Source: Metallosphaera hakonensis JCM 8857 = DSM 7519 (GTDB lineage Archaea > Thermoproteota > Thermoprotei_A > Sulfolobales > Sulfolobaceae). From it: a stretch of DNA of 64,000 nucleotides. Made by a program: the position numbers and the translations under genes. Below the pieces are notes generated by a model. The model searched no databases and was not told the DNA's origin. It saw only the letters and a list, made by a program, of their open reading frames with translations. This document shows positions 1 through 64,000 of the stretch, one piece after another. Within the stretch, counting starts at the first letter, position 1, and the number at the start of each line of letters is the position of its first letter. Where the stretch lies: NCBI RefSeq assembly GCF_003201675.2, contig NZ_CP029287.2, positions 496,001 through 560,000 of the forward strand. The letters run 5' to 3'.

Positions 1-2036
1 GTCTTTCGTCGCCCTCAAGATAACTAAAGATAAGTTCAACGTAACTTTTTGGTCCCTTAAGGAAGCCGTATCTTCCTAGTTTATCCTCTATTTTTTGAGC
101 AGTCTCATAATTAAGTCGAACCATCTTAACCTCGTTATCCTCTAACACTTGATGTGAACTAGCACCTTTCCACTTTTTGAATAATTCTTTAATCTTCTTA
201 TAATATGCTTCAGTAGCAGTAAAGTCAGAACTAGGTGGTGGATCACCTATTATTTCCTTAAGACTTTTCTTTAAAAAGACAAATGTATGTATTCCCAGGT
301 TACCATATTTCTTTGTTATTACTATATTTGGTATTCACTTTAGCATCTTCGAACCACCTCTCCGTCAATGGTTCTATAACTGTGGTCTCAGTTTTATCTG
401 ACAAGAGAATTCTTCTCAGCGGTTTTCCATATTCCGCATTCAGCCAAGAGTTCTCTACTAGGTAGCCTATACCTTTCTTAGCCTCATTAAAACTCTTCAC
501 TATAAAATAAGCGTAGATGGAGGCTCTTTTATTCCAATCTTCAATGCCATTCGCAACCTTTTCAAGATCTCGCTTATAGTCCTTGTTGAAGTAGGCAATC
601 TTCATCTCTTCCTGTCTCGTGTAAGGAGGGTTAGTAATTATATAATCTACTTCATATTGTCTCTGAAAATAATCTTCTTGGATTACATTAGGCTGGAATT
701 TGAAGCCGTTTCTGATTTCGTCAAGCCCAATTATGTATAAATTTATCTTAGTTAACATTACAGCTAATCTATCTATGTCAATTCCTCTTAAGTTCTCTAA
801 CACTTCCCTAGCAACATTGTTCCTTGAGAGATAATTGAACGCTCTAACTAGGAAAGTACCAGAGCCACAAGCTGGATCAAGGATAGATCCTAATTCATCT
901 ATTTGTGATACTATTAAATCTGCTACAATATCCTTTGTATAGAATTGCCCTAGGAGGTGTCTCCTCTCCTCATGAATTAACTTTTCGAAGATCTTCCCTA
1001 TTACATCGCTTCTCAGACTGCTCCAGCTTATCTGCTTAAGAAAGTCTAATAGAAGGTCAAGTTTACTAAGAGCAGCTGGGGGGATAGTTAATTTATCCAC
1101 TGTATTACTCTTGAAGACCTCCTCAAAGTCTCCAGTTCTTTCAATTGCATATTTGAATACTTCATCAAAGATCTTTTTGAATAACTCTGGTTCACTTGGT
1201 TTAAGTTCAGCTATATCTTGTTTTAGTTTATTCGCCATATCTGCGTCCTCTGTTTGAAGGATGTAATAGAACATTACCTTCATAATGAAGGTATAGATAG
1301 CCTCCTTTAGTACATATTGAAGAATCTCCTTCATTTTACTATCGTTATTCGGAATTTCTATTCCTTTCTCCTTCAATATTTCAGCTACTGCATCCTTTGT
1401 CTCCTTATTATTCTTCCAATTATTGAAAAGTTGTTCTACCGCTCCTGGATTAGCTGCAGCCTCTATGTATCCATGGATTTTCTCTATCGTCTCATCTGTA
1501 AGATCAAAAGATTTACCCTCTATCAGTTCCTTTAAGCGAATCAGAAACTTTTCTAGGTTCTCTCTACCCTCACGTGTTGTCGAAATCATTCTATAATCTG
1601 CTATAGACTTCGTTTCAGGTATTATGGGGAGGGGAAAGTCAAACGCTCTGACCCACTTAGAAATTTTAGGCTTTGAACTACCCTCCATGAAATCCATTAA
1701 GTTTATTTGACGATTAGCTTCCTTGCTCTCATCCCACCTATAAACGTCTGCGTATTTCATATTATGAACTATGAAGAACTTTAAATCCCTGTAATACTTT
1801 CTATAGGAGTCAGCGTAACGTAGAACCTGATCTAAAAGACTAGAGTCAGATAGATCTACATCAGGCTTTTTGATCTCTATTACTGCAATTGGTTTATCCT
1901 TAAACTTTAGAAGTAAGTCACTTCTTCCCTTTCCTATTTTCAATTCTTGTTCAGCGTCAAACCCAAGCTTTCCTCCTATATTCTTAACCTGAGAAAGTAG
2001 CTCTCCCTCATAGGTCCATTCTGTAGGTTCTCCCAC
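1..2036 (-). pseudogene. Restriction-modification N6-adenine methyltransferase (type IIG/type I-like), frameshifted and cut by the window edge
   Basis: The first frame (2036 down to 300, 578 aa from a GTG) opens with a restriction-type nuclease-like segment: a GRSDLLL...IAVIEIKKP pattern at about residues 36-60 fits a PD-(D/E)xK fold. It continues into an N6-adenine methyltransferase core with motif I (DPACGSGTF, about residue 388) and the catalytic NPPY motif (about residue 470). This order is typical of single-chain type IIG enzymes or HsdM-like proteins. The frame stops at 300, but the adjacent frame stays open to base 1 and continues a sensible sequence (IVITKKYGNLGIHTFVFLKK and on). Removing one A from the run at 328-330 would join the two. 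The gene is therefore either a pseudogene, phase-variable or a sequencing error. The C-terminal target-recognition part runs out of the window. An upstream TATA-like TATATAATT (about 2052-2060) suits a leaderless GTG start. Confidence 0.75.
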
Positions 2037-2275
2037 ATAAAAGAAATTTAATTATATACTAATAAGCTGATTCTCTTATGCTGGCATAAGATTATTTTTT
2101 TAGAATCGTAAGTATTTCCATACCATTATTCGAGTCATCTCTCCTAACTCCTTTCTATATACACAGTAGTTGAATTTTTATCAGTTAACTGGGGAGTTTA
2201 TTCAACTCTATGTATCTCTTTATCTCAACAGTAAAGTTTTTAAACTTTTAAACAACTATTTAATTAGTGATATAA

Positions 2276-2458
2276 ATGGTGTCTCATGGAACAAATAAGG
2301 AACAACTATGGGTAAGCCCCCAATATGCCAAGATAATAAAGAAGATAGCAGTAGATATAGGGAAAAGGTATGCAGACGTAGCTGATGAGGTCTTAGACTT
2401 AGGTCTGAAAGAATACGCAAAGAAGTACAACATAGACTTAGAAAAGTATAAATCATAA
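2276..2458 (+). CDS. Small protein of 60 aa, possible ribbon-helix-helix-type DNA-binding protein
   Basis: A short ORF starts with ATG about 30 nt after AT-rich TTTTAAACTTTTAAAC (2237-2252), which fits a leaderless archaeal promoter. The protein is charged and predicted helical, with an N-terminal segment (EQLWVSPQYAKIIKKIA) followed by two Lys/Glu-rich helices. The beta-strand then helix-helix impression resembles small CopG/RHH or antitoxin-like proteins, but no diagnostic motif is visible, so no function is assigned. It stands alone between the broken methylase gene and a relic of mobile DNA; no toxin-like partner was seen beside it. Confidence 0.5.
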   Translation: MVSHGTNKEQLWVSPQYAKIIKKIAVDIGKRYADVADEVLDLGLKEYAKKYNIDLEKYKS

Positions 2459-2474
2459 AGAAGGAAAGAGTAGT

Positions 2475-2605
2475 ATTAGGGGGTGAGTCCTTCCCCGTGA
2501 GGGGTATCCCTCAGTCCCTGGCTTCCTCATCACGGTTCAGAGGGTCGCGGTCTAAAAAAGTGTGGCTTCAACCCCCCTCATCATCGGGGAAGGGAAAAAA
2601 GTGAT
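2475..2605 (+). other. Candidate IS200/IS605 (TnpB-type) right-end or omega-RNA-like relic
   Basis: GC-rich, hairpin-forming sequence sits in an AT-rich background. CCTTCCCCGTGAGGGG at about 2490-2505 is itself a hairpin and also pairs imperfectly with CCCTCATCATCGGGGAAGGG at about 2575-2594. Dense GC-rich hairpins next to a lost tnpB are typical of archaeal IS605/IS1341 right ends, where guide-like omega-RNA is encoded. No tnpB coding sequence remains here. The assignment rests on structure and on remembered similarity, so it is tentative. Confidence 0.3.
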
Positions 2606-3169
2606 GTTCTCACCTCCTATTTAATTGTTGAGCTAAACAGATATTTAAATCTTTTGGTTGAGATTCTTTTTTGACAAATTTATTATCATGATACGAATAA
2701 TATAACAGTCCTTTTATTTCATTATTTTCAATACTTTAAGATAAATTAATTAAACTATTTTACACGCTAAAAGAGATAAACTATTTTTCATTTATCTACC
2801 TTTTTGCACACTAAAAGCAAAATACTAATATATTATTACCTTCATAGAGAACAGCTTTACAAAGAGAATTGCTATATATTCCGCCTCGCCCGCCCCCGCC
2901 CGCTTTTTTGCCTTCATCGGCCCCCCACGGTTTGAGGCTAGGAGAAGTAGCAGTTTATGGCTTAGGTTAGAAGTTTTAGGCTATTAGCAGCAGCTTAGGG
3001 CTTTTTGGGTTAAGGGCGTGAGCCCTTATAGATTTTTATAAAATAATATTCTATGAGGATTCTTAAAAGAGAGAAGGAGTTTTAGGACTAGGACAAATTG
3101 GGGATTAAGGATTAGCGCAGTTGTATTTAGAAAAGAGTAGTTTAGAATTATTTATGTAGAGAATTATGA
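2606..3169. other. Non-coding AT-rich stretch with one GC tract
   Basis: No credible gene was seen. The stretch is AT-rich apart from a C/G tract at about 2882-2905 (GCCCGCCCCCGCCCGC) followed by a T run. Several loosely repeated TTAGGCT/GGCTTAGG words lie at 2930-3010. The DNA looks like decayed accessory sequence upstream of the IS256 element. No tRNA-like arms were found. Confidence 0.5.
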
Positions 3170-3236
3170 GGGCGGCTCAGGAGTCCATTGCGAATTGTAT
3201 TTTCTAGCTCTGAATTAGGCTTATCCAATGTACAAA

Positions 3237-4642
3237 TTATTGGGTATATTTCGGATAAAGTGAGAGGAATGAAGAAGACTGTAATATTATTACAGTGATG
3301 AGAAAACAGGTGAATAGGTTGTAGTAGAGCGCCATGGCCCGCGCGAGCTGTAGTATCCTCCAGGGAGAGTGAAACAACCCGAACCTCCTCCTCTCCAGGA
3401 GGGAGTTGAAGGACTCGACCAGGTTGTTGGACTTTAACTTCCAGAGCTTCTTGTCGGCGATGAGGTAGCTTAGAAGAGTCGGGTTGGTCTCGGGCTTAAT
3501 CTTGCCGAGCTCGGCTGACGAGACAGTGTCCGGAATGCAAATATTTCGGCGAAAATATTAAAATAAGAACCAGAATTATTCTAGGTATAAGGTTATATCT
3601 GGATAACCTGTAAACAGTCTCTCGTGAGACTCCGTTCCCCGAGATAGATGATTCGAATTATTCATTGTAGAGATAATAAAAACATGAATATTCTCCACAA
3701 TATAAATTGAATTTTTTACATTCCGGACATTCTCACGTAGAGTCCTTCAGCTCTGAGACGCGCCCCCACGCGATCAGGCAACACTATGCGCGATAGATAA
3801 ATCCTCTCGTCTTGATATTTTTCCATGATCCAGTTTTTCTCGATGATCCAGGTTTAACCCTTCTGGCAATATTAATATTTATCATTCTGTTTATCTATTC
3901 GTTCAGATAATTACATTCCGGACACACTCACGTGAAGTTCAGCTAGGGAGATCGCCCTGTCCAAGGCCTTGATCCCGTCAGCTACCACCAGGACGAAGCT
4001 GGTCTTCTTCCAGACCCTGACCAGGAGACTCCAATAGATGGCGTCCTCAGCCTCGCTTATTATGACCTCGAGGACCGCCCTCTTTCCCTCCCGGGTCACG
4101 CCCATAGCCACGAGGAGGACCGCCTTTCGTCCCTTGAGCTTCACGTACTTCCCGTCAACTATAACGTACTTGAAGTCGTTGCCCGTTTCAATCTCGGGCA
4201 TCCAGAGCTTGGCGTTCAACTTACCTCCCTTCACCGAGTAGACCAACATTAGGGACGCGAAGACCTTCCTCTCCTCCCTTAACAGAGTCTCCTCGACCTG
4301 GGTCCTCACCCTCCCTTCACCGTAAAGCACTGGCAGCTTCACCGATATCCACTCCAACTCGTACTTCGTCTCCCTCTCCTCCATCACGATCTTGAACCCC
4401 TTCAGGAACCTGTAGCTCGCGTAACCCTTCCTCTTCACATCCTTACCTCTCTGGTAGTTGGGACTAATCCTCTCAGCCTCCTCCCTCGCCATCCTCTCGA
4501 TCTCCTGGACCGGTTTGTTTAATAAGGCGTCATCGGGTAATATCTTGGGGACGAGTGTGAGGGATATCTTCCCAGGTCCCTCTACGAGCTCCATAATCCG
4601 GACCCCGTAGAGGGTTACCTGGTTCACAGTTGACAGTTCCAT
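3237..4642 (-). pseudogene. IS256-family (mutator-type) transposase, interrupted
   Basis: The N-terminal part (4642-3911, 243 aa) contains the family's first catalytic region (VDGKYVKLKGRKAVLLVAMG, then GKRAVLEV). The second Asp region follows (VVADGIKALDRAISLAEL). The frame then runs into foreign sequence and stops after VSVSGM. The C-terminal part resumes at about 3525 and ends at 3237; it has the typical end (SNNLVESFNSLLERRR, then LARAMALYY) that carries the region of the catalytic Glu. The segment between, which should hold the conserved Cys/His-containing stretch, is missing and replaced by unrelated AT-rich DNA. The enzyme cannot be active as encoded. Confidence 0.85.
3526..3925. repeat. 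400-bp insert in the transposase bounded by 12-bp inverted repeats, with a third internal copy
   Basis: The insert begins GTGTCCGGAATG (3526-3537) and ends CATTCCGGACAC (3914-3925), a perfect 12-bp inverted repeat. A further CATTCCGGAC lies at 3719-3728. The sequences after the second and third copies also match (CATTCCGGAC, then 2-3 variable bases, then CTCACGT), giving a direct repeat of about 20 bp. There are no clear target duplications. It may be one or two MITE-like elements, or the junction of a recombination event. No ORF of note is inside. Confidence 0.55.
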
Positions 4643-4753
4643 GATATTACCTCATGCTCGTCCCCTATTAGTGTTACTCAAAATGTAGAATCAATTTCTA
4701 CTATCTAATTCTATAGAAATAAATTGAAATCGCAATGGACTCCTGAGCCGCCC

Positions 4754-5010
4754 CATTTTTCAGATGAAATAAGAGACTTAAATAGTCCAAGATTTTAAAT
4801 GATATGTGTTATTTTTTAAGTATAAATTTTTTCACCTTGTTGTAGGAAGTCAAAAATTCGGCAGTGATAGGGAGAAAGGAAATATCCAGAAAAAACCATA
4901 TTTCTTTCCCTTGATTTTGCCTCGGCAGTGAAAGGGAAGTTCATGGTGGAGTCTCACTGCCGAATTCGGAGAAAGGTTTTTTAGGGAGAAAATACATGAA
5001 AATAAGCAGG
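4754..5010 (+). promoter_or_regulatory. CRISPR leader
   Basis: This AT-rich 257-bp region lies directly before the first repeat, on the side expected from repeat polarity: the repeats end in TTTGAAAC, like the 5' handle of archaeal crRNAs. It holds TATA-like TTTTTTAAGTATAAATTTTT at about 4812-4831. The word CGGCAGTGA occurs twice directly (4859 and 4923) and once inverted (4954-4962), including a perfect 13-bp inverted repeat AATTCGGCAGTGA (4855-4867 with 4954-4966). Such motifs may be sites for the transcription or adaptation machinery. The IS256 element ends exactly at its left edge, so the original leader may have been longer. Confidence 0.75.
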
Positions 5011-8000
5011 GTTTGTAGGGTTCCTTAGAGGGTTTGAAACTATTCGACCAGTATATACCCAACCTAGGGCAAGGATAGTTTGTAGGGTTCCTTAGAGGGT
5101 TTGAAACACCGAGTACCACATCTTGGCCTCGGAGATCTCCCTGAAGTTTGTAGGGTTCCTTAGAGGGTTTGAAACTAAAACGAAAAGGAGTCGATTAACG
5201 TAAGGTTTCCGTAGTTTGTAGGGTTCCTTAGAGGGTTTGAAACAGGACTAAGGAGAGGAGCGTGGAGGAAGTGGCCAAAGAGCGTTTGTAGGGTTCCTTA
5301 GAGGGTTTGAAACCGTACATCTCTCAAAGGGTGAACGACTTGGCCTCCTGTTTGTAGGGTTCCTTAGAGGGTTTGAAACTTGTGAAAAAAGAAATGGGAG
5401 ACGAACGAATATATAGAGGTTTGTAGGGTTCCTTAGAGGGTTTGAAACAAAACAGACTCGGAAGGTATGATGAGAAGACCATCAAAGTGTTTGTAGGGTT
5501 CCTTAGAGGGTTTGAAACGGTCGAGAACAAAGAAATTAAGATGTTTCAATTGCTTCAGTTTGTAGGGTTCCTTAGAGGGTTTGAAACAAGAGAGGATAAT
5601 ACGGGTGAATAAGGAGACGCAAACGTTTGTAGGGTTCCTTAGAGGGTTTGAAACGGCATAGAATAGTAGAAATTCACAGACGTGAAAACTGGTTTGTAGG
5701 GTTCCTTAGAGGGTTTGAAACCAAAACGACGACGTCATAAAACTAAAGTAATACTCGTTTGTAGGGTTCCTTAGAGGGTTTGAAACATGCCAGGGTGGGC
5801 TAAATCAAGGCTTAGGGACGAGGTTTGTAGGGTTCCTTAGAGGGTTTGAAACAAGATTTCGAAGTATGGTACATTAGGAGCTATAGGAGTGTTTGTAGGG
5901 TTCCTTAGAGGGTTTGAAACTCTCACTGGTTTAGCCGTTTATCCGGAGTGGAAAGAGTTTGTAGGGTTCCTTAGAGGGTTTGAAACCGTCGTGTGTAATC
6001 GTGATGAAATCACTTGCCCCGTGTTTGTAGGGTTCCTTAGAGGGTTTGAAACGGAGTTTGTTGATTCTCTGCCATCGCACTCACCCCAAGTTTGTAGGGT
6101 TCCTTAGAGGGTTTGAAACTTTCCACCACCATTGTTATTATTGTTTCCACCACCATGTTTGTAGGGTTCCTTAGAGGGTTTGAAACCCGTCATACAAAGG
6201 CGGAAGAGTTGAGGCGTTCATGTTTGTAGGGTTCCTTAGAGGGTTTGAAACAGAATTGAGTAGATTCGATTAGTTCGTCTATCTTCTGTTTGTAGGGTTC
6301 CTTAGAGGGTTTGAAACTGGCTTACCAATTTCAATTATTCACCCATTTTTTTACTGTTTGTAGGGTTCCTTAGAGGGTTTGAAACCTCTTCCATAAAAAC
6401 AATTGGATAAGCAACCCTAAAGTTTGTAGGGTTCCTTAGAGGGTTTGAAACCAGGACAACCCGTGCTGACAGAAGAAGACCCAATCTGTTTGTAGGGTTC
6501 CTTAGAGGGTTTGAAACTTAAAAAGAGTAAAAGTGAGCAGTATGAAAGTACTGGTTTGTAGGGTTCCTTAGAGGGTTTGAAACGATAAATCACTTCTTCA
6601 GTAAGAGAACGGTAAAAGAGCGTTTGTAGGGTTCCTTAGAGGGTTTGAAACTTACATCTAATTTTCCATATGCTGAGTCGAATTCATAGTTTGTAGGGTT
6701 CCTTAGAGGGTTTGAAACTGAACTCCCGTCCTATGCCTTTTCCTTGGTAATTCTTATGTTTGTAGGGTTCCTTAGAGGGTTTGAAACTTGTATCAACAAT
6801 CACAGGGAGAGGAGCGAAGTTATCAGTTTGTAGGGTTCCTTAGAGGGTTTGAAACTTTCCGGTCACGTTCAGATAGACCGAACTGTTGTAGATGTTTGTA
6901 GGGTTCCTTAGAGGGTTTGAAACGCCTTCTTCGCCTCCATTCTCAACTTCTTGCTCTGTGTTTGTAGGGTTCCTTAGAGGGTTTGAAACTGTAAGCGGAT
7001 ATTCAGCAAATATTGGTTGGGTTTAGTTTGTAGGGTTCCTTAGAGGGTTTGAAACCTGAGAGCAATAGAGATAGCACTGAAGATTCATAATGTTTGTAGG
7101 GTTCCTTAGAGGGTTTGAAACAAGACGAAAAGCAGAGAGATCAGGTACTTTCGGACTTGTTTGTAGGGTTCCTTAGAGGGTTTGAAACCTACACCCACTG
7201 CCACGATAATGAGGAACAGGACGAGTTTGTAGGGTTCCTTAGAGGGTTTGAAACGGGAGAAATGGGAACAGATAGCGAAACAACATGAAGAAGGTTTGTA
7301 GGGTTCCTTAGAGGGTTTGAAACGGGAGAAAGTAAAGGAGATAAAATTAGGGAGTTCCTCGTTTGTAGGGTTCCTTAGAGGGTTTGAAACCGGTTTCAAC
7401 TGTCTGAACAATCCTGTGCCTTTGGAGTTTGTAGGGTTCCTTAGAGGGTTTGAAACCAGTACCGCTGATGTTGGTTGGTGCTGGGGCAAGAAGTTTGTAG
7501 GGTTCCTTAGAGGGTTTGAAACATGTAAAAACCGTCAATAAACAATCTTCCTAAACTCTGTTTGTAGGGTTCCTTAGAGGGTTTGAAACATGGCGAGGTT
7601 GAAGGTATAGTAATAGGAACGGGGTTGTTTGTAGGGTTCCTTAGAGGGTTTGAAACCGTCGTGAAATAGTCTTCTATTCCTTTTCCCACGTACGTTTGTA
7701 GGGTTCCTTAGAGGGTTTGAAACTCAACGCACTGGGTCAAGGCTTCAATGACGTCAAGGGTTTGTAGGGTTCCTTAGAGGGTTTGAAACTTCGTATACAT
7801 CAAAGTGACGGGAGACCACGAAGAACGTTTGTAGGGTTCCTTAGAGGGTTTGAAACAAACAGTTTTGTATACTTTCATGAAGATTTTTTGAAATGTTTGT
7901 AGGGTTCCTTAGAGGGTTTGAAACCACTGAATATGTTGACGCTCAATGCGTTCAGGGAGATAGTTTGTAGGGTTCCTTAGAGGGTTTGAAACTCCTCCAG

Positions 8001-11000
8001 ATAAAGTAGTATTTGATGAGCAAAGAGCGGGTTTGTAGGGTTCCTTAGAGGGTTTGAAACGACAAGGAGCCTCGAAAGACTCTTCGCTGGTATGGGGTTT
8101 GTAGGGTTCCTTAGAGGGTTTGAAACAAGAGGTTGATCAAGTAATGTCAATCTTTAGCAGTCCGTTTGTAGGGTTCCTTAGAGGGTTTGAAACTATTTGA
8201 AAGCACATGCTCCAAAACTCCCGCTTCCTGTTTGTAGGGTTCCTTAGAGGGTTTGAAACTCGCACCGAAACTTCCCATAAGACCTCTCGCAGCTCCGGTT
8301 TGTAGGGTTCCTTAGAGGGTTTGAAACAAAGTTTCCTATATGTCTTAGACAGACTCGGTTGCGTTTGTAGGGTTCCTTAGAGGGTTTGAAACACAAAATG
8401 TAGTATTTAGGATCATTATCGCGAGAGCAAGGGTTTGTAGGGTTCCTTAGAGGGTTTGAAACCTTTCTGAATCCATCTAGCCATGTACCCACCTCATTAG
8501 CGTTTGTAGGGTTCCTTAGAGGGTTTGAAACAAATACGGCGTAATCAAGACCTTCACTGTGACCAGTTTGTAGGGTTCCTTAGAGGGTTTGAAACACTCT
8601 GACTTTGAACTCATCTGGAGTTCAAGGTAAAGTGTTTGTAGGGTTCCTTAGAGGGTTTGAAACTGAGTTCAATGGCTCTGTAGGCTACAGGATAAGTAGT
8701 TTGTAGGGTTCCTTAGAGGGTTTGAAACTTGACCCAATGAGCAATTACAACAGGTTTTTCGAAAAGGGTTTGTAGGGTTCCTTAGAGGGTTTGAAACCTA
8801 AGCCCAGAAGACAGAGATATGAAAATGAAGGAATGTTTGTAGGGTTCCTTAGAGGGTTTGAAACCAAACTAGAATAAAGAATTGGGAAACAATTTATGAG
8901 TTGTTTGTAGGGTTCCTTAGAGGGTTTGAAACCTAAACTCCATGCCTCTGATAACGCGTTTTTCAATTGTTTGTAGGGTTCCTTAGAGGGTTTGAAACCG
9001 GTCTATTTATCTAGAATGTCGAAAGAAGGGATAAGTTTGTAGGGTTCCTTAGAGGGTTTGAAACAGGAACTCCGCCTTCACCATGTCCTCCACCGCCTTC
9101 CGGTTTGTAGGGTTCCTTAGAGGGTTTGAAACTAGCCCTGGATAACGATCACATATTCGGTGCTATTCGTTTGTAGGGTTCCTTAGAGGGTTTGAAACAT
9201 GGAGGTGGACACGCTGGACGACCCGTCGGTCCTAAAGTTTGTAGGGTTCCTTAGAGGGTTTGAAACTACTCACCTAACACTTTCATGGTCAAATCTCGGT
9301 GAGTTTGTAGGGTTCCTTAGAGGGTTTGAAACACAATCGAAGTAATTGGTTCTCAGTTGCCTATAATTGTTTGTAGGGTTCCTTAGAGGGTTTGAAACAT
9401 CTTCACCGTATAGCCGTTCTCGTAATGTATTTCAAGTTTGTAGGGTTCCTTAGAGGGTTTGAAACGAAGTCATTGGAGACGGTCTAAGAAAGGAATTAAT
9501 GGGTTTGTAGGGTTCCTTAGAGGGTTTGAAACTGTCCCTTCCCTAGCCATAGTCGTTAAGTGTAATTCAGTTTGTAGGGTTCCTTAGAGGGTTTGAAACC
9601 GTGGGCCAGGGGTACAACTTCTTCGTGGGCCTTATAGTTTGTAGGGTTCCTTAGAGGGTTTGAAACTAGACCAGTCTCAGCCAATTTGGAAAGGTATACT
9701 TGTTTGTAGGGTTCCTTAGAGGGTTTGAAACTAGATAGGGCAGGGTATCTTCCCCCATGGAAGGACAAGTTTGTAGGGTTCCTTAGAGGGTTTGAAACGA
9801 TGGATTTTTGTAAGAGTTTATTATTGCTGCAAGGTTTGTAGGGTTCCTTAGAGGGTTTGAAACGTAATTTAGGAGGACCTGCGTGGTCACAGTGAAGGTC
9901 TGTTTGTAGGGTTCCTTAGAGGGTTTGAAACAGGAGCTTCAGACAAATGACTAGAAAATCTGATAATGTTTGTAGGGTTCCTTAGAGGGTTTGAAACCGG
10001 TAAACGGTAGACAAAATCCACACTGGGCCATAACAGTTTGTAGGGTTCCTTAGAGGGTTTGAAACCTTTCAACACCGTTTAAAATACTATTGAAAATATA
10101 TAGTTTGTAGGGTTCCTTAGAGGGTTTGAAACGAGGGCTGGAGTAAGGTTTACGACGGGTCTGAGGACCGTTTGTAGGGTTCCTTAGAGGGTTTGAAACA
10201 GGAAGAACTTTTGACGAAGCTGGACCTCTACTGTATGTTTGTAGGGTTCCTTAGAGGGTTTGAAACAGCTCGAAGAATTGCTCAAACAACAAAGCGAAGA
10301 AGTAGTTTGTAGGGTTCCTTAGAGGGTTTGAAACTTCTAATTTCATTCTTTGCTTTTATTTCATTATTTTCTTGTTTGTAGGGTTCCTTAGAGGGTTTGA
10401 AACTTCGCATTGGAAGAGCTGGAAGAGAAACGAACCGTGGCGTTTGTAGGGTTCCTTAGAGGGTTTGAAACTTCTCTAACCTTAGAACAGATAGACCTGG
10501 ATAACGGAAGTTTGTAGGGTTCCTTAGAGGGTTTGAAACTAGCACTCGCATTCCCTGGAGCCACTGGTGTTATTGGTTTGTAGGGTTCCTTAGAGGGTTT
10601 GAAACTCCCACTGTGCGTATTGTATAGCGTTGTAAATATCAGGTTTGTAGGGTTCCTTAGAGGGTTTGAAACATGGTGCAGCATCCTCGCTTTGCTATGT
10701 AGATCTTGTTTGTAGGGTTCCTTAGAGGGTTTGAAACGTATCAGAAGGTGGATCAGAATTCATTTGATTAATTAAGTTTGTAGGGTTCCTTAGAGGGTTT
10801 GAAACATCTCCTGCACTGACAATACTTTGCCCTCCTCGAGTCGTTTGTAGGGTTCCTTAGAGGGTTTGAAACTTGACAGTAGCGTTGGATTTGGAAAACA
10901 GAGGAGATGGTTTGTAGGGTTCCTTAGAGGGTTTGAAACAAAATGTAAACAGTACTAGGAATTTTAGGGAATAGAAGTTTGTAGGGTTCCTTAGAGGGTT

Positions 11001-14000
11001 TGAAACTGTTAATAGGGTCTGGAAAGAATGGCAAATCAACATTGTTTGTAGGGTTCCTTAGAGGGTTTGAAACAATACGTAAGGAAGTTCGTCGCCTCTA
11101 AAATGGCAGAGTGTTTGTAGGGTTCCTTAGAGGGTTTGAAACCTCTGATGTTAATCCACAGTCACCCTCTCCTGGACCAGTTTGTAGGGTTCCTTAGAGG
11201 GTTTGAAACCACTCCTCCTCGCTCATCCACTGACACGGCATCTTGTTTGTAGGGTTCCTTAGAGGGTTTGAAACGACTTCGTGATGAGTAACTTCCAATT
11301 GGACGTACTGTAGTTTGTAGGGTTCCTTAGAGGGTTTGAAACGACTTTTCCCCGGTTCCCCCGGTTAGCGAGTAAAATTGTTTGTAGGGTTCCTTAGAGG
11401 GTTTGAAACAAGACTAGCGAAGCTTCACTGGTGTCACGGGTGGGCGGTTTGTAGGGTTCCTTAGAGGGTTTGAAACAAGAACCGGAACGTGATGTATGCG
11501 ACCTGGGGGACAGTTTGTAGGGTTCCTTAGAGGGTTTGAAACAGGGCCTGAGAAGTCTGGAAGGGGACGTGACATATGGTTTGTAGGGTTCCTTAGAGGG
11601 TTTGAAACTCCTTAGATATATTGAAACTGATTTTAGTCATCTTCGATTGTTTGTAGGGTTCCTTAGAGGGTTTGAAACTCCCCCTCACGGAAGAAGCTAC
11701 CATAGTGAGGTTCGGCGAGTTTGTAGGGTTCCTTAGAGGGTTTGAAACTATCAAGGAGCTAGCACGTACTGGAACGTCTCTGTGACGTTTGTAGGGTTCC
11801 TTAGAGGGTTTGAAACCCTTTACGCCTTCCGTTATTTTTTCCACTTTTCTAGTTTGTAGGGTTCCTTAGAGGGTTTGAAACAGGGAGACTCAGGCGAAAG
11901 TGATGAGTATCCTTTCGTGTTTGTAGGGTTCCTTAGAGGGTTTGAAACTGGATTCCGCAATACGGAATATGGAAAACTAATTTAGTTTGTAGGGTTCCTT
12001 AGAGGGTTTGAAACCCTAGATTAGACCTCGTTACCTGCCACAGTAGATACTGTTTGTAGGGTTCCTTAGAGGGTTTGAAACGTCTTCTCCGTGTGTGTGG
12101 ACGCCCTCGGGCTGAAACGTTTGTAGGGTTCCTTAGAGGGTTTGAAACTAAAAGAGGACTTCTGGTTAAGTGGATATGCAAAAGTTTGTAGGGTTCCTTA
12201 GAGGGTTTGAAACCTGGATCAATCTTTCTGCCAATTAACTGATATGTCGTTTGTAGGGTTCCTTAGAGGGTTTGAAACGAATAGAAGTCCCTCTCTGTGG
12301 CTAACCTCACCTCGGGTTTGTAGGGTTCCTTAGAGGGTTTGAAACTCGAGAACTGGCGTATAGATTGGGTCAGACTTTCAATGGTTTGTAGGGTTCCTTA
12401 GAGGGTTTGAAACGCTGAAAGTACCTTCGTTTCAGTTCCTCGAAATTGTGTTTGTAGGGTTCCTTAGAGGGTTTGAAACCATCGCTTGGTTCCTCTTCAA
12501 CGTCCTCCACATTAGGTTTGTAGGGTTCCTTAGAGGGTTTGAAACGAGGAGATTCGCCTTGGCCCACTTCCGCTACGACGATGTTTGTAGGGTTCCTTAG
12601 AGGGTTTGAAACTTCTCAATACTCTCAAACGGTCTGATACTAATACCGTGTTTGTAGGGTTCCTTAGAGGGTTTGAAACTAGCACTCGCATTCCCTGGAG
12701 CCACTGGTGTTATTGTGTTTGTAGGGTTCCTTAGAGGGTTTGAAACAGATAAACTAACTATCTTTAATTTCGCACTAAAAAAGAGTTTGTAGGGTTCCTT
12801 AGAGGGTTTGAAACAGAATCAGTGATAATCCTTGTAGATGGTTTAGGAAAATGTTTGTAGGGTTCCTTAGAGGGTTTGAAACAAGAACCGGAACGTGATG
12901 TATGCGACCTGGAGGACACACGTTTGTAGGGTTCCTTAGAGGGTTTGAAACTCAATAAGGGCAGGTATCTCTACTTGGTCATCCCATGTTTGTAGGGTTC
13001 CTTAGAGGGTTTGAAACAGGAACTGGAACAGAGATGGATGTCGGAGGTAGCGTAGTTTGTAGGGTTCCTTAGAGGGTTTGAAACCGACAATGAGATAAAA
13101 TATAATGTGCTAGATGGGACGTGTTTGTAGGGTTCCTTAGAGGGTTTGAAACCCTCCAGGTACTTTCGGGTCTGTAACTGCTTACTTGTTTGTAGGGTTC
13201 CTTAGAGGGTTTGAAACGCAACGCTAGGTATAGGGTGGTGGTTAGGAAGTACATTGTTTGTAGGGTTCCTTAGAGGGTTTGAAACATCTTGTAAAATTAA
13301 CACTTAGAAATATCGAAGAAAAGTTTGTAGGGTTCCTTAGAGGGTTTGAAACATATATATTCATGAGGATTATAGCCAAATTGTGAAACAGTTTGTAGGG
13401 TTCCTTAGAGGGTTTGAAACAGTCCATAGGCTCTAAGCACACGTCTTCGTTGTAAATGTTTGTAGGGTTCCTTAGAGGGTTTGAAACCCTCTTTTACAGT
13501 TATTTCAGCCTTACCACTTTTCGGGGTTTGTAGGGTTCCTTAGAGGGTTTGAAACCCATACTGGAGCACTTTCTTTCCTTTAGTTTTCTCTAGTTTGTAG
13601 GGTTCCTTAGAGGGTTTGAAACAATATAAGGTATTATATCCAAACGTGACGATAGCTTGTTTGTAGGGTTCCTTAGAGGGTTTGAAACTCCATAATGCTT
13701 GCATTCCTCCGATTAATTTTGATGGTTTGTAGGGTTCCTTAGAGGGTTTGAAACCTTTATGCGGAAGACGCATATCAGTCTATATACAGCCAGGTTTGTA
13801 GGGTTCCTTAGAGGGTTTGAAACAATAAGTGAATAGAAGTAATTATCAGTTTGTGGCACGTTTGTAGGGTTCCTTAGAGGGTTTGAAACCTGTCGGTAGT
13901 AGTGCTCCTCTGCCGGGCGCGGCGGGTTTGTAGGGTTCCTTAGAGGGTTTGAAACTACACTTCAAGCAATTGGTGTGAATACATATCCTTAGTTTGTAGG

Positions 14001-16637
14001 GTTCCTTAGAGGGTTTGAAACTTTCAAATTAAATTCCATAGATGAAATCTATAGGTGTGGTTTGTAGGGTTCCTTAGAGGGTTTGAAACAGTTTTCCCAA
14101 CTCGCTTTCATCGGTCAGTCCCACTTTGTTTGTAGGGTTCCTTAGAGGGTTTGAAACATGGAGATGAAAGTAGATGAAAAGAAAGTACAAAACTCGTTTG
14201 TAGGGTTCCTTAGAGGGTTTGAAACTCATTCAAAATCAACATATTCAACAAATCCTGGACCCTGTTTGTAGGGTTCCTTAGAGGGTTTGAAACAATCAAG
14301 AGTTTGAGCGTTTTGATTACCGATAAGGAGTTTGTAGGGTTCCTTAGAGGGTTTGAAACATGCTGGGACGGAGATGAACGCGAGCATCCGCTCTAGTGTT
14401 TGTAGGGTTCCTTAGAGGGTTTGAAACTCCGCCTCCTCCACCTGTTGCTACTGATTCCTCGACGGGTTTGTAGGGTTCCTTAGAGGGTTTGAAACGAAAA
14501 AGTTAAGTCTCATAGACTGCTAGAGTGGAGAGTTTGTAGGGTTCCTTAGAGGGTTTGAAACCGGACAAGTATATCCTTAATATAAATGTTACATATTAGT
14601 TTGTAGGGTTCCTTAGAGGGTTTGAAACACACATATCACCGACCACATTTCGTAGGATTGCTAATTGTTTGTAGGGTTCCTTAGAGGGTTTGAAACACCT
14701 TCGCACCCTCAGATACTATGGCGTGGAAAATAGCGTTTGTAGGGTTCCTTAGAGGGTTTGAAACTCAAAAAGATGATAATTCATTTGCAAAAATATGGGA
14801 AGGTTTGTAGGGTTCCTTAGAGGGTTTGAAACCTGACTCTCTGAGAAGGCACAAACTAGCACTAGGGCGTTTGTAGGGTTCCTTAGAGGGTTTGAAACAC
14901 TGGAAAACTAAAACTGGAAGAGGATGTGAATAAAAGTTTGTAGGGTTCCTTAGAGGGTTTGAAACGACGGTATATCAGCAAGTGTCCTTATTTGAGACTT
15001 CCGTTTGTAGGGTTCCTTAGAGGGTTTGAAACTAACTCCCACATTATATATCTTCCGGGGAACAGGAGAGTTTGTAGGGTTCCTTAGAGGGTTTGAAACT
15101 ACATCTAGCTTTTCGGTCATCGTACGAAATACCTCCCTGTTTGTAGGGTTCCTTAGAGGGTTTGAAACTACCGTGCTTAGCCTTACCCTTCTTCCTTTAT
15201 CTCCAAGTTTGTAGGGTTCCTTAGAGGGTTTGAAACGCAATCAATGGGTTCGAGAAACTGTAAGAGTATGCCGGTTTGTAGGGTTCCTTAGAGGGTTTGA
15301 AACGACGTAAATGATGAGATATTCGAAAAGGAAGTCGAAGGTTTGTAGGGTTCCTTAGAGGGTTTGAAACTAGCCCAATAGTGTCCGTCCACATTCCGGA
15401 CAGGTGTGTTTGTAGGGTTCCTTAGAGGGTTTGAAACATGTAATGTGGGAATTCGATCTTGCTAGATTCCCCGTTTGTAGGGTTCCTTAGAGGGTTTGAA
15501 ACGACATGGGGGATGAAGAATGATAGAGAAGAAAAAGGGTTTGTAGGGTTCCTTAGAGGGTTTGAAACATAGAAAGAACTCCTTTCTATGAATATGCAAT
15601 ACAAGTTTGTAGGGTTCCTTAGAGGGTTTGAAACATCCCAATCTTCAACTCTACTACTAATGATACGATAAGTTTGTAGGGTTCCTTAGAGGGTTTGAAA
15701 CAAGAAAGATTTCGACGAGTTCGGTGCTGAGCCGTTGGTTTGTAGGGTTCCTTAGAGGGTTTGAAACCTGCAGAAATACATACTCATAGTAAGGAGATCT
15801 ACCCCGTTTGTAGGGTTCCTTAGAGGGTTTGAAACGTGAGACTGACTTACAATATCGACGTGTCGAAGATAGGTTTGTAGGGTTCCTTAGAGGGTTTGAA
15901 ACTTTTACAATAAACTTCCCGGTTTGCTCGGAAGAAATTGTTTGTAGGGTTCCTTAGAGGGTTTGAAACATTTCCTGCAAACACTAGGGCTAAACAACAG
16001 TGAAGGTTTGTAGGGTTCCTTAGAGGGTTTGAAACACATGATCGAATTCAGGTCTCCGAGGGTCATAAACGGTTTGTAGGGTTCCTTAGAGGGTTTGAAA
16101 CCCACCGATTGTGAGAGTATAACCAGAGGCTATCTCCAGGTTTGTAGGGTTCCTTAGAGGGTTTGAAACCCGACGTATCCAGAGTGGAAAGAGAAAATCA
16201 CGAAGTGGGTTTGTAGGGTTCCTTAGAGGGTTTGAAACTCGGGTAACTCATCTAAACTCCGCACCTGTGCCTTTCCAGTTTGTAGGGTTCCTTAGAGGGT
16301 TTGAAACTACTGCAGCTTCAACTTATTCCCTACCTTTTCCGTAGGTTTGTAGGGTTCCTTAGAGGGTTTGAAACCCGACGTATCCAGAGTGGAAAGAGAA
16401 AATCACGAAGTGGGTTTGTAGGGTTCCTTAGAGGGTTTGAAACCTTTCGACGATACTTCTACCGAGGCATTCTGGGGAGTTTGTAGGGTTCCTTAGAGGG
16501 TTTGAAACACGAGATCGTTGCAGTTGATTATTTCGGAAGAGAGGTTTGTAGGGTTCCTTAGAGGGTTTGAAACTACTTCTCATACACCTCATTCCTAACC
16601 CTGATAGGTTTGTAGGGTTCCTTAGAGGGTTTGAAAC
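5011..16637 (+). CRISPR. Very large CRISPR array: about 174 repeats of 30 bp and 173 spacers of 34-40 nt
   Basis: The repeat starts GTTTGTAGGGTTCC, continues TTAGAG and ends GGTTTGAAAC (30 bp). By hand count it occurs 174 times, first at 5011-5040 and last at 16608-16637, with unit lengths of 64-70 bp (mean about 67). Every copy I read was identical, including the last, so there is no decayed trailer end. Polarity is inferred as plus-strand from the 3' TTTGAAAC and the AT-rich region upstream. Three pairs of spacers are identical or nearly so. No cas genes occur within 5 kb left or 47 kb right, so the array must be served in trans. Short open frames made of translated repeats in this interval are not genes. 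Confidence 0.99.
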
Positions 16638-16715
16638 CAGCTGAAGTTAAATCTTCTCCAAGACTCCTCAGGTGAGTACGAAAATTCCTATTATACTCAG
16701 CGTAAACAATATCCC
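16638..16715 (+). promoter_or_regulatory. Trailer of the array and probable promoter of the MBL gene
   Basis: Seventy-eight bases separate the last repeat from the next ATG. AT-rich TTCCTATTATACTC (about 16687-16700) precedes the start by about 20-25 nt and is the likely TATA region of a leaderless mRNA. Read-through from the array is also possible because the gene is on the same strand. Confidence 0.4.
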
Positions 16716-17504
16716 ATGAAATTATCAAAAGACCTAGAGGTCCTACCTGGAAGCCCTAACACTCTAGTTTACCAGGGAAGGGTTGTAGTGGATTTGGGAG
16801 GAAAAAACGCCTCACTGAACCTTGAAGCAGAGGTTCAGCTGGCCACCCACGGGCACATGGATCATATTGCCGGTCTATTACGAGAAAGCAAGGTGAGATA
16901 CCTACCCAGGGAGGACATGTGGGCGTTGAGTCTTCTGGGAAGGAGAGTCATGACCTATGGTTTCAGTTCCAAGGACTCTCCGCTCTTCACTTACGATCTT
17001 CTCAAGGAAGAGATTTCCCTTTCCGGGGACCCTGAGGTTGAGATAGTGAAGTTACCGGGACATACCCCAGGCCACAGCGGTTACATCGTTGGGAACGTGC
17101 TTTACGCCGGTGATGCGTTCTTTGGAAACAGGGTTCTAGAGGGTTTCGTGTTTCCCTTCTACGCGGACTTCTGGACTGCCGTTGAATCCATGCAGAAAAT
17201 CAAGGAGATAGCGAAAGGTCTGGATAACGTGGTGATTGCACACGGTCCAGTTTACGAGAAGAAGAAGATGATGGAGATCCTCGAGTACAACCTGAATTAC
17301 GCGGATAAACTGGTTTCGTGGGTTAGGGAGGCCATCCGAGACGGGGCAACGGCCGAGGAGGTTGTGGTTAAGATCATGGAGAAGACCGTGAAGGACATTA
17401 AGCCCACTAACGTTATCTTAAACTCTATAACTGCGAAATCAATCTTGAGCCAGGTGGCCAAGGAGGTAACCGTTGAGGACAAAGGGGTCGTGTATCGCTC
17501 ATAA
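16716..17504 (+). CDS. MBL-fold (metallo-beta-lactamase superfamily) metal-dependent hydrolase
   Basis: The 262-aa protein has the zinc-binding signature THGHMDH at residues 44-50, a second ligand region PGHTPGHSG (about 112-120) and GDAFFG (about 131), in the usual order. The remaining C-terminal part is helical. Members hydrolyse thioesters, phosphoesters or lactones; the sequence does not tell the substrate. It resembles small cytoplasmic archaeal glyoxalase II-like proteins rather than the beta-CASP nucleases, because no C-terminal beta-CASP motifs are visible. It stands alone, transcribed away from the array and convergent with the topoisomerase gene. No link to CRISPR function is claimed. 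Confidence 0.85.
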   Translation: MKLSKDLEVLPGSPNTLVYQGRVVVDLGGKNASLNLEAEVQLATHGHMDHIAGLLRESKVRYLPREDMWALSLLGRRVMTYGFSSKDSPLFTYDLLKEEISLSGDPEVEIVKLPGHTPGHSGYIVGNVLYAGDAFFGNRVLEGFVFPFYADFWTAVESMQKIKEIAKGLDNVVIAHGPVYEKKKMMEILEYNLNYADKLVSWVREAIRDGATAEEVVVKIMEKTVKDIKPTNVILNSITAKSILSQVAKEVTVEDKGVVYRS

Positions 17505-17840
17505 TTGACGTAGATGTCCCCATGAGCTCGATCTCTGAAAAGAATCGTGAGGATTTTAATAAATACTACATAGAGTAAGGATCGTCTAGACGGTTGCATT
17601 ATATATCCAGTATGGATTGCGTTCACTAATGGTTCCAATAAGTGTTTATCCCAATCGTCCTTAATTCACATCACGGGCCCATCAGAAACGAAAGGGACCC
17701 CAATTACTTTCGAGATTGAAAATTGCGAGAATATAATATTATGGCCATGAAAATTTTTAATGAGGTCCACCGTATTCGCGTTAAAGCTATTCCCCATAAG
17801 GTTGCCACCCGAACGGTCCTCCCAGGAAGCAATGATTACC
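17505..17840. other. Intergenic region between two convergent genes
   Basis: No gene seen. TGGTTCCAATAAGTGTTTAT at about 17632-17651 is a weak minus-strand match to the outer part of the dispersed element found at 22862, 22958, 24233 and 26831. TATA-like AATATAATATTATG lies at about 17731. The rest shows nothing recognisable. Confidence 0.4.
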
Positions 17841-19886
17841 TCACTGAAACTTGAACTTTACCTTTCCATCCTCGACGTAGAGAGTTGCACTGAACCTCTT
17901 CCCGGCCTTGGACTTGAACCCCTTCATCTTTACCTCCTTACCGCTGAAGAGTGCCTTGGCCTGCTTAAAGGTTATCCTTTTCCCAGCTATCTCCCTCCAC
18001 ACTACGGTACCGCAACTCTTACACTTCCAGCCCTTGGAGAAACCCGCAACTTCTCCTCCGCACTTGCAGGTCATCTTGGTCTGGGGTAGATACTTATCGA
18101 GGAACTCCTTCACCTCCTCCATTTCCGTGCCAGTTAGCTTCACCCCTAAGTCCCTGGAGATCACCCTAGCTAACTTCAACATCTCTGGCATAGCGCTTCT
18201 CTCGGCCTTGAACTCCCTCCCCATAAGCTTGAGGACCTCCTCTCTTGTGAACGCCTTGATCCTCTCCATGAAGTCGAGGTATCCCTCCTCTCCCTTCCTC
18301 TTTACGTAAATTTCCTCGAGTTCCCTCTCCCATTCAGCCGTCATGTTCGGACTTGCAACTTTGCTGTCCCCAAGTTTCCTGATGAGCTCCCTTCCCTTCT
18401 CGGTTGAGATCAGGGACTTCCCCTTCCTCTCCATGTATTGTCTCTCCAGGAGGGTCTCAATGATACTTGCCCTTGTGGCAGGGGTCCCCAGCCCCAGCTT
18501 CTCCATCTCCCGGAGAAGAGAGGACTCGGTGAACCTGGCCGGGGGTTTTGTCTGCCTCTCCTCGGAGTGAACCTCCTCCTTCCTTACCGTACCCCTTGGT
18601 ATATGTAGCGGGGTGTCCTCATGGGGATAAAGTTCCATCCATCCGAGCCTCACGTTCCTTTTTCCCTCAGCAAGGAAGATCTCCCTGCCCAATCTTATGA
18701 ACACCCTCTGGATCTCGTAAACGTAGTCCTCCATGAATGCTCCAACGAACTTTCTATACACTAGATCGTACACCTTTCGATGAAGTTGAGGCAAGTTCTC
18801 TGGAGCCTTGTCCAAGGGGATTATGGCGTGATGATCCGTGAGCTTTGAGGAATCGAACACCCTCTTGCCCACAACGTCTACCCTGGGTATCAGGTCAACC
18901 CTCCCCAACTTCCTGAGTACGTCCCTCGCCAGGTCCTTGTTTCCCTCACCCATATATCTTGCATCTGTCCTGGGGTAACTAATGAGCTTCCATTCCTCGT
19001 AAAGGGATTGGGCCAGATCGAGGGTTCTCTTGGCAGATAGCCCGTACAGGACATTGGCCTCCCTTTGAAGGGAGGTGAGGGAGTGGAGCAGGGGCGGTCT
19101 TTCCTCCTTCCTCTCCACATCGACCTTCTCCACTTTGCCCAGTCTCTCCGGGCTCAGTTCTGCGATCACTCTCTCCGCCTCCTCCTTACTTAACCTGGCC
19201 TCCTCTCCGTTCCTTAACATGATCGCCTTGAGACCACCCTCAAATAGGGCCAGGATCACGTAATACGTCTCGGGCTTAAAGCTCTCGATTTCCATGTCCC
19301 TCTTAACTATCATGGCCAAGGTGGGGGTCTGAACCCTACCCACGCTCCACACGTCCCCCGTGTTCGCCTTGAGCGTGACAAGTCTGGTCAGGTTTATCCC
19401 CACGATCCAATCCCCGTTCTGTCTGGCCAAGGCGCTGAAATACAGGTGATCGAACTCCGAGCCCGGCCTCAACCTCGAGAACTCCCTCCTCACTACGTCC
19501 CTGGTTAGGGCCTCTGACGTCCACAACCTGAGGAGTTTCCCCCTAAACCCTGTGAACTCCAGTATCTCTCTAACGATGAGCTCCCCCTCCCTTCCCGCAT
19601 CACCGCAATTCACAACGACCTCAGCTCCCTCCAGCAATTTCCTTATGACCTTGAACTGTGTCTCTTTTCCCTTAATCACGGAGTAGGAGAACTTCTCTGG
19701 AAAGAACGGCAAATCCTTAAGGTCCCACTTCCTGGGGGCAAGCTCGCCTATCTCCAGGAGGTGGCCGTAGGTCCAGGTAACCAGGTAGTCCCCAACCTCC
19801 AGGTAACCCTGTCTTCTCACGGGCTTACCCAGTGCCCTGGCTATGTCCTGGGCAACGCTCGGTTTCTCAGTTATGATCAATTTCAC
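17841..19886 (-). CDS. topA: DNA topoisomerase IA (topoisomerase III type)
   Basis: This 681-aa enzyme relaxes or decatenates DNA through a single-strand break. The TOPRIM domain starts at the N terminus (MKLIITEKPSVAQDIARALG) and contains CGDAGREGELI at about residues 94-104, with the metal-binding acidic residues. The SVGRVQTPTL motif follows, then the catalytic tyrosine in LISYPRTDARY (about residue 303). The C terminus holds a four-Cys zinc ribbon (CKCGG, then CKSCG). There is no helicase domain, so it is not reverse gyrase. The start lies 8 nt after the stop of the CBS-domain gene, which makes an operon likely. Length and motif order are normal for archaeal Top3. Confidence 0.95.
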   Translation of the reverse strand: MKLIITEKPSVAQDIARALGKPVRRQGYLEVGDYLVTWTYGHLLEIGELAPRKWDLKDLPFFPEKFSYSVIKGKETQFKVIRKLLEGAEVVVNCGDAGREGELIVREILEFTGFRGKLLRLWTSEALTRDVVRREFSRLRPGSEFDHLYFSALARQNGDWIVGINLTRLVTLKANTGDVWSVGRVQTPTLAMIVKRDMEIESFKPETYYVILALFEGGLKAIMLRNGEEARLSKEEAERVIAELSPERLGKVEKVDVERKEERPPLLHSLTSLQREANVLYGLSAKRTLDLAQSLYEEWKLISYPRTDARYMGEGNKDLARDVLRKLGRVDLIPRVDVVGKRVFDSSKLTDHHAIIPLDKAPENLPQLHRKVYDLVYRKFVGAFMEDYVYEIQRVFIRLGREIFLAEGKRNVRLGWMELYPHEDTPLHIPRGTVRKEEVHSEERQTKPPARFTESSLLREMEKLGLGTPATRASIIETLLERQYMERKGKSLISTEKGRELIRKLGDSKVASPNMTAEWERELEEIYVKRKGEEGYLDFMERIKAFTREEVLKLMGREFKAERSAMPEMLKLARVISRDLGVKLTGTEMEEVKEFLDKYLPQTKMTCKCGGEVAGFSKGWKCKSCGTVVWREIAGKRITFKQAKALFSGKEVKMKGFKSKAGKRFSATLYVEDGKVKFKFQ

Positions 19887-19894
19887 GCGAGATC

Positions 19895-20731
19895 TTACCC
19901 GCGGGTACCTTTAACGAAGGGGAGGTGAAGCTGGTAGTGGAGAGCTATTAACATGTCCCTCTCGGTCACGATTCCCTTAGCCCGACCCACCTTGTCCAGG
20001 ATCAAAAGGGCCCCGATCCCCTTGTTTATTAGGAGGGCAGCAGCCTCGTTTATGGACCTGTCCTCCTCCACAGTTATCACAGGGGTCTTCATCACGTCCT
20101 TGACCCTCCTATCGTAGAAGAGCTCTGGTTCCAGTCTCTCCACAGCCTTGGCTGCGGTCTTCACTGCGTCCGCAGCCGTGATCATACCTATTACCTTTCC
20201 GTCTTCGTCTGTGACAGGTAACCTCCTAAATCCCCTTCTCAACATCATCCTAGTCGCGTGCTCCAGTACGGTTTCCTTGAATACCGTGTTTACCCTAGGA
20301 GTCACGAAACCCGACACCGAGAAGATCTGGTCTAGGTCCTGGAACATTAAGAGGAAGTCCCTCTCCGTGACAATCCCCACGGGTTTCCTGGAGGAGTCCA
20401 CCACGGGAAGGGATCCGAAGTTCCTCGTGACCATGATGGTGATTGCCTCGAGTACGTCCTGACCCTCATCCGCGACCATGGGGTTAACGGTCATGTACCC
20501 GGAGACCGGGGTCACTCCCATCTTATAGAGGTCGGCCTGGGTGCAGGCGCTGGGACAGAAGCTCAACAATATTGAAAGGAGGTCCCTGGTGGAGATTATC
20601 CCCTTCACAACTTCGTCTGCAACGATTACTCTCCCGAATCCTCGATCGTTTACTCTCTTGAAGGCTTCCTTGAGCCCGTCTCCCACTGAGATTACAGGTG
20701 GGTTAGGGTTCATCAATGTTTTAATTATCAT
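19895..20731 (-). CDS. Protein with four CBS motifs (two Bateman modules)
   Basis: The 278-aa protein is made entirely of CBS repeats. Each repeat has the pattern of a 'V.V.....EA......G...V.D..G...GI.T..D' block: about residues 1-55, 75-130, 140-190 and 205-265. Such stand-alone CBS proteins bind adenosine nucleotides or related ligands and often regulate a partner. No enzymatic domain is attached. It is the first gene of a tight pair with the topoisomerase (8-nt gap) and follows the kinase gene at a 74-nt gap, so co-expression is likely. The partner is unknown. Confidence 0.9.
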
Positions 20732-20805
20732 GAGATAACTTCTCTGTCAAGATTAAAAGGATTTTATGATGATTTAAGGAAGGTCCGGCAATTAACCAAG
20801 TTAAT

Positions 20806-22767
20806 CTAAGTGGCCACTTCATCCACGGGGAGGTTATAGTCGAACTTAGCCAGGTTCAGCAAGTCCCTCCTCATCTGTTCCATGGTAGTCTCCCCCCTCA
20901 CCCCGGAGAGGATGATGTCCCTATATTCCTGGGGTACGTAGTCCATCCTCGGTTCCAGTGAATAGAAGTCCTTTAGGGCTTCTGATCTCTTCTCAGGTGA
21001 AGTGATTGCCTCCTCCAGCTCCCTCTCAAGCCATTCCGGATAAGGGAAGTTGTTGGTCAAGGTTACGTAAAGGGACACGGTGAAGGAGTAAACGTCCATC
21101 CAGGTCTCCGCTCTCCCCCCGAACCTTTGTTTGGGATGGGCGTAGTAGGGAGTGTAGTGAATCACGGGGGAGCCGGTCCTGATGGAACTTCCCAGGTCGG
21201 AGAGCTTGGGCGTCACCTCCCCCTTCAAGAGTTGAGTTTCTGCCTCCTCCCCATACCTGGAGAGAGGTTTATCGAACAGGATGTTGGACGGCTTGATGTC
21301 GGCGTGAACGTATCCCTGTTTATGTAGGTGGATCACGGCCTCAGCCACCTTGGCGAAAATGAGGGAAACGACTTCGTTCCACTTGACCGAGTGCCTCAAC
21401 GACAGGTACTCCTCCTCTGCGAGGATCCTCCTCAAGTCCCCTCCGCTCATGTACTCCATGACTATGGCTGGAGGAGAGCCGTAGTAGTCGGTCCAGTTCT
21501 CGTCAATGAAGTTGGCCAATATCCTAACCATGTACCTTGAGCCCTTGGAGATGTCCTGCATTTTCGCAACCTCATACAGGAATTCGTCCATCTTGTACTC
21601 CTTCTTCATGACCTTCATGGCGAACTGCTTGCCGTTCTTCTCAGCCAGGAGCACGTAACCCATTCCTCCCCTTCCAAGGACAGACCTAATCTCGTATCCG
21701 TAGAGGACGTATCCGATCCAGTCATCGGGATCGAATTCCCCCCTGCTCGCATCGGAAGGTAGGGCCTTGGAGCAGGCCTCGACTATACCCTCCCTGCATG
21801 CGTACATGTACTCTCGGAGGGCATGAGGTGGGGAGTTGAGCTCCTCAAAGGCCTTACCCCTTAGGAAGGCTAAGGGCGCAGTTCTCCTTATCTTCTGGGC
21901 CTCATCCAGCACCTCGAGGGCTCTCTTGGGGTCCTTCTTGAGGAGAGCGTAACCGAGGATCAGGAGGTTCTGGAACTTGCGATTTCTCCTCAAAGCCTCC
22001 TCGAACATGTTCAGTGCGTCATCTATTTTGTTCTTTCCTAGGTAGTAAAACCCAAGTTTGAGAGCAGGTACGTCATAGGTAGGTAATACGTTCAGCGCCT
22101 CCGTGAGATGTTTGGGGTTTCCCTGTTTCTCGAACTCGGCGATCAGGGAATTCGCCCTTTCAATAAGCTTCTGTTCCAATACCCTGTATTTCTCCTCGGA
22201 GAAGAAGGAGTAAATCTTCAGTGCCTCGAGCTCCTTTCCCGACTTCTCGAGGCACTCGGCCGCAATCAAGGACTCCTCCGGGTACTTCTCCTCAAGTTTC
22301 CCGAAAAGGGATATGACTTCATCACATTTACCCATTTTCCCGAGGGAGATCACGGCCTGTCTCATTACCTCTTGATCTGGGTACCTCTCCAGGGCCAAAG
22401 TTAAGACGTCGTAATCGTCCATTGCGTCTAAAAGGGATTTCCTGTCTCCCCTGAGGAACGGCCTCCCTCGAACTAAGTCGTAGGTGAGTCCCTGAACTAG
22501 GGACGAAGGGGGGTTAAATAGAACGCATGCTGAGTCCGAAGACTCGAATATGGCAAACGAGCCGACGTTCTCCTTTAGGGCTCCGGAATACTTGGTTAAC
22601 TTGGAGCAATCGTGAAGAGGTACCTTGGTGAACTTGATCCTATTTCCTTCAACGTTCACTAGATATCCTATTACCGTGTCCTTGACCTTAATCTTCTCAT
22701 CTACTTCCTTGAGCTGACCCTTTGACAATAGGAATACCTTATCGTTGTAAGCAAAGGCGTAACTCAC
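20806..22767 (-). CDS. Ser/Thr protein kinase with N-terminal TPR region
   Basis: The 653-aa cytoplasmic protein has an N-terminal region of about 90 residues, then TPR-like helical repeats (about 115-330; SLGKMGKCDEVISLFGKLEE and ALNMFEEALRRN are typical). A eukaryotic-type kinase domain covers about 350-640. The glycine loop is GRGGMG (about 362), the ATP-binding lysine lies in FAMKVMK, the catalytic loop is HADIKPSN (about 486, HAD replacing HRD) and the metal-binding motif is DLGSS (DLG replacing DFG). This architecture is common in Sulfolobales phosphorylation networks. It is probably active, because all ligand residues are present. No phosphatase gene is nearby. Confidence 0.9.
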   Translation of the reverse strand: MSYAFAYNDKVFLLSKGQLKEVDEKIKVKDTVIGYLVNVEGNRIKFTKVPLHDCSKLTKYSGALKENVGSFAIFESSDSACVLFNPPSSLVQGLTYDLVRGRPFLRGDRKSLLDAMDDYDVLTLALERYPDQEVMRQAVISLGKMGKCDEVISLFGKLEEKYPEESLIAAECLEKSGKELEALKIYSFFSEEKYRVLEQKLIERANSLIAEFEKQGNPKHLTEALNVLPTYDVPALKLGFYYLGKNKIDDALNMFEEALRRNRKFQNLLILGYALLKKDPKRALEVLDEAQKIRRTAPLAFLRGKAFEELNSPPHALREYMYACREGIVEACSKALPSDASRGEFDPDDWIGYVLYGYEIRSVLGRGGMGYVLLAEKNGKQFAMKVMKKEYKMDEFLYEVAKMQDISKGSRYMVRILANFIDENWTDYYGSPPAIVMEYMSGGDLRRILAEEEYLSLRHSVKWNEVVSLIFAKVAEAVIHLHKQGYVHADIKPSNILFDKPLSRYGEEAETQLLKGEVTPKLSDLGSSIRTGSPVIHYTPYYAHPKQRFGGRAETWMDVYSFTVSLYVTLTNNFPYPEWLERELEEAITSPEKRSEALKDFYSLEPRMDYVPQEYRDIILSGVRGETTMEQMRRDLLNLAKFDYNLPVDEVAT

Positions 22768-23200
22768 AGAGTAATACTTGTCGTGAAACCTTTTCTGGTA
22801 AATGGCTTGATATTACCCGGCGATAATCCTAGACATGAGAGAGGTGCGGGAACGCCTGCTGATATTTCTGACGAGTTTTCGGACAAGGAAAAGAGATGTT
22901 TAGGACAGATGTTTATTGGGACACCCGCGTAAACTGGATAAAACTGTGCCCTAGTAGTTCCAGTAAGTATTTAACCTAGACATCTCTTGTCCCTAGCTGT
23001 GAACTTGTTAGAAACACTACCCCTGCCGACTTCCCCATATGTAAACACGGTAAGTCGCTAGATATGCGGATGTCTCTTCAAGATTAAATACGGCAATATC
23101 TCAAGACCCAATTGAGAAACAATGCAGAGAACTTGATAAAATTACAAAGTGATTAACAAAATTACTTAGACCCAAAGGCCCTTCACGCAAAAACTCGGTT
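22768..23200. repeat. Intergenic region with two inverted copies of a dispersed ~60-bp element
   Basis: Copy A (+, about 22864-22924) contains GACAAGGAAAAGAGATGTTT. Copy B (reverse orientation, about 22955-23016) contains AGTTCCAGTAAGTATTTAAC and ACATCTCTTGTCCCTAGCTG. The two face each other about 35 bp apart and could form a long imperfect hairpin. Two more copies lie at about 24233 and 26831. No ORF of credible size was seen. Confidence 0.65.
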
Positions 23201-23968
23201 TCAGGCTACATCGTAGGACTCGGCTATCATTAGATCTAGGTCTGGATCGAACTCCCTAAACTTCTTCACTCTTTCAGACACCTCTTGGATCGAGTTCGCT
23301 ATATTAACGAAAACTCCCGCGTTCTTGTCAGAGATCTCCCTGAACATTGTTGGGGCGAAGAACTTCCTTGCTATTTCTGTTTTCTTTGTGAACACCGCGT
23401 ACATAAAGACTCCTGAGGAGTTGATGTCCACTATGGGAACCAGCCTTATGAAGTCCTTCTTGTAAAGGTATCTGAGGTGTCTCCTTACGGTCTTAGAGGA
23501 GACCTTGAGCCTTTCGCTCAATTCCACGGGGGTCATTGTGGGGTTCTCCTTGAGAGTAGACAGAAGCTTCAGGTCAAAAATTGAAGGATTGTAGGGAGTT
23601 TGCTCCGGTATGTAAACCATCTTTGGTTCCCCTAACTCCGAGGACATTTGGTTAATCTTAGTTTTCAATCCTTCCATGGTATCGGCCTCAATCTCGTAAA
23701 CATTCACGTGCTCAAGACACTTCACCTTGAATACGTACTCTCCGTCCCAGTCCTTGGAGTTGGAAAAGGAAACGAAACCGTGATATTTCCCGTAAAAGTT
23801 TGGGTTAACGTAGAGGGCTACCCTCTTTATTACCTCCTCCTTGGTCATCCTCTCTACCCTGTAATTAACTGCAGGGGGAGAGATGTTAAGCTCCTTGGCT
23901 ATCTTTCTTTGAGAGTACCTGTAGTCCCTCATCAGGTACATGATTATTTTCTTATTTACATCATCCAT
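23201..23968 (-). CDS. Lrp/AsnC-like transcription regulator with two winged-helix regions
   Basis: The protein has an N-terminal HTH (MDDVNKKIIMYLMRDYRYSQ, then RKIAKELNISPPAVNYRVERM), an alpha/beta middle, and a second HTH at about residues 130-180 (LLSTLKENPTMTPVELSERL, then KVSSKTVRRHLRYL). The start was set at 23968 (255 aa), because an AT-rich TATA-like ATTATTTAAG lies about 23 nt upstream and because the paralogue at 59251-60048 begins at the same residue. An alternative start at 24031 would add 21 residues. The gene is flanked by inverted copies of a dispersed element. Ligand and targets are unknown. Confidence 0.85.
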   Translation of the reverse strand: MDDVNKKIIMYLMRDYRYSQRKIAKELNISPPAVNYRVERMTKEEVIKRVALYVNPNFYGKYHGFVSFSNSKDWDGEYVFKVKCLEHVNVYEIEADTMEGLKTKINQMSSELGEPKMVYIPEQTPYNPSIFDLKLLSTLKENPTMTPVELSERLKVSSKTVRRHLRYLYKKDFIRLVPIVDINSSGVFMYAVFTKKTEIARKFFAPTMFREISDKNAGVFVNIANSIQEVSERVKKFREFDPDLDLMIAESYDVA

Positions 23969-23982
23969 ACTCGTAGTTACCA

Positions 23983-23997
23983 AACTTAAATAATATG
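23983..23997 (-). promoter_or_regulatory. TATA region of the Lrp-like gene
   Basis: Read on the minus strand, ATTATTTAAG is centred about 23 nt before the ATG at 23968, as expected for a leaderless archaeal transcript. It decides the start codon chosen for the gene. Confidence 0.55.
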
Positions 23998-24031
23998 GAT
24001 TGCCCAAAATATACTTTTCGTTTGTCCCCAA

Positions 24032-24368
24032 TTTAAGGGACTAAAATGAAAAATATTGAAACTCCACGATCTCAGTGGATCGGGGAACATGAATTTTAAG
24101 CGTTTCTGAGTTTAAGGGAAGGGAACTCTAAATTTTCCACTTCACCGATTACCTAGTGTTAGACACTTTCAGCAACTTACTTCATCTTCACTTAGGATTA
24201 GAGAGTGAACTCTCTGAGAACCATCTCCCCAGTATCTCTGACAAGTTCTCAGCTAGGGACAAGAGATGTCTAGGTCAAATACTTACTGGAACTACTGCAT
24301 GAACCTCATCGAAAAATTGGAGCCTTGAATAGATTTTTATAAAATCATTTTAATTTTCAACAACTCAT
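24032..24368. repeat. Intergenic region with a third copy of the dispersed element
   Basis: Copy C (+, about 24233-24297) contains CTGACAAGTTCTCAGCTAGG, GACAAGAGATGTCTAGGTCA and AATACTTACTGGAACTAC. It is nearly identical to the reverse complement of copy B on the other side of the regulator gene. A preceding GAGAGTGAACTCTCTGAGA (24201-24219) is a small palindrome. No gene was seen. Confidence 0.6.
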
Positions 24369-24542
24369 CTAACTTTGAGTTCTCTTCCCTGAAATAATGA
24401 GGTAACCCTTGCCCTTCTCATAGGATATAAAGACGTACCCGCAATTGGGACAGGACTTAGTTACTACGTTACCTTCCTTCACCAGCTTCTCCTCTACGTT
24501 CTGTTTACAAGAGGGGCAATTCCTTCTAGCCATAGCATTCAT
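24369..24542 (-). CDS. Small zinc-ribbon protein
   Basis: About 57 aa with two CxxC pairs (NCPSCKQN and SCPNCGYVF) separated by about 20 residues, a classic zinc ribbon, followed by a short beta-rich tail (FISYEKGKGYLIISGKR). The start at 24542 is preferred over the TTG at 24557, because TTTTATT at about 24557-24564 would be the TATA box. An ATG at 24533 is equally possible. Such stand-alone ribbons occur in archaeal transcription or translation accessory proteins; nothing here narrows the role. Confidence 0.6.
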   Translation of the reverse strand: MNAMARRNCPSCKQNVEEKLVKEGNVVTKSCPNCGYVFISYEKGKGYLIISGKRTQS

Positions 24543-24743
24543 ATTCTCCGGTTCCAATAAAAGGGCGCAGTCTCATGTCCGCTACGGAGAGTTAGATTGG
24601 TTTGAGCTGAAATCCTTCACGGGTTAAGGGGTTGATTTTCAGGTTAATTCATGAGTGATCGTCTCCACACTCATTTACTTGAATTGAGTGAGGGGTGAGA
24701 CTTGTGGCCACTTGAACTAAAACGAAGATCGAACTAATTATGA

Positions 24744-24758
24744 TGAAAAACTTATTTT
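24744..24758 (+). promoter_or_regulatory. Promoter of the leuC-leuD operon
   Basis: AT-rich AAAAACTTATTTTTA ends about 25 nt before the ATG of the large subunit, matching a TATA box for a transcript with little or no leader. Confidence 0.5.
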
Positions 24759-24782
24759 TACCATTTCAAACATTCACTGGAT

Positions 24783-26030
24783 ATGACAGGTACATTAACT
24801 GAAAAAATACTCTCCAGGGCTTCAGGAAAAACCGTCTCTCCTGGAGATGTTATTGAAGCCAAGACCGATATCGTGGCCTTCCACGACCTCACTGGATATC
24901 ACGTCATAGAAGTGATGGAGAAAGCGAATATGGTCAAGATCTTCGATAGGGCTAAGATAGTTGTGGCCTTCGATCACCTGGCTCCTCCGCCCGATGTAAG
25001 GAGCGCCGAGATTCAAGGTAACATAAGGAAGTTCGTTAAGGACATGAGATTACCGAACTTCCACGACATAAACGTGGGAATCTTACATGAACTCCTCATA
25101 GAGAAATACGCCCAACCGGGTCAGGTGATCGTGGCCGCGGACAGTCACACCACCACTTCAGGTGCTGTGGGGGCCTTCGCCCAAGGAATGGGAGCAAGTG
25201 ACGTCGCCGCAGCAGTGATTACGGGCAAGACTTGGCTGGTTGTTCCTCAACCCTTCAAGGTAACACTCAAGGGAACTCCGAGTAAATGGATAAACGGAAA
25301 GGACGTTGCACTGGAACTTCTGGGCAAATTCAAGGCGGATTACTTTAACGGCATGTCCATTGAGGTCCATGTGGAGAAACCTAGCGCCTTCCCCATGGAT
25401 TACAGGGCCACAGTCTCCAACATGGGGATAGAGATGAACGCTGACGCTCTCATGTTCGTACCGGACGAGGAGACTAAGAATTACATTAAGACCATGAGAG
25501 GGCAGGAGGTTGAACTGATTACTCCAGACAGTGGAGCTAAGTATGAGGATGAGTACACGATTGATCTGAATAAGATGGAACCATTGGTCGCGGCCCCGTA
25601 CAGCGTAGATAACGTCAAGACTGCTAGAGAGGAGTCCAAGGTCCCAGTGGATCAGGTTTACATCGGTTCCTGCACCAACGGTAGGTTATCGGACTTCCAA
25701 ATGGCCTCGGAGATTCTCAAGGGTAGGAAGGTAAAGACCAGGTGCATAGCTATCCCGTCCTCATATGAAATGTTCAAGCAGGCAATGGACAGAGGTTACA
25801 TTGAAGACATAGTTAATGCCGGGTGTGTCGTAACCTATGGTACCTGTGGTCCATGCCTCGGGGGACACTTTGGGGTAGCTGGACCAGGTGAAGTGATAGT
25901 TTCCACCAGCTCAAGGAACTTCAGGGGAAGAATGGGGAGCAACGAGGCCAAGGTTTACCTCTCTGGACCTGCAGTGGCCGCTGCCTCAGCTGCCACCGGT
26001 TTCATAACTGATCCGAGGGATCTACAATGA
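24783..26030 (+). CDS. leuC: 3-isopropylmalate dehydratase (or homoaconitase-type) large subunit
   Basis: This 415-aa aconitase-family enzyme isomerises 2- to 3-isopropylmalate in leucine synthesis; homologues act on homocitrate in lysine synthesis. Substrate-site and [4Fe-4S] features are present: [20 protein letters not shown] (about 118-137), [12 protein letters not shown] with the first cluster Cys (about 297), and [12 protein letters not shown] with the other two (about 355 and 358). The stop overlaps the next start by 4 nt (ATGATAG), so the two subunits are translationally coupled. The short archaeal form (about 415-420 aa) has this length. Sequence alone does not separate isopropylmalate from homoaconitate activity. 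Confidence 0.92.
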
Positions 26031-26512
26031 TAGTGGAAGGACCGGTTCTGAAATACGGGGACAAAATAGACACCGACATCATAATTCCCGCTAGACACCT
26101 GAAGCACACTGACCCGGCTTATCTAGCCCAACATGCCATGGAGCCCCTCGACCCAGAGTTCCACAAGAAAGCGTCCAAAGGAGTAATCATTGTTGCTGGG
26201 AAGGTTTTCGGAATGGGATCCTCAAGGGAGCAGGCCGCCATAGCCCTCAAGGCTGCTGGCGTTAAAGCAGTGATAGCGGAGAGCTTCGCTAGGATCTTCT
26301 ACAGGAACTGCATCAACAACGGTCTACCTCTCATAGTTCTCCCCAACGCTACCAAGGAAATCAATGAGGGAGATTCCGTTAAGGTCAACGTTGAAACTGG
26401 GGAAATTACCGTGAACGGAAAAACTCTCAAGGGAAAGGGGATTTCTGGGATGGCCTTGGACATACTGAAGTCTGGGGGGATAATGGAATACCTTAAGAAA
26501 GTTTCAGCTTAA
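26027..26512 (+). CDS. leuD: 3-isopropylmalate dehydratase (or homoaconitase-type) small subunit
   Basis: The 161-aa swivelling domain is the partner of the large subunit encoded immediately upstream with a 4-nt overlap. The family motifs are clear: [16 protein letters not shown] (about 8-23) and [21 protein letters not shown] (split over about residues 58-78), the latter carrying the substrate-binding loop. Length is normal for the family. It acts in the cytoplasm as a heterodimer or heterotetramer with LeuC. Confidence 0.93.
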
Positions 26513-26568
26513 CCCCCGGAGTAAACTGAAATAAATTTGTTTTTAAGTTTCCAAATATTAATGAACTT

Positions 26569-26865
26569 GTGAAGTGGTTCACTTACGCTCTACTCTCCCT
26601 GGTATTTTGGGGGATAGATTTCCCCATAGCCTTGAGCGTCTTGACCAAGGAATTTGGCTTTCCAGGTATAGTCGCACTAGCTGTTCTAGGTGTGATAGAT
26701 TACTTTGCGGAACTGTTGATTGTGGTGCTAATGGTAAGGACGGGTTCAAAGGTGTTCGGTTGGCTTAGGAAAATAACTCAGTTCTTCTGCGGAGAAGGGT
26801 GTGCAGTGATTATGGCTTTGTTAGTGCTTCTAATAAGTTCTTATCTAGCGACCAGAAGTGCTTAG
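26569..26865 (+). CDS. Small membrane protein, 98 aa
   Basis: GTG-initiated ORF preceded by AT-rich TTTGTTTTTAAG (26536-26547). Three hydrophobic segments are visible at about residues 5-25, 33-56 and 77-93, with two Cys in FFCGEGC just before the last. The family is not recognised. Its last ~11 codons and the bases after the stop (about 26831-26890) match the dispersed element around 22.9-24.3 kb. There the same reading also ends L-x-S-S/F...T-R/K-R-D-V-stop, so those copies could be 3' remnants of related genes. Confidence 0.6.
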   Translation: MKWFTYALLSLVFWGIDFPIALSVLTKEFGFPGIVALAVLGVIDYFAELLIVVLMVRTGSKVFGWLRKITQFFCGEGCAVIMALLVLLISSYLATRSA

Positions 26866-26890
26866 GGTAAACATTTACTGGAAATAATAG
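26831..26890 (+). repeat. Fourth copy of the dispersed element, overlapping the end of a small membrane gene
   Basis: AATAAGTTCTTATCTAGCGA and CTTAGGGTAAACATTTACTG align without gaps to copy C (24233-24297). The TAG stop is at the equivalent place, and conservation continues 25 bp past it. This places the gene's end inside the repeat. Confidence 0.6.
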
Positions 26891-26986
26891 TATATCAAAA
26901 ATGATTTTTAGAATCTTACGAAGTTTCAGGTTCTACATTCCCTTTAACCCGTGAGCAACGCAGATAACCTACGTGCCCTCCATTGA

Positions 26987-28138
26987 TTAGCTGTAGGTTA
27001 ACTGGACCGCACGTACTCCCTCCCCAAGGTTCACAGGCTCGCCCATTCTCTTTAGGACCCTCTCTAGGACTGCAATCGTGGTCATTACATCGTTGGGAGT
27101 GACCCAACCCATATGACCGATCCTAAAGTACTTCCCTGCTAACGCTGGGTGAACTCCTGGAGCAAGCTCAAGACCCTCTGATAAAACCGCCTTAAGAACT
27201 TCAGATGGATTCGCCTTCTTGACCATGACCCCAGTCACTGTGTTGCTATAGGTCTCTGGTCTCTTGGCTACTATCTCCAACCCCATACTCTCCAGTCCAG
27301 CCCTTACGCCCTGGGCCACCCTCTCATGCCTCTTGATCCTGTTTTCGAGCCCTTCCTTGTCCATCAACTCAAAGGCCTTAGCCAACATGAATATCAATTG
27401 AACTGGAAGAGTAGCGAAATAGGAGGCCTTTCCGTCTTCAAGGTTCCTCATGACGTCTACCCAGTTCTTAAGGTTGAGGTAATATCCTGCGACCGATTCG
27501 TCAGATAGTCTCGAAACTGCCCTCTCAGAGAGCACCAAGAGCCCAGCTCCTGGGGGGACTCCTATGGCCTTTTGGCTGGCGGTGAGGTAAACGTCTATCT
27601 GGTTGTCCTTTGCCTTTACTGCTTCTGCCCCAACACTACTAACTCCGTCCACTGCAATTAGTTCCACCTTATCCCTTATCCTCTTGGCCACAGCCTCTAC
27701 AGGTTCCCTGACGCCGGTGCTGGTCTCCACATGGGTCATGGCGACCAAGGTGTATTTCTCGTCTTTCACTGCCTTCTCTACATCGTCTGGCTTCACGTAG
27801 TCTCCGGGATCGCATTTCAGCACGTCAACAGCGACGGAGTAGCGGTTGAATATGGCCTTCCATCTATCACCGAAAACGCCGTTGGAAACCACTAGGACCT
27901 TATCCCCTCTTCTAAGGAGAGAGGCCACGCTCTCCATAGCAGAGGTTCCGCCACCCGGTATAATGAAGGGTTGATAGGTCTCATCTGCCCCCATTAGTTT
28001 ACGGAGATACTTTAAAGAAAAGGACATGGCTTCGACGAACTCCTGGGATGTGAATCCTGTGTCCCCCCTTAAGCCAGCCACCAACACGTCGTAATCTATG
28101 GTCACGGGACCCACATGCATGAGTAGTTTTCTTGTCAT
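26987..28138 (-). CDS. Class V aminotransferase (alanine/serine-glyoxylate aminotransferase type)
   Basis: The protein (383 aa from [10 protein letters not shown]) is a PLP-dependent class V transaminase. It has the N-terminal HVGP motif, [10 protein letters not shown] for cofactor phosphate binding (about 68-77), VDGVSSVGA with the ring-contacting Asp, and the Schiff-base lysine in [14 protein letters not shown] (about 190). Likely reactions are alanine- or serine-glyoxylate transamination in glycine/serine metabolism. An in-frame upstream ATG at 28168 exists only because the inverted repeat of an inserted IS1-family element supplies it. The native start is 28138, 16 bp from the element. The old promoter now lies beyond the element, so expression probably depends on read-through from it. 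Confidence 0.88.
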
Positions 28139-28154
28139 AGGATATAATCCTTTC

Positions 28155-29328
28155 GGGAGTGTTCTCATGCAGTCATCTTATTCGATAACTACCTGTAAAA
28201 TTATATCAGATGTTCTCTAATATGCTGTACTCCCCTCAAATAGGCCAGGTTCAAGGGAGTCTCCTCGTCCGAGAAAACATGCGGGTTCATGACGTTCAAC
28301 AGGGCCAGGCTGTAGTCCGTCATCCCTCTGCTCCTGTTGACGGCCTTCGTGTCCCTGGCTAGCCGAGCTAAGTGCGACCTACAGAACGAGTTGTAACTCT
28401 CCGCGGTGTGGGTGTACTTCTTGCCCACGACGTGGTGATCTAGGACTTGATAGATTGAGTAGGCGTCGGTGTAGTGGACCTCGCACTTGGGAAGAGAACT
28501 CCAGAGGAAGCGGAAGGTGTTGTAGTCCCTGTCGCCGGTGACGAAGAAGGGAACTCCGTCGACCAGGGCGTTCCAGATCCAGAGGTTCTGTCGTCTAGGA
28601 CCGCGTCTCACGTGTACGTAAGTCCAGCTCTCGTCTAGAACCGCGAACTTCGCCCTGAAGGCCTTCAATTGGGCTTGCAGGATCAACAGGTTAACGTAGG
28701 CCTTCAAGCCGGCCCTCTTCACTAAGCTGTAGACCGTGGTCAAGGGCCTTCCCTCAACCTTGGATATTCCCCTCAAGCTCATCCTGTTGGTGTACTCCTT
28801 CAAGATTCTCTCCCTCTGCTCCCTGCTCATCCTGTGACTCGCAGTTCCGTAAAAGGTCCTCCCGCAGACCTTACACCTGTACTTGCTCTTCCCTCTTGAC
28901 GAACCGTTCCTGACCACGCGGTCCGAGTTGCAGGACGGACATCTCGGCCTCGCGTCCTTCCTCCTCTTGATCCCGAGTTTCTTGATGTAATAATACAAAG
29001 TGGAGGGCGGTATCTTGAGCTTGGTGACCTGCACTCCCATCACGTAAGCCGCGAGGGCGAAGGCGATTTCCTCTGGTCTGTGCTTTCGGGGCTTAAGGTT
29101 TAAATTTCTTAGAACGAGAAGTATAAGTTGTGCGAGGGCTACGAGGTTCATGGCATACACCTAAAGAACCTCGAGGTCCTCGCACATAAGTCTTTTCGAT
29201 CCCACGCGTCCTCAAGTATTCAAGTCCACTCGTTGTAAGGACCACAAAAGCCCTTGAAGAGATTTCTGCCTCGCATTAATATTTTTACAGGTACTTATCG
29301 AATAAGATGACTGCATGAGAACACTCCC
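28155..29328 (-). mobile_element. Complete IS1-family insertion sequence (ISC1173-like, 1174 bp)
   Basis: Terminal inverted repeats of about 46 bp begin GGGAGTGTTCTCATGCAGTC at 28155 and, inverted, end at 29328; they differ at one base near the inner end. Perfect 8-bp target duplications ATCCTTTC flank it (28147-28154 and 29329-29336). A single intact transposase gene lies on the minus strand. Size, repeat length and duplication length match what I recall of ISC1173 from Sulfolobus. The intact duplications and near-perfect ends indicate a recent insertion. Confidence 0.93.
28201..29160 (-). CDS. IS1-family transposase
   Basis: The 319-aa protein has an N-terminal HTH region. An IS1-type zinc ribbon follows (RCPSCNSDRVVRNGSSRGKS, then YRCKVCGRTF; about residues 76-103). 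Next come an HTH around MSLRGISKVEGRPLTTVYSL and a DDE catalytic core. The first acidic pair is VLDESWTYVHVRRG (about 197), the second VHYTDAYSIY (about 238), and the last Glu sits in HTAESYNSFCRSHLARLARD (about 262). All parts are present and the frame is open, so it is probably active. It reads in the same direction as the aminotransferase gene downstream. Confidence 0.92.
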   Translation of the reverse strand: MYAMNLVALAQLILLVLRNLNLKPRKHRPEEIAFALAAYVMGVQVTKLKIPPSTLYYYIKKLGIKRRKDARPRCPSCNSDRVVRNGSSRGKSKYRCKVCGRTFYGTASHRMSREQRERILKEYTNRMSLRGISKVEGRPLTTVYSLVKRAGLKAYVNLLILQAQLKAFRAKFAVLDESWTYVHVRRGPRRQNLWIWNALVDGVPFFVTGDRDYNTFRFLWSSLPKCEVHYTDAYSIYQVLDHHVVGKKYTHTAESYNSFCRSHLARLARDTKAVNRSRGMTDYSLALLNVMNPHVFSDEETPLNLAYLRGVQHIREHLI

Positions 29329-29336
29329 ATCCTTTC

Positions 29337-29639
29337 ACTGCTTATATTAATTACATTCAATTATCTGCCGATTTCAGATGATTCACCTTTAGGGGAAATC
29401 GTGTTTCGGCACTAATCGCCCTATCCGACCACCTTTTGAAATCTCAGATAGAGAATGGTTTATAAAAGGACCGAGACCCAAGTGTTCTCGGTATGTGTCT
29501 TTCCTAAAATCGCTTAATCCCGCTTCAAGGACTTATCGAAAAGACCATCACAGTCTTCCTCTGGACAATGCGCCTTTCCCCTTTGAGACGTCTCTTGAAA
29601 AGTCCAGAAACCGGACCATTGAAAGCCTGGAGTTTAGTC
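29337..29639. promoter_or_regulatory. Displaced promoter of the aminotransferase gene and otherwise empty intergenic DNA
   Basis: On the minus strand TTAATATAAGC (29340-29350) would lie about 25 nt before the aminotransferase start if the IS element were removed, so it is the likely original TATA box. A second TATA-like GTTTATAAAAGG at 29459-29470 (+) has no ORF after it and might serve an unannotated RNA. Nothing else is recognisable. Confidence 0.5.
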
Positions 29640-30410
29640 TCAAGAAATCTTTCCAACCCTAGCACCTCCACCCTCTACCTTAAATCTGCAGGACTCTACG
29701 GCTCTGGAGATCACCCTAAGGTTGAACGCGAGAGCCAAAGCGGATAAGACAGGAAGGCCGTAATACACGAAGAGGAAGTAGGAGGACGAAGATAGAACCA
29801 ACAGAATGGAGGAAGACAAGGCTGGGACAGAGAGTGCCACACTGTACAGTATTATGGTGGGTAGCGCTAGACAGCATGAGGCTCCTGAGATCACTCCTAT
29901 GGTTGGTAAAGCAATCAAGGTTTTTCCCAGTCCAGAGGTGTGCCTTAATCCATTGAGTTCAAGAATAGAGTTGACGTTCAGACCCATTAGGTTTCCAAGA
30001 AGTACCCCCATGAAAACCGAATACGGAACAATATCTGCCTCATAACTTCCCATAATCAACCACACCGCCGGAGATTGGGAAACCCAGTACGGGAAAAAGG
30101 CAGGAGGAGGTGGGACCTCAAATCCATATCCGAAATGAACTTGTCCAATGGTGTTTAAGTACCTAACTCCTCCAGGCTCAAGTAAGCCTAGGACCAGAGA
30201 GTAAAGTATGGAATGGTATAAGAAATATGACCCGAAGGCGATCCAGTAATATTTACCTTGACTAAAACCTGGGAAAACCAGAAGAGCCAGGCCGAACCAA
30301 AAGGAAATAGAGGAAAGTAAAGAGAAAGCCAGGTTAAGATGAAGGAACGATATGGATAGGAAAACCGGGAATGAGATCAGGATTAGAGATACGCCCGCAT
30401 ACTTCGCCAT
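29640..30410 (-). CDS. Polytopic membrane protein of unknown function
   Basis: The 256-aa protein has about seven hydrophobic segments (about residues 5-25, 28-48, 54-78, 115-140, 165-190, 192-215 and 216-235) and a basic C-terminal tail. A Cys pair lies in GVISGASCCLALP at the start of the fifth segment, a place where metal or thiol-active membrane proteins often carry one. PPPPAFFPYW marks an external loop. I do not recognise the family. It is divergent from the sulfocyanin gene, separated by about 450 bp. Confidence 0.7.
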   Translation of the reverse strand: MAKYAGVSLILISFPVFLSISFLHLNLAFSLLSSISFWFGLALLVFPGFSQGKYYWIAFGSYFLYHSILYSLVLGLLEPGGVRYLNTIGQVHFGYGFEVPPPPAFFPYWVSQSPAVWLIMGSYEADIVPYSVFMGVLLGNLMGLNVNSILELNGLRHTSGLGKTLIALPTIGVISGASCCLALPTIILYSVALSVPALSSSILLVLSSSSYFLFVYYGLPVLSALALAFNLRVISRAVESCRFKVEGGGARVGKIS

Positions 30411-30867
30411 CTCTACTCCCTCCGCACACTAATGGTATAGGGGACCAGTACCCTGAGGTTGGTTCTTTCAATCATTGATTGATGAGCATATCTCTGACCT
30501 CCCTGTATCCCAGGGAAATTATTCAAGTCTCTAAAATAAGCCCTCCCCATGGCGTCATCTACGAGAATAGGAAGGGAGATTTCAAGCATCTAGAAACGTT
30601 TCGTATTATCACTTTTAAACGTTGTGGGTTTTCAGTCTTGTTCATCCTGCCTTCCGTTAACCTTGATGTGGAGGCCACGGTGTTTCCGGCAGGTTCTTGG
30701 GGAGAGAGATCAGAGGTGTTTGGGGGAATACATTTTGGAAGTACGTACATCGAACAAGGTCAGATGCCATCACTGAGTCACAGATTCCTCTTTTCATGGG
30801 CAAAACGGAGGGAATATCAGGGGAATTTGGGTAAAAGTTTATAGTTTCATACGTGTGCCTGGACTTC
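30411..30867. promoter_or_regulatory. Divergent intergenic region with the sulfocyanin promoter
   Basis: AAGTTTATAG (30835-30844) is centred about 28 nt before the GTG at 30868 and is the likely TATA box of the sulfocyanin gene. A 121-codon open frame (30479-30844) lies here but lacks family features and ends on the promoter, so I do not call it a gene. Confidence 0.5.
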
Positions 30868-31554
30868 GTGAAAAACTCACAAATAGCTTTAATTGTAATT
30901 CTTGTTATTATAATTGCCATAGGAGCGACGATACTTCTAACCAGACATGGATCTACTCCGGCCCACGAGGCTAACGTAACGACCAACACTACGATCGTAA
31001 AAGTAACTAATACGACTGAGACCACGAGTAATACTACCAAGACTAGCTCCACAAACGTAAGTAATTCCACAAATAAAACTAATGTCACGGAGCAAAATGG
31101 CAATATAACGAAACTACCTCCCGGTGCAGTGAGATTAAACTATAACCAGGAGAACCACACGGCTTTCGTTTACCTTTACGCCTCTCCTACTGCCTCAAAC
31201 CCCCTAAATTACAACGGGACTACTGATGGGCAGTTAAAGATATATGTCCCAGAGAATTGGAGCATATACTTTACCTTCTATAACCCGGAACCCATAGGAC
31301 ATGCCCTAGCGGTAGTCCAAAACAACACGCCTATCCCGAACCAACTACAGTTGTCTCAGGACGGGAAAATAATCTTTGAAATCGGATATAATGGGGGAAA
31401 TGGAATATCGGGGGGACTCTCGGTTTCAGGTCTTCTCCCTTCTCTGCCTCCAGGTCTGTACTGGATAGCTTGTCCCATCTCGGGTCACGCTGAGAGCGGA
31501 ATGTGGGTCGATCTGATTTCCACAAACGTCAGCGTCCCTTACGAAATGGTCTAA
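30868..31554 (+). CDS. soxE: Sulfocyanin, membrane-anchored blue copper protein
   Basis: This is a type 1 copper electron carrier on the outer face of the membrane. From the GTG at 30868 (228 aa; an earlier GTG at 30853 would fall on or before the expected transcript start) there is one N-terminal membrane anchor (ALIVILVIIIAIGATILL). A long Thr/Asn/Ser linker rich in N-x-T/S sites follows, then a cupredoxin domain. The copper-site residues are typical of sulfocyanin: the His in PEPIGHALAVVQN, then the Cys-His cluster in YWIACPISGHAESGMW. In Sulfolobales such proteins pass electrons to terminal oxidases during iron and sulfur oxidation. No oxidase genes are adjacent here. Confidence 0.88.
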   Translation: MKNSQIALIVILVIIIAIGATILLTRHGSTPAHEANVTTNTTIVKVTNTTETTSNTTKTSSTNVSNSTNKTNVTEQNGNITKLPPGAVRLNYNQENHTAFVYLYASPTASNPLNYNGTTDGQLKIYVPENWSIYFTFYNPEPIGHALAVVQNNTPIPNQLQLSQDGKIIFEIGYNGGNGISGGLSVSGLLPSLPPGLYWIACPISGHAESGMWVDLISTNVSVPYEMV

Positions 31555-31643
31555 TGAGTTTTTAGTTCCTAGGCAAAAATGAGGACTTAACCCGTTATCA
31601 ATTCTCTAAACGAGGGAGAAACTAAAAAGATTTCTACCTTAGA

Positions 31644-32027
31644 TTAAATGAAAGAGAGCTGGGAGAGCATAGACCTCATAAGGTTAATAAGTCTACTAAT
31701 TAATCCCTCAACTATCCTCTTGTAGAGGAACACAATGAAATACCTTACCTTCAAAATCAATGAGATTCTCCTTGCTACTTTCTCCTGTTCCATGAGGTTC
31801 TCCATTAACCAAGTCGAACTTACTGAACTCTTCAAGTTCTTGACAAAGTCCAGGAAGTCCTTAACTATAATCATTAATTCCTTCGCCTTTTTCCTGCGCA
31901 AGGAAACCTCATACTCTTGATATTTCCTCTTCAAGAGATTTGCGTCGAGAATATCGCTGAAGGAGATCGGGTTATGAGGTAATCTAGAATCAATCATGCT
32001 AATAATATTATTAATCAGTAATATCAT
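31644..32027 (-). CDS. Small basic helical protein, function unknown
   Basis: A 127-aa ORF with alternating basic and hydrophobic helices (KRKYQEYEVSLRRKKAKELM, then a likely membrane-associating IVEGLISRLINLMRSMLSQL). The annotated ATG at 32027 and a second at 31997 are both possible; the AT-rich stretch between them could itself be the promoter. No family is recognised. Composition is plausible for coding DNA, but support is modest. Confidence 0.45.
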   Translation of the reverse strand: MILLINNIISMIDSRLPHNPISFSDILDANLLKRKYQEYEVSLRRKKAKELMIIVKDFLDFVKNLKSSVSSTWLMENLMEQEKVARRISLILKVRYFIVFLYKRIVEGLISRLINLMRSMLSQLSFI

Positions 32028-32154
32028 TTAAGAGGAATATCGTAATACTAGGATTATCTGATGATGAATCAAGACTTGATAACCTCACGTTATCTTCATT
32101 GGGGTTCAAAGGGGGCGGAACACCTCATCCGCAACGTTGAGTAAGGATAGCCTC

Positions 32155-32440
32155 CTTCGTGTAGGTTTAAATATCGGTTCGCATTCTATAAATTGATCAT
32201 AGTCGTCGGCAAAGTAAGCTTCACGGAGACGCCTTAGTTAAAGTGGGGTTTATGTGATACACATCTACTCCAATCAGCAGTCCTCAGGATGTCAAGTTCG
32301 CTTCGGGGTCGGTGCGACTCTCAAATGTGGAGTTCCATCCTCTGCGTTTAGCAAGGTGGCGCTGAGAAGCAGGAAATCTCTGCCGTGAGGTGGGAAGCTT
32401 AATCTGCTAGGTCGGGGTAGAGTTCACTTTTGGGAATCAA
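32155..32440 (+). other. Candidate decayed IS200/IS605-type element right end (omega-RNA-like)
   Basis: Structured, GC-richer sequence follows an AT-rich region. It includes CTCTGCCGTGAGGTGGGAAG (about 32373-32392) and ends GGTCGGGGTAGAGTTCAC (about 32412-32429). The 'CCGTGAGG...GGGAAGC' followed by 'GGGTAGTTCAC'-like end is what I recall from right ends of archaeal TnpB-only elements. No intact tnpB frame is present. The rest of 32028-32590 holds no gene. Confidence 0.4.
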
Positions 32441-32590
32441 TCCCGAATCAAGTATCAGTTTACTGTATATTAATTTATTCTATAATAAAATCGAAAGAAC
32501 TCTCCAGCTATAAGGTCCTGTTAAAGGAATTAGGTTTACACATATTAAAAATGGATAGCCGCTACTCAATTAGCTGAGGACCAAAGATAG

Positions 32591-33079
32591 ATGAGATTTG
32601 AGGATAAGTTACTGAGATGGAGGAAGTTCGCCGAAATTTGCTCTAAGTTTAGCTCTGAGACTTTCTATGATTATCCCCTCCTAAGTGCGCTCCAAACTAG
32701 TGAAATAGAGACTGAACTTGAAGAAATAGTTAGCCAATTCTTCGTGGAAAATCTTGAGATGAGTGGCCAGCCATATAAGGGTAAAAAAGGGACGTTTTAC
32801 TTTAATGATGAGAGGAACATCGAGGGTTATGAGAATGACGATATGAGATTTCAGATAATTTATAGGGATAGAAAGGAGTACCTCGAAGAAAAGGAGGAAA
32901 TAATTAGAGGTCTGCAGAGCGACCCCGAGGAAACTGAAGAAGCTGAGATTTATGCATTCATTACCTCCGTGATGGAGTTCACCCTTTCCTCTTTCTTAAG
33001 GATAAGGAGCAAAAGTGGGGAACCGGACTGCCTGAATCGGAAAAGATGTTTTCTATCCCTAAAGTTCTCTAAGTTTTAG
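32591..33079 (+). CDS. Hypothetical acidic protein, 162 aa
   Basis: The ATG-initiated frame codes for an acidic, mainly helical soluble protein rich in Glu (EIETELEEIVSQFFVENLEM and SDPEETEEAEIY). The last ~20 residues turn basic (LNRKRCFLSLKFSKF), which may signal a frameshift or decay at the end. No domain is recognised. It follows the possible IS605 relic and precedes one copy of a ~160-bp repeat, so it sits in accessory DNA. Confidence 0.45.
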   Translation: MRFEDKLLRWRKFAEICSKFSSETFYDYPLLSALQTSEIETELEEIVSQFFVENLEMSGQPYKGKKGTFYFNDERNIEGYENDDMRFQIIYRDRKEYLEEKEEIIRGLQSDPEETEEAEIYAFITSVMEFTLSSFLRIRSKSGEPDCLNRKRCFLSLKFSKF

Positions 33080-33236
33080 GGCGATTTGAGTTTCAATTTG
33101 CAACTATGGTTAAGATATCTCAAATGATAAGGACTGAAAAGCGTGAATCCATGTCCTAAGTATGAGAAGTGTTTAATTAAATTCATTCTATATTCTTTAA
33201 ATAAACTGAATTCACAATGAGGACATCAATAGACCG
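33078..33236 (+). repeat. Dispersed ~160-bp repeat, copy 1
   Basis: It begins GGGCGATTTGAGTTTCAATT and contains AAGCGTGAATCC, TTAATTAAATTCATT and AAATAAACTGAATTC. The same words in the same order and spacing occur at 34674-34841. Together the copies flank the SPFH gene pair as direct repeats. No coding potential is evident. Confidence 0.65.
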
Positions 33237-33272
33237 GTTTTGGATCGATGGAATAATTTACGTTTAGAGGCT

Positions 33273-33695
33273 TTACAAACTAGAGGCTACTCCTCCGATT
33301 ACACCGTTTATAATATTGAAAGCTATTACTAATCCGACGTAGGTCTGTATATATCCGACGGTAATTGCATAGGGTAAGAGAGAGAGAACTAGATATCCTA
33401 CTCCCGTATAGAGAGCCAACCTCCTGACTCCCTTCAACTCAGAAGAGATAAGGTTTCCCCTAATTGGTAGAACGAATAGAAGTAAAATCGCGAGGATGAG
33501 AAGCTGAATTACTCCCTCAACGGGAGATACCAATAGGGACCTTATGGGAGCAATGGAGAACTGGAATGGCGGATAGAAGCCCTTGACTATTAGCGAGGAA
33601 AGTGCCATCACTATGGTGAGTATGAAAGAATACCCTATCCCAGCTCCTACAGCCCAGCTAAGAGCTCTTGGATTGATCCTGCTCGTTACTCTCAC
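33273..33695 (-). CDS. Small four-helix membrane protein, probable partner of the SPFH protein
   Basis: The 140-aa protein has four hydrophobic segments (about residues 14-36, 50-70, 85-105 and 112-135) and no soluble domain. Its start overlaps the end of the SPFH gene by 38 nt on the same strand, so the two are almost certainly co-transcribed and coupled. I do not recognise the family. The context suggests a membrane anchor or partner of the SPFH scaffold protein (inference). Confidence 0.7.
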   Translation of the reverse strand: MRVTSRINPRALSWAVGAGIGYSFILTIVMALSSLIVKGFYPPFQFSIAPIRSLLVSPVEGVIQLLILAILLLFVLPIRGNLISSELKGVRRLALYTGVGYLVLSLLPYAITVGYIQTYVGLVIAFNIINGVIGGVASSL

Positions 33696-34551
33696 CCTCC
33701 TTTCCTTGCCCCATGGAGAATTGCAGTAGTCTTTGCGGTAAGTTCACTAACGTTGCCAGGTTGGGATAATAGGGCATTCCTATGGCCATGTTCACACTGG
33801 CTGGGTTGCCCTGCTCTGTCAACACCCTCGCCAGGCCCATTCTCACTGCCTTCTCCACATCAAGTCCTAGGTCTCTCAACTGAATAATTCTCCTAAGTTC
33901 GGGATCCTCGGGAATTAACCTAGTTACCCTAACCGAAATCAATTCAACACCCAGTTCAGCAAGGAATTGCTTTAGGGCCGCAGTGACAGCTGTTGAGATG
34001 TCGCCGAACTTCTTGTACACGTCCACTAACTTCACCTGATTGAGGATGGAACTGACCTCTTGATCAATTATTGGAGCTAGATAAGCTGCTAGGTCTCCAT
34101 CCTTGAAAAATGCCCCAGAAAATTGAATATTGACCACGAGTTTGGCTGCATCGGTTACCCTATAGTAGACAGCAACCTCATAGTCCAACGGAACTAGATC
34201 GTCTGTTTGACTCTTTCCTGTGATCCTAACCTCGTGCCTGGTCATTGACGTGAAAAGGGCTATCGTGTCGAAAGGTAATTGATTATACCTGAATCTAGCC
34301 ATGAATGAAGATAGGGGGTTTTGAGGGGACTGAATGTTATGAGTTCCAGGAGGAAGAACCGCCTGTACCTGTCCCTGAATTATTACTACGCAGTTCTCAG
34401 TTGGTTGAACAATGAAAATCGATTTCGAAGTCACTTGTTCTCTGGGATATCTAAACAGGAGAACGTCCGGTGCCATAAATGAAGTTCCATCATCCCTTTC
34501 TGTGCTAATCACTTGACCCCTAAATTGTAGAGACATATGATTCTTTGACAT
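33658..34551 (-). CDS. SPFH/band 7 domain protein
   Basis: The 297-aa protein carries an SPFH (stomatin/prohibitin/flotillin-like) domain: beta-rich residues 40-130 (SIFIVQPTENCVVIIQGQVQ, DYEVAVYYRVTDAAKLV), then the helical part (LAELGVELISVRVTRLIPED). The C-terminal tail is Gln/Ser rich. There is no strong N-terminal transmembrane segment, which resembles the virion-core/YdjI-like subgroup of SPFH proteins rather than stomatins. Such proteins assemble into rings or scaffolds at membranes. It forms an overlapping pair with a small membrane protein gene. The exact role is unknown. Confidence 0.8.
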   Translation of the reverse strand: MSKNHMSLQFRGQVISTERDDGTSFMAPDVLLFRYPREQVTSKSIFIVQPTENCVVIIQGQVQAVLPPGTHNIQSPQNPLSSFMARFRYNQLPFDTIALFTSMTRHEVRITGKSQTDDLVPLDYEVAVYYRVTDAAKLVVNIQFSGAFFKDGDLAAYLAPIIDQEVSSILNQVKLVDVYKKFGDISTAVTAALKQFLAELGVELISVRVTRLIPEDPELRRIIQLRDLGLDVEKAVRMGLARVLTEQGNPASVNMAIGMPYYPNLATLVNLPQRLLQFSMGQGKEGESNEQDQSKSS

Positions 34552-35045
34552 AGCCTTTTTTAAATCTTTTCATATTATTTCTCCCGATTAATAGAAGTTC
34601 GGCTGTTCAATACTCCCTATACTAGGAGTATCAAGCTCAAATATTGAGAAACTTAACTGAAATTGGGCCGTTACGGGCGATTCAGGTTTCAATTACCAAT
34701 TGTAATTATGGCATAAGTAGATCAAATAAAGGAAATTGTTAAGCGTGAGTCCTTACCCAGTCCACACGGGAGGATTCAATTAAATTCGTTTTATTTCGAT
34801 AAATAAACTGAATCCCCAAAGGAGACGTAAATCGCCCGGCCATTACAGATCTATGAACTCCTTGGAGGTCTCTGTGTAGATTTGGTAAAAGCGTCATCTC
34901 CAGGTAAAATACGCTACCGTAACTGGTCCCAAGATTGGAGCTCAGGAACTGATCATCTCCATATTGCATAAAGATCTGGCTCTTAGGGAAATCTAGTTTT
35001 CAAATAGAGTTCCAATACAAGATCCTGAGTAGGGAAAGCCTAGGG
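34552..35045. repeat. Intergenic region with copy 2 of the ~160-bp repeat and a second repeat motif
   Basis: Copy 2 (34674-34841) matches 33078-33236 over most of its length (GGGCGATTCAGGTTTCAATT, AAGCGTGAGTCC, AAATAAACTGAATCC). Further right, CATCTCCAGGTAAAATACGC (about 34896-34915) and the following bases match a region at about 49290-49320. A 76-codon frame on the minus strand overlaps these repeats and is not called. Confidence 0.55.
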
Positions 35046-35519
35046 TCACCTGTATTCTTGAGGGAAGAACAATTCCTGTCTCTTCACCATGATCGAGTGT
35101 AGTTGATCTAGTAGAGCGTTCACGTTTTCGATCCTCCCTGAATTGACCTCCTGGTATATTTGATTAGCCAAGCTAACAAGGTTCAGATCGTTCCTTACTA
35201 TTTCATCCAATTGCTCTGTGGTGATCTTGAACCTAGCGTACACATCTGCCCCTCCACCTTGGACTGCAACCATCTCAGCGATAAGGCTCCTGATTTTTGA
35301 AGCCAAAAACTCCAACTTCTTAAGCTCCTGTGAGAAAGGAGAGGTTGAGGCTATCTGTCCCTCTAGCTCCGCGATCCTATTAATTGTGTTCTCAAGTTTC
35401 ATTTTCACTGAAGACCTAATGAGGAAATCGTCCTGTCTAATTAGATCCTTAGCCTTATACCCCCTGTAACCTGGGACCATCAACTGAAGTCTCTCCAAGG
35501 GAGTGAGTTCCTTTGTCAT
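35046..35519 (-). CDS. Coiled-coil protein, 157 aa
   Basis: Soluble, helical protein with a heptad-like central stretch (KMKLENTINRIAELEGQIAS, KKLEFLASKIRSLIAEMVAV) and a glycine hinge (QGGGAD) before a second helical half. The start ATG is at the beginning of MTKELTPLERLQLMVPGYRG. It lies upstream of the SPFH gene pair on the same strand, separated by repeat-bearing DNA. I know no function. The neighbourhood makes a membrane-scaffold role possible, but this is speculation. Confidence 0.65.
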   Translation of the reverse strand: MTKELTPLERLQLMVPGYRGYKAKDLIRQDDFLIRSSVKMKLENTINRIAELEGQIASTSPFSQELKKLEFLASKIRSLIAEMVAVQGGGADVYARFKITTEQLDEIVRNDLNLVSLANQIYQEVNSGRIENVNALLDQLHSIMVKRQELFFPQEYR

Positions 35520-35705
35520 GAATTCTAATTATCTTCAAGAGTTAAAAATTCTATTGGACCCCAAAGCATATGATAACACCCTTATATTCACCGAGTTAAC
35601 GTTATATTCGGAATTATCTATATGGGTGTGCAGAAAACTTAACATATAAAATAGATAACAATAACTAAAATCATAATCACCTGACTCATGTCTGTTGAAT
35701 TAGGT

Positions 35706-36626
35706 CTACTTTGTCTCCTTTATCCTCTCGCGCTGGGTAGTCATGGACTTGATTACTCTCGTGACTCTCTTTATTACCTCACTCCTTACAGGTTCCTCAT
35801 AAATGGACCTAGAGATCACGTCAATCCCCAAAACAAACGAGGTTTGAGTGGCCTCCAGTATCCTAACCGTGGGTGGTTCAATTAAATCGTCCATTTTACT
35901 AATTTCCTCCCTTATAATCTCAATCACAGCGTCTGGATCTAGGTCTTTGGAGATTTCATATCTAGTTCTTACCTTCCTCCTCTCATTCTTGTCATGAACG
36001 AATATCGCAGCCTGAATCATGATGCTATTGGGGATCTTCAACTCCGCTAACTCGTCAGTTTCAATAATGGTATAGAGAAGGGAGATGTCCACCACTTTCC
36101 CAGTGTAACCCGGGATTAAGTAATCGTTTGAGTAATACTTGGGTGAATAAGTTGGGAAATCGAGGCCGTATTGCCAGGTTGAGACAGTTATTCTTTGTCC
36201 CACCTTATAGGGGCGTGAGAGAAGTAGCATTATTCCGCCGAATACATTTGAAAGCACGTCTTGAGATGCCAAACCCAGGACCAAGCCCGCAAATCCACCG
36301 GCAGCAAGGGCCTCCCCGAGCCCCACTTTAAAGGCTGAAAGTACCCCAGCTAAGGCAAGGGCGTATCCTATGACCCTGATAACGAAACCCAATGAAGAAG
36401 CGTTATCTATTCCGATGGAGTTGGCCAGCCTTCTCTTCACCAAAAGCGATAGAAGATAAGTAACCGCGAGGATTCCAACTACCCAGATAGCTATTTCAAG
36501 ATACAGAATGTAATTTCCTGGGAGTACCTTCATCTCACCTAGAACATAGATCGCACTACCAATTAGAATCATTGCAATGATGGAAGAGATCGTAATTGCC
36601 AGGATCCTGCTCTCCTTGCCAGACAT
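35706..36626 (-). CDS. MscS-family mechanosensitive ion channel
   Basis: The 306-aa membrane protein has three to four N-terminal transmembrane helices (about 8-30, 40-62, 80-100) and the conserved pore-helix region GLGEALAAGGFAGLVLGLAS followed by QDVLSNVFGGIMLLLSRPYK. This is the MscS hallmark with its small-residue packing. The beta domain (YKVGQRITV, then GKVVDISLLYTIIE) and the C-terminal alpha/beta domain follow. It releases solutes upon membrane tension. A 61-residue insert-like loop between RITV and GKVVDI (TWQYGLDFPTYSPKYYSNDY) is longer than in the standard beta domain. It precedes no obvious operon partner. Confidence 0.9.
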   Translation of the reverse strand: MSGKESRILAITISSIIAMILIGSAIYVLGEMKVLPGNYILYLEIAIWVVGILAVTYLLSLLVKRRLANSIGIDNASSLGFVIRVIGYALALAGVLSAFKVGLGEALAAGGFAGLVLGLASQDVLSNVFGGIMLLLSRPYKVGQRITVSTWQYGLDFPTYSPKYYSNDYLIPGYTGKVVDISLLYTIIETDELAELKIPNSIMIQAAIFVHDKNERRKVRTRYEISKDLDPDAVIEIIREEISKMDDLIEPPTVRILEATQTSFVLGIDVISRSIYEEPVRSEVIKRVTRVIKSMTTQRERIKETK

Positions 36627-36650
36627 AAAGAAGGTAATGAGCCTGAATCC

Positions 36651-37064
36651 TTAAAAACCTTTTTGGAGTTCCAAGGTCAACAGGGCTGAATTCTTTATCA
36701 AGGTCACGGTATTTAAGGCCTCGTTTTTGGTTAGACCCTCTGAGAAAAGTATCCTGGCGATTTGAATGCTCCTAGGTGACTTCTCGTCAGGGGAGAAGAA
36801 GAACTCCACGTTCAGTTTGAGTAACTCTTTCTTAATTGCGGAAATGACGGTAGGGTTTGATTTGAGCTTCTCCTGATCAAGATCCAATATCACGGCAACT
36901 ATGTAATAGGTTGTGTCAGGGGAGGTTCGTATTATTGAGACCGGGAGTCCTCCCGTGGGAGGGGAAACCGTGAAGTGAAAATATATCCCACCGCTGGTAA
37001 CCTTCTCCAGTTTCATTCCTAATTCCTTAAACCATGAGTATATTTCTGTATCAGTGACCATCAT
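36651..37064 (-). CDS. Conserved archaeal protein, possibly DUF2299-like
   Basis: About 137 aa, soluble alpha/beta (YFHFTVSPPTGGLPVSIIRT, TYYIVAVILDLDQEKLKSNP). The ATG at 37064 overlaps the stop of the upstream gene (ATGA) and follows GAGGTG with a short spacer, so it is preferred to the GTG at 37070. It is the last gene of the molybdoenzyme-linked string on this strand. The pattern recalls DUF2299 (a type III chaperone-like fold), but I am not certain. No catalytic residues stand out. Confidence 0.6.
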   Translation of the reverse strand: MMVTDTEIYSWFKELGMKLEKVTSGGIYFHFTVSPPTGGLPVSIIRTSPDTTYYIVAVILDLDQEKLKSNPTVISAIKKELLKLNVEFFFSPDEKSPRSIQIARILFSEGLTKNEALNTVTLIKNSALLTLELQKGF

Positions 37065-37642
37065 GAACACCTCAGGGCCGAATCACCCATTGTAGAGTCA
37101 ACCCTCTGTTGAACCAGACTTTCAGATAGCGCAATTAGGTTAGGTTTGAAGTTAATGCTTAGGTCTTTGGGCAAATTTATCATTTCACGTAGAACGGTCA
37201 CCTTCAAACCATGCAACTTTGCATGTATAGCCAGGTTTATCCGCGTAGTTGTGAAGTTCATTATGCCTGGAAGACTATTGGCCCTTCTTGCGGAGTAGGT
37301 GAAGAACTCCCTTGAGGGCATGAAACTCTTAGCGTCGTCTGGACTTATCACGTCTTGAACGAAAACGTCGAGGTTATACCTCATTAACAGGGATTTAACT
37401 TCAAGCTTCGGCAGATTGGTCACTAAGTAGATCCTGGCCCTATAGTTAAGTTCCTCGAGATAGAGGGCGTCGTCGTAGGGCTTCACTTCGCTTAAGTTAA
37501 GGTCTCCCACCAATGATCTCAAGAGATCCCCTGCGGGATAGTATTTGGAGCCGAGAGCCGTGGTCACATCATTGTAAACGTCTATCCCCTTTACCCCAGA
37601 GAAGTTGAAAATCGAATCGACGTCAATAAGGAAGGGTATCAT
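37061..37642 (-). CDS. HAD-like accessory protein, possibly degenerate
   Basis: The 193-aa protein begins FLIDVDSIF, a match to the first HAD motif with DxD-like acidic residues. IYLVTNLPKLE follows as the motif II Ser/Thr-like strand, and a region around DVISPDDAKSFMPSREFFTY resembles the later lysine and acidic motifs of HAD hydrolases. Motifs are weaker than in active phosphatases. It overlaps both neighbours (4 nt each), so it belongs to the molybdoenzyme accessory operon. A role in cofactor or enzyme maturation is inference only. Confidence 0.55.
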   Translation of the reverse strand: MIPFLIDVDSIFNFSGVKGIDVYNDVTTALGSKYYPAGDLLRSLVGDLNLSEVKPYDDALYLEELNYRARIYLVTNLPKLEVKSLLMRYNLDVFVQDVISPDDAKSFMPSREFFTYSARRANSLPGIMNFTTTRINLAIHAKLHGLKVTVLREMINLPKDLSINFKPNLIALSESLVQQRVDSTMGDSALRCS

Positions 37643-39114
37643 TTCCTACCACTTAGAAGTCTCTCAACCCATATTTTAGTCAATTCCTTTTGTTTACACT
37701 CATTACATACGTCAGTGTATTGAGCCGTCCCCTGAAATCCCTGAGAGATTAACATGGAGTCAACTCTCACTTTCACCTTCTCAGAGCCAATTGGCTTACC
37801 GCATATCCTGCACTTGGCCACAACAGCCTTGTTCATGGTCTTCTTCTTGAGATCTGATATTTTGGCTAACCCAGTGACGGAGACCGCGTTCTCTGGACAA
37901 TTCTTAACGCATCTCTCAGATCCTATACAGTAGGGTATGTTATAGGTTAACTCGAGGTTATCGTTTCCCTTGAGGTCTGGAACCAGCATTTGACAAGCCC
38001 TGACGCACACTCCGCATAGGACGCATTTGTTTGGGTCCACCTGGACGTTGTAGACTCCAGGAACTTGGTCCTCAGGGTTCAGAGAGACCTTCTTACCCAT
38101 CTCTTCGATTGACCAGAGAAGGAGTGACCTCCTCCTACTCCTATGCAGGACAACTTCCTCGGGAATCTCTGATCTCTCCAGGGCTAGAGGAGGGGCTTCA
38201 AGGATCTTCTTAAGTTCCTCGTCATCCCTCGCTTTCTTCACTGGGAGATTTGTGCCAGGAAAACGGGAGGGAATCTCCTCAAGCCTCTTCAAAGCCAACT
38301 CCCTAGTCTCGCATGACGAAGAGACGTGAATTATTGGGTTTAACCCTGACGCGTAGCTGGAGGCCACGAAGGCGTCGTGGACTGAGGCAACGCACGGCAC
38401 GGTGAAGGGGAAAATCCCCTCCGGGACATCCTGGGGAATTGAGTCGGTGAATAATATTGACGCCGGTTTAGAGTAATATCTCACCACTGCATTAATAAAT
38501 GCAACCACCTGATCCGTTGTTGCTGTCGGAACTTCGAGGTAACCCAGAAAGGTAGAGGCAGAGCAATATCCGCAGGCTGTGCACTTCTCCGGACTTCCAA
38601 CTGAGGGACCCTCAGGAGATTTAACTACCAGTCCCTGGGAACACGCCTCTATGGCCCTGTTGATTTCCCTCTCGGCATGAACTTCATCGAAGAGAACCGG
38701 ATAGGGTTTGTATTCATAGACCTTGAGTTTTAGGAGGGACCTCCTTGATACTGAGGAAGCCCTAGTGGGCTGAACCCTATAGACCAGATCCATCAACTGA
38801 GCCCTGATTGAGTATCCCATGAGTAGAGCGTAGATGAAATCTTGGCTTTTTCCGCTGAACCAAGAGGAGGGAATCGTTAGAATGGCGAGGGGGGAAATTC
38901 CAAGTTTTTGATCTATTTCGTCCATCCATCTCTCCTTACCTACCTCGTTGATCACGAGAAGAGACTTCACGTCGTTCTGCTTCAAGTCCTCGAACACAAA
39001 GTCGCCCATTTCAGCTACGTAGGACAACCTAGCCTCATCGAAAACGTTCCTTAACGTCTCATCTCTTATGATCTCCCTGGCCTTTTTTGAGATCAATAGG
39101 CCTACATTGAGCAC
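37639..39114 (-). CDS. Multi-cluster iron-sulfur protein of the molybdoenzyme operon (SreD-like)
   Basis: The 491-aa soluble protein has several Cys clusters. CTACGYC lies at about 157-163. A 2[4Fe-4S] ferredoxin-like block follows (CVLCGVCVRAC at about 360, then CIGSERCVKNCPENAVSV). A C-terminal zinc- or Fe-ribbon shows CRICGKPIG and CNECKQKEL. It starts with GTG overlapping the chaperone stop (TAGTG) and its stop overlaps the next gene. The position two genes after the Fe-S subunit fits the extra Fe-S protein of archaeal sulfur reductase (sre) clusters. It could be an electron-transfer or assembly component; the residues do not decide between them. Confidence 0.75.
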   Translation of the reverse strand: MLNVGLLISKKAREIIRDETLRNVFDEARLSYVAEMGDFVFEDLKQNDVKSLLVINEVGKERWMDEIDQKLGISPLAILTIPSSWFSGKSQDFIYALLMGYSIRAQLMDLVYRVQPTRASSVSRRSLLKLKVYEYKPYPVLFDEVHAEREINRAIEACSQGLVVKSPEGPSVGSPEKCTACGYCSASTFLGYLEVPTATTDQVVAFINAVVRYYSKPASILFTDSIPQDVPEGIFPFTVPCVASVHDAFVASSYASGLNPIIHVSSSCETRELALKRLEEIPSRFPGTNLPVKKARDDEELKKILEAPPLALERSEIPEEVVLHRSRRRSLLLWSIEEMGKKVSLNPEDQVPGVYNVQVDPNKCVLCGVCVRACQMLVPDLKGNDNLELTYNIPYCIGSERCVKNCPENAVSVTGLAKISDLKKKTMNKAVVAKCRICGKPIGSEKVKVRVDSMLISQGFQGTAQYTDVCNECKQKELTKIWVERLLSGRK

Positions 39115-39767
39115 TACCTTTCACCTAGGAAATCTCTCTCGAACTTAAGCCAGTCTCCGAGCTGAGAACATACTACCTTAAATATATTGGACCTTGGGTC
39201 ATGGATCACGTCATTTATCCAGTCTGGTATCCAGGAGAAGAGGTGGGTTATGGCGAAGTTCTTCTGGTCTTGAACCACCTTAAACGCGTCCAATCCCTTC
39301 CTCCTATGATCAAACTCTTCCTCCACAAGAAGGGACATAAAAGCCAGAAGAGAGGAGATGTGATCAGGTTCGGGACTAAATTGCGACGAAATTTTGGGAA
39401 CTAGATTCCTTGATCTGTAGAACCTCACAACGTCATTATACTTGAAAGTCGCCACCCTATCACCCATGAGGGAGAAAAGCCTCTTACTTTCAACTGGGAC
39501 CAGTGGCTTAATACCAACTCCCGATATGAATAGTGAAGAATACTCAGTCAGGTAATCGCTCCTTTTCGCCTGTTCAAAAACCGCTCTTATCTCTCCCACT
39601 TTAATGCCTGTCTCCTCCATATATGTCCCGAGCCTTTCCTCAATACTCTTGAGCTTATCCATAAGCTGGTGATATTCCTCGGGATCAAACTTGTAAAGGA
39701 AAAGGTCCGAAAACATGTCATAGATCGAATGCCTAACGTTTAACACGTCAAGAATAGATACGGACAA
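39114..39767 (-). CDS. TorD/DmsD-family molybdoenzyme chaperone
   Basis: About 217 aa, all-helical. [20 protein letters not shown] opens the fold and [20 protein letters not shown] is the family's hallmark 'E(P)DH' helix region. Such chaperones hold the catalytic subunit and its Tat signal until cofactor loading is complete. I place the start at a TTG (39767), because GGTGATC lies three bases before it, exactly as before the start of the Fe-S subunit gene. The longer frame from 39938 would overlap that subunit by 155 nt. The partner is most likely the 1434-aa subunit encoded upstream. Confidence 0.85.
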
Positions 39768-39783
39768 GAAGATCACCAAAAAA

Positions 39784-40617
39784 TTATTGACTTGTGTTGG
39801 AGGAACTGGGCCCTCCGCTCTCGGTATAGGTTGAATTGTTACCCTGGGCACCCAGTTGAACGACGCCGTTTGAGGTCCAGACATTGTAGTACTGGGCTTG
39901 ACTGAGCAATTCCACGTCATTGTCAGCTGCATAGTCACTGTGCCATGGGAGATACCCGCTGGCTGGGTTGGCTCCGGTCTCTGGGCCCAAAACGAACCCT
40001 CCCTTATCCACGAAGAGTATGTTCCCTGGATCAGTGGGGTCTAGCCTGTTTGCCCAGATCCTGGCCTGAACCATACATCCGTGGATACACGCGGGTATCC
40101 TTTCCTCTGGTGGGAGTGTGGGATCGTAAATTCTATCAAAACAGTGAGTGCACTTCTTTGTGACGCCCTCCACGTAATCGAAGAACCTATTTCCGTAGGG
40201 ACAAGCGTAGATACAATACTTGGTTCCTATGCACTCCTCGTAGTCCACGAGAACTATTCCGTCCTGAGTTCTCTTGAACGTTGCCCCCACCGGGCATACC
40301 TCTACACAAGGAGCATTCATACAGTGGAAGCAATTAATGGGGATGTTGTAAACCTTAGTTTGCGGATAGTTACCGACCTCGACGTATAGGACCCTAAGCC
40401 AGAACATGACATCAAGGTTCCCGTATGGATCCAGGTCAGGGAGTGGACCGAACATTCCCGACGTATTCCACTCCTTGCACGACATCTGGCATCCGGCGCA
40501 TCCGAAACATTTGTTGAGGTCAGTTATTATGGCGTAGTTTGCCACAGGGGTATAGGGCAGAGCCTTCTGAACTCCGCCTTGTCTTATATCCAGTTGGATT
40601 TGTGGGGTTTGGGACAT
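39784..40617 (-). CDS. Four-cluster iron-sulfur subunit of a DMSO-reductase-family enzyme (DmsB/SreB type)
   Basis: The 277-aa electron-transfer subunit has the four Cys groups of the NrfC/DmsB family: [14 protein letters not shown], then [17 protein letters not shown]. These are followed by [17 protein letters not shown] and CTHCFDR...ACIHGCMV. It binds four [4Fe-4S] clusters and links the catalytic subunit to the NrfD-type anchor. The ATG at 40617 is preferred over GTG 40626, because AGGTGATC, a good complement of the 16S rRNA 3' end, sits three bases upstream. It follows the catalytic subunit gene by 24 nt. The Ser/Gly/Asn-rich C terminus is unusual. Confidence 0.92.
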
Positions 40618-40641
40618 TTGGATCACCTTAACTAGACGAAA

Positions 40642-43600
40642 TCACCCTTGACTTGAGGGGTCGGTTGCGAACCCATACCTCACCTTGTACGTTCCAATGG
40701 TATAACTTGGCGCTAGGGAACCCGGAGATACATAACTCCATATGCTCGTTGAGGTCATGTTGTTGGCGTCAAACCTCAGATGGGGTACGTTTACGGGTTG
40801 AGCGAAGGTTGGCTGGGACGGGGAACTGCTGACCGATATCTGACCAGACATCTGATTTAGGATAGTGGAGAGGATATCTTGGTTCGCAAAGTCTTGACCC
40901 ATGTAAGTGAACCTGTTTGCGGTCACTTGAACCTGAGACGCAGTGCTCTTGCCCACAATCTTTATCCTACTATCATGCCAAGAGGTCTGACCAGTGATAG
41001 GATCTAAATACATTATTGGGAAAGCCTTATCTGTAGTGGGCGATAGTTGACCTCCCCTTGAAGGAGGCATATAGGATATGTTTGCCCAGTTATTGAGAAC
41101 GCTGTACTTAACTTGGGGTGAGTCTGGGGTCTGACTTCTGAATCCGGGCAAGGCCTGGGCTGAAACAATGACCCAAGCTGCACCTGGTCTAGTGGCGTTA
41201 TCTAGGAAAGCAACTGCAGTCAAGGTAGTCCTAAGTCCTCCACTCCAGGGCTCATTGATGGCTTCAAACTGAACCATATCACCACTCTGGATGCCCATGC
41301 TTTGTACGTAAGGGTCTGCAGAGCTTAACATCACGGGAGTGTAGGGCATTATTGCTATCAACCACGGAACGTTGAATGACCACGTGTGATATGTTCTATC
41401 ATGTCTCCTGACGAAGAAGGTTAGAGGATAGTTATTCTCGTTTATTCCATCCGCGGTAATATTGGACGACCATGCGGGGGGTGGGTAGTATCCTCCGAAA
41501 GGTCTGTGATAGTCCAGTATGTTCTTGGCTAGAGCTTGGCCGTAACTGTCGTTCGGTAGCACTGAGGGCACCTTCAGGTTGGCGTTCCCCGTCTTCAGGT
41601 AATAGTAGTAGTAGGCCGCGTTGTATCCAGTCCACTTACCTGCAGCTGCCAACCTAAACTTCTGGAGATATTCTAGATAAATCCTGTGAACATAAGGCAA
41701 CCCTATGGGTCCATATCCTCCCGGCATGTACGCGCCCCATCCTAGGAAGTAGAACATATTGACGTTTCTCATGTATCTGATGGACGGAGGAAGAACGTAA
41801 GCCGCTCCTCCCTTACCTACCTTGACGTAACCTGGGTTTATGTCGTTGAGTGACATGTTGGGGGCGTACTTATTTATTATATCCTGAAGCTTCGATTGCA
41901 AACCAGGCTGGAACTTCACGGGAATCCTAAAGTAATGTTCTGTCCCAGACGACCTATCACTTGCGCCTATCTTGAAAGTAGGAGCAGTGGAGAAGGTTTG
42001 GCCTGAACCCACGCTGGTTAATATTTGATTTATAACGCTCTGCTGGTTTGAGGATGCTGGGACGAAGGAGGCGTATAGCTTCAATTGTTGTGGGTTCGGG
42101 ACCTGCTTACCTTCCGAGTCTGCCAAGATATACTCGAAGTTGCTCCCATATCCTGCCAAGAGTGTGCCTGACTTGAGAATATACATCGCCGAGGAAATCA
42201 AACCGGGCTGACCCTGAGCTAATATCTGGGTCCCACTTATTGGATCCGTCACGCTCACTGGACTGATCAGGCTACCTCCGGTTATGGGATCCTGAGTAGT
42301 GTAATGCGGGTTGTCGGTGGGAGTAATTGATTTCTGTCCTGGATAGGCCCTCAGTAGCCACAACAAGGTGAGTAGAGTGTCACCTGTAGATAGCACTGGG
42401 TACATGGAAGGTAATGCCGGCCAGTTCAATGAGTCCGAAGGCCCTTGTGGTAAACTTGTGGGCCTATCGAAGGTACTGTGGAATCCGTAAATTTCCAGGA
42501 AGGAGAGATCGGGCATTACAAGATCTACCACGTTATCGGTCTCCTGCATGAATAGGTCGAAGCTAACTGTGAATGGAATCACGTAATTACCGCTTGAGTC
42601 CTTCTCTGTAACCTTCTGGAGTAGATCCGTGAGGGTGTAAGCGTTGTTCCAGTACGGAGCTGTGATATACCACATCATTGCGTTGATTGTGTAGGGCATC
42701 ACTTGATTTGGATACTTGTTAGCGAAATAGGTTGTATAAGCAACGGCTGATATTGATCTCTGGGTAGATAAGGGAATTTCCCAGCTGTATCCTCTGTCTA
42801 TGAGTAATGGCCTGCCAGAACTATAGAGAACGAGATCGTCAGGACCGTCTGGAAACCCATAAGGTCCAGCACCGACAACAGTTACGTTCTTTATGTCAAC
42901 AGTACCGTCGTTGTAGATGTACTCCGTCTTCAGGAAACCCGATCTACCCTTCGGGATAGTCAGATTAGATCCGCTTATCGCTGACGCAATGTTAGAGTCA
43001 ATTTGAGGGGAATTGGCTAGGGGGTGAGGAGGAACTGCATGACCTGGGAAATAGTGTGGATACGGGTACTTGTATAGGTCAGCTCCTGGGTTATCCCAGG
43101 CTCCCAACATTAGAACCAAGTAATATAGGGCTGCAGAACTCATGAAACCGTTAGCATGGGCTGCGAGACCCCTCATGAAATATATGGATACTGGCCTTCC
43201 AACAACATGATCGTGATATCGCCCTAGATAATCGACCCATTGCGCCGGTTCATAGATCGATTTCTGAAAAGCTACAGTGGCTAATTCGTTGGCTATCCTT
43301 ATTACGGTATTATGCGGAATTCCAGCCAGGTTAGCTACGTTCAATGAACCATACTGAGGAGATGAAGCTGATGGGGTGTATGGATCGTAGTTAAGGAGTT
43401 CAGCCCTGAACAGTTCAAATGCAGTCGTCACTGTGAGCGTGATTGTCTCAGTTGACCCAAGCGCCTTGGGAACCGTAACCTGGATAGCTGGAACCTTTAC
43501 TGAAGTTCCATCCTTGAGTTTATATGGCACTTGAACTATGCTTGACTGCATGGTCGAGGGCAACTCATCCATGGTAATTATGGGCATCACGTTCTTCTGC

Positions 43601-44946
43601 CATGGGGTATCTACGTAGGAGTAAACGTTTCCGTCATTGCCCATGATGGCCTCAAGCCACGGGTGAGAACTACTATATTGTGCATTGCTCACGGGCATCC
43701 TCAGATGAAGGCCCACATTATTTCCTGCTGTGGGATCTGTCGGATCTAGAGCATCGCCGTTTTGAGGGTTTGGATTTACTATTACCAACCATGACATATT
43801 AGTGTAATACCTAAGGAAGTCCTCGTCTATATGAGGGAATACAGCAGTGCTCGGTATGTCCCCGAGGCTAGGTATGGATTGGACTTGCCCTGAAGGCGTT
43901 ACCGTTTGCATTATCAATTGTCCTGAGGCTGAGTCGTAAGCTGGTTGAACAGGAGTTAAGGTAACGGGATTTATAACCTGAGGACCTTGTCCTGTGGACG
44001 CCAGATAAGCCTTATAAACATAGTAATGGAAGTCATGTAGAACCCTTATCCATCCCATCGCTAGAGCTCCGTCCATTGCTGGATTGATGAACAAGTGCTC
44101 GTCGGAGACCGAGTAGAACCCGAACCTCTCGGGAGCTATAGTAACTACTTTCCCTCCATTCTCCCTTATTCTGGCAATTATTCTCCTCATCCAATTGGGG
44201 AAATGATCTCCCGCTAATCCGGCAAGGATAAAATATTGGGCTCTTTCCTCATCTGGCCCAGCATACTCCCAGACTGGCGCTCCTGTTACATAAACCCCAG
44301 CTGTGTAAACGTTCATCGAGCAGAATCCACCGTGTGCTCCTGCGTTAGCTGTACCGTAATTCCCAGCAAAGAAACCGGCCGTTATACCCGGTATCAACTG
44401 ATCCCTGCCCTGGAAGAAAGCTAGGGAATGTGGGTTGGTCTCCCTTATTTGCATTAATCCTTGGAAGTTGGACACGCCCAGCTCCTGTGGAGTGATACCG
44501 AGGTTACTCCAACTCTTAGCTGAGGCCCCGTTCACGAGGATATCAAAAGCGGTATCATAATCTATAGCCATCCATTTTCCAGATCCCCTATCCCCTGCCC
44601 TCAGAAGGGGATATCTCAGCCTAGCTGGGGCAAAGTAGTAATAAACGTCTGATGCTCCCCTTGGACAGACCCCTCCATCGTTTATGTGCCATCCGATGGT
44701 ACCTGTTATGAACCTAGGGAAACCCGTTGGAGTCCTCACTATCTCCAGCGCGCATCTCCCCAGGCACTGGAAACAGTTGGAGTACACGATTTCGTCGCTG
44801 GGATAATTTAGGGTGTAATTAGTTTCAGAGAAGGTATCAAATATCTTCTTGGCCACCGAATTAGCTCCCAGAATTAAGGCAGTACCGAGAGCAGCTGCCC
44901 CACTTACCTTTAGAAAGTCCCTTCTGGACAATTTCAAGTGGCTCAT
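40642..44946 (-). CDS. Molybdopterin oxidoreductase catalytic subunit, Tat-exported (sulfur reductase/DMSO reductase family)
   Basis: The 1434-aa protein begins with a twin-arginine signal ([20 protein letters not shown]), so it works outside the membrane. A [4Fe-4S] motif CFQCLGRC plus CPRG (about 55-92) opens the enzyme. [10 protein letters not shown] at about 205 places a Cys where the family binds molybdenum or tungsten. The dinucleotide-binding C-terminal domain is at about 1140-1340. At 1434 aa it is far longer than the 750-1050 aa usual for DmsA, PsrA or PhsA, with insertions in the middle (about 290-470 and 880-1000). Candidate substrates are sulfur, polysulfide, thiosulfate or tetrathionate. 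Operon layout favours a sulfur-reductase-like role, but the substrate cannot be read from the sequence. Confidence 0.88.
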
Positions 44947-44989
44947 TAGTTATCTAAAGTTGGTTAACTTGCCTAGATTATTTAAGAAC

Positions 44990-45847
44990 TCACTTCACTT
45001 TATCGATATTTCCACCTGGAGATATTTTTACGTTTAATAGATCCTCGATGACGACCTTAATTGAGGGGTCGAGACTTAGGGCTATCTGGATCTCTTGAGT
45101 TGGATCTTTGCCTAGTTTGTAGAGAATTGAAGCTTTTAACGCATAATAGTTAGCCTTTTTACCCTTGGAAATTGCCAGGTCAATGTAGAGAAGCGCGTCT
45201 TGAAACATTTCCAGGGTGTAGTAACATAGAGCAATATCATAGTAATGGTCTGGGTTCTCAGGCTCATAGTGAGAGGCTATCTTGAATTCGCTGAGGGCTA
45301 ATTTGTGATAACCGGTCTCATAGTATATCTTTCCTTTCAAGGCATGGAGCGTAGGATCGTCCTTCTTGAAAGCCAGGGCTCTGTTGACCTCGGATAAGGC
45401 ATCGAGTTTTAGTCCCATATTATAATAAGAGAATGCCTTCAACACTCTTGCCTCAATGTTCTTGGGATTGGACCTAAGGACTTCAGCCAGCTCTAAGTTA
45501 GCGTCCTCGAATCTCTGGAGCCCGAAGAGGATCCTCGCCTTGATCAAATGATGTTCTGAGGAGAACGGTATGATCTCAAGCACTCGATCCACAGAATCTA
45601 AGGCTTCCTCTAGTCTTCCCGCCCTCTCCAATAGCTCTGCTCTTTCAGTTAGGATAACGTAACTAAACGGAAACCTCTGAAGACCATCGTCCAATTCCTT
45701 CAGCGCCCTATCAAGTTGACCCAGCTTGGAGTAGGATTCAGCCCTTAGTACAAAGGCCTCCACGAGTTCCAATTCCCCTAAAACAGAGAGGGCCTCCTGG
45801 GGCTTATTCTCCTCCAGAAGTCTTTCTGCCTCAACTAGGGGATCCAC
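44990..45847 (-). CDS. TPR-repeat protein
   Basis: The 285-aa soluble protein is built almost wholly of about seven TPR units (for example [40 protein letters not shown]). A GTG start follows GAGAGGAGATTGG. Its end lies 43 nt before the molybdoenzyme start and the same strand continues, so it may be the first gene of that operon; a TATA-like TTAAATAATC at its 3' end suggests that the catalytic subunit also has its own promoter. TPR scaffolds assemble complexes, so a maturation role is possible. Confidence 0.85.
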
Positions 45848-45966
45848 AGAACCAATCTCCTCTCAGGGGTTATAAGGTTAAGATGAAATATGTTTAACTA
45901 AACATATCGACTACGTGAAATGAAACTTTATTTAAATTAATTAGTAAACGAAGGAATCAGATAAAG

Positions 45967-47034
45967 ATGGGTCTATTTAGCGCGCCTTCTCCAGGGACTT
46001 CGTTCGGGATACAGGCTCCTATAATACAAATAAACCAATATCCACTATGGAGCGAATACGTAGCTCTCGCCCTTTACTTCACCGAAATTGCCGGAATGCT
46101 GATGGCTATAATAGGGTTAATGGAGGTTACTGGTAGATTCGGCTCCTTCACCAAGAGGGCATCAGTTGTAACCTTCATTGCTGCCATATTGGCCTTAGGG
46201 TTTTTCGATGCTGATTTGGGTAGGCCCTCAGCTGCGATTTCCTCGCCCATTGAAGCGTTAGCGAACTTCTCTCACTCATGGATGGCCAGAGGGATTATTT
46301 TCGTCGGTGGATTGCTCCTCTTCTCGTTCCTCTACATGATCGTGACAGTCGCTAACATGAAGAGTAGGTTAATAAGGGGCGTAATAGCTATAATTGGAGT
46401 TTTCGCAGGCATATTTTCAACAACCTACAGCGGGTTTGAGCTTGCCGCTACAACGGGAGTACCATTTTGGAATAACGGAGGGATCCCAGCCCTCTATTTG
46501 GCTGACGGCATATTTGCTGCTGCTGGTCTAGCTTACCTGATCGCCCTAGTTGGCAAGAGCGAGGACATGATAAGGGCGAGAGTTACCTTAACCAAATTAC
46601 TCCTCTTCTCTAGCGTAGCAGAACTAGCGACGTGGTTCCTCTTCATGGCTTCTGTTAACTTCATTTACGTCTTCGATCAGGTCGCTTACAATTACTTAAT
46701 TTCTCAAGCCTCTTTCTACGCGGACATGGGCTTGACCGCACTAACTCTAGTAATATCAGGTATTGGAGGTCTAGCGATCAGTGGGGTGCCCATGATGGGA
46801 ATGAAGGGACAGGCACCCTCCAAGGCAGTGGGTCAAATGCCAATAATGGATCTTCCTGCGGCAATTAAATACCTAATGATCGTTGCGGCCATATTTGCCT
46901 TAGTCGCAGGTTACCTAACTAGAGCTGACATACTTTTCGCAGGACAATATGCGTATCAACTGGCCCCAATGACACCATTCCAGATAGTAACCAATCAACC
47001 AATTCCCATTGGAAGCTTTGGTTGGAGAGGTTAA
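45967..47034 (+). CDS. NrfD/PsrC-type membrane subunit of the molybdoenzyme (SreC-like)
   Basis: The 355-aa integral membrane protein has about nine hydrophobic helices and no soluble domain ([40 protein letters not shown], and so on). The motif FFDADLGRP at the end of the second helix is the quinone-site region of NrfD/PsrC/DmsC families. It would anchor the Fe-S and catalytic subunits and exchange electrons with caldariellaquinone-type quinones. It is divergent from the other subunit genes, and a TTTATTTAAATT box lies about 35 nt upstream. Split transcription of anchor and catalytic genes is a notable layout. Confidence 0.88.
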
Positions 47035-47048
47035 AGAGAGGAGATAAG

Positions 47049-47984
47049 TCAATATTTTTGTTTTTTGATGTAAATTTCTCGTCCCTTTTCAAGGACTTTG
47101 CCCACAATTTGGCTTGGAAGACCTAGCTTCTCTCCCTCAGAAACTGCCGTCTCCACATCCTCTCTTTCACCCACGAAAAGGATCATAATCTCCGATTGGA
47201 GAGGATCTTGAGTAAAGGGCGAAACTAGTTTCACCAGGTCCCCATACCACGGTGAAGGGATCTCAATTTCCAAGGAATGTCCAAGTTTTTCCGCCACTGT
47301 TCCCAAGACCGAAAACCCTGACCTAGTTAGATTGAATGGGAGGACGTGATCTAACCTAACTATCTTCGTTGCCCTCTGAAGTGTCTCCTGAGCCAATCTC
47401 TCTATGTAATTAATATCTACCCCTCTTTTCAGGAAGTAATCCAATCCTCCGTTTAGCGCCCTATAAAGTGCCTTTACTGCAGCCAATCCTCCTGGCCTAT
47501 TTATGACGCCTATTGACATTCCCTCCTTGACCCTTGGGGGAGGGACCTCTGAGAAACCCCAAATGAAACCAGCTAAGTCGTCTTTCGTCTCTATGTTAAA
47601 CCATCTAGTCCCCCATATCGTGACTAAGTTAGCTAGAACTGCCCTAAGAATGAGGGCGTTCCTTTGAGGGTTTAAAACGTCTACAAACGGAAGTCCCTCT
47701 ACTCCAGCCAAAAGGAATCCCTTTCCTGGTGAGGTTCTGATTGATTTGGTGTACAGGGCTTCCTTGGTGGAGGGATAGAGGAAGTCACACGAACTGTCCT
47801 TTCTTGACCCCAATTTTATACAAAGATCTAGCGATTGATTACCTGCACCTACGTCCCCACTGGAATTGGTAACCAGAAGTTTAGGCATCTCCCTCCTTTG
47901 ACATCCCTGTAGAATCACTGAGGGATGTACACCATCTCTAATTAAGCTCGACGCGTTTAGAAAAAATTTCCTTTCAATCTCCAC
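47049..47984 (-). CDS. PurM/HypE-like (AIR synthase-related) protein
   Basis: The 311-aa protein lacks clear catalytic signatures at the N terminus, though GDVGAGNQSLDLCIK recalls the ATP-binding loop of AIR synthase-like proteins. The C-terminal third (SLEIEIPSPWYGDLVKLVSP, DPLQSEIMILFVGEREDVET, then LGLPSQIVGKVLEKGREIYI) matches the PurM C-domain pattern. Relatives include HypE, SelD and ThiL, which handle activated carbamoyl, selenide or thiamine phosphate. The GTG start overlaps the stop of the HTH gene by one base. Next to a molybdoenzyme cluster, a role in metallo-cofactor synthesis is conceivable. Confidence 0.6.
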   Translation of the reverse strand: MEIERKFFLNASSLIRDGVHPSVILQGCQRREMPKLLVTNSSGDVGAGNQSLDLCIKLGSRKDSSCDFLYPSTKEALYTKSIRTSPGKGFLLAGVEGLPFVDVLNPQRNALILRAVLANLVTIWGTRWFNIETKDDLAGFIWGFSEVPPPRVKEGMSIGVINRPGGLAAVKALYRALNGGLDYFLKRGVDINYIERLAQETLQRATKIVRLDHVLPFNLTRSGFSVLGTVAEKLGHSLEIEIPSPWYGDLVKLVSPFTQDPLQSEIMILFVGEREDVETAVSEGEKLGLPSQIVGKVLEKGREIYIKKQKY

Positions 47985-48613
47985 TATTTCCTACCCTTAA
48001 TTTCCGCCTTGACTACAGAGTTTATGATGGGGCATTTATGGAAGAGATGAATTCCATCTTCCTTACAGTCTGCGGCCAGGGCGTAGGGTTCTCCATCCTG
48101 ATCGAAGCTAAGGACTGCCCTACATCCGCTAGGTAGTACAATAGACGGGAAGGTCCTCAATATGAACCTTGCCAAAACGTGTTGACTTGATTCATCTAGG
48201 TCCTTGGCTCTGGGGAGCATAAGACTTATCACTGAAAGCGGTTGGTTGAAGCATATACTCATGGGAGAGATTTCGAAGCGTCTCAAGAACTCATTCAAGG
48301 ACATTAGGAAGCTTCTAAGCTCCTCTATGGGACCTTCGTATTTCCATGAGTCCTTAAGGTTTTGAAGGGCGGTCTCGCGTATTGACTGCCTCTTTGTTAA
48401 GTAGTACGCCATCACCAGTCCCCTGGGCGTTATTGCGAACTCGCGACCATCCTTGGTGATTAGACCTAGAGACTTGAGCTTAACCAAGGTTCTCCAAACT
48501 GAAGAGGACGGGAACCCAGAGATCTTAGAGAGCTTATACGACGAGATGTGGAGCATGGCCACCATTAGCTCCAGAATTTCAATGTCTCTGGGATCCAGCA
48601 ATATAACCGACAT
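47984..48613 (-). CDS. Winged-helix transcription regulator
   Basis: The 209-aa protein has an N-terminal wHTH (DIEILELMVAMLHISSYKLS, KISGFPSSSVWRTLVKLKSL) followed by a ~110-residue helical/alpha-beta region with Cys residues (CRAVLSFDQDGEPYALAADC and FHKCPI). The Cys-containing C-terminal part could sense metal or redox state, but that is inference. It is the first gene of a pair with the PurM-like gene (1-nt overlap). It may control the neighbouring molybdoenzyme or ABC-transporter genes. Confidence 0.75.
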   Translation of the reverse strand: MSVILLDPRDIEILELMVAMLHISSYKLSKISGFPSSSVWRTLVKLKSLGLITKDGREFAITPRGLVMAYYLTKRQSIRETALQNLKDSWKYEGPIEELRSFLMSLNEFLRRFEISPMSICFNQPLSVISLMLPRAKDLDESSQHVLARFILRTFPSIVLPSGCRAVLSFDQDGEPYALAADCKEDGIHLFHKCPIINSVVKAEIKGRK

Positions 48614-48801
48614 TAATAATGAATGTTTTACCCGAGCTTATATAGTTTTTATTCGAAAGATTATAATGAAGATAAATTTTGTTTAATTGAACTCAAGGAG
48701 TTAGCCCAGTCAGGTTTTGCTTAAATGGATTCCAGTTCCCCCTTAATTCTTCATTCGTGTGGGAAGGCTATTTATGGCTTGAGTAATTCTTAAGACCAAT
48801 C

Positions 48802-49191
48802 TCATTGTCCTCCCAGCACCGGAATCACTTCCATTCTATCCATGAAAGAGAGATAGATTGGGCACTCCCTCTTCACCTTCTCGACTACTTCCTTTAACTC
48901 ATCATAATCACAACCGAATCCTATTACTTCAATGGATATCTTGGAGAACTTGTAAATGCCTGTCCTAAGGAATGATTGGTCAAGAAAGTATCTAGTCCTG
49001 ATCCTACACTTCATTCCTATCCCTTCTTTCTCCAAGACAGAGTTAATAGAGTTGAAAATACAGTGTGGAATAGAAACTAGAAATGCCATGAGTGGACTCT
49101 CCTCATAAATTTCTTTGATTTTTCTGATGGATGTTCCAACTTGAACCAGAGGGTTCTCCACATTACCAAACAAAATTATGCTAATATCCAT
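48802..49191 (-). CDS. Hypothetical protein, possibly OsmC-like
   Basis: The 129-aa soluble protein has beta-alpha alternation. A helix with Cys (FLVSIPHCIFNSINSVLEKE) and a late FGCDYDELKEVVEKVKRECP loosely recall the two Cys-bearing helices of OsmC peroxiredoxin-like proteins. The spacing between them is about right. Support is weak because no diagnostic E or R can be placed with certainty. It stands between the HTH gene and the ABC transporter operon, on the opposite strand from the latter. Confidence 0.5.
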   Translation of the reverse strand: MDISIILFGNVENPLVQVGTSIRKIKEIYEESPLMAFLVSIPHCIFNSINSVLEKEGIGMKCRIRTRYFLDQSFLRTGIYKFSKISIEVIGFGCDYDELKEVVEKVKRECPIYLSFMDRMEVIPVLGGQ

Positions 49192-49561
49192 AATTCAGTA
49201 AACAATAAGAAAAGGTATAAGTTCAACTCTCTTTTGATCTGCAATCACTCCATTTAAGGAGACTTCCATGTATAGATGTGTAAGAAACGTAATTTTCAGG
49301 TAAAATACACAACTGTATCCGGTAGGCCCCCATTTAAGTGATTTCCAAAACTTATGCGAGAATGTCTCAGGGTTTTAAATTTCGAGTTATTTGAGAAGCT
49401 TTCTCTGGAGAAAGTAACGTGCTCAGGGCGATTCTTAGAACGAACCTTGGTCCCGCCTACTTTCCGGCTAAAGGGCATGGGCTCTTCTCTTTGTCAAGTT
49501 CAAGATTTTGCCATCGCTTGCCTGAGGAAAGTTTATTTATATGGATAGCCTATCCAAAACC
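49192..49561. promoter_or_regulatory. Intergenic region with a repeat-like segment and the promoter of the ABC transporter operon
   Basis: GTTTATTTATAT (49531-49542) is centred 25 nt before the ATG at 49562 and is the TATA box of the operon. AAACGTAATTTTCAGGTAAA and ATACACAACTGTATCCGG (about 49285-49322) match a segment at about 34888-34925. Open frames here are short and were not called. Confidence 0.6.
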
Positions 49562-50524
49562 ATGAATTCTAGGATCCTACTTGGAGTAAGTGTCCTTGTA
49601 GTTGTATTGGTGCTTTTCTCTGTACTTTACACGAACATGAGGTTAGGTACCTCTCAATCTCCAGATTTACGTTTAGTGTCATTGGCCCCCAGCGACACTC
49701 AAATCCTGATATCCTTGGGATTAGGAAAACACATAGTGGGTGTCGATTCCTACTCATACTCGCTCTTGGAGCTACTAAATGACACGAAATTTCTACCATC
49801 AAACGTAACTATAATTCAGGCTAGTAGTTCGGTTAACGTTAGCGGGATACTTCTACTTCATCCCAGCCTAGTTATCGATGAGGAGGGGCTGATCGGAAGC
49901 AACCTTAATCAACTGAGGGAAGCCGGCCTCAATGTGACCCTTACCAATGACGATTACGCTCAAAACTTCACCCAGATCGAAAGTTCAGTCCTGAATTTGT
50001 CATCTCAGCTGGGAGTAAAGGGTAACGGTGAAAAGGTTGTCTCCTGGATGAACGGATATCTAAATAACTTTTCAAGATCGGGCAATACCAGCGTGGCATA
50101 TCTGATCTGGATTTGCCCGAACTATGAATTCTATACCGCTGGCGGTAACGTGTTCATAAATAACGTAATAAATTACGCCGGTGGGGTTAACGTGTTCTCG
50201 AATCAAAGCGGATATCCTCTTCTAGGTCCTTCGTCCTTAATCTTGGCCGACCCTCAGGTAATCGTTGTCCAAGAGGTGTATAACCTGAGCTACACGGAGT
50301 ATCTGATAAATCACTTTCCAGGGATTACCAGCACCAAGGCATTCCAGGATCACAGGATCTATATTCTTTCCGAGAACTTACCAACAGACCTACTAAACGA
50401 ACCGGGACCCCTCGCAGTGTACGGAGTTGAAATGATGAACGAAATTGTCTCCGGTCAGTCCCCAGGATACGTTAACACGAGCTACGTTCTCAAGGAATTT
50501 AACGTTACGTTACCGGTGTTCTAA
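49562..50524 (+). CDS. ABC transporter substrate-binding protein (metal-chelate/cobalamin, BtuF/FepB-like)
   Basis: The mature protein is extracellular and lipid- or helix-anchored: an N-terminal hydrophobic segment (ILLGVSVLVVVLVLFSVLYT) follows the ATG at 49562. The upstream ATG at 49541 lies inside the TATA box, so it is rejected. The fold begins RLVSLAPSDTQILISLGLGK, then HIVGVDSYSY and PSLVIDEEGLI, the pattern of class III binding proteins for siderophores, haem or vitamin B12. The protein is 320 aa and rich in N-x-S/T sites. The permease gene starts immediately after the stop. Confidence 0.88.
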   Translation: MNSRILLGVSVLVVVLVLFSVLYTNMRLGTSQSPDLRLVSLAPSDTQILISLGLGKHIVGVDSYSYSLLELLNDTKFLPSNVTIIQASSSVNVSGILLLHPSLVIDEEGLIGSNLNQLREAGLNVTLTNDDYAQNFTQIESSVLNLSSQLGVKGNGEKVVSWMNGYLNNFSRSGNTSVAYLIWICPNYEFYTAGGNVFINNVINYAGGVNVFSNQSGYPLLGPSSLILADPQVIVVQEVYNLSYTEYLINHFPGITSTKAFQDHRIYILSENLPTDLLNEPGPLAVYGVEMMNEIVSGQSPGYVNTSYVLKEFNVTLPVF

Positions 50525-51502
50525 TTGAACTACCTGAGGATGTCGATAATTGGTTTACCGTTGGTGTTTTTCCTTGCCTTATTGTTTGGTGAGGTTTTCA
50601 TCCCTCCTCGTTATCTTATCCACCCAGAGGGGGCATACGCATACATACTTTTCAACATAAGACTTCCTACAGTGATAGCCTCAGCCTTGATAGGGGCAAT
50701 ACTTGCTACCTCTGGAGCTATCATGCAACTCCTATTGAGAAACCCTCTCATGGATCCATATATATCCGGTACTGCCTCGGGAGGGGCCTTCGGGGCCGTG
50801 TTGGCCTATTACCTTCTCGCGTTCAATCTTCCCTTTTCCTGGATAGCTTATATTTCCCCTATTATCGCCTTCGTGTTCTCCCTGGTATCGACTCTCATAA
50901 CATTATTGATTGGTAGGAAGAGCGGTGTATACGGAATAATGATAGGGGGAGTTATCGTGTCTTACGTGTTCTCGTCAATAATCTCAATTATGCTTACGTA
51001 TTTGGAGGAAAGATTCCCTCAGGTCCCCCCACTCACTTTCTGGCTTTTGGGAGAGATTGAGGTTGTGGGATGGTTTGACGTAGTGGTGCTGGCAATACTC
51101 GCAACCGTGATAGGGACACTGGGGATATACGACGCAAGGATGATTGACTTAGCTTCTATCAGCGACGATCTAACGGTATCTAAGAACGTAGACCCCAACA
51201 AGTTCAGAATGTTATGGGTTGTCCTCATAAGTGTGGCAACTGGTTTCATTGTATCCATGGCGGGGATCATAGGTTTCTTGGGGATCATTGTTCCCCACAT
51301 TATAAGGAGAGTGAACTCAGGGAGCGCATCTAAGTTGATACCGTACTCCCTTATTATGGGCGGAACCGTAATGATGGCCAGTCAAATCGTCTCTGACGGT
51401 GCCCTGGGACTGAAGATACCGCTCACTGCGATCACGTCAATTCTAGCCTCCCCCATAATGATCTACGTCCTGGTGAAGGGGATTGCTAATACAGGGAATT
51501 AA
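50525..51502 (+). CDS. FecCD/BtuC-family ABC permease
   Basis: The 325-aa protein has about ten transmembrane helices. RLPTVIASALIGAILATSGA and MQLLLRNPLMDPYISGTASG are the conserved first loops. GIIGFLGIIVPHIIRRVNSG is the cytoplasmic coupling region. A TTG start follows the upstream TAA directly, consistent with coupling; an ATG exists five codons later. It forms the pore for the substrate delivered by the binding protein. Confidence 0.9.
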   Translation: MNYLRMSIIGLPLVFFLALLFGEVFIPPRYLIHPEGAYAYILFNIRLPTVIASALIGAILATSGAIMQLLLRNPLMDPYISGTASGGAFGAVLAYYLLAFNLPFSWIAYISPIIAFVFSLVSTLITLLIGRKSGVYGIMIGGVIVSYVFSSIISIMLTYLEERFPQVPPLTFWLLGEIEVVGWFDVVVLAILATVIGTLGIYDARMIDLASISDDLTVSKNVDPNKFRMLWVVLISVATGFIVSMAGIIGFLGIIVPHIIRRVNSGSASKLIPYSLIMGGTVMMASQIVSDGALGLKIPLTAITSILASPIMIYVLVKGIANTGN

Positions 51503-52127
51503 GGTAAAGATTGGTAACAGGTTGATCCTCTCTGATATCCAGTTCGAGCTCTCAAGAGGTGTCAATCTGGTTCTGGGCCAAAACGGCGCAGGGAAGACAA
51601 CCCTCCTTAGGTCAGTTATTCAAGTTCTTCGCGGAACAAGGCAAGGTTACGTTCCCTCCGAGTTCTCCTCTCCTGAAATTTCAGTAGAGGACGTCTTGCT
51701 AGCGGGCACCAGAAATAGATTAAGGAATTATGAACCCTTCATTGACTCTCTTGGAATAAGACGCCTCTTAGGTAGAGCGTTCTCCACCCTGAGCACTGGA
51801 GAGAAGAAGTTAGTCCTAATTACAAAGGCTCTGGCTGAAGGGGAACTCGTGTTCATGGATGAGCCCACGTCGGGACTGGACGTCAGGAACCAAGCTAGGG
51901 TTATCTCCGTTATTTCCTCCCTGAGGACTGAAAAAAGCTTTCTAATAACTACCCATGACTTAAACTGGATAGGAATGGCGGACTGGGTCATGGTTATGAA
52001 GGGAGGGAAAATAATCTGGCAATCCACGGCCAACGAACTTAACGAGGAAGTCTTGGAGAACGCCTACGAAAGTAAGGTGAAAAGAATTAATGTGGATGGA
52101 AAAAACATATTTATCTTGAATATCTGA
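51483..52127 (+). CDS. ABC transporter ATPase subunit (short form)
   Basis: The 214-aa protein has Walker A GQNGAGKTTLL (about 34-44), the signature LSTGEKKLVLITKAL (about 107-121) and Walker B VFMDEPTSGLD (about 126-136), and a switch His in ITTHDLNW. It starts with TTG, overlapping the permease end by 20 nt. It is shorter than typical BtuD/FecE proteins (about 250 aa), lacking part of the C-terminal tail. It powers import of the chelate. Confidence 0.9.
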   Translation: MLIQGIKVKIGNRLILSDIQFELSRGVNLVLGQNGAGKTTLLRSVIQVLRGTRQGYVPSEFSSPEISVEDVLLAGTRNRLRNYEPFIDSLGIRRLLGRAFSTLSTGEKKLVLITKALAEGELVFMDEPTSGLDVRNQARVISVISSLRTEKSFLITTHDLNWIGMADWVMVMKGGKIIWQSTANELNEEVLENAYESKVKRINVDGKNIFILNI

Positions 52128-52130
52128 CGA

Positions 52131-53738
52131 TTAAGCGTAGAGAGTATAGTCAGGAAACACTTGGTATAGTGGTACCGCTACCACCCATCCGTAACTGTTG
52201 GTTAGATACATTGTACTGCCCACTATTACTGGGTTAACAATGCCGAACCTACCTCCCACATAGTACTGTTGGAGAACCTCACCGTCATGGGGATTAATTA
52301 CGTAGACGTAGGGACCTCCGGCCACCCACAATAGATTCTCGTAGTATGTTGCACCACCTCTGGGTCCTCCAGGCGCGCTCGGCGGTAGACCTATTCCGTT
52401 CAACCTCGTCTGCCACTCTATTTGACCGGTCATCAGATTCAGGGCGAACTCCTTACCCAGGGAGGGAGCACCAACGTAAACTGTATCGTTGTATATCATG
52501 GGGACAGCTCCCTTGAAAGCTGGAGGTGTGTAACCCCGACCCAAATTGGTTACCCAGAGAACATGACCGTTGGTCGCATTAACTGCTAGTACCATGGTGT
52601 CCACAGTTCCGTTGGGTTCAGCGTTTGCTACCGTGGATTGGACCACGATTCCCATCTGTTGGTCCACTGCGGGGGGCACGTCTCCCATTCCAGTGTTAAA
52701 GGGCTTGTTGGGTGCAGGTAGCGAGGCGTTCCAGACCTCCTTCCCAGTCATCCCGTTCACCGCAACCAGTAACCCATAGGGTTCAGTAAGACTTGTGAAA
52801 CCCGCTATGAATATTGGAGTACCATTAGGCAGAACGTAGTAGTTAACACTGCTCATACTGTCGAATAGGCCTGGCATCATATCCTGCCATAAGACCTGGC
52901 CCGTGGTGGCGTTCACCCCCATGAACTCTCCTCCGCCATCAGAATAAGCTAGGATGCCGTTATATACTGCGGGCGCGGGCATGGCCTCACCCATGGTGAA
53001 CTTCATCCATAATAGTTCGCCGTCTGTAGCATTAAAGGCGTATATGGCACCGTAGGCCATACCCCTGTGGATCGAAGAGAATTGACCTTTCTCGTAATGA
53101 ACGAAGTTAGCGAAGTTGAAACCTACGTCGCCAACCGTTACGTAAACTATGCCATCATAGACAATGGGGTTATTCATCGCGTAGCTCGCTAGCCCTGTGG
53201 CGTACCAAACCACTTGGCCGTTCAATGGGTTGACTGCGAATATGCTTCCGGGTCCACTATCCTCCTCTACAAAGAGGAGATTATCAGCCATGGTGACACC
53301 TAGGGGTTCGCCAACCATCTGAGTCAGCATTACTAAGGCTGACCTGGTCCCCATCACACTGGCTCCTGGCAGCATGTTTTGTGGAGCAGTCATGGGAATT
53401 AATGCAGCGCCTGCCATATGAGCGAAATCCTGTTGCCATACAACTCCCTGAGTCAGTAAAGTGCATGTAGTGGTGAAGGCAGCATTATGGGATTGCCCTC
53501 CATTGGTCACACCCCAATACGAAGGTAAACCTAGGTTTTGGCTTGTGGCATTCCCAGGATAGTATGTTACCTTTACTTCATATGGAAAATACGTCGTATT
53601 GTACATGTCATAAGTCCTGACTACGGGTTGTGGGATAGGCATTATGACCTGAGAAAAGAACTGTACCATTGGTGTACCTGCAAACGTACCTACCAAAAAC
53701 ACTGAGACAAGAGCTATCACGAAGATTAACTTTCTCAT
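52131..53738 (-). CDS. tetH: Tetrathionate hydrolase-like secreted beta-propeller protein
   Basis: The 535-aa protein carries an N-terminal signal peptide (LIFVIALVSVFLVGTFAG) and an eight-bladed-like PQQ propeller. Repeats follow the pattern 'AVNPLNGQVVWYATG', 'ALNLMTGQIEWQTRLNG' and 'VINPHDGEVLQQY'. Length, signal and repeats agree with archaeal tetrathionate hydrolase of Acidianus and Metallosphaera, which splits tetrathionate into thiosulfate, sulfur and sulfate at the cell surface. Those proteins use the propeller without PQQ. A PQQ dehydrogenase is an alternative, but no partner genes are present. It converges on the ABC transporter gene with only a 3-nt gap. Confidence 0.82.
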   Translation of the reverse strand: MRKLIFVIALVSVFLVGTFAGTPMVQFFSQVIMPIPQPVVRTYDMYNTTYFPYEVKVTYYPGNATSQNLGLPSYWGVTNGGQSHNAAFTTTCTLLTQGVVWQQDFAHMAGAALIPMTAPQNMLPGASVMGTRSALVMLTQMVGEPLGVTMADNLLFVEEDSGPGSIFAVNPLNGQVVWYATGLASYAMNNPIVYDGIVYVTVGDVGFNFANFVHYEKGQFSSIHRGMAYGAIYAFNATDGELLWMKFTMGEAMPAPAVYNGILAYSDGGGEFMGVNATTGQVLWQDMMPGLFDSMSSVNYYVLPNGTPIFIAGFTSLTEPYGLLVAVNGMTGKEVWNASLPAPNKPFNTGMGDVPPAVDQQMGIVVQSTVANAEPNGTVDTMVLAVNATNGHVLWVTNLGRGYTPPAFKGAVPMIYNDTVYVGAPSLGKEFALNLMTGQIEWQTRLNGIGLPPSAPGGPRGGATYYENLLWVAGGPYVYVINPHDGEVLQQYYVGGRFGIVNPVIVGSTMYLTNSYGWVVAVPLYQVFPDYTLYA

Positions 53739-54447
53739 GGTAATTTGAGGTAATATCTTTTGTTTTTATACTTAATTACTTTAAAAGGCTGTGTTTTACT
53801 TTTCATTGATTTAGATAAAAGGAAATTCAAAGTATATAAAGAGACGTATATTCAATGCCCCATGATTTATTTGTTTTTAACTGATTTTTTAGAACTTTGA
53901 CGATCTAAAACTGTAAATTTATATAAAGATTATCTTAAATAAACAATAAAATTCATACGTATTAGCAGATAATGGGCTGTCAATAATATATTAGACGAAA
54001 TAGTCATGATAGCCTACCAGTACGATCTTATCTTGAATTGACACTGATTTACATGTCAGAGATCAGACATATATTGAGGAAAAGATGATTGAGCTAACAA
54101 AGAATCTTCCGAATAGCAGTTGTTATACTTTGCCTCGGTAATACATGATCCCCAGTATTGTCAAGAAAGTTTTTTGATTAGTAGCTAACTGAGTGAAAAG
54201 TATGGAGGAATCTCCTAGATTTATTGAAAAATGTTTAAGAAAAGCCTCAGACCGATGAAGATGTTTAGCCACGTAAAAGTATAACAACTGCTGTTCTGAA
54301 AATATCTGCTCTTGCCTATGACTTCTGCCAAGTTGAAACAGGGTTTAAGTAAGGCAAGATGTTAGACTCCAACTCTGCCCCTATGGTCCGTCCTTTAGTT
54401 TTTAATGAATGGAGTGTTAAGGGTAGGACTTGACCTGGTCCGTCAGA
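53739..54447. repeat. Intergenic region with a MITE-like inverted repeat
   Basis: AGCAGTTGTTATACTTT at 54115-54131 is repeated inverted at 54276-54292, perfect over 17 bp, with 144 bp between. The enclosed AT-rich DNA has no good ORF. A promoter-like AT-rich zone for tetH lies at about 53760-53790. Otherwise nothing recognisable. Confidence 0.6.
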
Positions 54448-54822
54448 TTACCTCCTCAGGAGTAAGCCCTGTACTACACAGTACGCCTGCGCCAAAGAAC
54501 AGTAGAGACATATTGCCCCTATTAAGGTCTCCGTATATATTAGGTAGATGGAGAACAAGACCCCAATCACCCACCAATATCTAAGGAATTGAGGTAAACT
54601 CAAACTCCATAGTACAATCATTACAACGAAGAAGAAAAGGCCTAAGAGCGCGTCTGGGACTCCCAGAAAATGGGAGTACGGACTGAACTCGACTTTTCCG
54701 CAATCAATAGTTGAGGATATATTGCAGTATGCTGGGGGTCTATCATGTATTGTCTCATACAAAAGATATGAGGAGTCAATAAGCCCTGCCGAGGATAGAA
54801 CCAATCCAACTATTCTGTTCAC
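54448..54822 (-). CDS. Vitamin K epoxide reductase (VKOR)-type thiol oxidase
   Basis: The 124-aa membrane protein has four helices. The loop Cys pair is in YCNISSTIDCGKV (about 32-43) and the active-site pair in GAICLYCSLAQAYC (CLYC at about 107-110). This is the VKOR fold, which oxidises thioredoxin-like partners and passes electrons to quinone, forming disulfides outside the membrane. Length is at the short end of the family but complete. The start overlaps the end of the upstream Fe-S protein gene by 4 nt, so the two are translationally coupled. Confidence 0.88.
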   Translation of the reverse strand: MNRIVGLVLSSAGLIDSSYLLYETIHDRPPAYCNISSTIDCGKVEFSPYSHFLGVPDALLGLFFFVVMIVLWSLSLPQFLRYWWVIGVLFSIYLIYTETLIGAICLYCSLAQAYCVVQGLLLRR

Positions 54823-55925
54823 TGTGGCTTCACCGCATTCATGATATATGACCTTAATTTCCTGAAGTAAATTCTACCGTCAACAATGAAAATATTATCG
54901 TGAGGACATTCTTCAATACATTCTCCTGCGCCAATGCATTTAAACGCCTTGAGCTCCCCTTTCTTAATGAAAGATGCCCTCATGTCTGTAATACCAACAG
55001 GGCAAGCCTTAGCGCAATCAACAGTTTTACACGTTAGGCATTTCGAGGGATCGTTCACCTTAAGCTTAAACGGACCCAAATACCCGAAAAACTGGTTAAA
55101 GGTACCCCAACCACAAAGCCCATGATTAACGCACGCGTAATTTCCTACAATTGGGATTAAAAGGAACTGGATATACCACACGAAGTTGAAATACAGCGAG
55201 GTCAGGAGTTCAGTCGGGTCCTGGTTAAGAATTTGAACAGAAAGAACATGAACCTGGTCCAAATAGGACAAGGTTGCAAATGCAATGATATTCGCCCATA
55301 CTAGAGTAGACGTTATCTTAAATAATGGTGAAAGCCGAGACGTTAAGGTCTTCCTACCTAACTTAGTTGTCCTATTGAACGTCTTAAATCCATCTGGGAA
55401 ACCCTGTAACATAAATGGAGCTGTACAAGTTACCGAGCATATTTGACGATTTCCGAAAAGGAAAGATAAAATTGCAGTTACAAGATATGTACCCAATATT
55501 CCCACAAGAAGTGAAGGTGCCACAGGGCCAAACGTTCCAAATCCATTGAACCAGGAATAGGGTATATAGGGGAACGTTGATTGGAAGGGTGAGAAGGAAG
55601 GTAAGTATATACTGTAGATCCAGTAAGAAAGGAACATTAGAGAAAGTCTTACTTTGTTTTCTCGTTTCTTAGAGGCGATTATTCTGTAGATGACTGAAAC
55701 ACCTAACCAGCATCCCATTAGTATCATGAAGATGGGAGATGAGGCTACACTTTCAAAGAACAATATAAAGTTCCAAATCGGAACAAATCCAGACCATGAA
55801 AAGGGTATAGAGTACGTTGAAGACATGAAAAATACTGAAAGGAAACCCTCTAAGATCAAAAGGAATGCTATCCTCGGGGAGGAATTGAGCTTAACTTTCA
55901 AATTACGAGCACTAAACAGAAACAA
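54819..55925 (-). CDS. NapH-like membrane polyferredoxin, N-terminal part perhaps in the next frame
   Basis: The frame has several transmembrane helices. A 2[4Fe-4S] block lies at its C terminus (CLTCKTVDCAKACPVGITDM, then CIGAGECIEECPHDNIFI). A CxxxC pair sits at about residue 165 (QICSVTCTAP). This resembles NapH/CcoG-type quinol-linked electron-transfer proteins. The only start in the frame here is TTG, inside a hydrophobic segment. The same frame is open and hydrophobic for 40 codons upstream to a run of eight A, next to the stop of a small membrane ORF. A one-base shift at that run would join them into a protein of about 485 aa. Function: membrane electron transfer to or from thiol-redox partners (inference). 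Confidence 0.7.
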   Translation of the reverse strand: MFLFSARNLKVKLNSSPRIAFLLILEGFLSVFFMSSTYSIPFSWSGFVPIWNFILFFESVASSPIFMILMGCWLGVSVIYRIIASKKRENKVRLSLMFLSYWIYSIYLPSFSPFQSTFPYIPYSWFNGFGTFGPVAPSLLVGILGTYLVTAILSFLFGNRQICSVTCTAPFMLQGFPDGFKTFNRTTKLGRKTLTSRLSPLFKITSTLVWANIIAFATLSYLDQVHVLSVQILNQDPTELLTSLYFNFVWYIQFLLIPIVGNYACVNHGLCGWGTFNQFFGYLGPFKLKVNDPSKCLTCKTVDCAKACPVGITDMRASFIKKGELKAFKCIGAGECIEECPHDNIFIVDGRIYFRKLRSYIMNAVKPQ

Positions 55926-56040
55926 AACTATCAGGATAGGTAGGGACTCTACCCAGAATTCATTAATGTAATATAGTAAGAATGACAGCGATGTGAGTAG
56001 TAAACCACTGGGAACACTTAAATCGATAATTGAGACCTGA

Positions 56041-56274
56041 TTAATTTTTTTTAAAAATTGTCAAGAAATAGTAGCCCATGAATAAGGATAGGACTATATA
56101 GGTCTCCAATTCTAGGAATTTAGCCAGTGGAATAGTTGACATTAAAATCGGAAAAATACCTGATATTTTACGTTGATTTACTAGGACTATGATGCTCCAT
56201 AAACTAGCCAGGAGAAGATCGGCAAGGTACATATCTGTTCCCAAAGAGAGATTTAGGTCACCAACAAATAACAA
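56041..56274 (-). CDS. Small membrane ORF, possibly the N-terminal part of the polyferredoxin
   Basis: 77 aa with three hydrophobic segments (about residues 14-32, 41-52 and 58-74) ending LTIFKKN at a run of eight A (56047-56054 region, minus strand). Reading on after dropping one A gives INQVSIIDLSVPSGLLLTSL and enters the downstream frame without a stop. Either a separate small protein, a programmed or slippage frameshift, or an assembly error. Confidence 0.5.
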   Translation of the reverse strand: MLFVGDLNLSLGTDMYLADLLLASLWSIIVLVNQRKISGIFPILMSTIPLAKFLELETYIVLSLFMGYYFLTIFKKN

Positions 56275-56390
56275 CAGTCATCAAAACAACAGTTTCCATA
56301 AAAAATGATATAATACGTTTGTTAGAAAATTTCTTATATTTTGACGAGTTCAAACAACCTTTTAGATTCAAGAAATTCTTCGTGATCCTT

Positions 56391-56400
56391 AAGTATAATA
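56391..56400 (+). promoter_or_regulatory. TATA box of the pilin-signal-like secreted protein gene
   Basis: AAGTATAATA is centred about 23 nt before the ATG at 56418, giving a leaderless transcript. It decides the start, because the longer frame beginning at 56319 would put codons upstream of the promoter. Confidence 0.6.
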
Positions 56401-56417
56401 TCTCAATTCAATCTGCA

Positions 56418-57392
56418 ATGAGTTCCAAAAAAGCTGTATCAAATGTGATTTTTGCGGCAGTGACCATTATCCTGGTCGTTGTCGCAGCCATAGGATTCGG
56501 GCTCTATGCGACCAAGGCACCTACGACTAAATACGTTAACGTTACTCAGCCAGTTTATATTAACAAGACGGTTCCAGTGTATGTTAACAAGACTGTGCAG
56601 GTTCCAACACCTACTCCATCTTCTGGGGCTTTCCTGAACGGTCAGGTAATCACTTTCGACTATACGGCCCAATTCTCTTGCAGTCCAGCTTTGACTCAAT
56701 TCTTCCCCAACGAGACTCAAGCTAACCAAGTGGCCATGGAATGCGAAGTGGGAGCAGCACCCAGCTCCTCTCAACTACCTCCCGGAGCTGCTCCAGTATA
56801 CGTAGTGGTACCAGCGTTCGCTGGACTTTCAATATTCGGAGTACAGAAGCTAGGGGCTAACCCTCAAGGATATCCAGTGTTCATGTACAATGGACAGAAC
56901 TACACCATCTTAACTCAGTGTGGTGCAGCTGCAACTGACGCAGCCTGTGCTGACCATATGACCTACATATACTCGCCTGCCTTCACGGTAGTTGAGAAGT
57001 ACTTGGGTATAAACAACGGAGTGTTCGGCCTGCCAGAGGGAGTGCTACCCACACCGGCTCACGATCACATAGTGACTTTCTCGACCAACACTTCGATACC
57101 GTGGTACATAGTCGTAGTACTGGACTTCAACCCCAACATATTCCCCAACCCTCTTACGGGGCAATGCCAGGCCATAGTACCCTCAAACCAGACCAATCCA
57201 ACGGGTCTATGCTTGAACTCCTATCAGAACGTGCAGAAGGCCATGTCAACATACGATAGCGCAGTTGCAGCAGCCAACCAGAACAACCCCATATGGGAGG
57301 CTCTAGGTAAGCCGGGAGTTGACGTAATTAGCGTCCCAAGCAACATGATCCTATACTTCAGCGATCCAGATATATACCCGTATCCTATGTAA
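56418..57392 (+). CDS. Secreted protein with a type IV pilin-like (class III) signal, function unknown
   Basis: From the ATG at 56418 (324 aa) the N terminus MSSKKAVSNVIFAAVTIILV is a short basic segment, then a long hydrophobic helix, as in archaeal pilins and PibD-processed proteins. The remainder is extracellular. A repeated YVN/YIN-K-TV linker (VTQPVYINKTVPVYVNKTVQ) and Pro-rich spacer follow. A beta-rich domain comes next with seven Cys (FSCSP, MECEVG, TQCGAAATDAACADHM, GQCQAIV, GLCLNSY). A DHIVTFSTNT stretch has a His. It is not a recognised family. Neighbouring VKOR and thioredoxin-fold genes suggest that it may need disulfides. It lies 18 nt before the DUF929 gene. Confidence 0.65.
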   Translation: MSSKKAVSNVIFAAVTIILVVVAAIGFGLYATKAPTTKYVNVTQPVYINKTVPVYVNKTVQVPTPTPSSGAFLNGQVITFDYTAQFSCSPALTQFFPNETQANQVAMECEVGAAPSSSQLPPGAAPVYVVVPAFAGLSIFGVQKLGANPQGYPVFMYNGQNYTILTQCGAAATDAACADHMTYIYSPAFTVVEKYLGINNGVFGLPEGVLPTPAHDHIVTFSTNTSIPWYIVVVLDFNPNIFPNPLTGQCQAIVPSNQTNPTGLCLNSYQNVQKAMSTYDSAVAAANQNNPIWEALGKPGVDVISVPSNMILYFSDPDIYPYPM

Positions 57393-57410
57393 TTTTTTAT
57401 TGGTGAGCAG

Positions 57411-58376
57411 ATGAAAAGTAAATCTCTTATTTTCTTTATTTTGGCAATAGTTGTAATATCTGTTTTAGCTTTTTTTAATCTAAGGATTATAAATTCACCT
57501 GCATCTACAGGATCTCAAATTGGTGTAAATGTCTCAAATTCAATAAATCTTCAGCTCTATGAATTCGCTCAAAACTCCAGTGGGTACATACAGTTCAATA
57601 AATCCTTCACCTATATTGTCATGAGAGGTAATTCGGAGTTTACCTATGACGGGAAACCTGTAGTCATATTTGTTGGTGCTGAGTGGTGCCCTTACTGTGG
57701 TTCAGAGATATGGTCACTAATTATAGCCCTAGATAGATTTGGAAACGTGTCAGGATTGAAGTACATGGAGTCAAGTTCGACCGATATATACCCCAATGTA
57801 CCTACCTTTACCTTGGAAAACTTAACCTATTCAAGCAACTACATTTCTGTGCTAGCCTATGAGTTCCAAGATAGAAATCATCAACCACTTCAGTCAGTAC
57901 CTCAAAATATCTACCAACTTTGGAACCAACTTGGAAATCAGAGCATACCATTTATTGATATTGCAGGAATATACTACCAGGTTGGAACTCCCCTTAATCC
58001 AGGTGAGCTCAGTCAGCATAACTGGAGTTTCGTCCTACAAAGCTTAGAGGGATATAATGACATTTCTTATCAAATATATTCGGAGGCCAACCTGTTAACA
58101 GCGGAGATCTGTTTAGCCGACGGAGGTCAACCGGCCCATGTCTGCGATATGAAAGCAGTAGTCCAATATGAAAATGTTATTCGAGGGACAGGATCCAATT
58201 TCCAACCCCAAACCCAATACATCCTTCAGGGATCTTGGCTTGACCTCAGCGACGTAACTGAGACTTTTAGCCCCTTCTCCCAGACACAGTGGTCATATGT
58301 CTGGTCCTCATATACATTAAATACAGCTTTGAAGAGTGACTACAGGGGAAAGAACCGCATTCACATTTTCCCCTGA
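57411..58376 (+). CDS. DUF929 thioredoxin-fold protein, membrane-anchored
   Basis: The 321-aa protein has an N-terminal helix ([20 protein letters not shown]) and an extracellular domain with [13 protein letters not shown] (active-site CxxC at about residues 92-95), typical of DUF929. Further Cys occur at AEICLADGG and HVCDMKAV. The fold is thioredoxin-like ([18 protein letters not shown], then [14 protein letters not shown] as the cis-Pro strand). It could be a disulfide carrier oxidised by the VKOR protein encoded nearby. ATG follows GGTGAGCAG 4 nt upstream, a usable ribosome site. Its 3' end overlaps a small minus-strand gene by 110 nt. Confidence 0.8.
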
Positions 58377-58497
58377 TTAGCTTATTGCCCCTAATCACAA
58401 TCGTAGTTCTAAATCCCTTTATTGAACACCTTGCAGGCACAAAGGCCTCGACTTCCACTTCGTCATCCTTCATGGGTCTTACGTAAATCTCGACCAT
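58267..58497 (-). CDS. Small SWIM-like zinc-finger protein
   Basis: The 76-aa protein ends with [20 protein letters not shown], a CxCx4CxH arrangement close to a SWIM zinc finger, though the gap between the Cys pairs is shorter than usual. The preceding residues form a beta hairpin ([20 protein letters not shown]). An SD-like TTTGAGGAAT at the stop of the upstream gene suits the ATG. The last 36 codons overlap the convergent DUF929 gene. It is the third gene of a small operon with a diiron-like protein. Function unknown. Confidence 0.6.
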
Positions 58498-58506
58498 ATT
58501 AATTCC

Positions 58507-58845
58507 TCAAATTATGTGATCCTTCTCTTGTTCTACAATCATCTTTATATCCCCATTTAAATCATAATGAGAAAGGTAGAATTCTATAGCCTTGGCCTCA
58601 AGATAGTTCACAACGCGTCTAGTAACTCCTCGACCAAATAGAGCAACTGCTATACCAAATAATAGAAGCGCGAAATACACGGGGCGCTCTAGTATGGACT
58701 TGCTACGTTTCTGGAAATACCTCCAATGAGCCAATTCGTCCTCCAATGCATGCCTAAATTTTTCTTCCCTAATTACAATATATATTCCTCTAGCTAATCC
58801 CGTAGCTCCAGCCTCTCCCAGGAGAGCTAGCTTGTCACTATCCAA
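58507..58845 (-). CDS. Coq7-like ferritin-fold diiron protein (short)
   Basis: The 112-aa protein has the metal-ligand pattern of the COQ7/demethoxyquinone hydroxylase family: LGEAGATGLARGIYI (first Glu), EDELAHWRYFQKRS (ExxH), then a membrane-associating helix (PVYFALLLFGIAVALFGRGV), NYLEAKAIEFYLSH (third Glu) and VEQEKDHII (final ExxH). Family members hydroxylate quinone rings using a diiron centre at the membrane surface. It is smaller than typical Coq7 (about 170-200 aa). A TTG start follows TAGG. It is the second gene of an operon after a 100-aa protein. Whether it acts on caldariellaquinone or another lipid is not known. Confidence 0.65.
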   Translation of the reverse strand: MDSDKLALLGEAGATGLARGIYIVIREEKFRHALEDELAHWRYFQKRSKSILERPVYFALLLFGIAVALFGRGVTRRVVNYLEAKAIEFYLSHYDLNGDIKMIVEQEKDHII

Positions 58846-58854
58846 CCCTACCGC

Positions 58855-59157
58855 CTAAATAGACAGTAGATGCTGAATTTTAACCACATCATCTCTTATC
58901 CTTTGATCCGCCAACGTCGAGTATAGTATAGCTAAACCTAACACAATCGCTCCATAAGAGTCCATCAATTCTACTGGTTTGTTGAAGTTCAATGCACCAT
59001 TAACCTTCGCTCTCAGTTCCTTCATCATCTTTCTAATGGCAAGGGCATCCTTCCTATCCTCCCCCTTTAGATGAAACGCTACTATACTGATCATGTTTAT
59101 AGCCTTATTTAGTTTCGTTAGTAGGTCTTCCATTTGCTCTATCTCTATCCTGTTCAT
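58855..59157 (-). CDS. Small helical protein, function unknown
   Basis: The 100-aa ORF starts at an ATG behind AT-rich ATATTTATTGTTATAC (59175-59190), a plausible leaderless promoter. It encodes two long helices (IEIEQMEDLLTKLNKAINMI and DALAIRKMMKELRAKVNGAL) with a hydrophobic C-terminal half (YGAIVLGLAILYSTLADQR). It is the first gene of a three-gene string with the diiron-like and zinc-finger-like proteins, with gaps of 9 nt. No family recognised. Confidence 0.6.
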   Translation of the reverse strand: MNRIEIEQMEDLLTKLNKAINMISIVAFHLKGEDRKDALAIRKMMKELRAKVNGALNFNKPVELMDSYGAIVLGLAILYSTLADQRIRDDVVKIQHLLSI

Positions 59158-59250
59158 AACACTCTATCCGTGTATAACAATAAATATCTTTTGTAAAATA
59201 TTCCTGAACTAGATTCCTCTGTTTGTAACATTAGATTAATAAATTATTAA

Positions 59251-60048
59251 CTAGTTGCCAGTAACTTCTAATAGATCTGAATCTAGATAATAATCATATA
59301 TTATCATTACTTCTGCGTCGGGATCCTGAAATCTTGCGCTATTAACGTAGTTTCTAGTTTGTAACATGTTTTCCACAAGACAAACGTTTATCCCTGCCCT
59401 ACCATCAGTAATCCTGAATATTGTACATTGTTCCAGTGGTCCTGTTACCCTTTTTAATTCCCTTGAAAACATGGAGAACATAATTAGGCCTGACTTAGCC
59501 ACGTCGATTAATGGGAACACCGAGAAAGTCCCTCTCTTGGAGAGGATTCTGAGCCTTTTGGACACCGTCTTAGAGGGTATCCCAGTTTCTTGAGATATTT
59601 CGCTCTCAGAAGCTCTTGGGTTCTTGGAAAGCGCATTCAAAATTGATATATCCAGAGGCTTGACCTCGATGGGAACCTGCTCTGGGATGTACTTCAACCT
59701 AGTCTCCCCTAGGACGTCACTCATCTTTCCAATCCTCTCATCAAGTTCCCTTAAACTCCTTCCTGTGACTCCGTATACGTTCAGCCACTCCACACACTTG
59801 AACTTGAGAAAAATCCAATCAGAGTCGTAATCTCTTTGATTTATGAACGCGGCAAAGCCGAAATACATGGAGAGGAATGAGGGATTAATGAAAAGGGTGA
59901 ATCCCCTCAATATTCCATCGTCCTCTAGCTTTTTCAGTCTGTAGCTGAGAGTGGGAGGAGTTAAACCCAACTCCTCAGCCAATTTCCTTTGGGCCATTCT
60001 TCCATCCTTAAACAACAAATACAAAATTCTTTTATCTATCTCATCCAT
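59251..60048 (-). CDS. Lrp/AsnC-like regulator, paralogue of the gene at 23201
   Basis: The 265-aa protein has the same layout as the regulator at 23201-23968. Its first wHTH is MDEIDKRILYLLFKDGRMAQ, then RKLAEELGLTPPTLSYRLKK. The alpha/beta middle follows (NPSFLSMYFGFAAFINQRDY). The second wHTH is at about 130-180 (NALSKNPRASESEISQETGI, PSKTVSKRLRILSK). The N-terminal residues of the two align one-to-one, so an ancient duplication is likely. It is divergent from nothing obvious; neighbours are the diiron operon and a DUF234 ATPase. Confidence 0.85.
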   Translation of the reverse strand: MDEIDKRILYLLFKDGRMAQRKLAEELGLTPPTLSYRLKKLEDDGILRGFTLFINPSFLSMYFGFAAFINQRDYDSDWIFLKFKCVEWLNVYGVTGRSLRELDERIGKMSDVLGETRLKYIPEQVPIEVKPLDISILNALSKNPRASESEISQETGIPSKTVSKRLRILSKRGTFSVFPLIDVAKSGLIMFSMFSRELKRVTGPLEQCTIFRITDGRAGINVCLVENMLQTRNYVNSARFQDPDAEVMIIYDYYLDSDLLEVTGN

Positions 60049-60377
60049 CGGCTTCTAAAGAAATATAGAAGTACTCGGTTTTAAATTGTAGTTTATAAAG
60101 TGGAAAGTTCGGTCGTCATAACCTGTGTATCCTCTCCCATTTATTAGCGTGGAGAGAGATCGCAGTTGCATGTCTCACCTTCAAATGACCCTAGACACCA
60201 ATAAGAGGGCTTGCTCCAAACTTGATTAATAGGAAACTGCTTTTGTTCAGGTTCTTGACGTGACCTTCTCTGTCCCAATTCTTGATAACTTATTCCTGTT
60301 TTTTAGATTTAATTTAAAATCTTTTATAAAGAATTTAGCAAATCGGATAGTTGAAATTTTGTAATGTTTACCAGATC
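60049..60377. other. Intergenic region
   Basis: No gene or RNA is recognisable. AT-rich ATTTAAAATC-type words at about 60310-60320 precede nothing on the plus strand. The promoter of the regulator probably lies at about 60060-60095. Confidence 0.4.
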
Positions 60378-61547
60378 TCATATATCAGATCCTCTTCTGA
60401 AAACTTCATCGGCTATTTCGATCAGCTCCTTGGGTCCTATACTCAGGTCTCCGTAATCTTCAGGTCTTTCTTTCAGACTCACTAGTCCTACCTTCTCGGC
60501 CACTCTGCTCATTCTTTTTACGGCCTCCTTAGCTTCCCCTTTAGTTATCTCTCCCATCTTGACCTCAAATGCCCATATGGGCTTCTTCTTTTTAACGATT
60601 ACAACGTCTATGTCCTCCCTCGGTGAGTAATGTAGTGTTCCGCCGAAATACTTTGAGAGCAATTCCCCTATGCTAAACTGCACCTCCCTACCTACGGGGA
60701 GTTCTCTGAATTGGACATCTGTCTCGGATATCGCATACTTAGCCTCTGCATACATGGTCAAAGACAGGGGAGGCGAGTGGATCTTATAGAAGTTCTCCTT
60801 GGATAGGGTGGGAATTTTCTGGACCAATCCCATCTTTACCAATTTATTGACCATGGACGAGATAGTGCCTTCTCCACCTTTAGGCTGAACTATCCCCGCT
60901 ATCTCCGACGTCTTCCAGATACCCTCCCCAAGTAGCAACAATGTCTTATAATAGATATCGGTCATCTGTCTTTCCTCTTCCTTAAATATCTCCCCCACCA
61001 ATCCCTTCGAGGCTAAGGAGAGCTCCCTTATCTTACCAACGAAATCCTCATAATTAGCGATGAATGGAATTATCCACGGATCCCTGTAAAGTACAGAGAG
61101 AACCGGGTCCTTCACCTGGATCAAGACGTCCTCGTATGACATTATACCAACCTCTACCGGTAGGAAAAGCCCCAGTAAAGGACTGTTTCTATCAAAAACC
61201 GTGTTCACTATCCCGTAACTTGATGCTACCAAGACCAAAATTCCCTCCCTTTTCCAGTTACTGATAACGCTCCAGTAGATCTCAGGTAATCTCTGAAACT
61301 CATCTATCACTGCGACTCCTCCCCTTGAGAGCGTAGACTTAACTTCCTTCATGGCGTCATCTATTTTCATTATTCTATCGTCCATTCCAATCGCGTTATT
61401 GGAGTCGGCTATTAGCGCATAGAAGTCTATTTTCAGATTGTTCTTAACTAAAGTTGTTTTACCCGTCTTCCGTCTCCCATAAATTAAAGTCCAGCTGTTT
61501 ATTCCCTTAATCTTCTGCTCTTCTCGTCTTCTAATATATAGTCTCAT
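60378..61547 (-). CDS. Archaeal AAA ATPase with C-terminal DUF234 nuclease-like domain
   Basis: The 389-aa protein has Walker A GRRKTGKTTLV (about 25-35) and Walker B GGVAVIDEFQR (about 95-105), followed by a winged-helix part (GGEGTISSMVNKLVKMGLVQ). The C-terminal region has PREDIDVVIVKKKKPIWAFE then VKMGEITKGEA, a PD-(D/E)xK-like Asp and E-x-K pattern. This is the standard archaeal ATPase/DUF234 architecture, common near mobile or defence DNA, but often solitary. It may process DNA in an ATP-dependent way. No partner gene is adjacent. Confidence 0.85.
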   Translation of the reverse strand: MRLYIRRREEQKIKGINSWTLIYGRRKTGKTTLVKNNLKIDFYALIADSNNAIGMDDRIMKIDDAMKEVKSTLSRGGVAVIDEFQRLPEIYWSVISNWKREGILVLVASSYGIVNTVFDRNSPLLGLFLPVEVGIMSYEDVLIQVKDPVLSVLYRDPWIIPFIANYEDFVGKIRELSLASKGLVGEIFKEEERQMTDIYYKTLLLLGEGIWKTSEIAGIVQPKGGEGTISSMVNKLVKMGLVQKIPTLSKENFYKIHSPPLSLTMYAEAKYAISETDVQFRELPVGREVQFSIGELLSKYFGGTLHYSPREDIDVVIVKKKKPIWAFEVKMGEITKGEAKEAVKRMSRVAEKVGLVSLKERPEDYGDLSIGPKELIEIADEVFRRGSDI

Positions 61548-61606
61548 GGGACTAGTCTCATGGGACTAGATTATATATAATACGTAAAACGCGAGAGCCA
61601 TAAAAT

Positions 61607-62269
61607 CTATTTAGAGTCCTTAATAGGCACGCAGAACTGAGCATCTATGGTGACGTTATCCCATTTAACCGATTTAGAATCGACCTTCATTTGATCTAGA
61701 ATTTGTTCAAGAAGTGGTAGATATAATCTCTCAACTGACTGTTTTCCCAAGATGGAAGCAAAGATCGTCAATGTTCCACACAACCCGTTCTCCTTTATAA
61801 CCAAATTTTGGTTCGAGACCGGCGTAATAGCCATGAAGAATCTCCTGAGGGAGTGTAAGTAATCTCTCAGGGTAGGTGAATTTGAACCCAGATCCGAGGG
61901 TGAGAAACTGTGTTTAAAAAGAGATAGGTAAACCGGAACCATCTCTTGAGCAATCTCCGGTGATTTCTCAAGGAGACTCTCCAAGGTGCTAAGCGGAAGA
62001 GGGACCAGGCCCATTATTTTATATGTATAGAAGTCCCGAAACAGATTCACTCTATCCTTGAAGTCATGATCTGGTGCAGTCTTCAATTCAATAATGAGTG
62101 ACTCGAGAGCTTCATCAATGAAACTTTTCCAATCTCCGTTCCTAGGAAATAGACCTCTGTCAACCATTTGCCTCATGGTTTCTCTAAGTTCAGATTCGTG
62201 TTTCTTACTCACTGGAAGTAATATTCTGCCTTTGTTGTCCTCGTCCCTCTTCCTCCTCGACATCTCCAA
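61607..62269 (-). CDS. Hypothetical protein, 220 aa
   Basis: Charged N terminus (MEMSRRKRDEDNKGRILLPV) leads to a RHH-like stretch (SKKHESELRETMRQMVDRGL), then a mostly helical soluble protein (PLSTLESLLEKSPEIAQEMV). A C-terminal beta-rich tail with Cys follows (WDNVTIDAQFCVPIKDSK). The family is not recognised. It lies 59 nt after the start of the ATPase gene on the same strand, possibly upstream in the same transcription unit. It may be a DNA-binding accessory protein. Confidence 0.65.
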   Translation of the reverse strand: MEMSRRKRDEDNKGRILLPVSKKHESELRETMRQMVDRGLFPRNGDWKSFIDEALESLIIELKTAPDHDFKDRVNLFRDFYTYKIMGLVPLPLSTLESLLEKSPEIAQEMVPVYLSLFKHSFSPSDLGSNSPTLRDYLHSLRRFFMAITPVSNQNLVIKENGLCGTLTIFASILGKQSVERLYLPLLEQILDQMKVDSKSVKWDNVTIDAQFCVPIKDSK

Positions 62270-62306
62270 TACCTTTTGACCGACAGTGATATAGATTTTT
62301 TCGTGA

Positions 62307-62420
62307 TCATCTGTTCTTATTTTCTTCTGACATCAAATACTCTCTCACACTGTCTTGAAATAAGTAGACCTCGATCCCCAATAGACCTATTACAGCCATG
62401 ATTGTTATCCAAGGTTCCAT
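62307..62420 (-). CDS. Very small membrane protein, 37 aa
   Basis: Read directly from the sequence: ATG at 62420, stop at 62307. The product is MEPWITIMAVIGLLGIEVYL followed by a polar tail FQDSVREYLMSEENKNR, that is one membrane helix and a charged end. TTTAAATTCA at about 62440-62449 on the minus strand lies about 25 nt upstream, fitting a leaderless promoter. It sits between the 220-aa gene and tatC on the same strand, so a link to translocation is possible but unproven. Confidence 0.45.
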   Translation of the reverse strand: MEPWITIMAVIGLLGIEVYLFQDSVREYLMSEENKNR

Positions 62421-62514
62421 AAATAGTACTTCCTTGAGATGAATTTAAACAGTTTGACTTCAAAAATATACAGAGGAGCAAAAATCTAGGGCCAAATTAG
62501 TTTTATGTATACAC

Positions 62515-63339
62515 CTATATACTATTCTTTCTCCTTCTCTCCGCCAGATAAGACGCCACAACTCCCACGAAATATAACGTGGAGAGAGTAACACCAATAG
62601 TAGTCTCAATTACCCCTCCGGTAGTTCCAGGGGAAATGAACCACGCAATTATGAACGCTGCTAGAACTCCGTATCTCCAATTTTTTCTCCAACTTTGAGC
62701 TTTTACAACTCCGGCCATGGTTAACATGCTCATAACAAGCGGGTACTCGAATGCGACTCCCACAGTCAACATCAATGACATTACGGTATTGATAAATGCT
62801 CTAAGGCTCAAGGTAGGTTCTACACCAAGTGTAGTGGTGTATATTAACACGAACTTCATCATCACAGGTATAATTACGAAGTAGGCGAAGCTCGAACCGG
62901 CAGCAAAAAGGACAAACGCTGGTAGAACTACCATTCTAGCCATTCTCTTCTCATGCTCGTATAGACCTGGCGAGACGAAGCCCCAGATCTCGTGTATTAT
63001 TACTGGAAGTGCAATGAATAGGGAAAGAAAGAAAGACACGTAGGCTGCTGAGAACAAAGTATCAAAGGGGTTAAGGTTCAGAAGCTTCATCTGAGGTGGA
63101 AGCTCCGTATGTATAAAGAGCTCAATAAAATGGGAGGAAATGCTGTTGAATAGATTTGGATATAGAATAGGAAAATTGAAACCATCGAAGGAAACTTCTG
63201 TTATTCCAAAAAAGAAGAAGATAACGAATGCAACTACCAATGAAATTAGGGCCCTTCTAGCCCTGTAAATTAGTTCGTTAAGATGTTCGAGAAGTGGCCT
63301 CTCTTGAGACTTAGGTAGCTCATTAGTTTTTTCCGTCAC
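62515..63339 (-). CDS. tatC: Twin-arginine translocase subunit TatC
   Basis: The 274-aa protein has six transmembrane helices. The N-terminal region LEHLNELIYRARRALISLVV and the loop GLYEHEKRMARMVVLPAFVL match TatC; these residues bind the RR signal peptide. Archaeal TatC is normally 240-280 aa. It is the receptor of the Tat pathway and would export proteins such as the RR-motif molybdoenzyme subunit in this window. It starts 17 nt inside the previous TatA-like gene, so the tat genes are an operon. Confidence 0.95.
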   Translation of the reverse strand: MTEKTNELPKSQERPLLEHLNELIYRARRALISLVVAFVIFFFFGITEVSFDGFNFPILYPNLFNSISSHFIELFIHTELPPQMKLLNLNPFDTLFSAAYVSFFLSLFIALPVIIHEIWGFVSPGLYEHEKRMARMVVLPAFVLFAAGSSFAYFVIIPVMMKFVLIYTTTLGVEPTLSLRAFINTVMSLMLTVGVAFEYPLVMSMLTMAGVVKAQSWRKNWRYGVLAAFIIAWFISPGTTGGVIETTIGVTLSTLYFVGVVASYLAERRRKNSI

Positions 63340-63697
63340 CCTTCTTCAACCTCTCCAGTTCAGCCTGGAGCCTCCTAATCTCGTTCTCGAGTTGTTGGAT
63401 CTTAGGATCCACAGGTTGGTAGTTCACCTTAGATACGGACTTGACCATGGGACGAATCTCGGAATCAAAGGAGAGGGATCCCTTAATGTCTTGCGTCACC
63501 TCCCCAGTATCTGATAACTCACGCATGAGTTCGTTCTTAAAATCGTTTTGCCTTTTCCTCAACTCAGATAACGTACGGCCCAGGTTTCTCATGGTTCCAG
63601 AAAGATTCTTCTCCCCACCTAGTAGTAGAATAGCAACTATAATCATAATTAATGCATCACTTAAACTACCTATCATACCTGGGCCACCCTTTTTCAA
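63323..63697 (-). CDS. TatA/TatB-family protein with long C-terminal coiled coil
   Basis: The 124-aa protein has the Tat pattern: one N-terminal helix (SLSDALIMIIVAILLLGGEK), then the amphipathic helix NLSGTMRNLGRTLSELRKR, then a long charged tail and a C-terminal coiled coil (DPKIQQLENEIRRLQAELER). It is longer than simple TatA and could take a TatB-like role. The overlap with tatC supports co-translation. The start at 63697 may be extended or shortened by a few residues. Confidence 0.85.
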   Translation of the reverse strand: MKKGGPGMIGSLSDALIMIIVAILLLGGEKNLSGTMRNLGRTLSELRKRQNDFKNELMRELSDTGEVTQDIKGSLSFDSEIRPMVKSVSKVNYQPVDPKIQQLENEIRRLQAELERLKKGDGKN

Positions 63698-63704
63698 AAA
63701 AATT

Positions 63705-64000
63705 TCACTTTGAGGATTGTTGCTTCTTTAACTGATCGAGCTGATTCTGTAGATCCCTTATTTGTTTCTCTAGATCCTCTTGAGATACGCTTTTCTGCTG
63801 AACCTGAGGCTGAACTGAGGGAGACGTCTGCTGAGATTGCATCTGATTCAGTTCCATTTCAGTCTCCATTCTTCCTTTCTTAAACTCTCCAACCGCTCTC
63901 CCCATGGATCTAAAAAGTTCGGGAATCTTACTACTTCCAACGAACAACACTAACGCCACTATAATTATGATCGCTATATCGGATGGATTTATTGCGACCA
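63705..64000 (-). CDS. tatA: TatA translocase subunit, 5' end cut by the window edge
   Basis: The frame is open to the right edge. Visible residues read INPSDIAIIIIVALVLFVGS followed by SKIPELFRSMGRAVGEFKKG, the TatA helix, hinge and amphipathic helix. The Gln-rich tail (QSQQTSPSVQPQVQQKSVSQ) and a coiled-coil end follow. An internal GTG at 63959 is not the real start, because it would remove half of the membrane helix. It lies 7 nt before the next tat gene. It forms the protein-conducting oligomer with TatC. Confidence 0.88.
   Translation of the reverse strand, partial: VAINPSDIAIIIIVALVLFVGSSKIPELFRSMGRAVGEFKKGRMETEMELNQMQSQQTSPSVQPQVQQKSVSQEDLEKQIRDLQNQLDQLKKQQSSK

What the first reader, a model, noticed from the sequence alone, without database searches (positions are those of the whole stretch)
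52131..58376. Possible extracytoplasmic disulfide and sulfur-redox module beside tetrathionate hydrolase
Within 6.3 kb lie a tetrathionate hydrolase-type enzyme, a VKOR-type thiol oxidase coupled to a membrane polyferredoxin, a Cys-rich secreted protein with a pilin-like signal, and a CxxC thioredoxin-fold DUF929 protein. VKOR proteins oxidise thioredoxin-like partners, and DUF929 has a suitable CPYC. The set may fold secreted proteins or handle sulfur-bound thiols at the surface. I know no description of such a combination.
Basis: partly seen in the sequence, partly recalled or inferred. Interest (0 to 1): 0.65.

Follow-up and report, generated by a model that had tools for sequence, protein, structure and literature searches.

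The report
Acidophile archaeal disulfide-making gene cluster
Next to (but not part of) a sulfur enzyme, this hot-acid-spring archaeon carries a conserved cluster that probably builds disulfide bonds into a six-cysteine surface protein of unknown fold, which occurs in archaea of several phyla, mostly from acid or hot habitats; the cluster's two disulfide enzymes sit side by side in many of those same lineages.

Summary
The genes are really there, and four of the five form a real unit: VKOR, a NapH-like membrane ferredoxin (polyFd), a secreted six-Cys protein (CRP) and a DUF929 thioredoxin-fold protein. CRP, polyFd and DUF929 stay together in most Sulfolobaceae through about eight gene orders; VKOR joins in about half. 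Tetrathionate hydrolase does not belong: it is adjacent only in Metallosphaera, sits elsewhere or is missing in other module carriers, and has one Cys. DUF929 splits (100/100) into two clades. One, including the Sulfolobaceae paralogs tested outside the module, carries CPxG/SPxG and never lies beside VKOR. The other, holding the module proteins, keeps CxxC and lies beside VKOR in 22 non-Sulfolobaceae genomes (Marsarchaeota, Thaumarchaeota, Micrarchaeota, Thermoplasmata). So VKOR plus this CxxC subfamily most likely form a DsbB/DsbA-type thiol-oxidation pair, and CRP (six Cys invariant in 45 sequences, no Pfam family, no solved-structure match to a confident model) is its most likely client in Sulfolobaceae. 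The polyFd role is open; the window's copy carries a one-base frameshift. I found no published description.

The parts
54448..54822 (-). VKOR-family quinone-coupled thiol oxidase, 124 aa, both redox Cys pairs (CNISSTIDC loop pair and CLYC)
   Evidence: PF07884 E 2.6e-22; NCBIfam NF011480 136.7 bits, over the cut-off of 120; both Cys pairs in 34 of 35 VKORs of this set
54819..56274 (-). polyFd: NapH-like membrane protein with C-terminal 2[4Fe-4S] domain. The reading covers ORF 54819-55925 plus the N-terminal ORF 56041-56274, separated by one extra base in the T8 (A8 on the coding strand) run 56045-56052
   Evidence: Fer4 models and weak NapH/MauN matches; the orthologue in L145 is 489 aa in one frame, and frame analysis places the shift
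56275..56417 (.). divergent intergenic region between polyFd-VKOR and CRP-DUF929, presumed promoter region
   Evidence: gene layout; inference
56418..57392 (+). CRP: membrane-anchored extracytoplasmic protein, 324 aa, six Cys invariant in 45 homologues, globular domain about residues 66-321
   Evidence: start shared with homologues; alignment A2; domain model pLDDT 92.9, pTM 0.91
57411..58376 (+). DUF929 protein of the CxxC, VKOR-linked subfamily (CPYC at residues 93-96), 18 bp after CRP
   Evidence: PF06053 E 1.7e-44; tree and active-site motif
52131..53738 (-). tetrathionate hydrolase: neighbour, judged not part of the module
   Evidence: genus-restricted adjacency, one Cys

Best explanation
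The four genes encode an extracytoplasmic oxidative-folding module. VKOR takes electrons from the reduced CPYC of the membrane-tethered DUF929 protein and passes them to membrane quinone; oxidised DUF929 puts disulfides into exported proteins. In Sulfolobaceae its main or dedicated client is the neighbouring CRP, whose six invariant Cys would form three disulfides, helping it survive hot acid. The NapH-like polyferredoxin most likely moves electrons outward across the membrane, to reduce or isomerise wrong disulfides or to reduce a cofactor of the same client. Shown here: gene clustering, the two DUF929 clades and their active sites, VKOR adjacency across phyla, Cys conservation. Inferred: direction of electron flow, CRP as client, the polyFd role.
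For: CRP, polyFd and DUF929 stay clustered in most Sulfolobaceae while their order changes. VKOR is in the cluster in 9 of the 22 Sulfolobaceae, with a VKOR relic in G084. The DUF929 tree has a 100/100 split: clade A (40 rows, all CPxG or SPxG, never beside VKOR in the loci examined) and clade B (65 rows, CxxC in all 64 readable, containing all module proteins). Clade-B genes lie beside VKOR in 22 genomes outside Sulfolobaceae; 24 of 46 non-module clade-B rows versus 0 of 40. VKOR keeps both Cys pairs in 34 of 35, the exception being a short ORF call. CRP Cys counts are 6 (33), 8 (11), 7 (1) of 45, all six core Cys invariant. 19 of 23 CRP genomes outside Sulfolobaceae have a DUF929 gene. CRP and module polyFd are both kept or both lost or decayed in 25 Sulfolobaceae (21 both, 4 neither). 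G461 carries CRP, polyFd and DUF929 all closest to other genera, as if moved together.
Against: VKOR has no hit in several genomes that keep CRP, DUF929 and polyFd (G066, G090, G096, G136), so there DUF929 would need another oxidant. Outside Sulfolobaceae CRP is not next to VKOR or DUF929, and a few CRP genomes lack DUF929 (G403, G660 and four of 23), so CRP may get its disulfides otherwise. Co-loss of adjacent genes may be one deletion. polyFd is broken or gone in several genomes, including the window's own. No direct redox data.
Confidence: 0.62

Rival explanations
1. VKOR and clade-B DUF929 are a general thiol-oxidation pair, and CRP plus polyFd are a separate redox unit that happens to share the locus: polyFd, a NapH/CcoG-like electron carrier, feeds electrons to CRP or to a cofactor or metal that CRP holds or delivers, for example to a respiratory or molybdenum enzyme.
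For: In Sulfolobus-type genomes CRP-polyFd follows a molybdopterin enzyme operon directly (L156, L168: 1452-aa enzyme, Fe-S subunit, NarJ-like protein), away from DUF929; that enzyme is 72% identical to the one at 40642-44946 in this window. A longer polyFd paralog lies beside a COX1-type oxidase gene, as CcoG does with cbb3 oxidase (own knowledge). CRP and module polyFd are lost together.
Against: CRP lacks invariant metal ligands: the His residues of its AHDH and DHP motifs are replaced in some homologues while the six Cys never are. In most genomes the molybdenum enzyme is far from the module. CRP and DUF929 are adjacent in most Sulfolobaceae.
Confidence: 0.25
2. A sulfur-redox module: DUF929, VKOR and CRP handle sulfane sulfur or polythionates at the cell surface together with tetrathionate hydrolase.
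For: TTH is the next gene in Metallosphaera and runs in the same direction as polyFd and VKOR; the VKOR-TTH gap is only 113-182 bp in L144 and L145 but 710 bp here. The M. cuprina TTH gene is expressed more on tetrathionate and sulfur (PMC11818568).
Against: The module is kept in 8 of 10 genomes without full-length TTH and 11 of 12 with it (p = 0.57). TTH is elsewhere in Sulfurisphaera/Acidianus-type genomes. CRP occurs in Micrarchaeota, Thermoplasmata and Thaumarchaeota.
Confidence: 0.06
3. The cluster is only inherited synteny with no joint function.
For: Relatives share ancestry, and neighbours can stay together passively; several genomes show decay of single members.
Against: Order and strand have changed about eight times while the genes stayed within a few kb; the DUF929-VKOR pairing recurs in several phyla with matching active-site chemistry.
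Confidence: 0.05

Closest known systems
VKOR-DsbA oxidative folding in bacteria such as Mycobacterium (PMC3792642, PMC11208910)
   Same: quinone-coupled membrane oxidase with two Cys pairs plus an extracytoplasmic thioredoxin-fold CxxC partner that oxidises exported proteins
   Different: the partner is a DUF929-family protein rather than DsbA, it often sits in an operon with VKOR in archaea, and the locus adds a membrane polyferredoxin and a conserved six-Cys protein
VKOR with fused Trx-like domain in plants and photosynthetic prokaryotes (PMC4555120)
   Same: VKOR with a dedicated thioredoxin-fold partner
   Different: separate adjacent genes, and the partner is of another thioredoxin-like family
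DUF929 (PF06053), a thioredoxin-like Pfam family of unknown function (PMC3091736)
   Same: the module protein is a member by curated score
   Different: belongs to a CxxC, VKOR-linked clade; the other clade lacks the second active-site Cys
NapH/MauN/CcoG-type membrane ferredoxins, and the mau gene cluster with MauD, MauE, MauM and MauN (the latter from my own knowledge, not tested)
   Same: Fer4_5-like Cys motifs and a C-terminal 2[4Fe-4S] domain; in mau a thioredoxin-like protein, a membrane partner and NapGH-like ferredoxins accompany a many-disulfide client
   Different: far below the NapH curated cut-off (39 of 234 and 31 of 213 bits); no relation of client or oxidase to the mau proteins was tested

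Membership tests
VKOR family (PF07884) | profile score over the curated cut-off | tested here: met
   79.8 bits against 27.5; NF011480 136.7 against 120
VKOR family (PF07884) | two redox Cys pairs: loop pair and CxxC | tested here: met
   CNISSTIDC and CLYC in the window; both pairs in 34 of 35
VKOR family (PF07884) | quinone-dependent oxidation of a thioredoxin-like partner | not testable with these tools
   needs biochemistry
DUF929 (PF06053) | profile score over the curated cut-off | tested here: met
   152.3 bits against 24.6
DsbA-like thiol oxidase (working likeness, not family membership) | thioredoxin-fold protein with CxxC | tested here: met
   CPYC; CxxC in all readable clade-B members; fold assignment of DUF929 from PMC3091736
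DsbA-like thiol oxidase (working likeness, not family membership) | conserved cis-Pro opposite the active site | tested here: inconclusive
   invariant or nearly invariant Pro at reference residues 180 and 197 in module and VKOR-adjacent rows; geometry not modelled
DsbA-like thiol oxidase (working likeness, not family membership) | oxidises exported proteins | not testable with these tools
   no activity data
NapH/MauN family | score over the NCBIfam cut-off | tested here: not met
   NapH 39.3 of 234; TIGR02163 30.6 of 213 bits, so described as NapH-like only
NapH/MauN family | C-terminal two 4Fe-4S clusters | tested here: met
   PF13237 33.1 bits over cut-off 25.5, residues 290-341
Tetrathionate hydrolase | orthology to a characterised enzyme | tested here: met
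   85% identity to the G022 protein, taken as Mcup_1281 from its 537 aa and genome size
Type IV pilin-like proteins (CRP N-terminus) | class III signal with prepilin peptidase site | tested here: inconclusive
   KKA-VSNVI and a hydrophobic helix in Sulfolobaceae, but homologues in Micrarchaeota carry an N-terminal signal plus a C-terminal TM instead; only a weak pilin match, E 0.3

The most novel reading that the evidence does not exclude
CRP is a new kind of extracytoplasmic protein with a fold not represented among solved structures, shared across several phyla of mostly acid-habitat archaea, and it is matured by a dedicated archaeal oxidative-folding pathway built from VKOR, a CxxC DUF929 subfamily and an electron-exporting membrane polyferredoxin, an arrangement not known from any other organism.
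Probability: 0.35. Interest if true: 0.78.

Novelty: new variant of a known kind. Interest (0 to 1): 0.62.

Why it matters
How acidophilic archaea make disulfides outside the cell is largely unstudied. The result gives a concrete two-protein pathway (VKOR plus a named DUF929 subfamily) with a sharp sequence marker (CxxC against CPxG) and a candidate client that can be purified and mapped. It also proposes a function for one half of a domain family of unknown function, and points to a conserved surface protein shared by unrelated, mostly acid-dwelling archaea, down to small-genome Micrarchaeota, that has no family name and no structural relative found here.

Tried and rejected
TTH as member: rejected on distribution, neighbourhood and Cys content. 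CRP as a known family: no Pfam family above cut-off, no PDB sequence match beyond a pilin helix at E 0.3. CRP by fold: the full model and the domain model gave no Foldseek match better than E 1.6 in PDB or viral structures and no VIA-align match of note; this does not prove a new fold. CRP as a metal protein: His motifs are not invariant. Fixed neighbours of CRP outside Sulfolobaceae: none; only scattered ArsR-type regulators, FAD oxidoreductase with Rieske, CMD proteins and one DCC1-like thiol oxidoreductase. Papers: no description of the combination, of DUF929 as a VKOR partner, or of CRP found in the held library; guessed M. sedula locus tags gave nothing. The polyFd hit in G374 (L295) sits on a contig whose neighbours look identical to a Saccharolobus-type genome, so it was discounted as probable contamination. 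Disulfide pairing in the model could not be measured because coordinates are not exposed.
Full report
WHAT IS THERE. All five genes of the finding are present: tetrathionate hydrolase (TTH, 52131-53738 -), VKOR (54448-54822 -), a membrane polyferredoxin (polyFd, 54819-55925 -), a Cys-rich exported protein (CRP) and a DUF929 protein (57411-58376 +). The CRP ORF listed from 56319 really starts at the ATG at 56418, where its homologues start. polyFd in most related genomes has about 460-505 aa; here its first part sits in a separate ORF (56041-56274) because the T run at 56045-56052 has one base too many for a continuous frame. This may be a sequencing error, a pseudogene or a slippage site; I cannot tell. 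VKOR and polyFd overlap by 4 bp, CRP and DUF929 are 18 bp apart, and the two pairs diverge.

THE REAL UNIT. Searches of 147 genomes of the order and 397 of the phylum show CRP, module-type polyFd and DUF929 in the family Sulfolobaceae, clustered within a few kb in most of them. Gene order and strand differ between genera: VKOR<polyFd<CRP>DUF929> in most Metallosphaera; VKOR<DUF929<CRP>polyFd> in the genomes I take for Sulfurisphaera; polyFd<DUF929<CRP> in G146 and G141; CRP<DUF929>polyFd> in G011; DUF929<CRP<polyFd> in G090; other orders in G066, G096 and G136. In the two Sulfolobus-type genomes the set is split into CRP-polyFd and CRP-DUF929 pairs. CRP and module polyFd are present together in 21 and missing or reduced to remnants together in 4 of 25 Sulfolobaceae (G059, G084, G108, G451, in four genera). 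Because they are neighbours this may reflect joint deletion. "Present" here includes copies that are themselves damaged: polyFd in G000, G119 and G141, and CRP cut by a transposase-like gene in G131. One genome of the window's own genus (G461) carries CRP, polyFd and DUF929 all closest to other genera and in their gene order, as if replaced as a block.

TTH IS NOT PART OF IT. TTH is adjacent only in Metallosphaera (G000, G022, G102, and G084 after loss of the module). TTH is elsewhere in Sulfurisphaera- and Acidianus-type genomes and absent from Sulfolobus- and Saccharolobus-type genomes that keep the module. The association is not significant (11 of 12 against 8 of 10, p = 0.57). TTH has one Cys, in line with the published M. 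cuprina enzyme (PMC11818568), so it is not a client for internal disulfides. A weak point in the other direction: in L144 and L145 the VKOR-TTH gap is only 113-182 bp, so read-through there is possible.

THE VKOR-DUF929 PAIR. Sulfolobaceae have several DUF929 paralogs. A maximum-likelihood tree of 105 DUF929 proteins splits with 100/100 support. Clade A holds the 19 sampled Sulfolobaceae paralogs outside the module and Thermoplasmatales-type proteins: all 40 have CPxG or SPxG and none lies beside VKOR. Clade B holds all module proteins plus proteins from Marsarchaeota, Thaumarchaeota, Micrarchaeota and Thermoplasmata: all 64 readable rows have CxxC. In 22 genomes outside Sulfolobaceae a clade-B gene is directly beside VKOR, often overlapping it; 24 of 46 non-module clade-B rows against 0 of 40 clade-A rows (rows are related and a few are duplicates, so the p value is only indicative). 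VKORs keep both Cys pairs in 34 of 35 cases. The neighbour relation and the active site agree, and established VKOR biochemistry (VKOR oxidises thioredoxin-fold partners and reduces quinone; PMC4555120, PMC11208910) gives the mechanism.

CRP. A scan of 84,980 species genomes with an alignment of CRP found 44 loci, nearly all outside Sulfolobaceae: Marsarchaeota, Thaumarchaeota/Nitrososphaerota, Thermoplasmata, Micrarchaeota and Mancarchaeum. Many belong to lineages known from acid or hot habitats (own knowledge and record names), though some (groundwater MAGs) are not obviously acidic, so "mostly acid habitats" is an inference. In the phylum sample only 3 of 372 non-Sulfolobaceae genomes have it, and 2 of 196 in the phylum of a Thermoplasmata carrier. 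All six Cys are invariant in 45 sequences; total Cys counts in the domain are 6, 8 and once 7. The anchor varies: an N-terminal hydrophobic helix with a pilin-like look in Sulfolobaceae, a signal plus C-terminal TM in Micrarchaeota, so the pilin-like signal is not a family feature. AlphaFold2 gives a confident domain model (pLDDT 92.9, pTM 0.91), but neither Foldseek nor VIA-align found a relative among solved structures. Outside Sulfolobaceae CRP is not next to VKOR or DUF929 (about 6 kb away in L199 and L200), though 19 of 23 such genomes have DUF929.

polyFd. It is NapH-like (C-terminal 2[4Fe-4S], Fer4_5-like Cys motifs, far below the NapH cut-off). A longer paralog sits beside a COX1-type oxidase gene, and in Sulfolobus-type genomes CRP-polyFd directly follows a molybdenum enzyme operon whose ortholog lies 8-15 kb away in this window (72% identity). 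These are the best leads for its role: electron export either for disulfide reduction or isomerisation, or for a cofactor. I give this step low confidence.

CONCLUSION. Best reading (0.62): an extracytoplasmic oxidative-folding module of a known kind (VKOR plus thioredoxin-fold oxidase) in a new form, with a DUF929 subfamily as oxidase partner and CRP as likely client in Sulfolobaceae. Species and genus names for G-handles are my inference from genome lengths, except G072.

Noticed in passing
window 37639-47034: Molybdopterin oxidoreductase operon with Tat-type leader (1434 aa; its orthologue had no Pfam hit at 1e-3), Fe-S subunit, NarJ-like protein, a 491-aa Fe-S protein and a divergent NrfD-like membrane protein; its orthologue in Sulfolobus-type genomes is directly upstream of CRP-polyFd.
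   Followed up: partly
window 56045-56052: T8 homopolymer causing a one-base frameshift in polyFd; possible sequencing error, pseudogene or slippage site.
   Followed up: partly
L171 7142-9076 (G000:C1 about 589 kb): A 644-aa polyFd paralog next to a COX1-type haem-copper oxidase gene, also in L293 and L294; similar 680-720-aa proteins occur in Marsarchaeota, Thaumarchaeota and Thermoplasmata.
   Followed up: partly
L281-L290, L249-L262, L269-L277: DUF929 clade A has CPxG or SPxG instead of CxxC in all 40 members examined, so these proteins lack the second active-site Cys and probably do something else.
   Followed up: partly
L303 8406-11898 (G461): A genome of the window's genus with a Saccharolobus/Sulfolobus-like version and order of the module, suggesting transfer of the block between genera.
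   Followed up: partly
L161 8653-10973 (G131): CRP interrupted by a transposase-like gene (DUF772, just under its cut-off).
   Followed up: yes
L144 6358-8166 (G022): CRP with two tandem copies of its domain in one 602-aa protein; Micrarchaeota loci (L201, L207, L213) have tandem CRP genes.
   Followed up: no
L178, L180, L184, L186, just after the PAHDH motif: Several Thaumarchaeota and Marsarchaeota CRPs carry an extra adjacent Cys-Cys pair (DCC or SCC), possibly a vicinal disulfide.
   Followed up: no
window 49541-52127: FecCD/BtuCDF-type metal or cofactor ABC transporter operon that stays beside TTH even where the module is absent.
   Followed up: partly
window 58267-58497: Small Cys-rich SWIM-like ORF ([10 protein letters not shown]) on the minus strand overlapping the poorly conserved 3' end of the DUF929 gene.
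   Followed up: no
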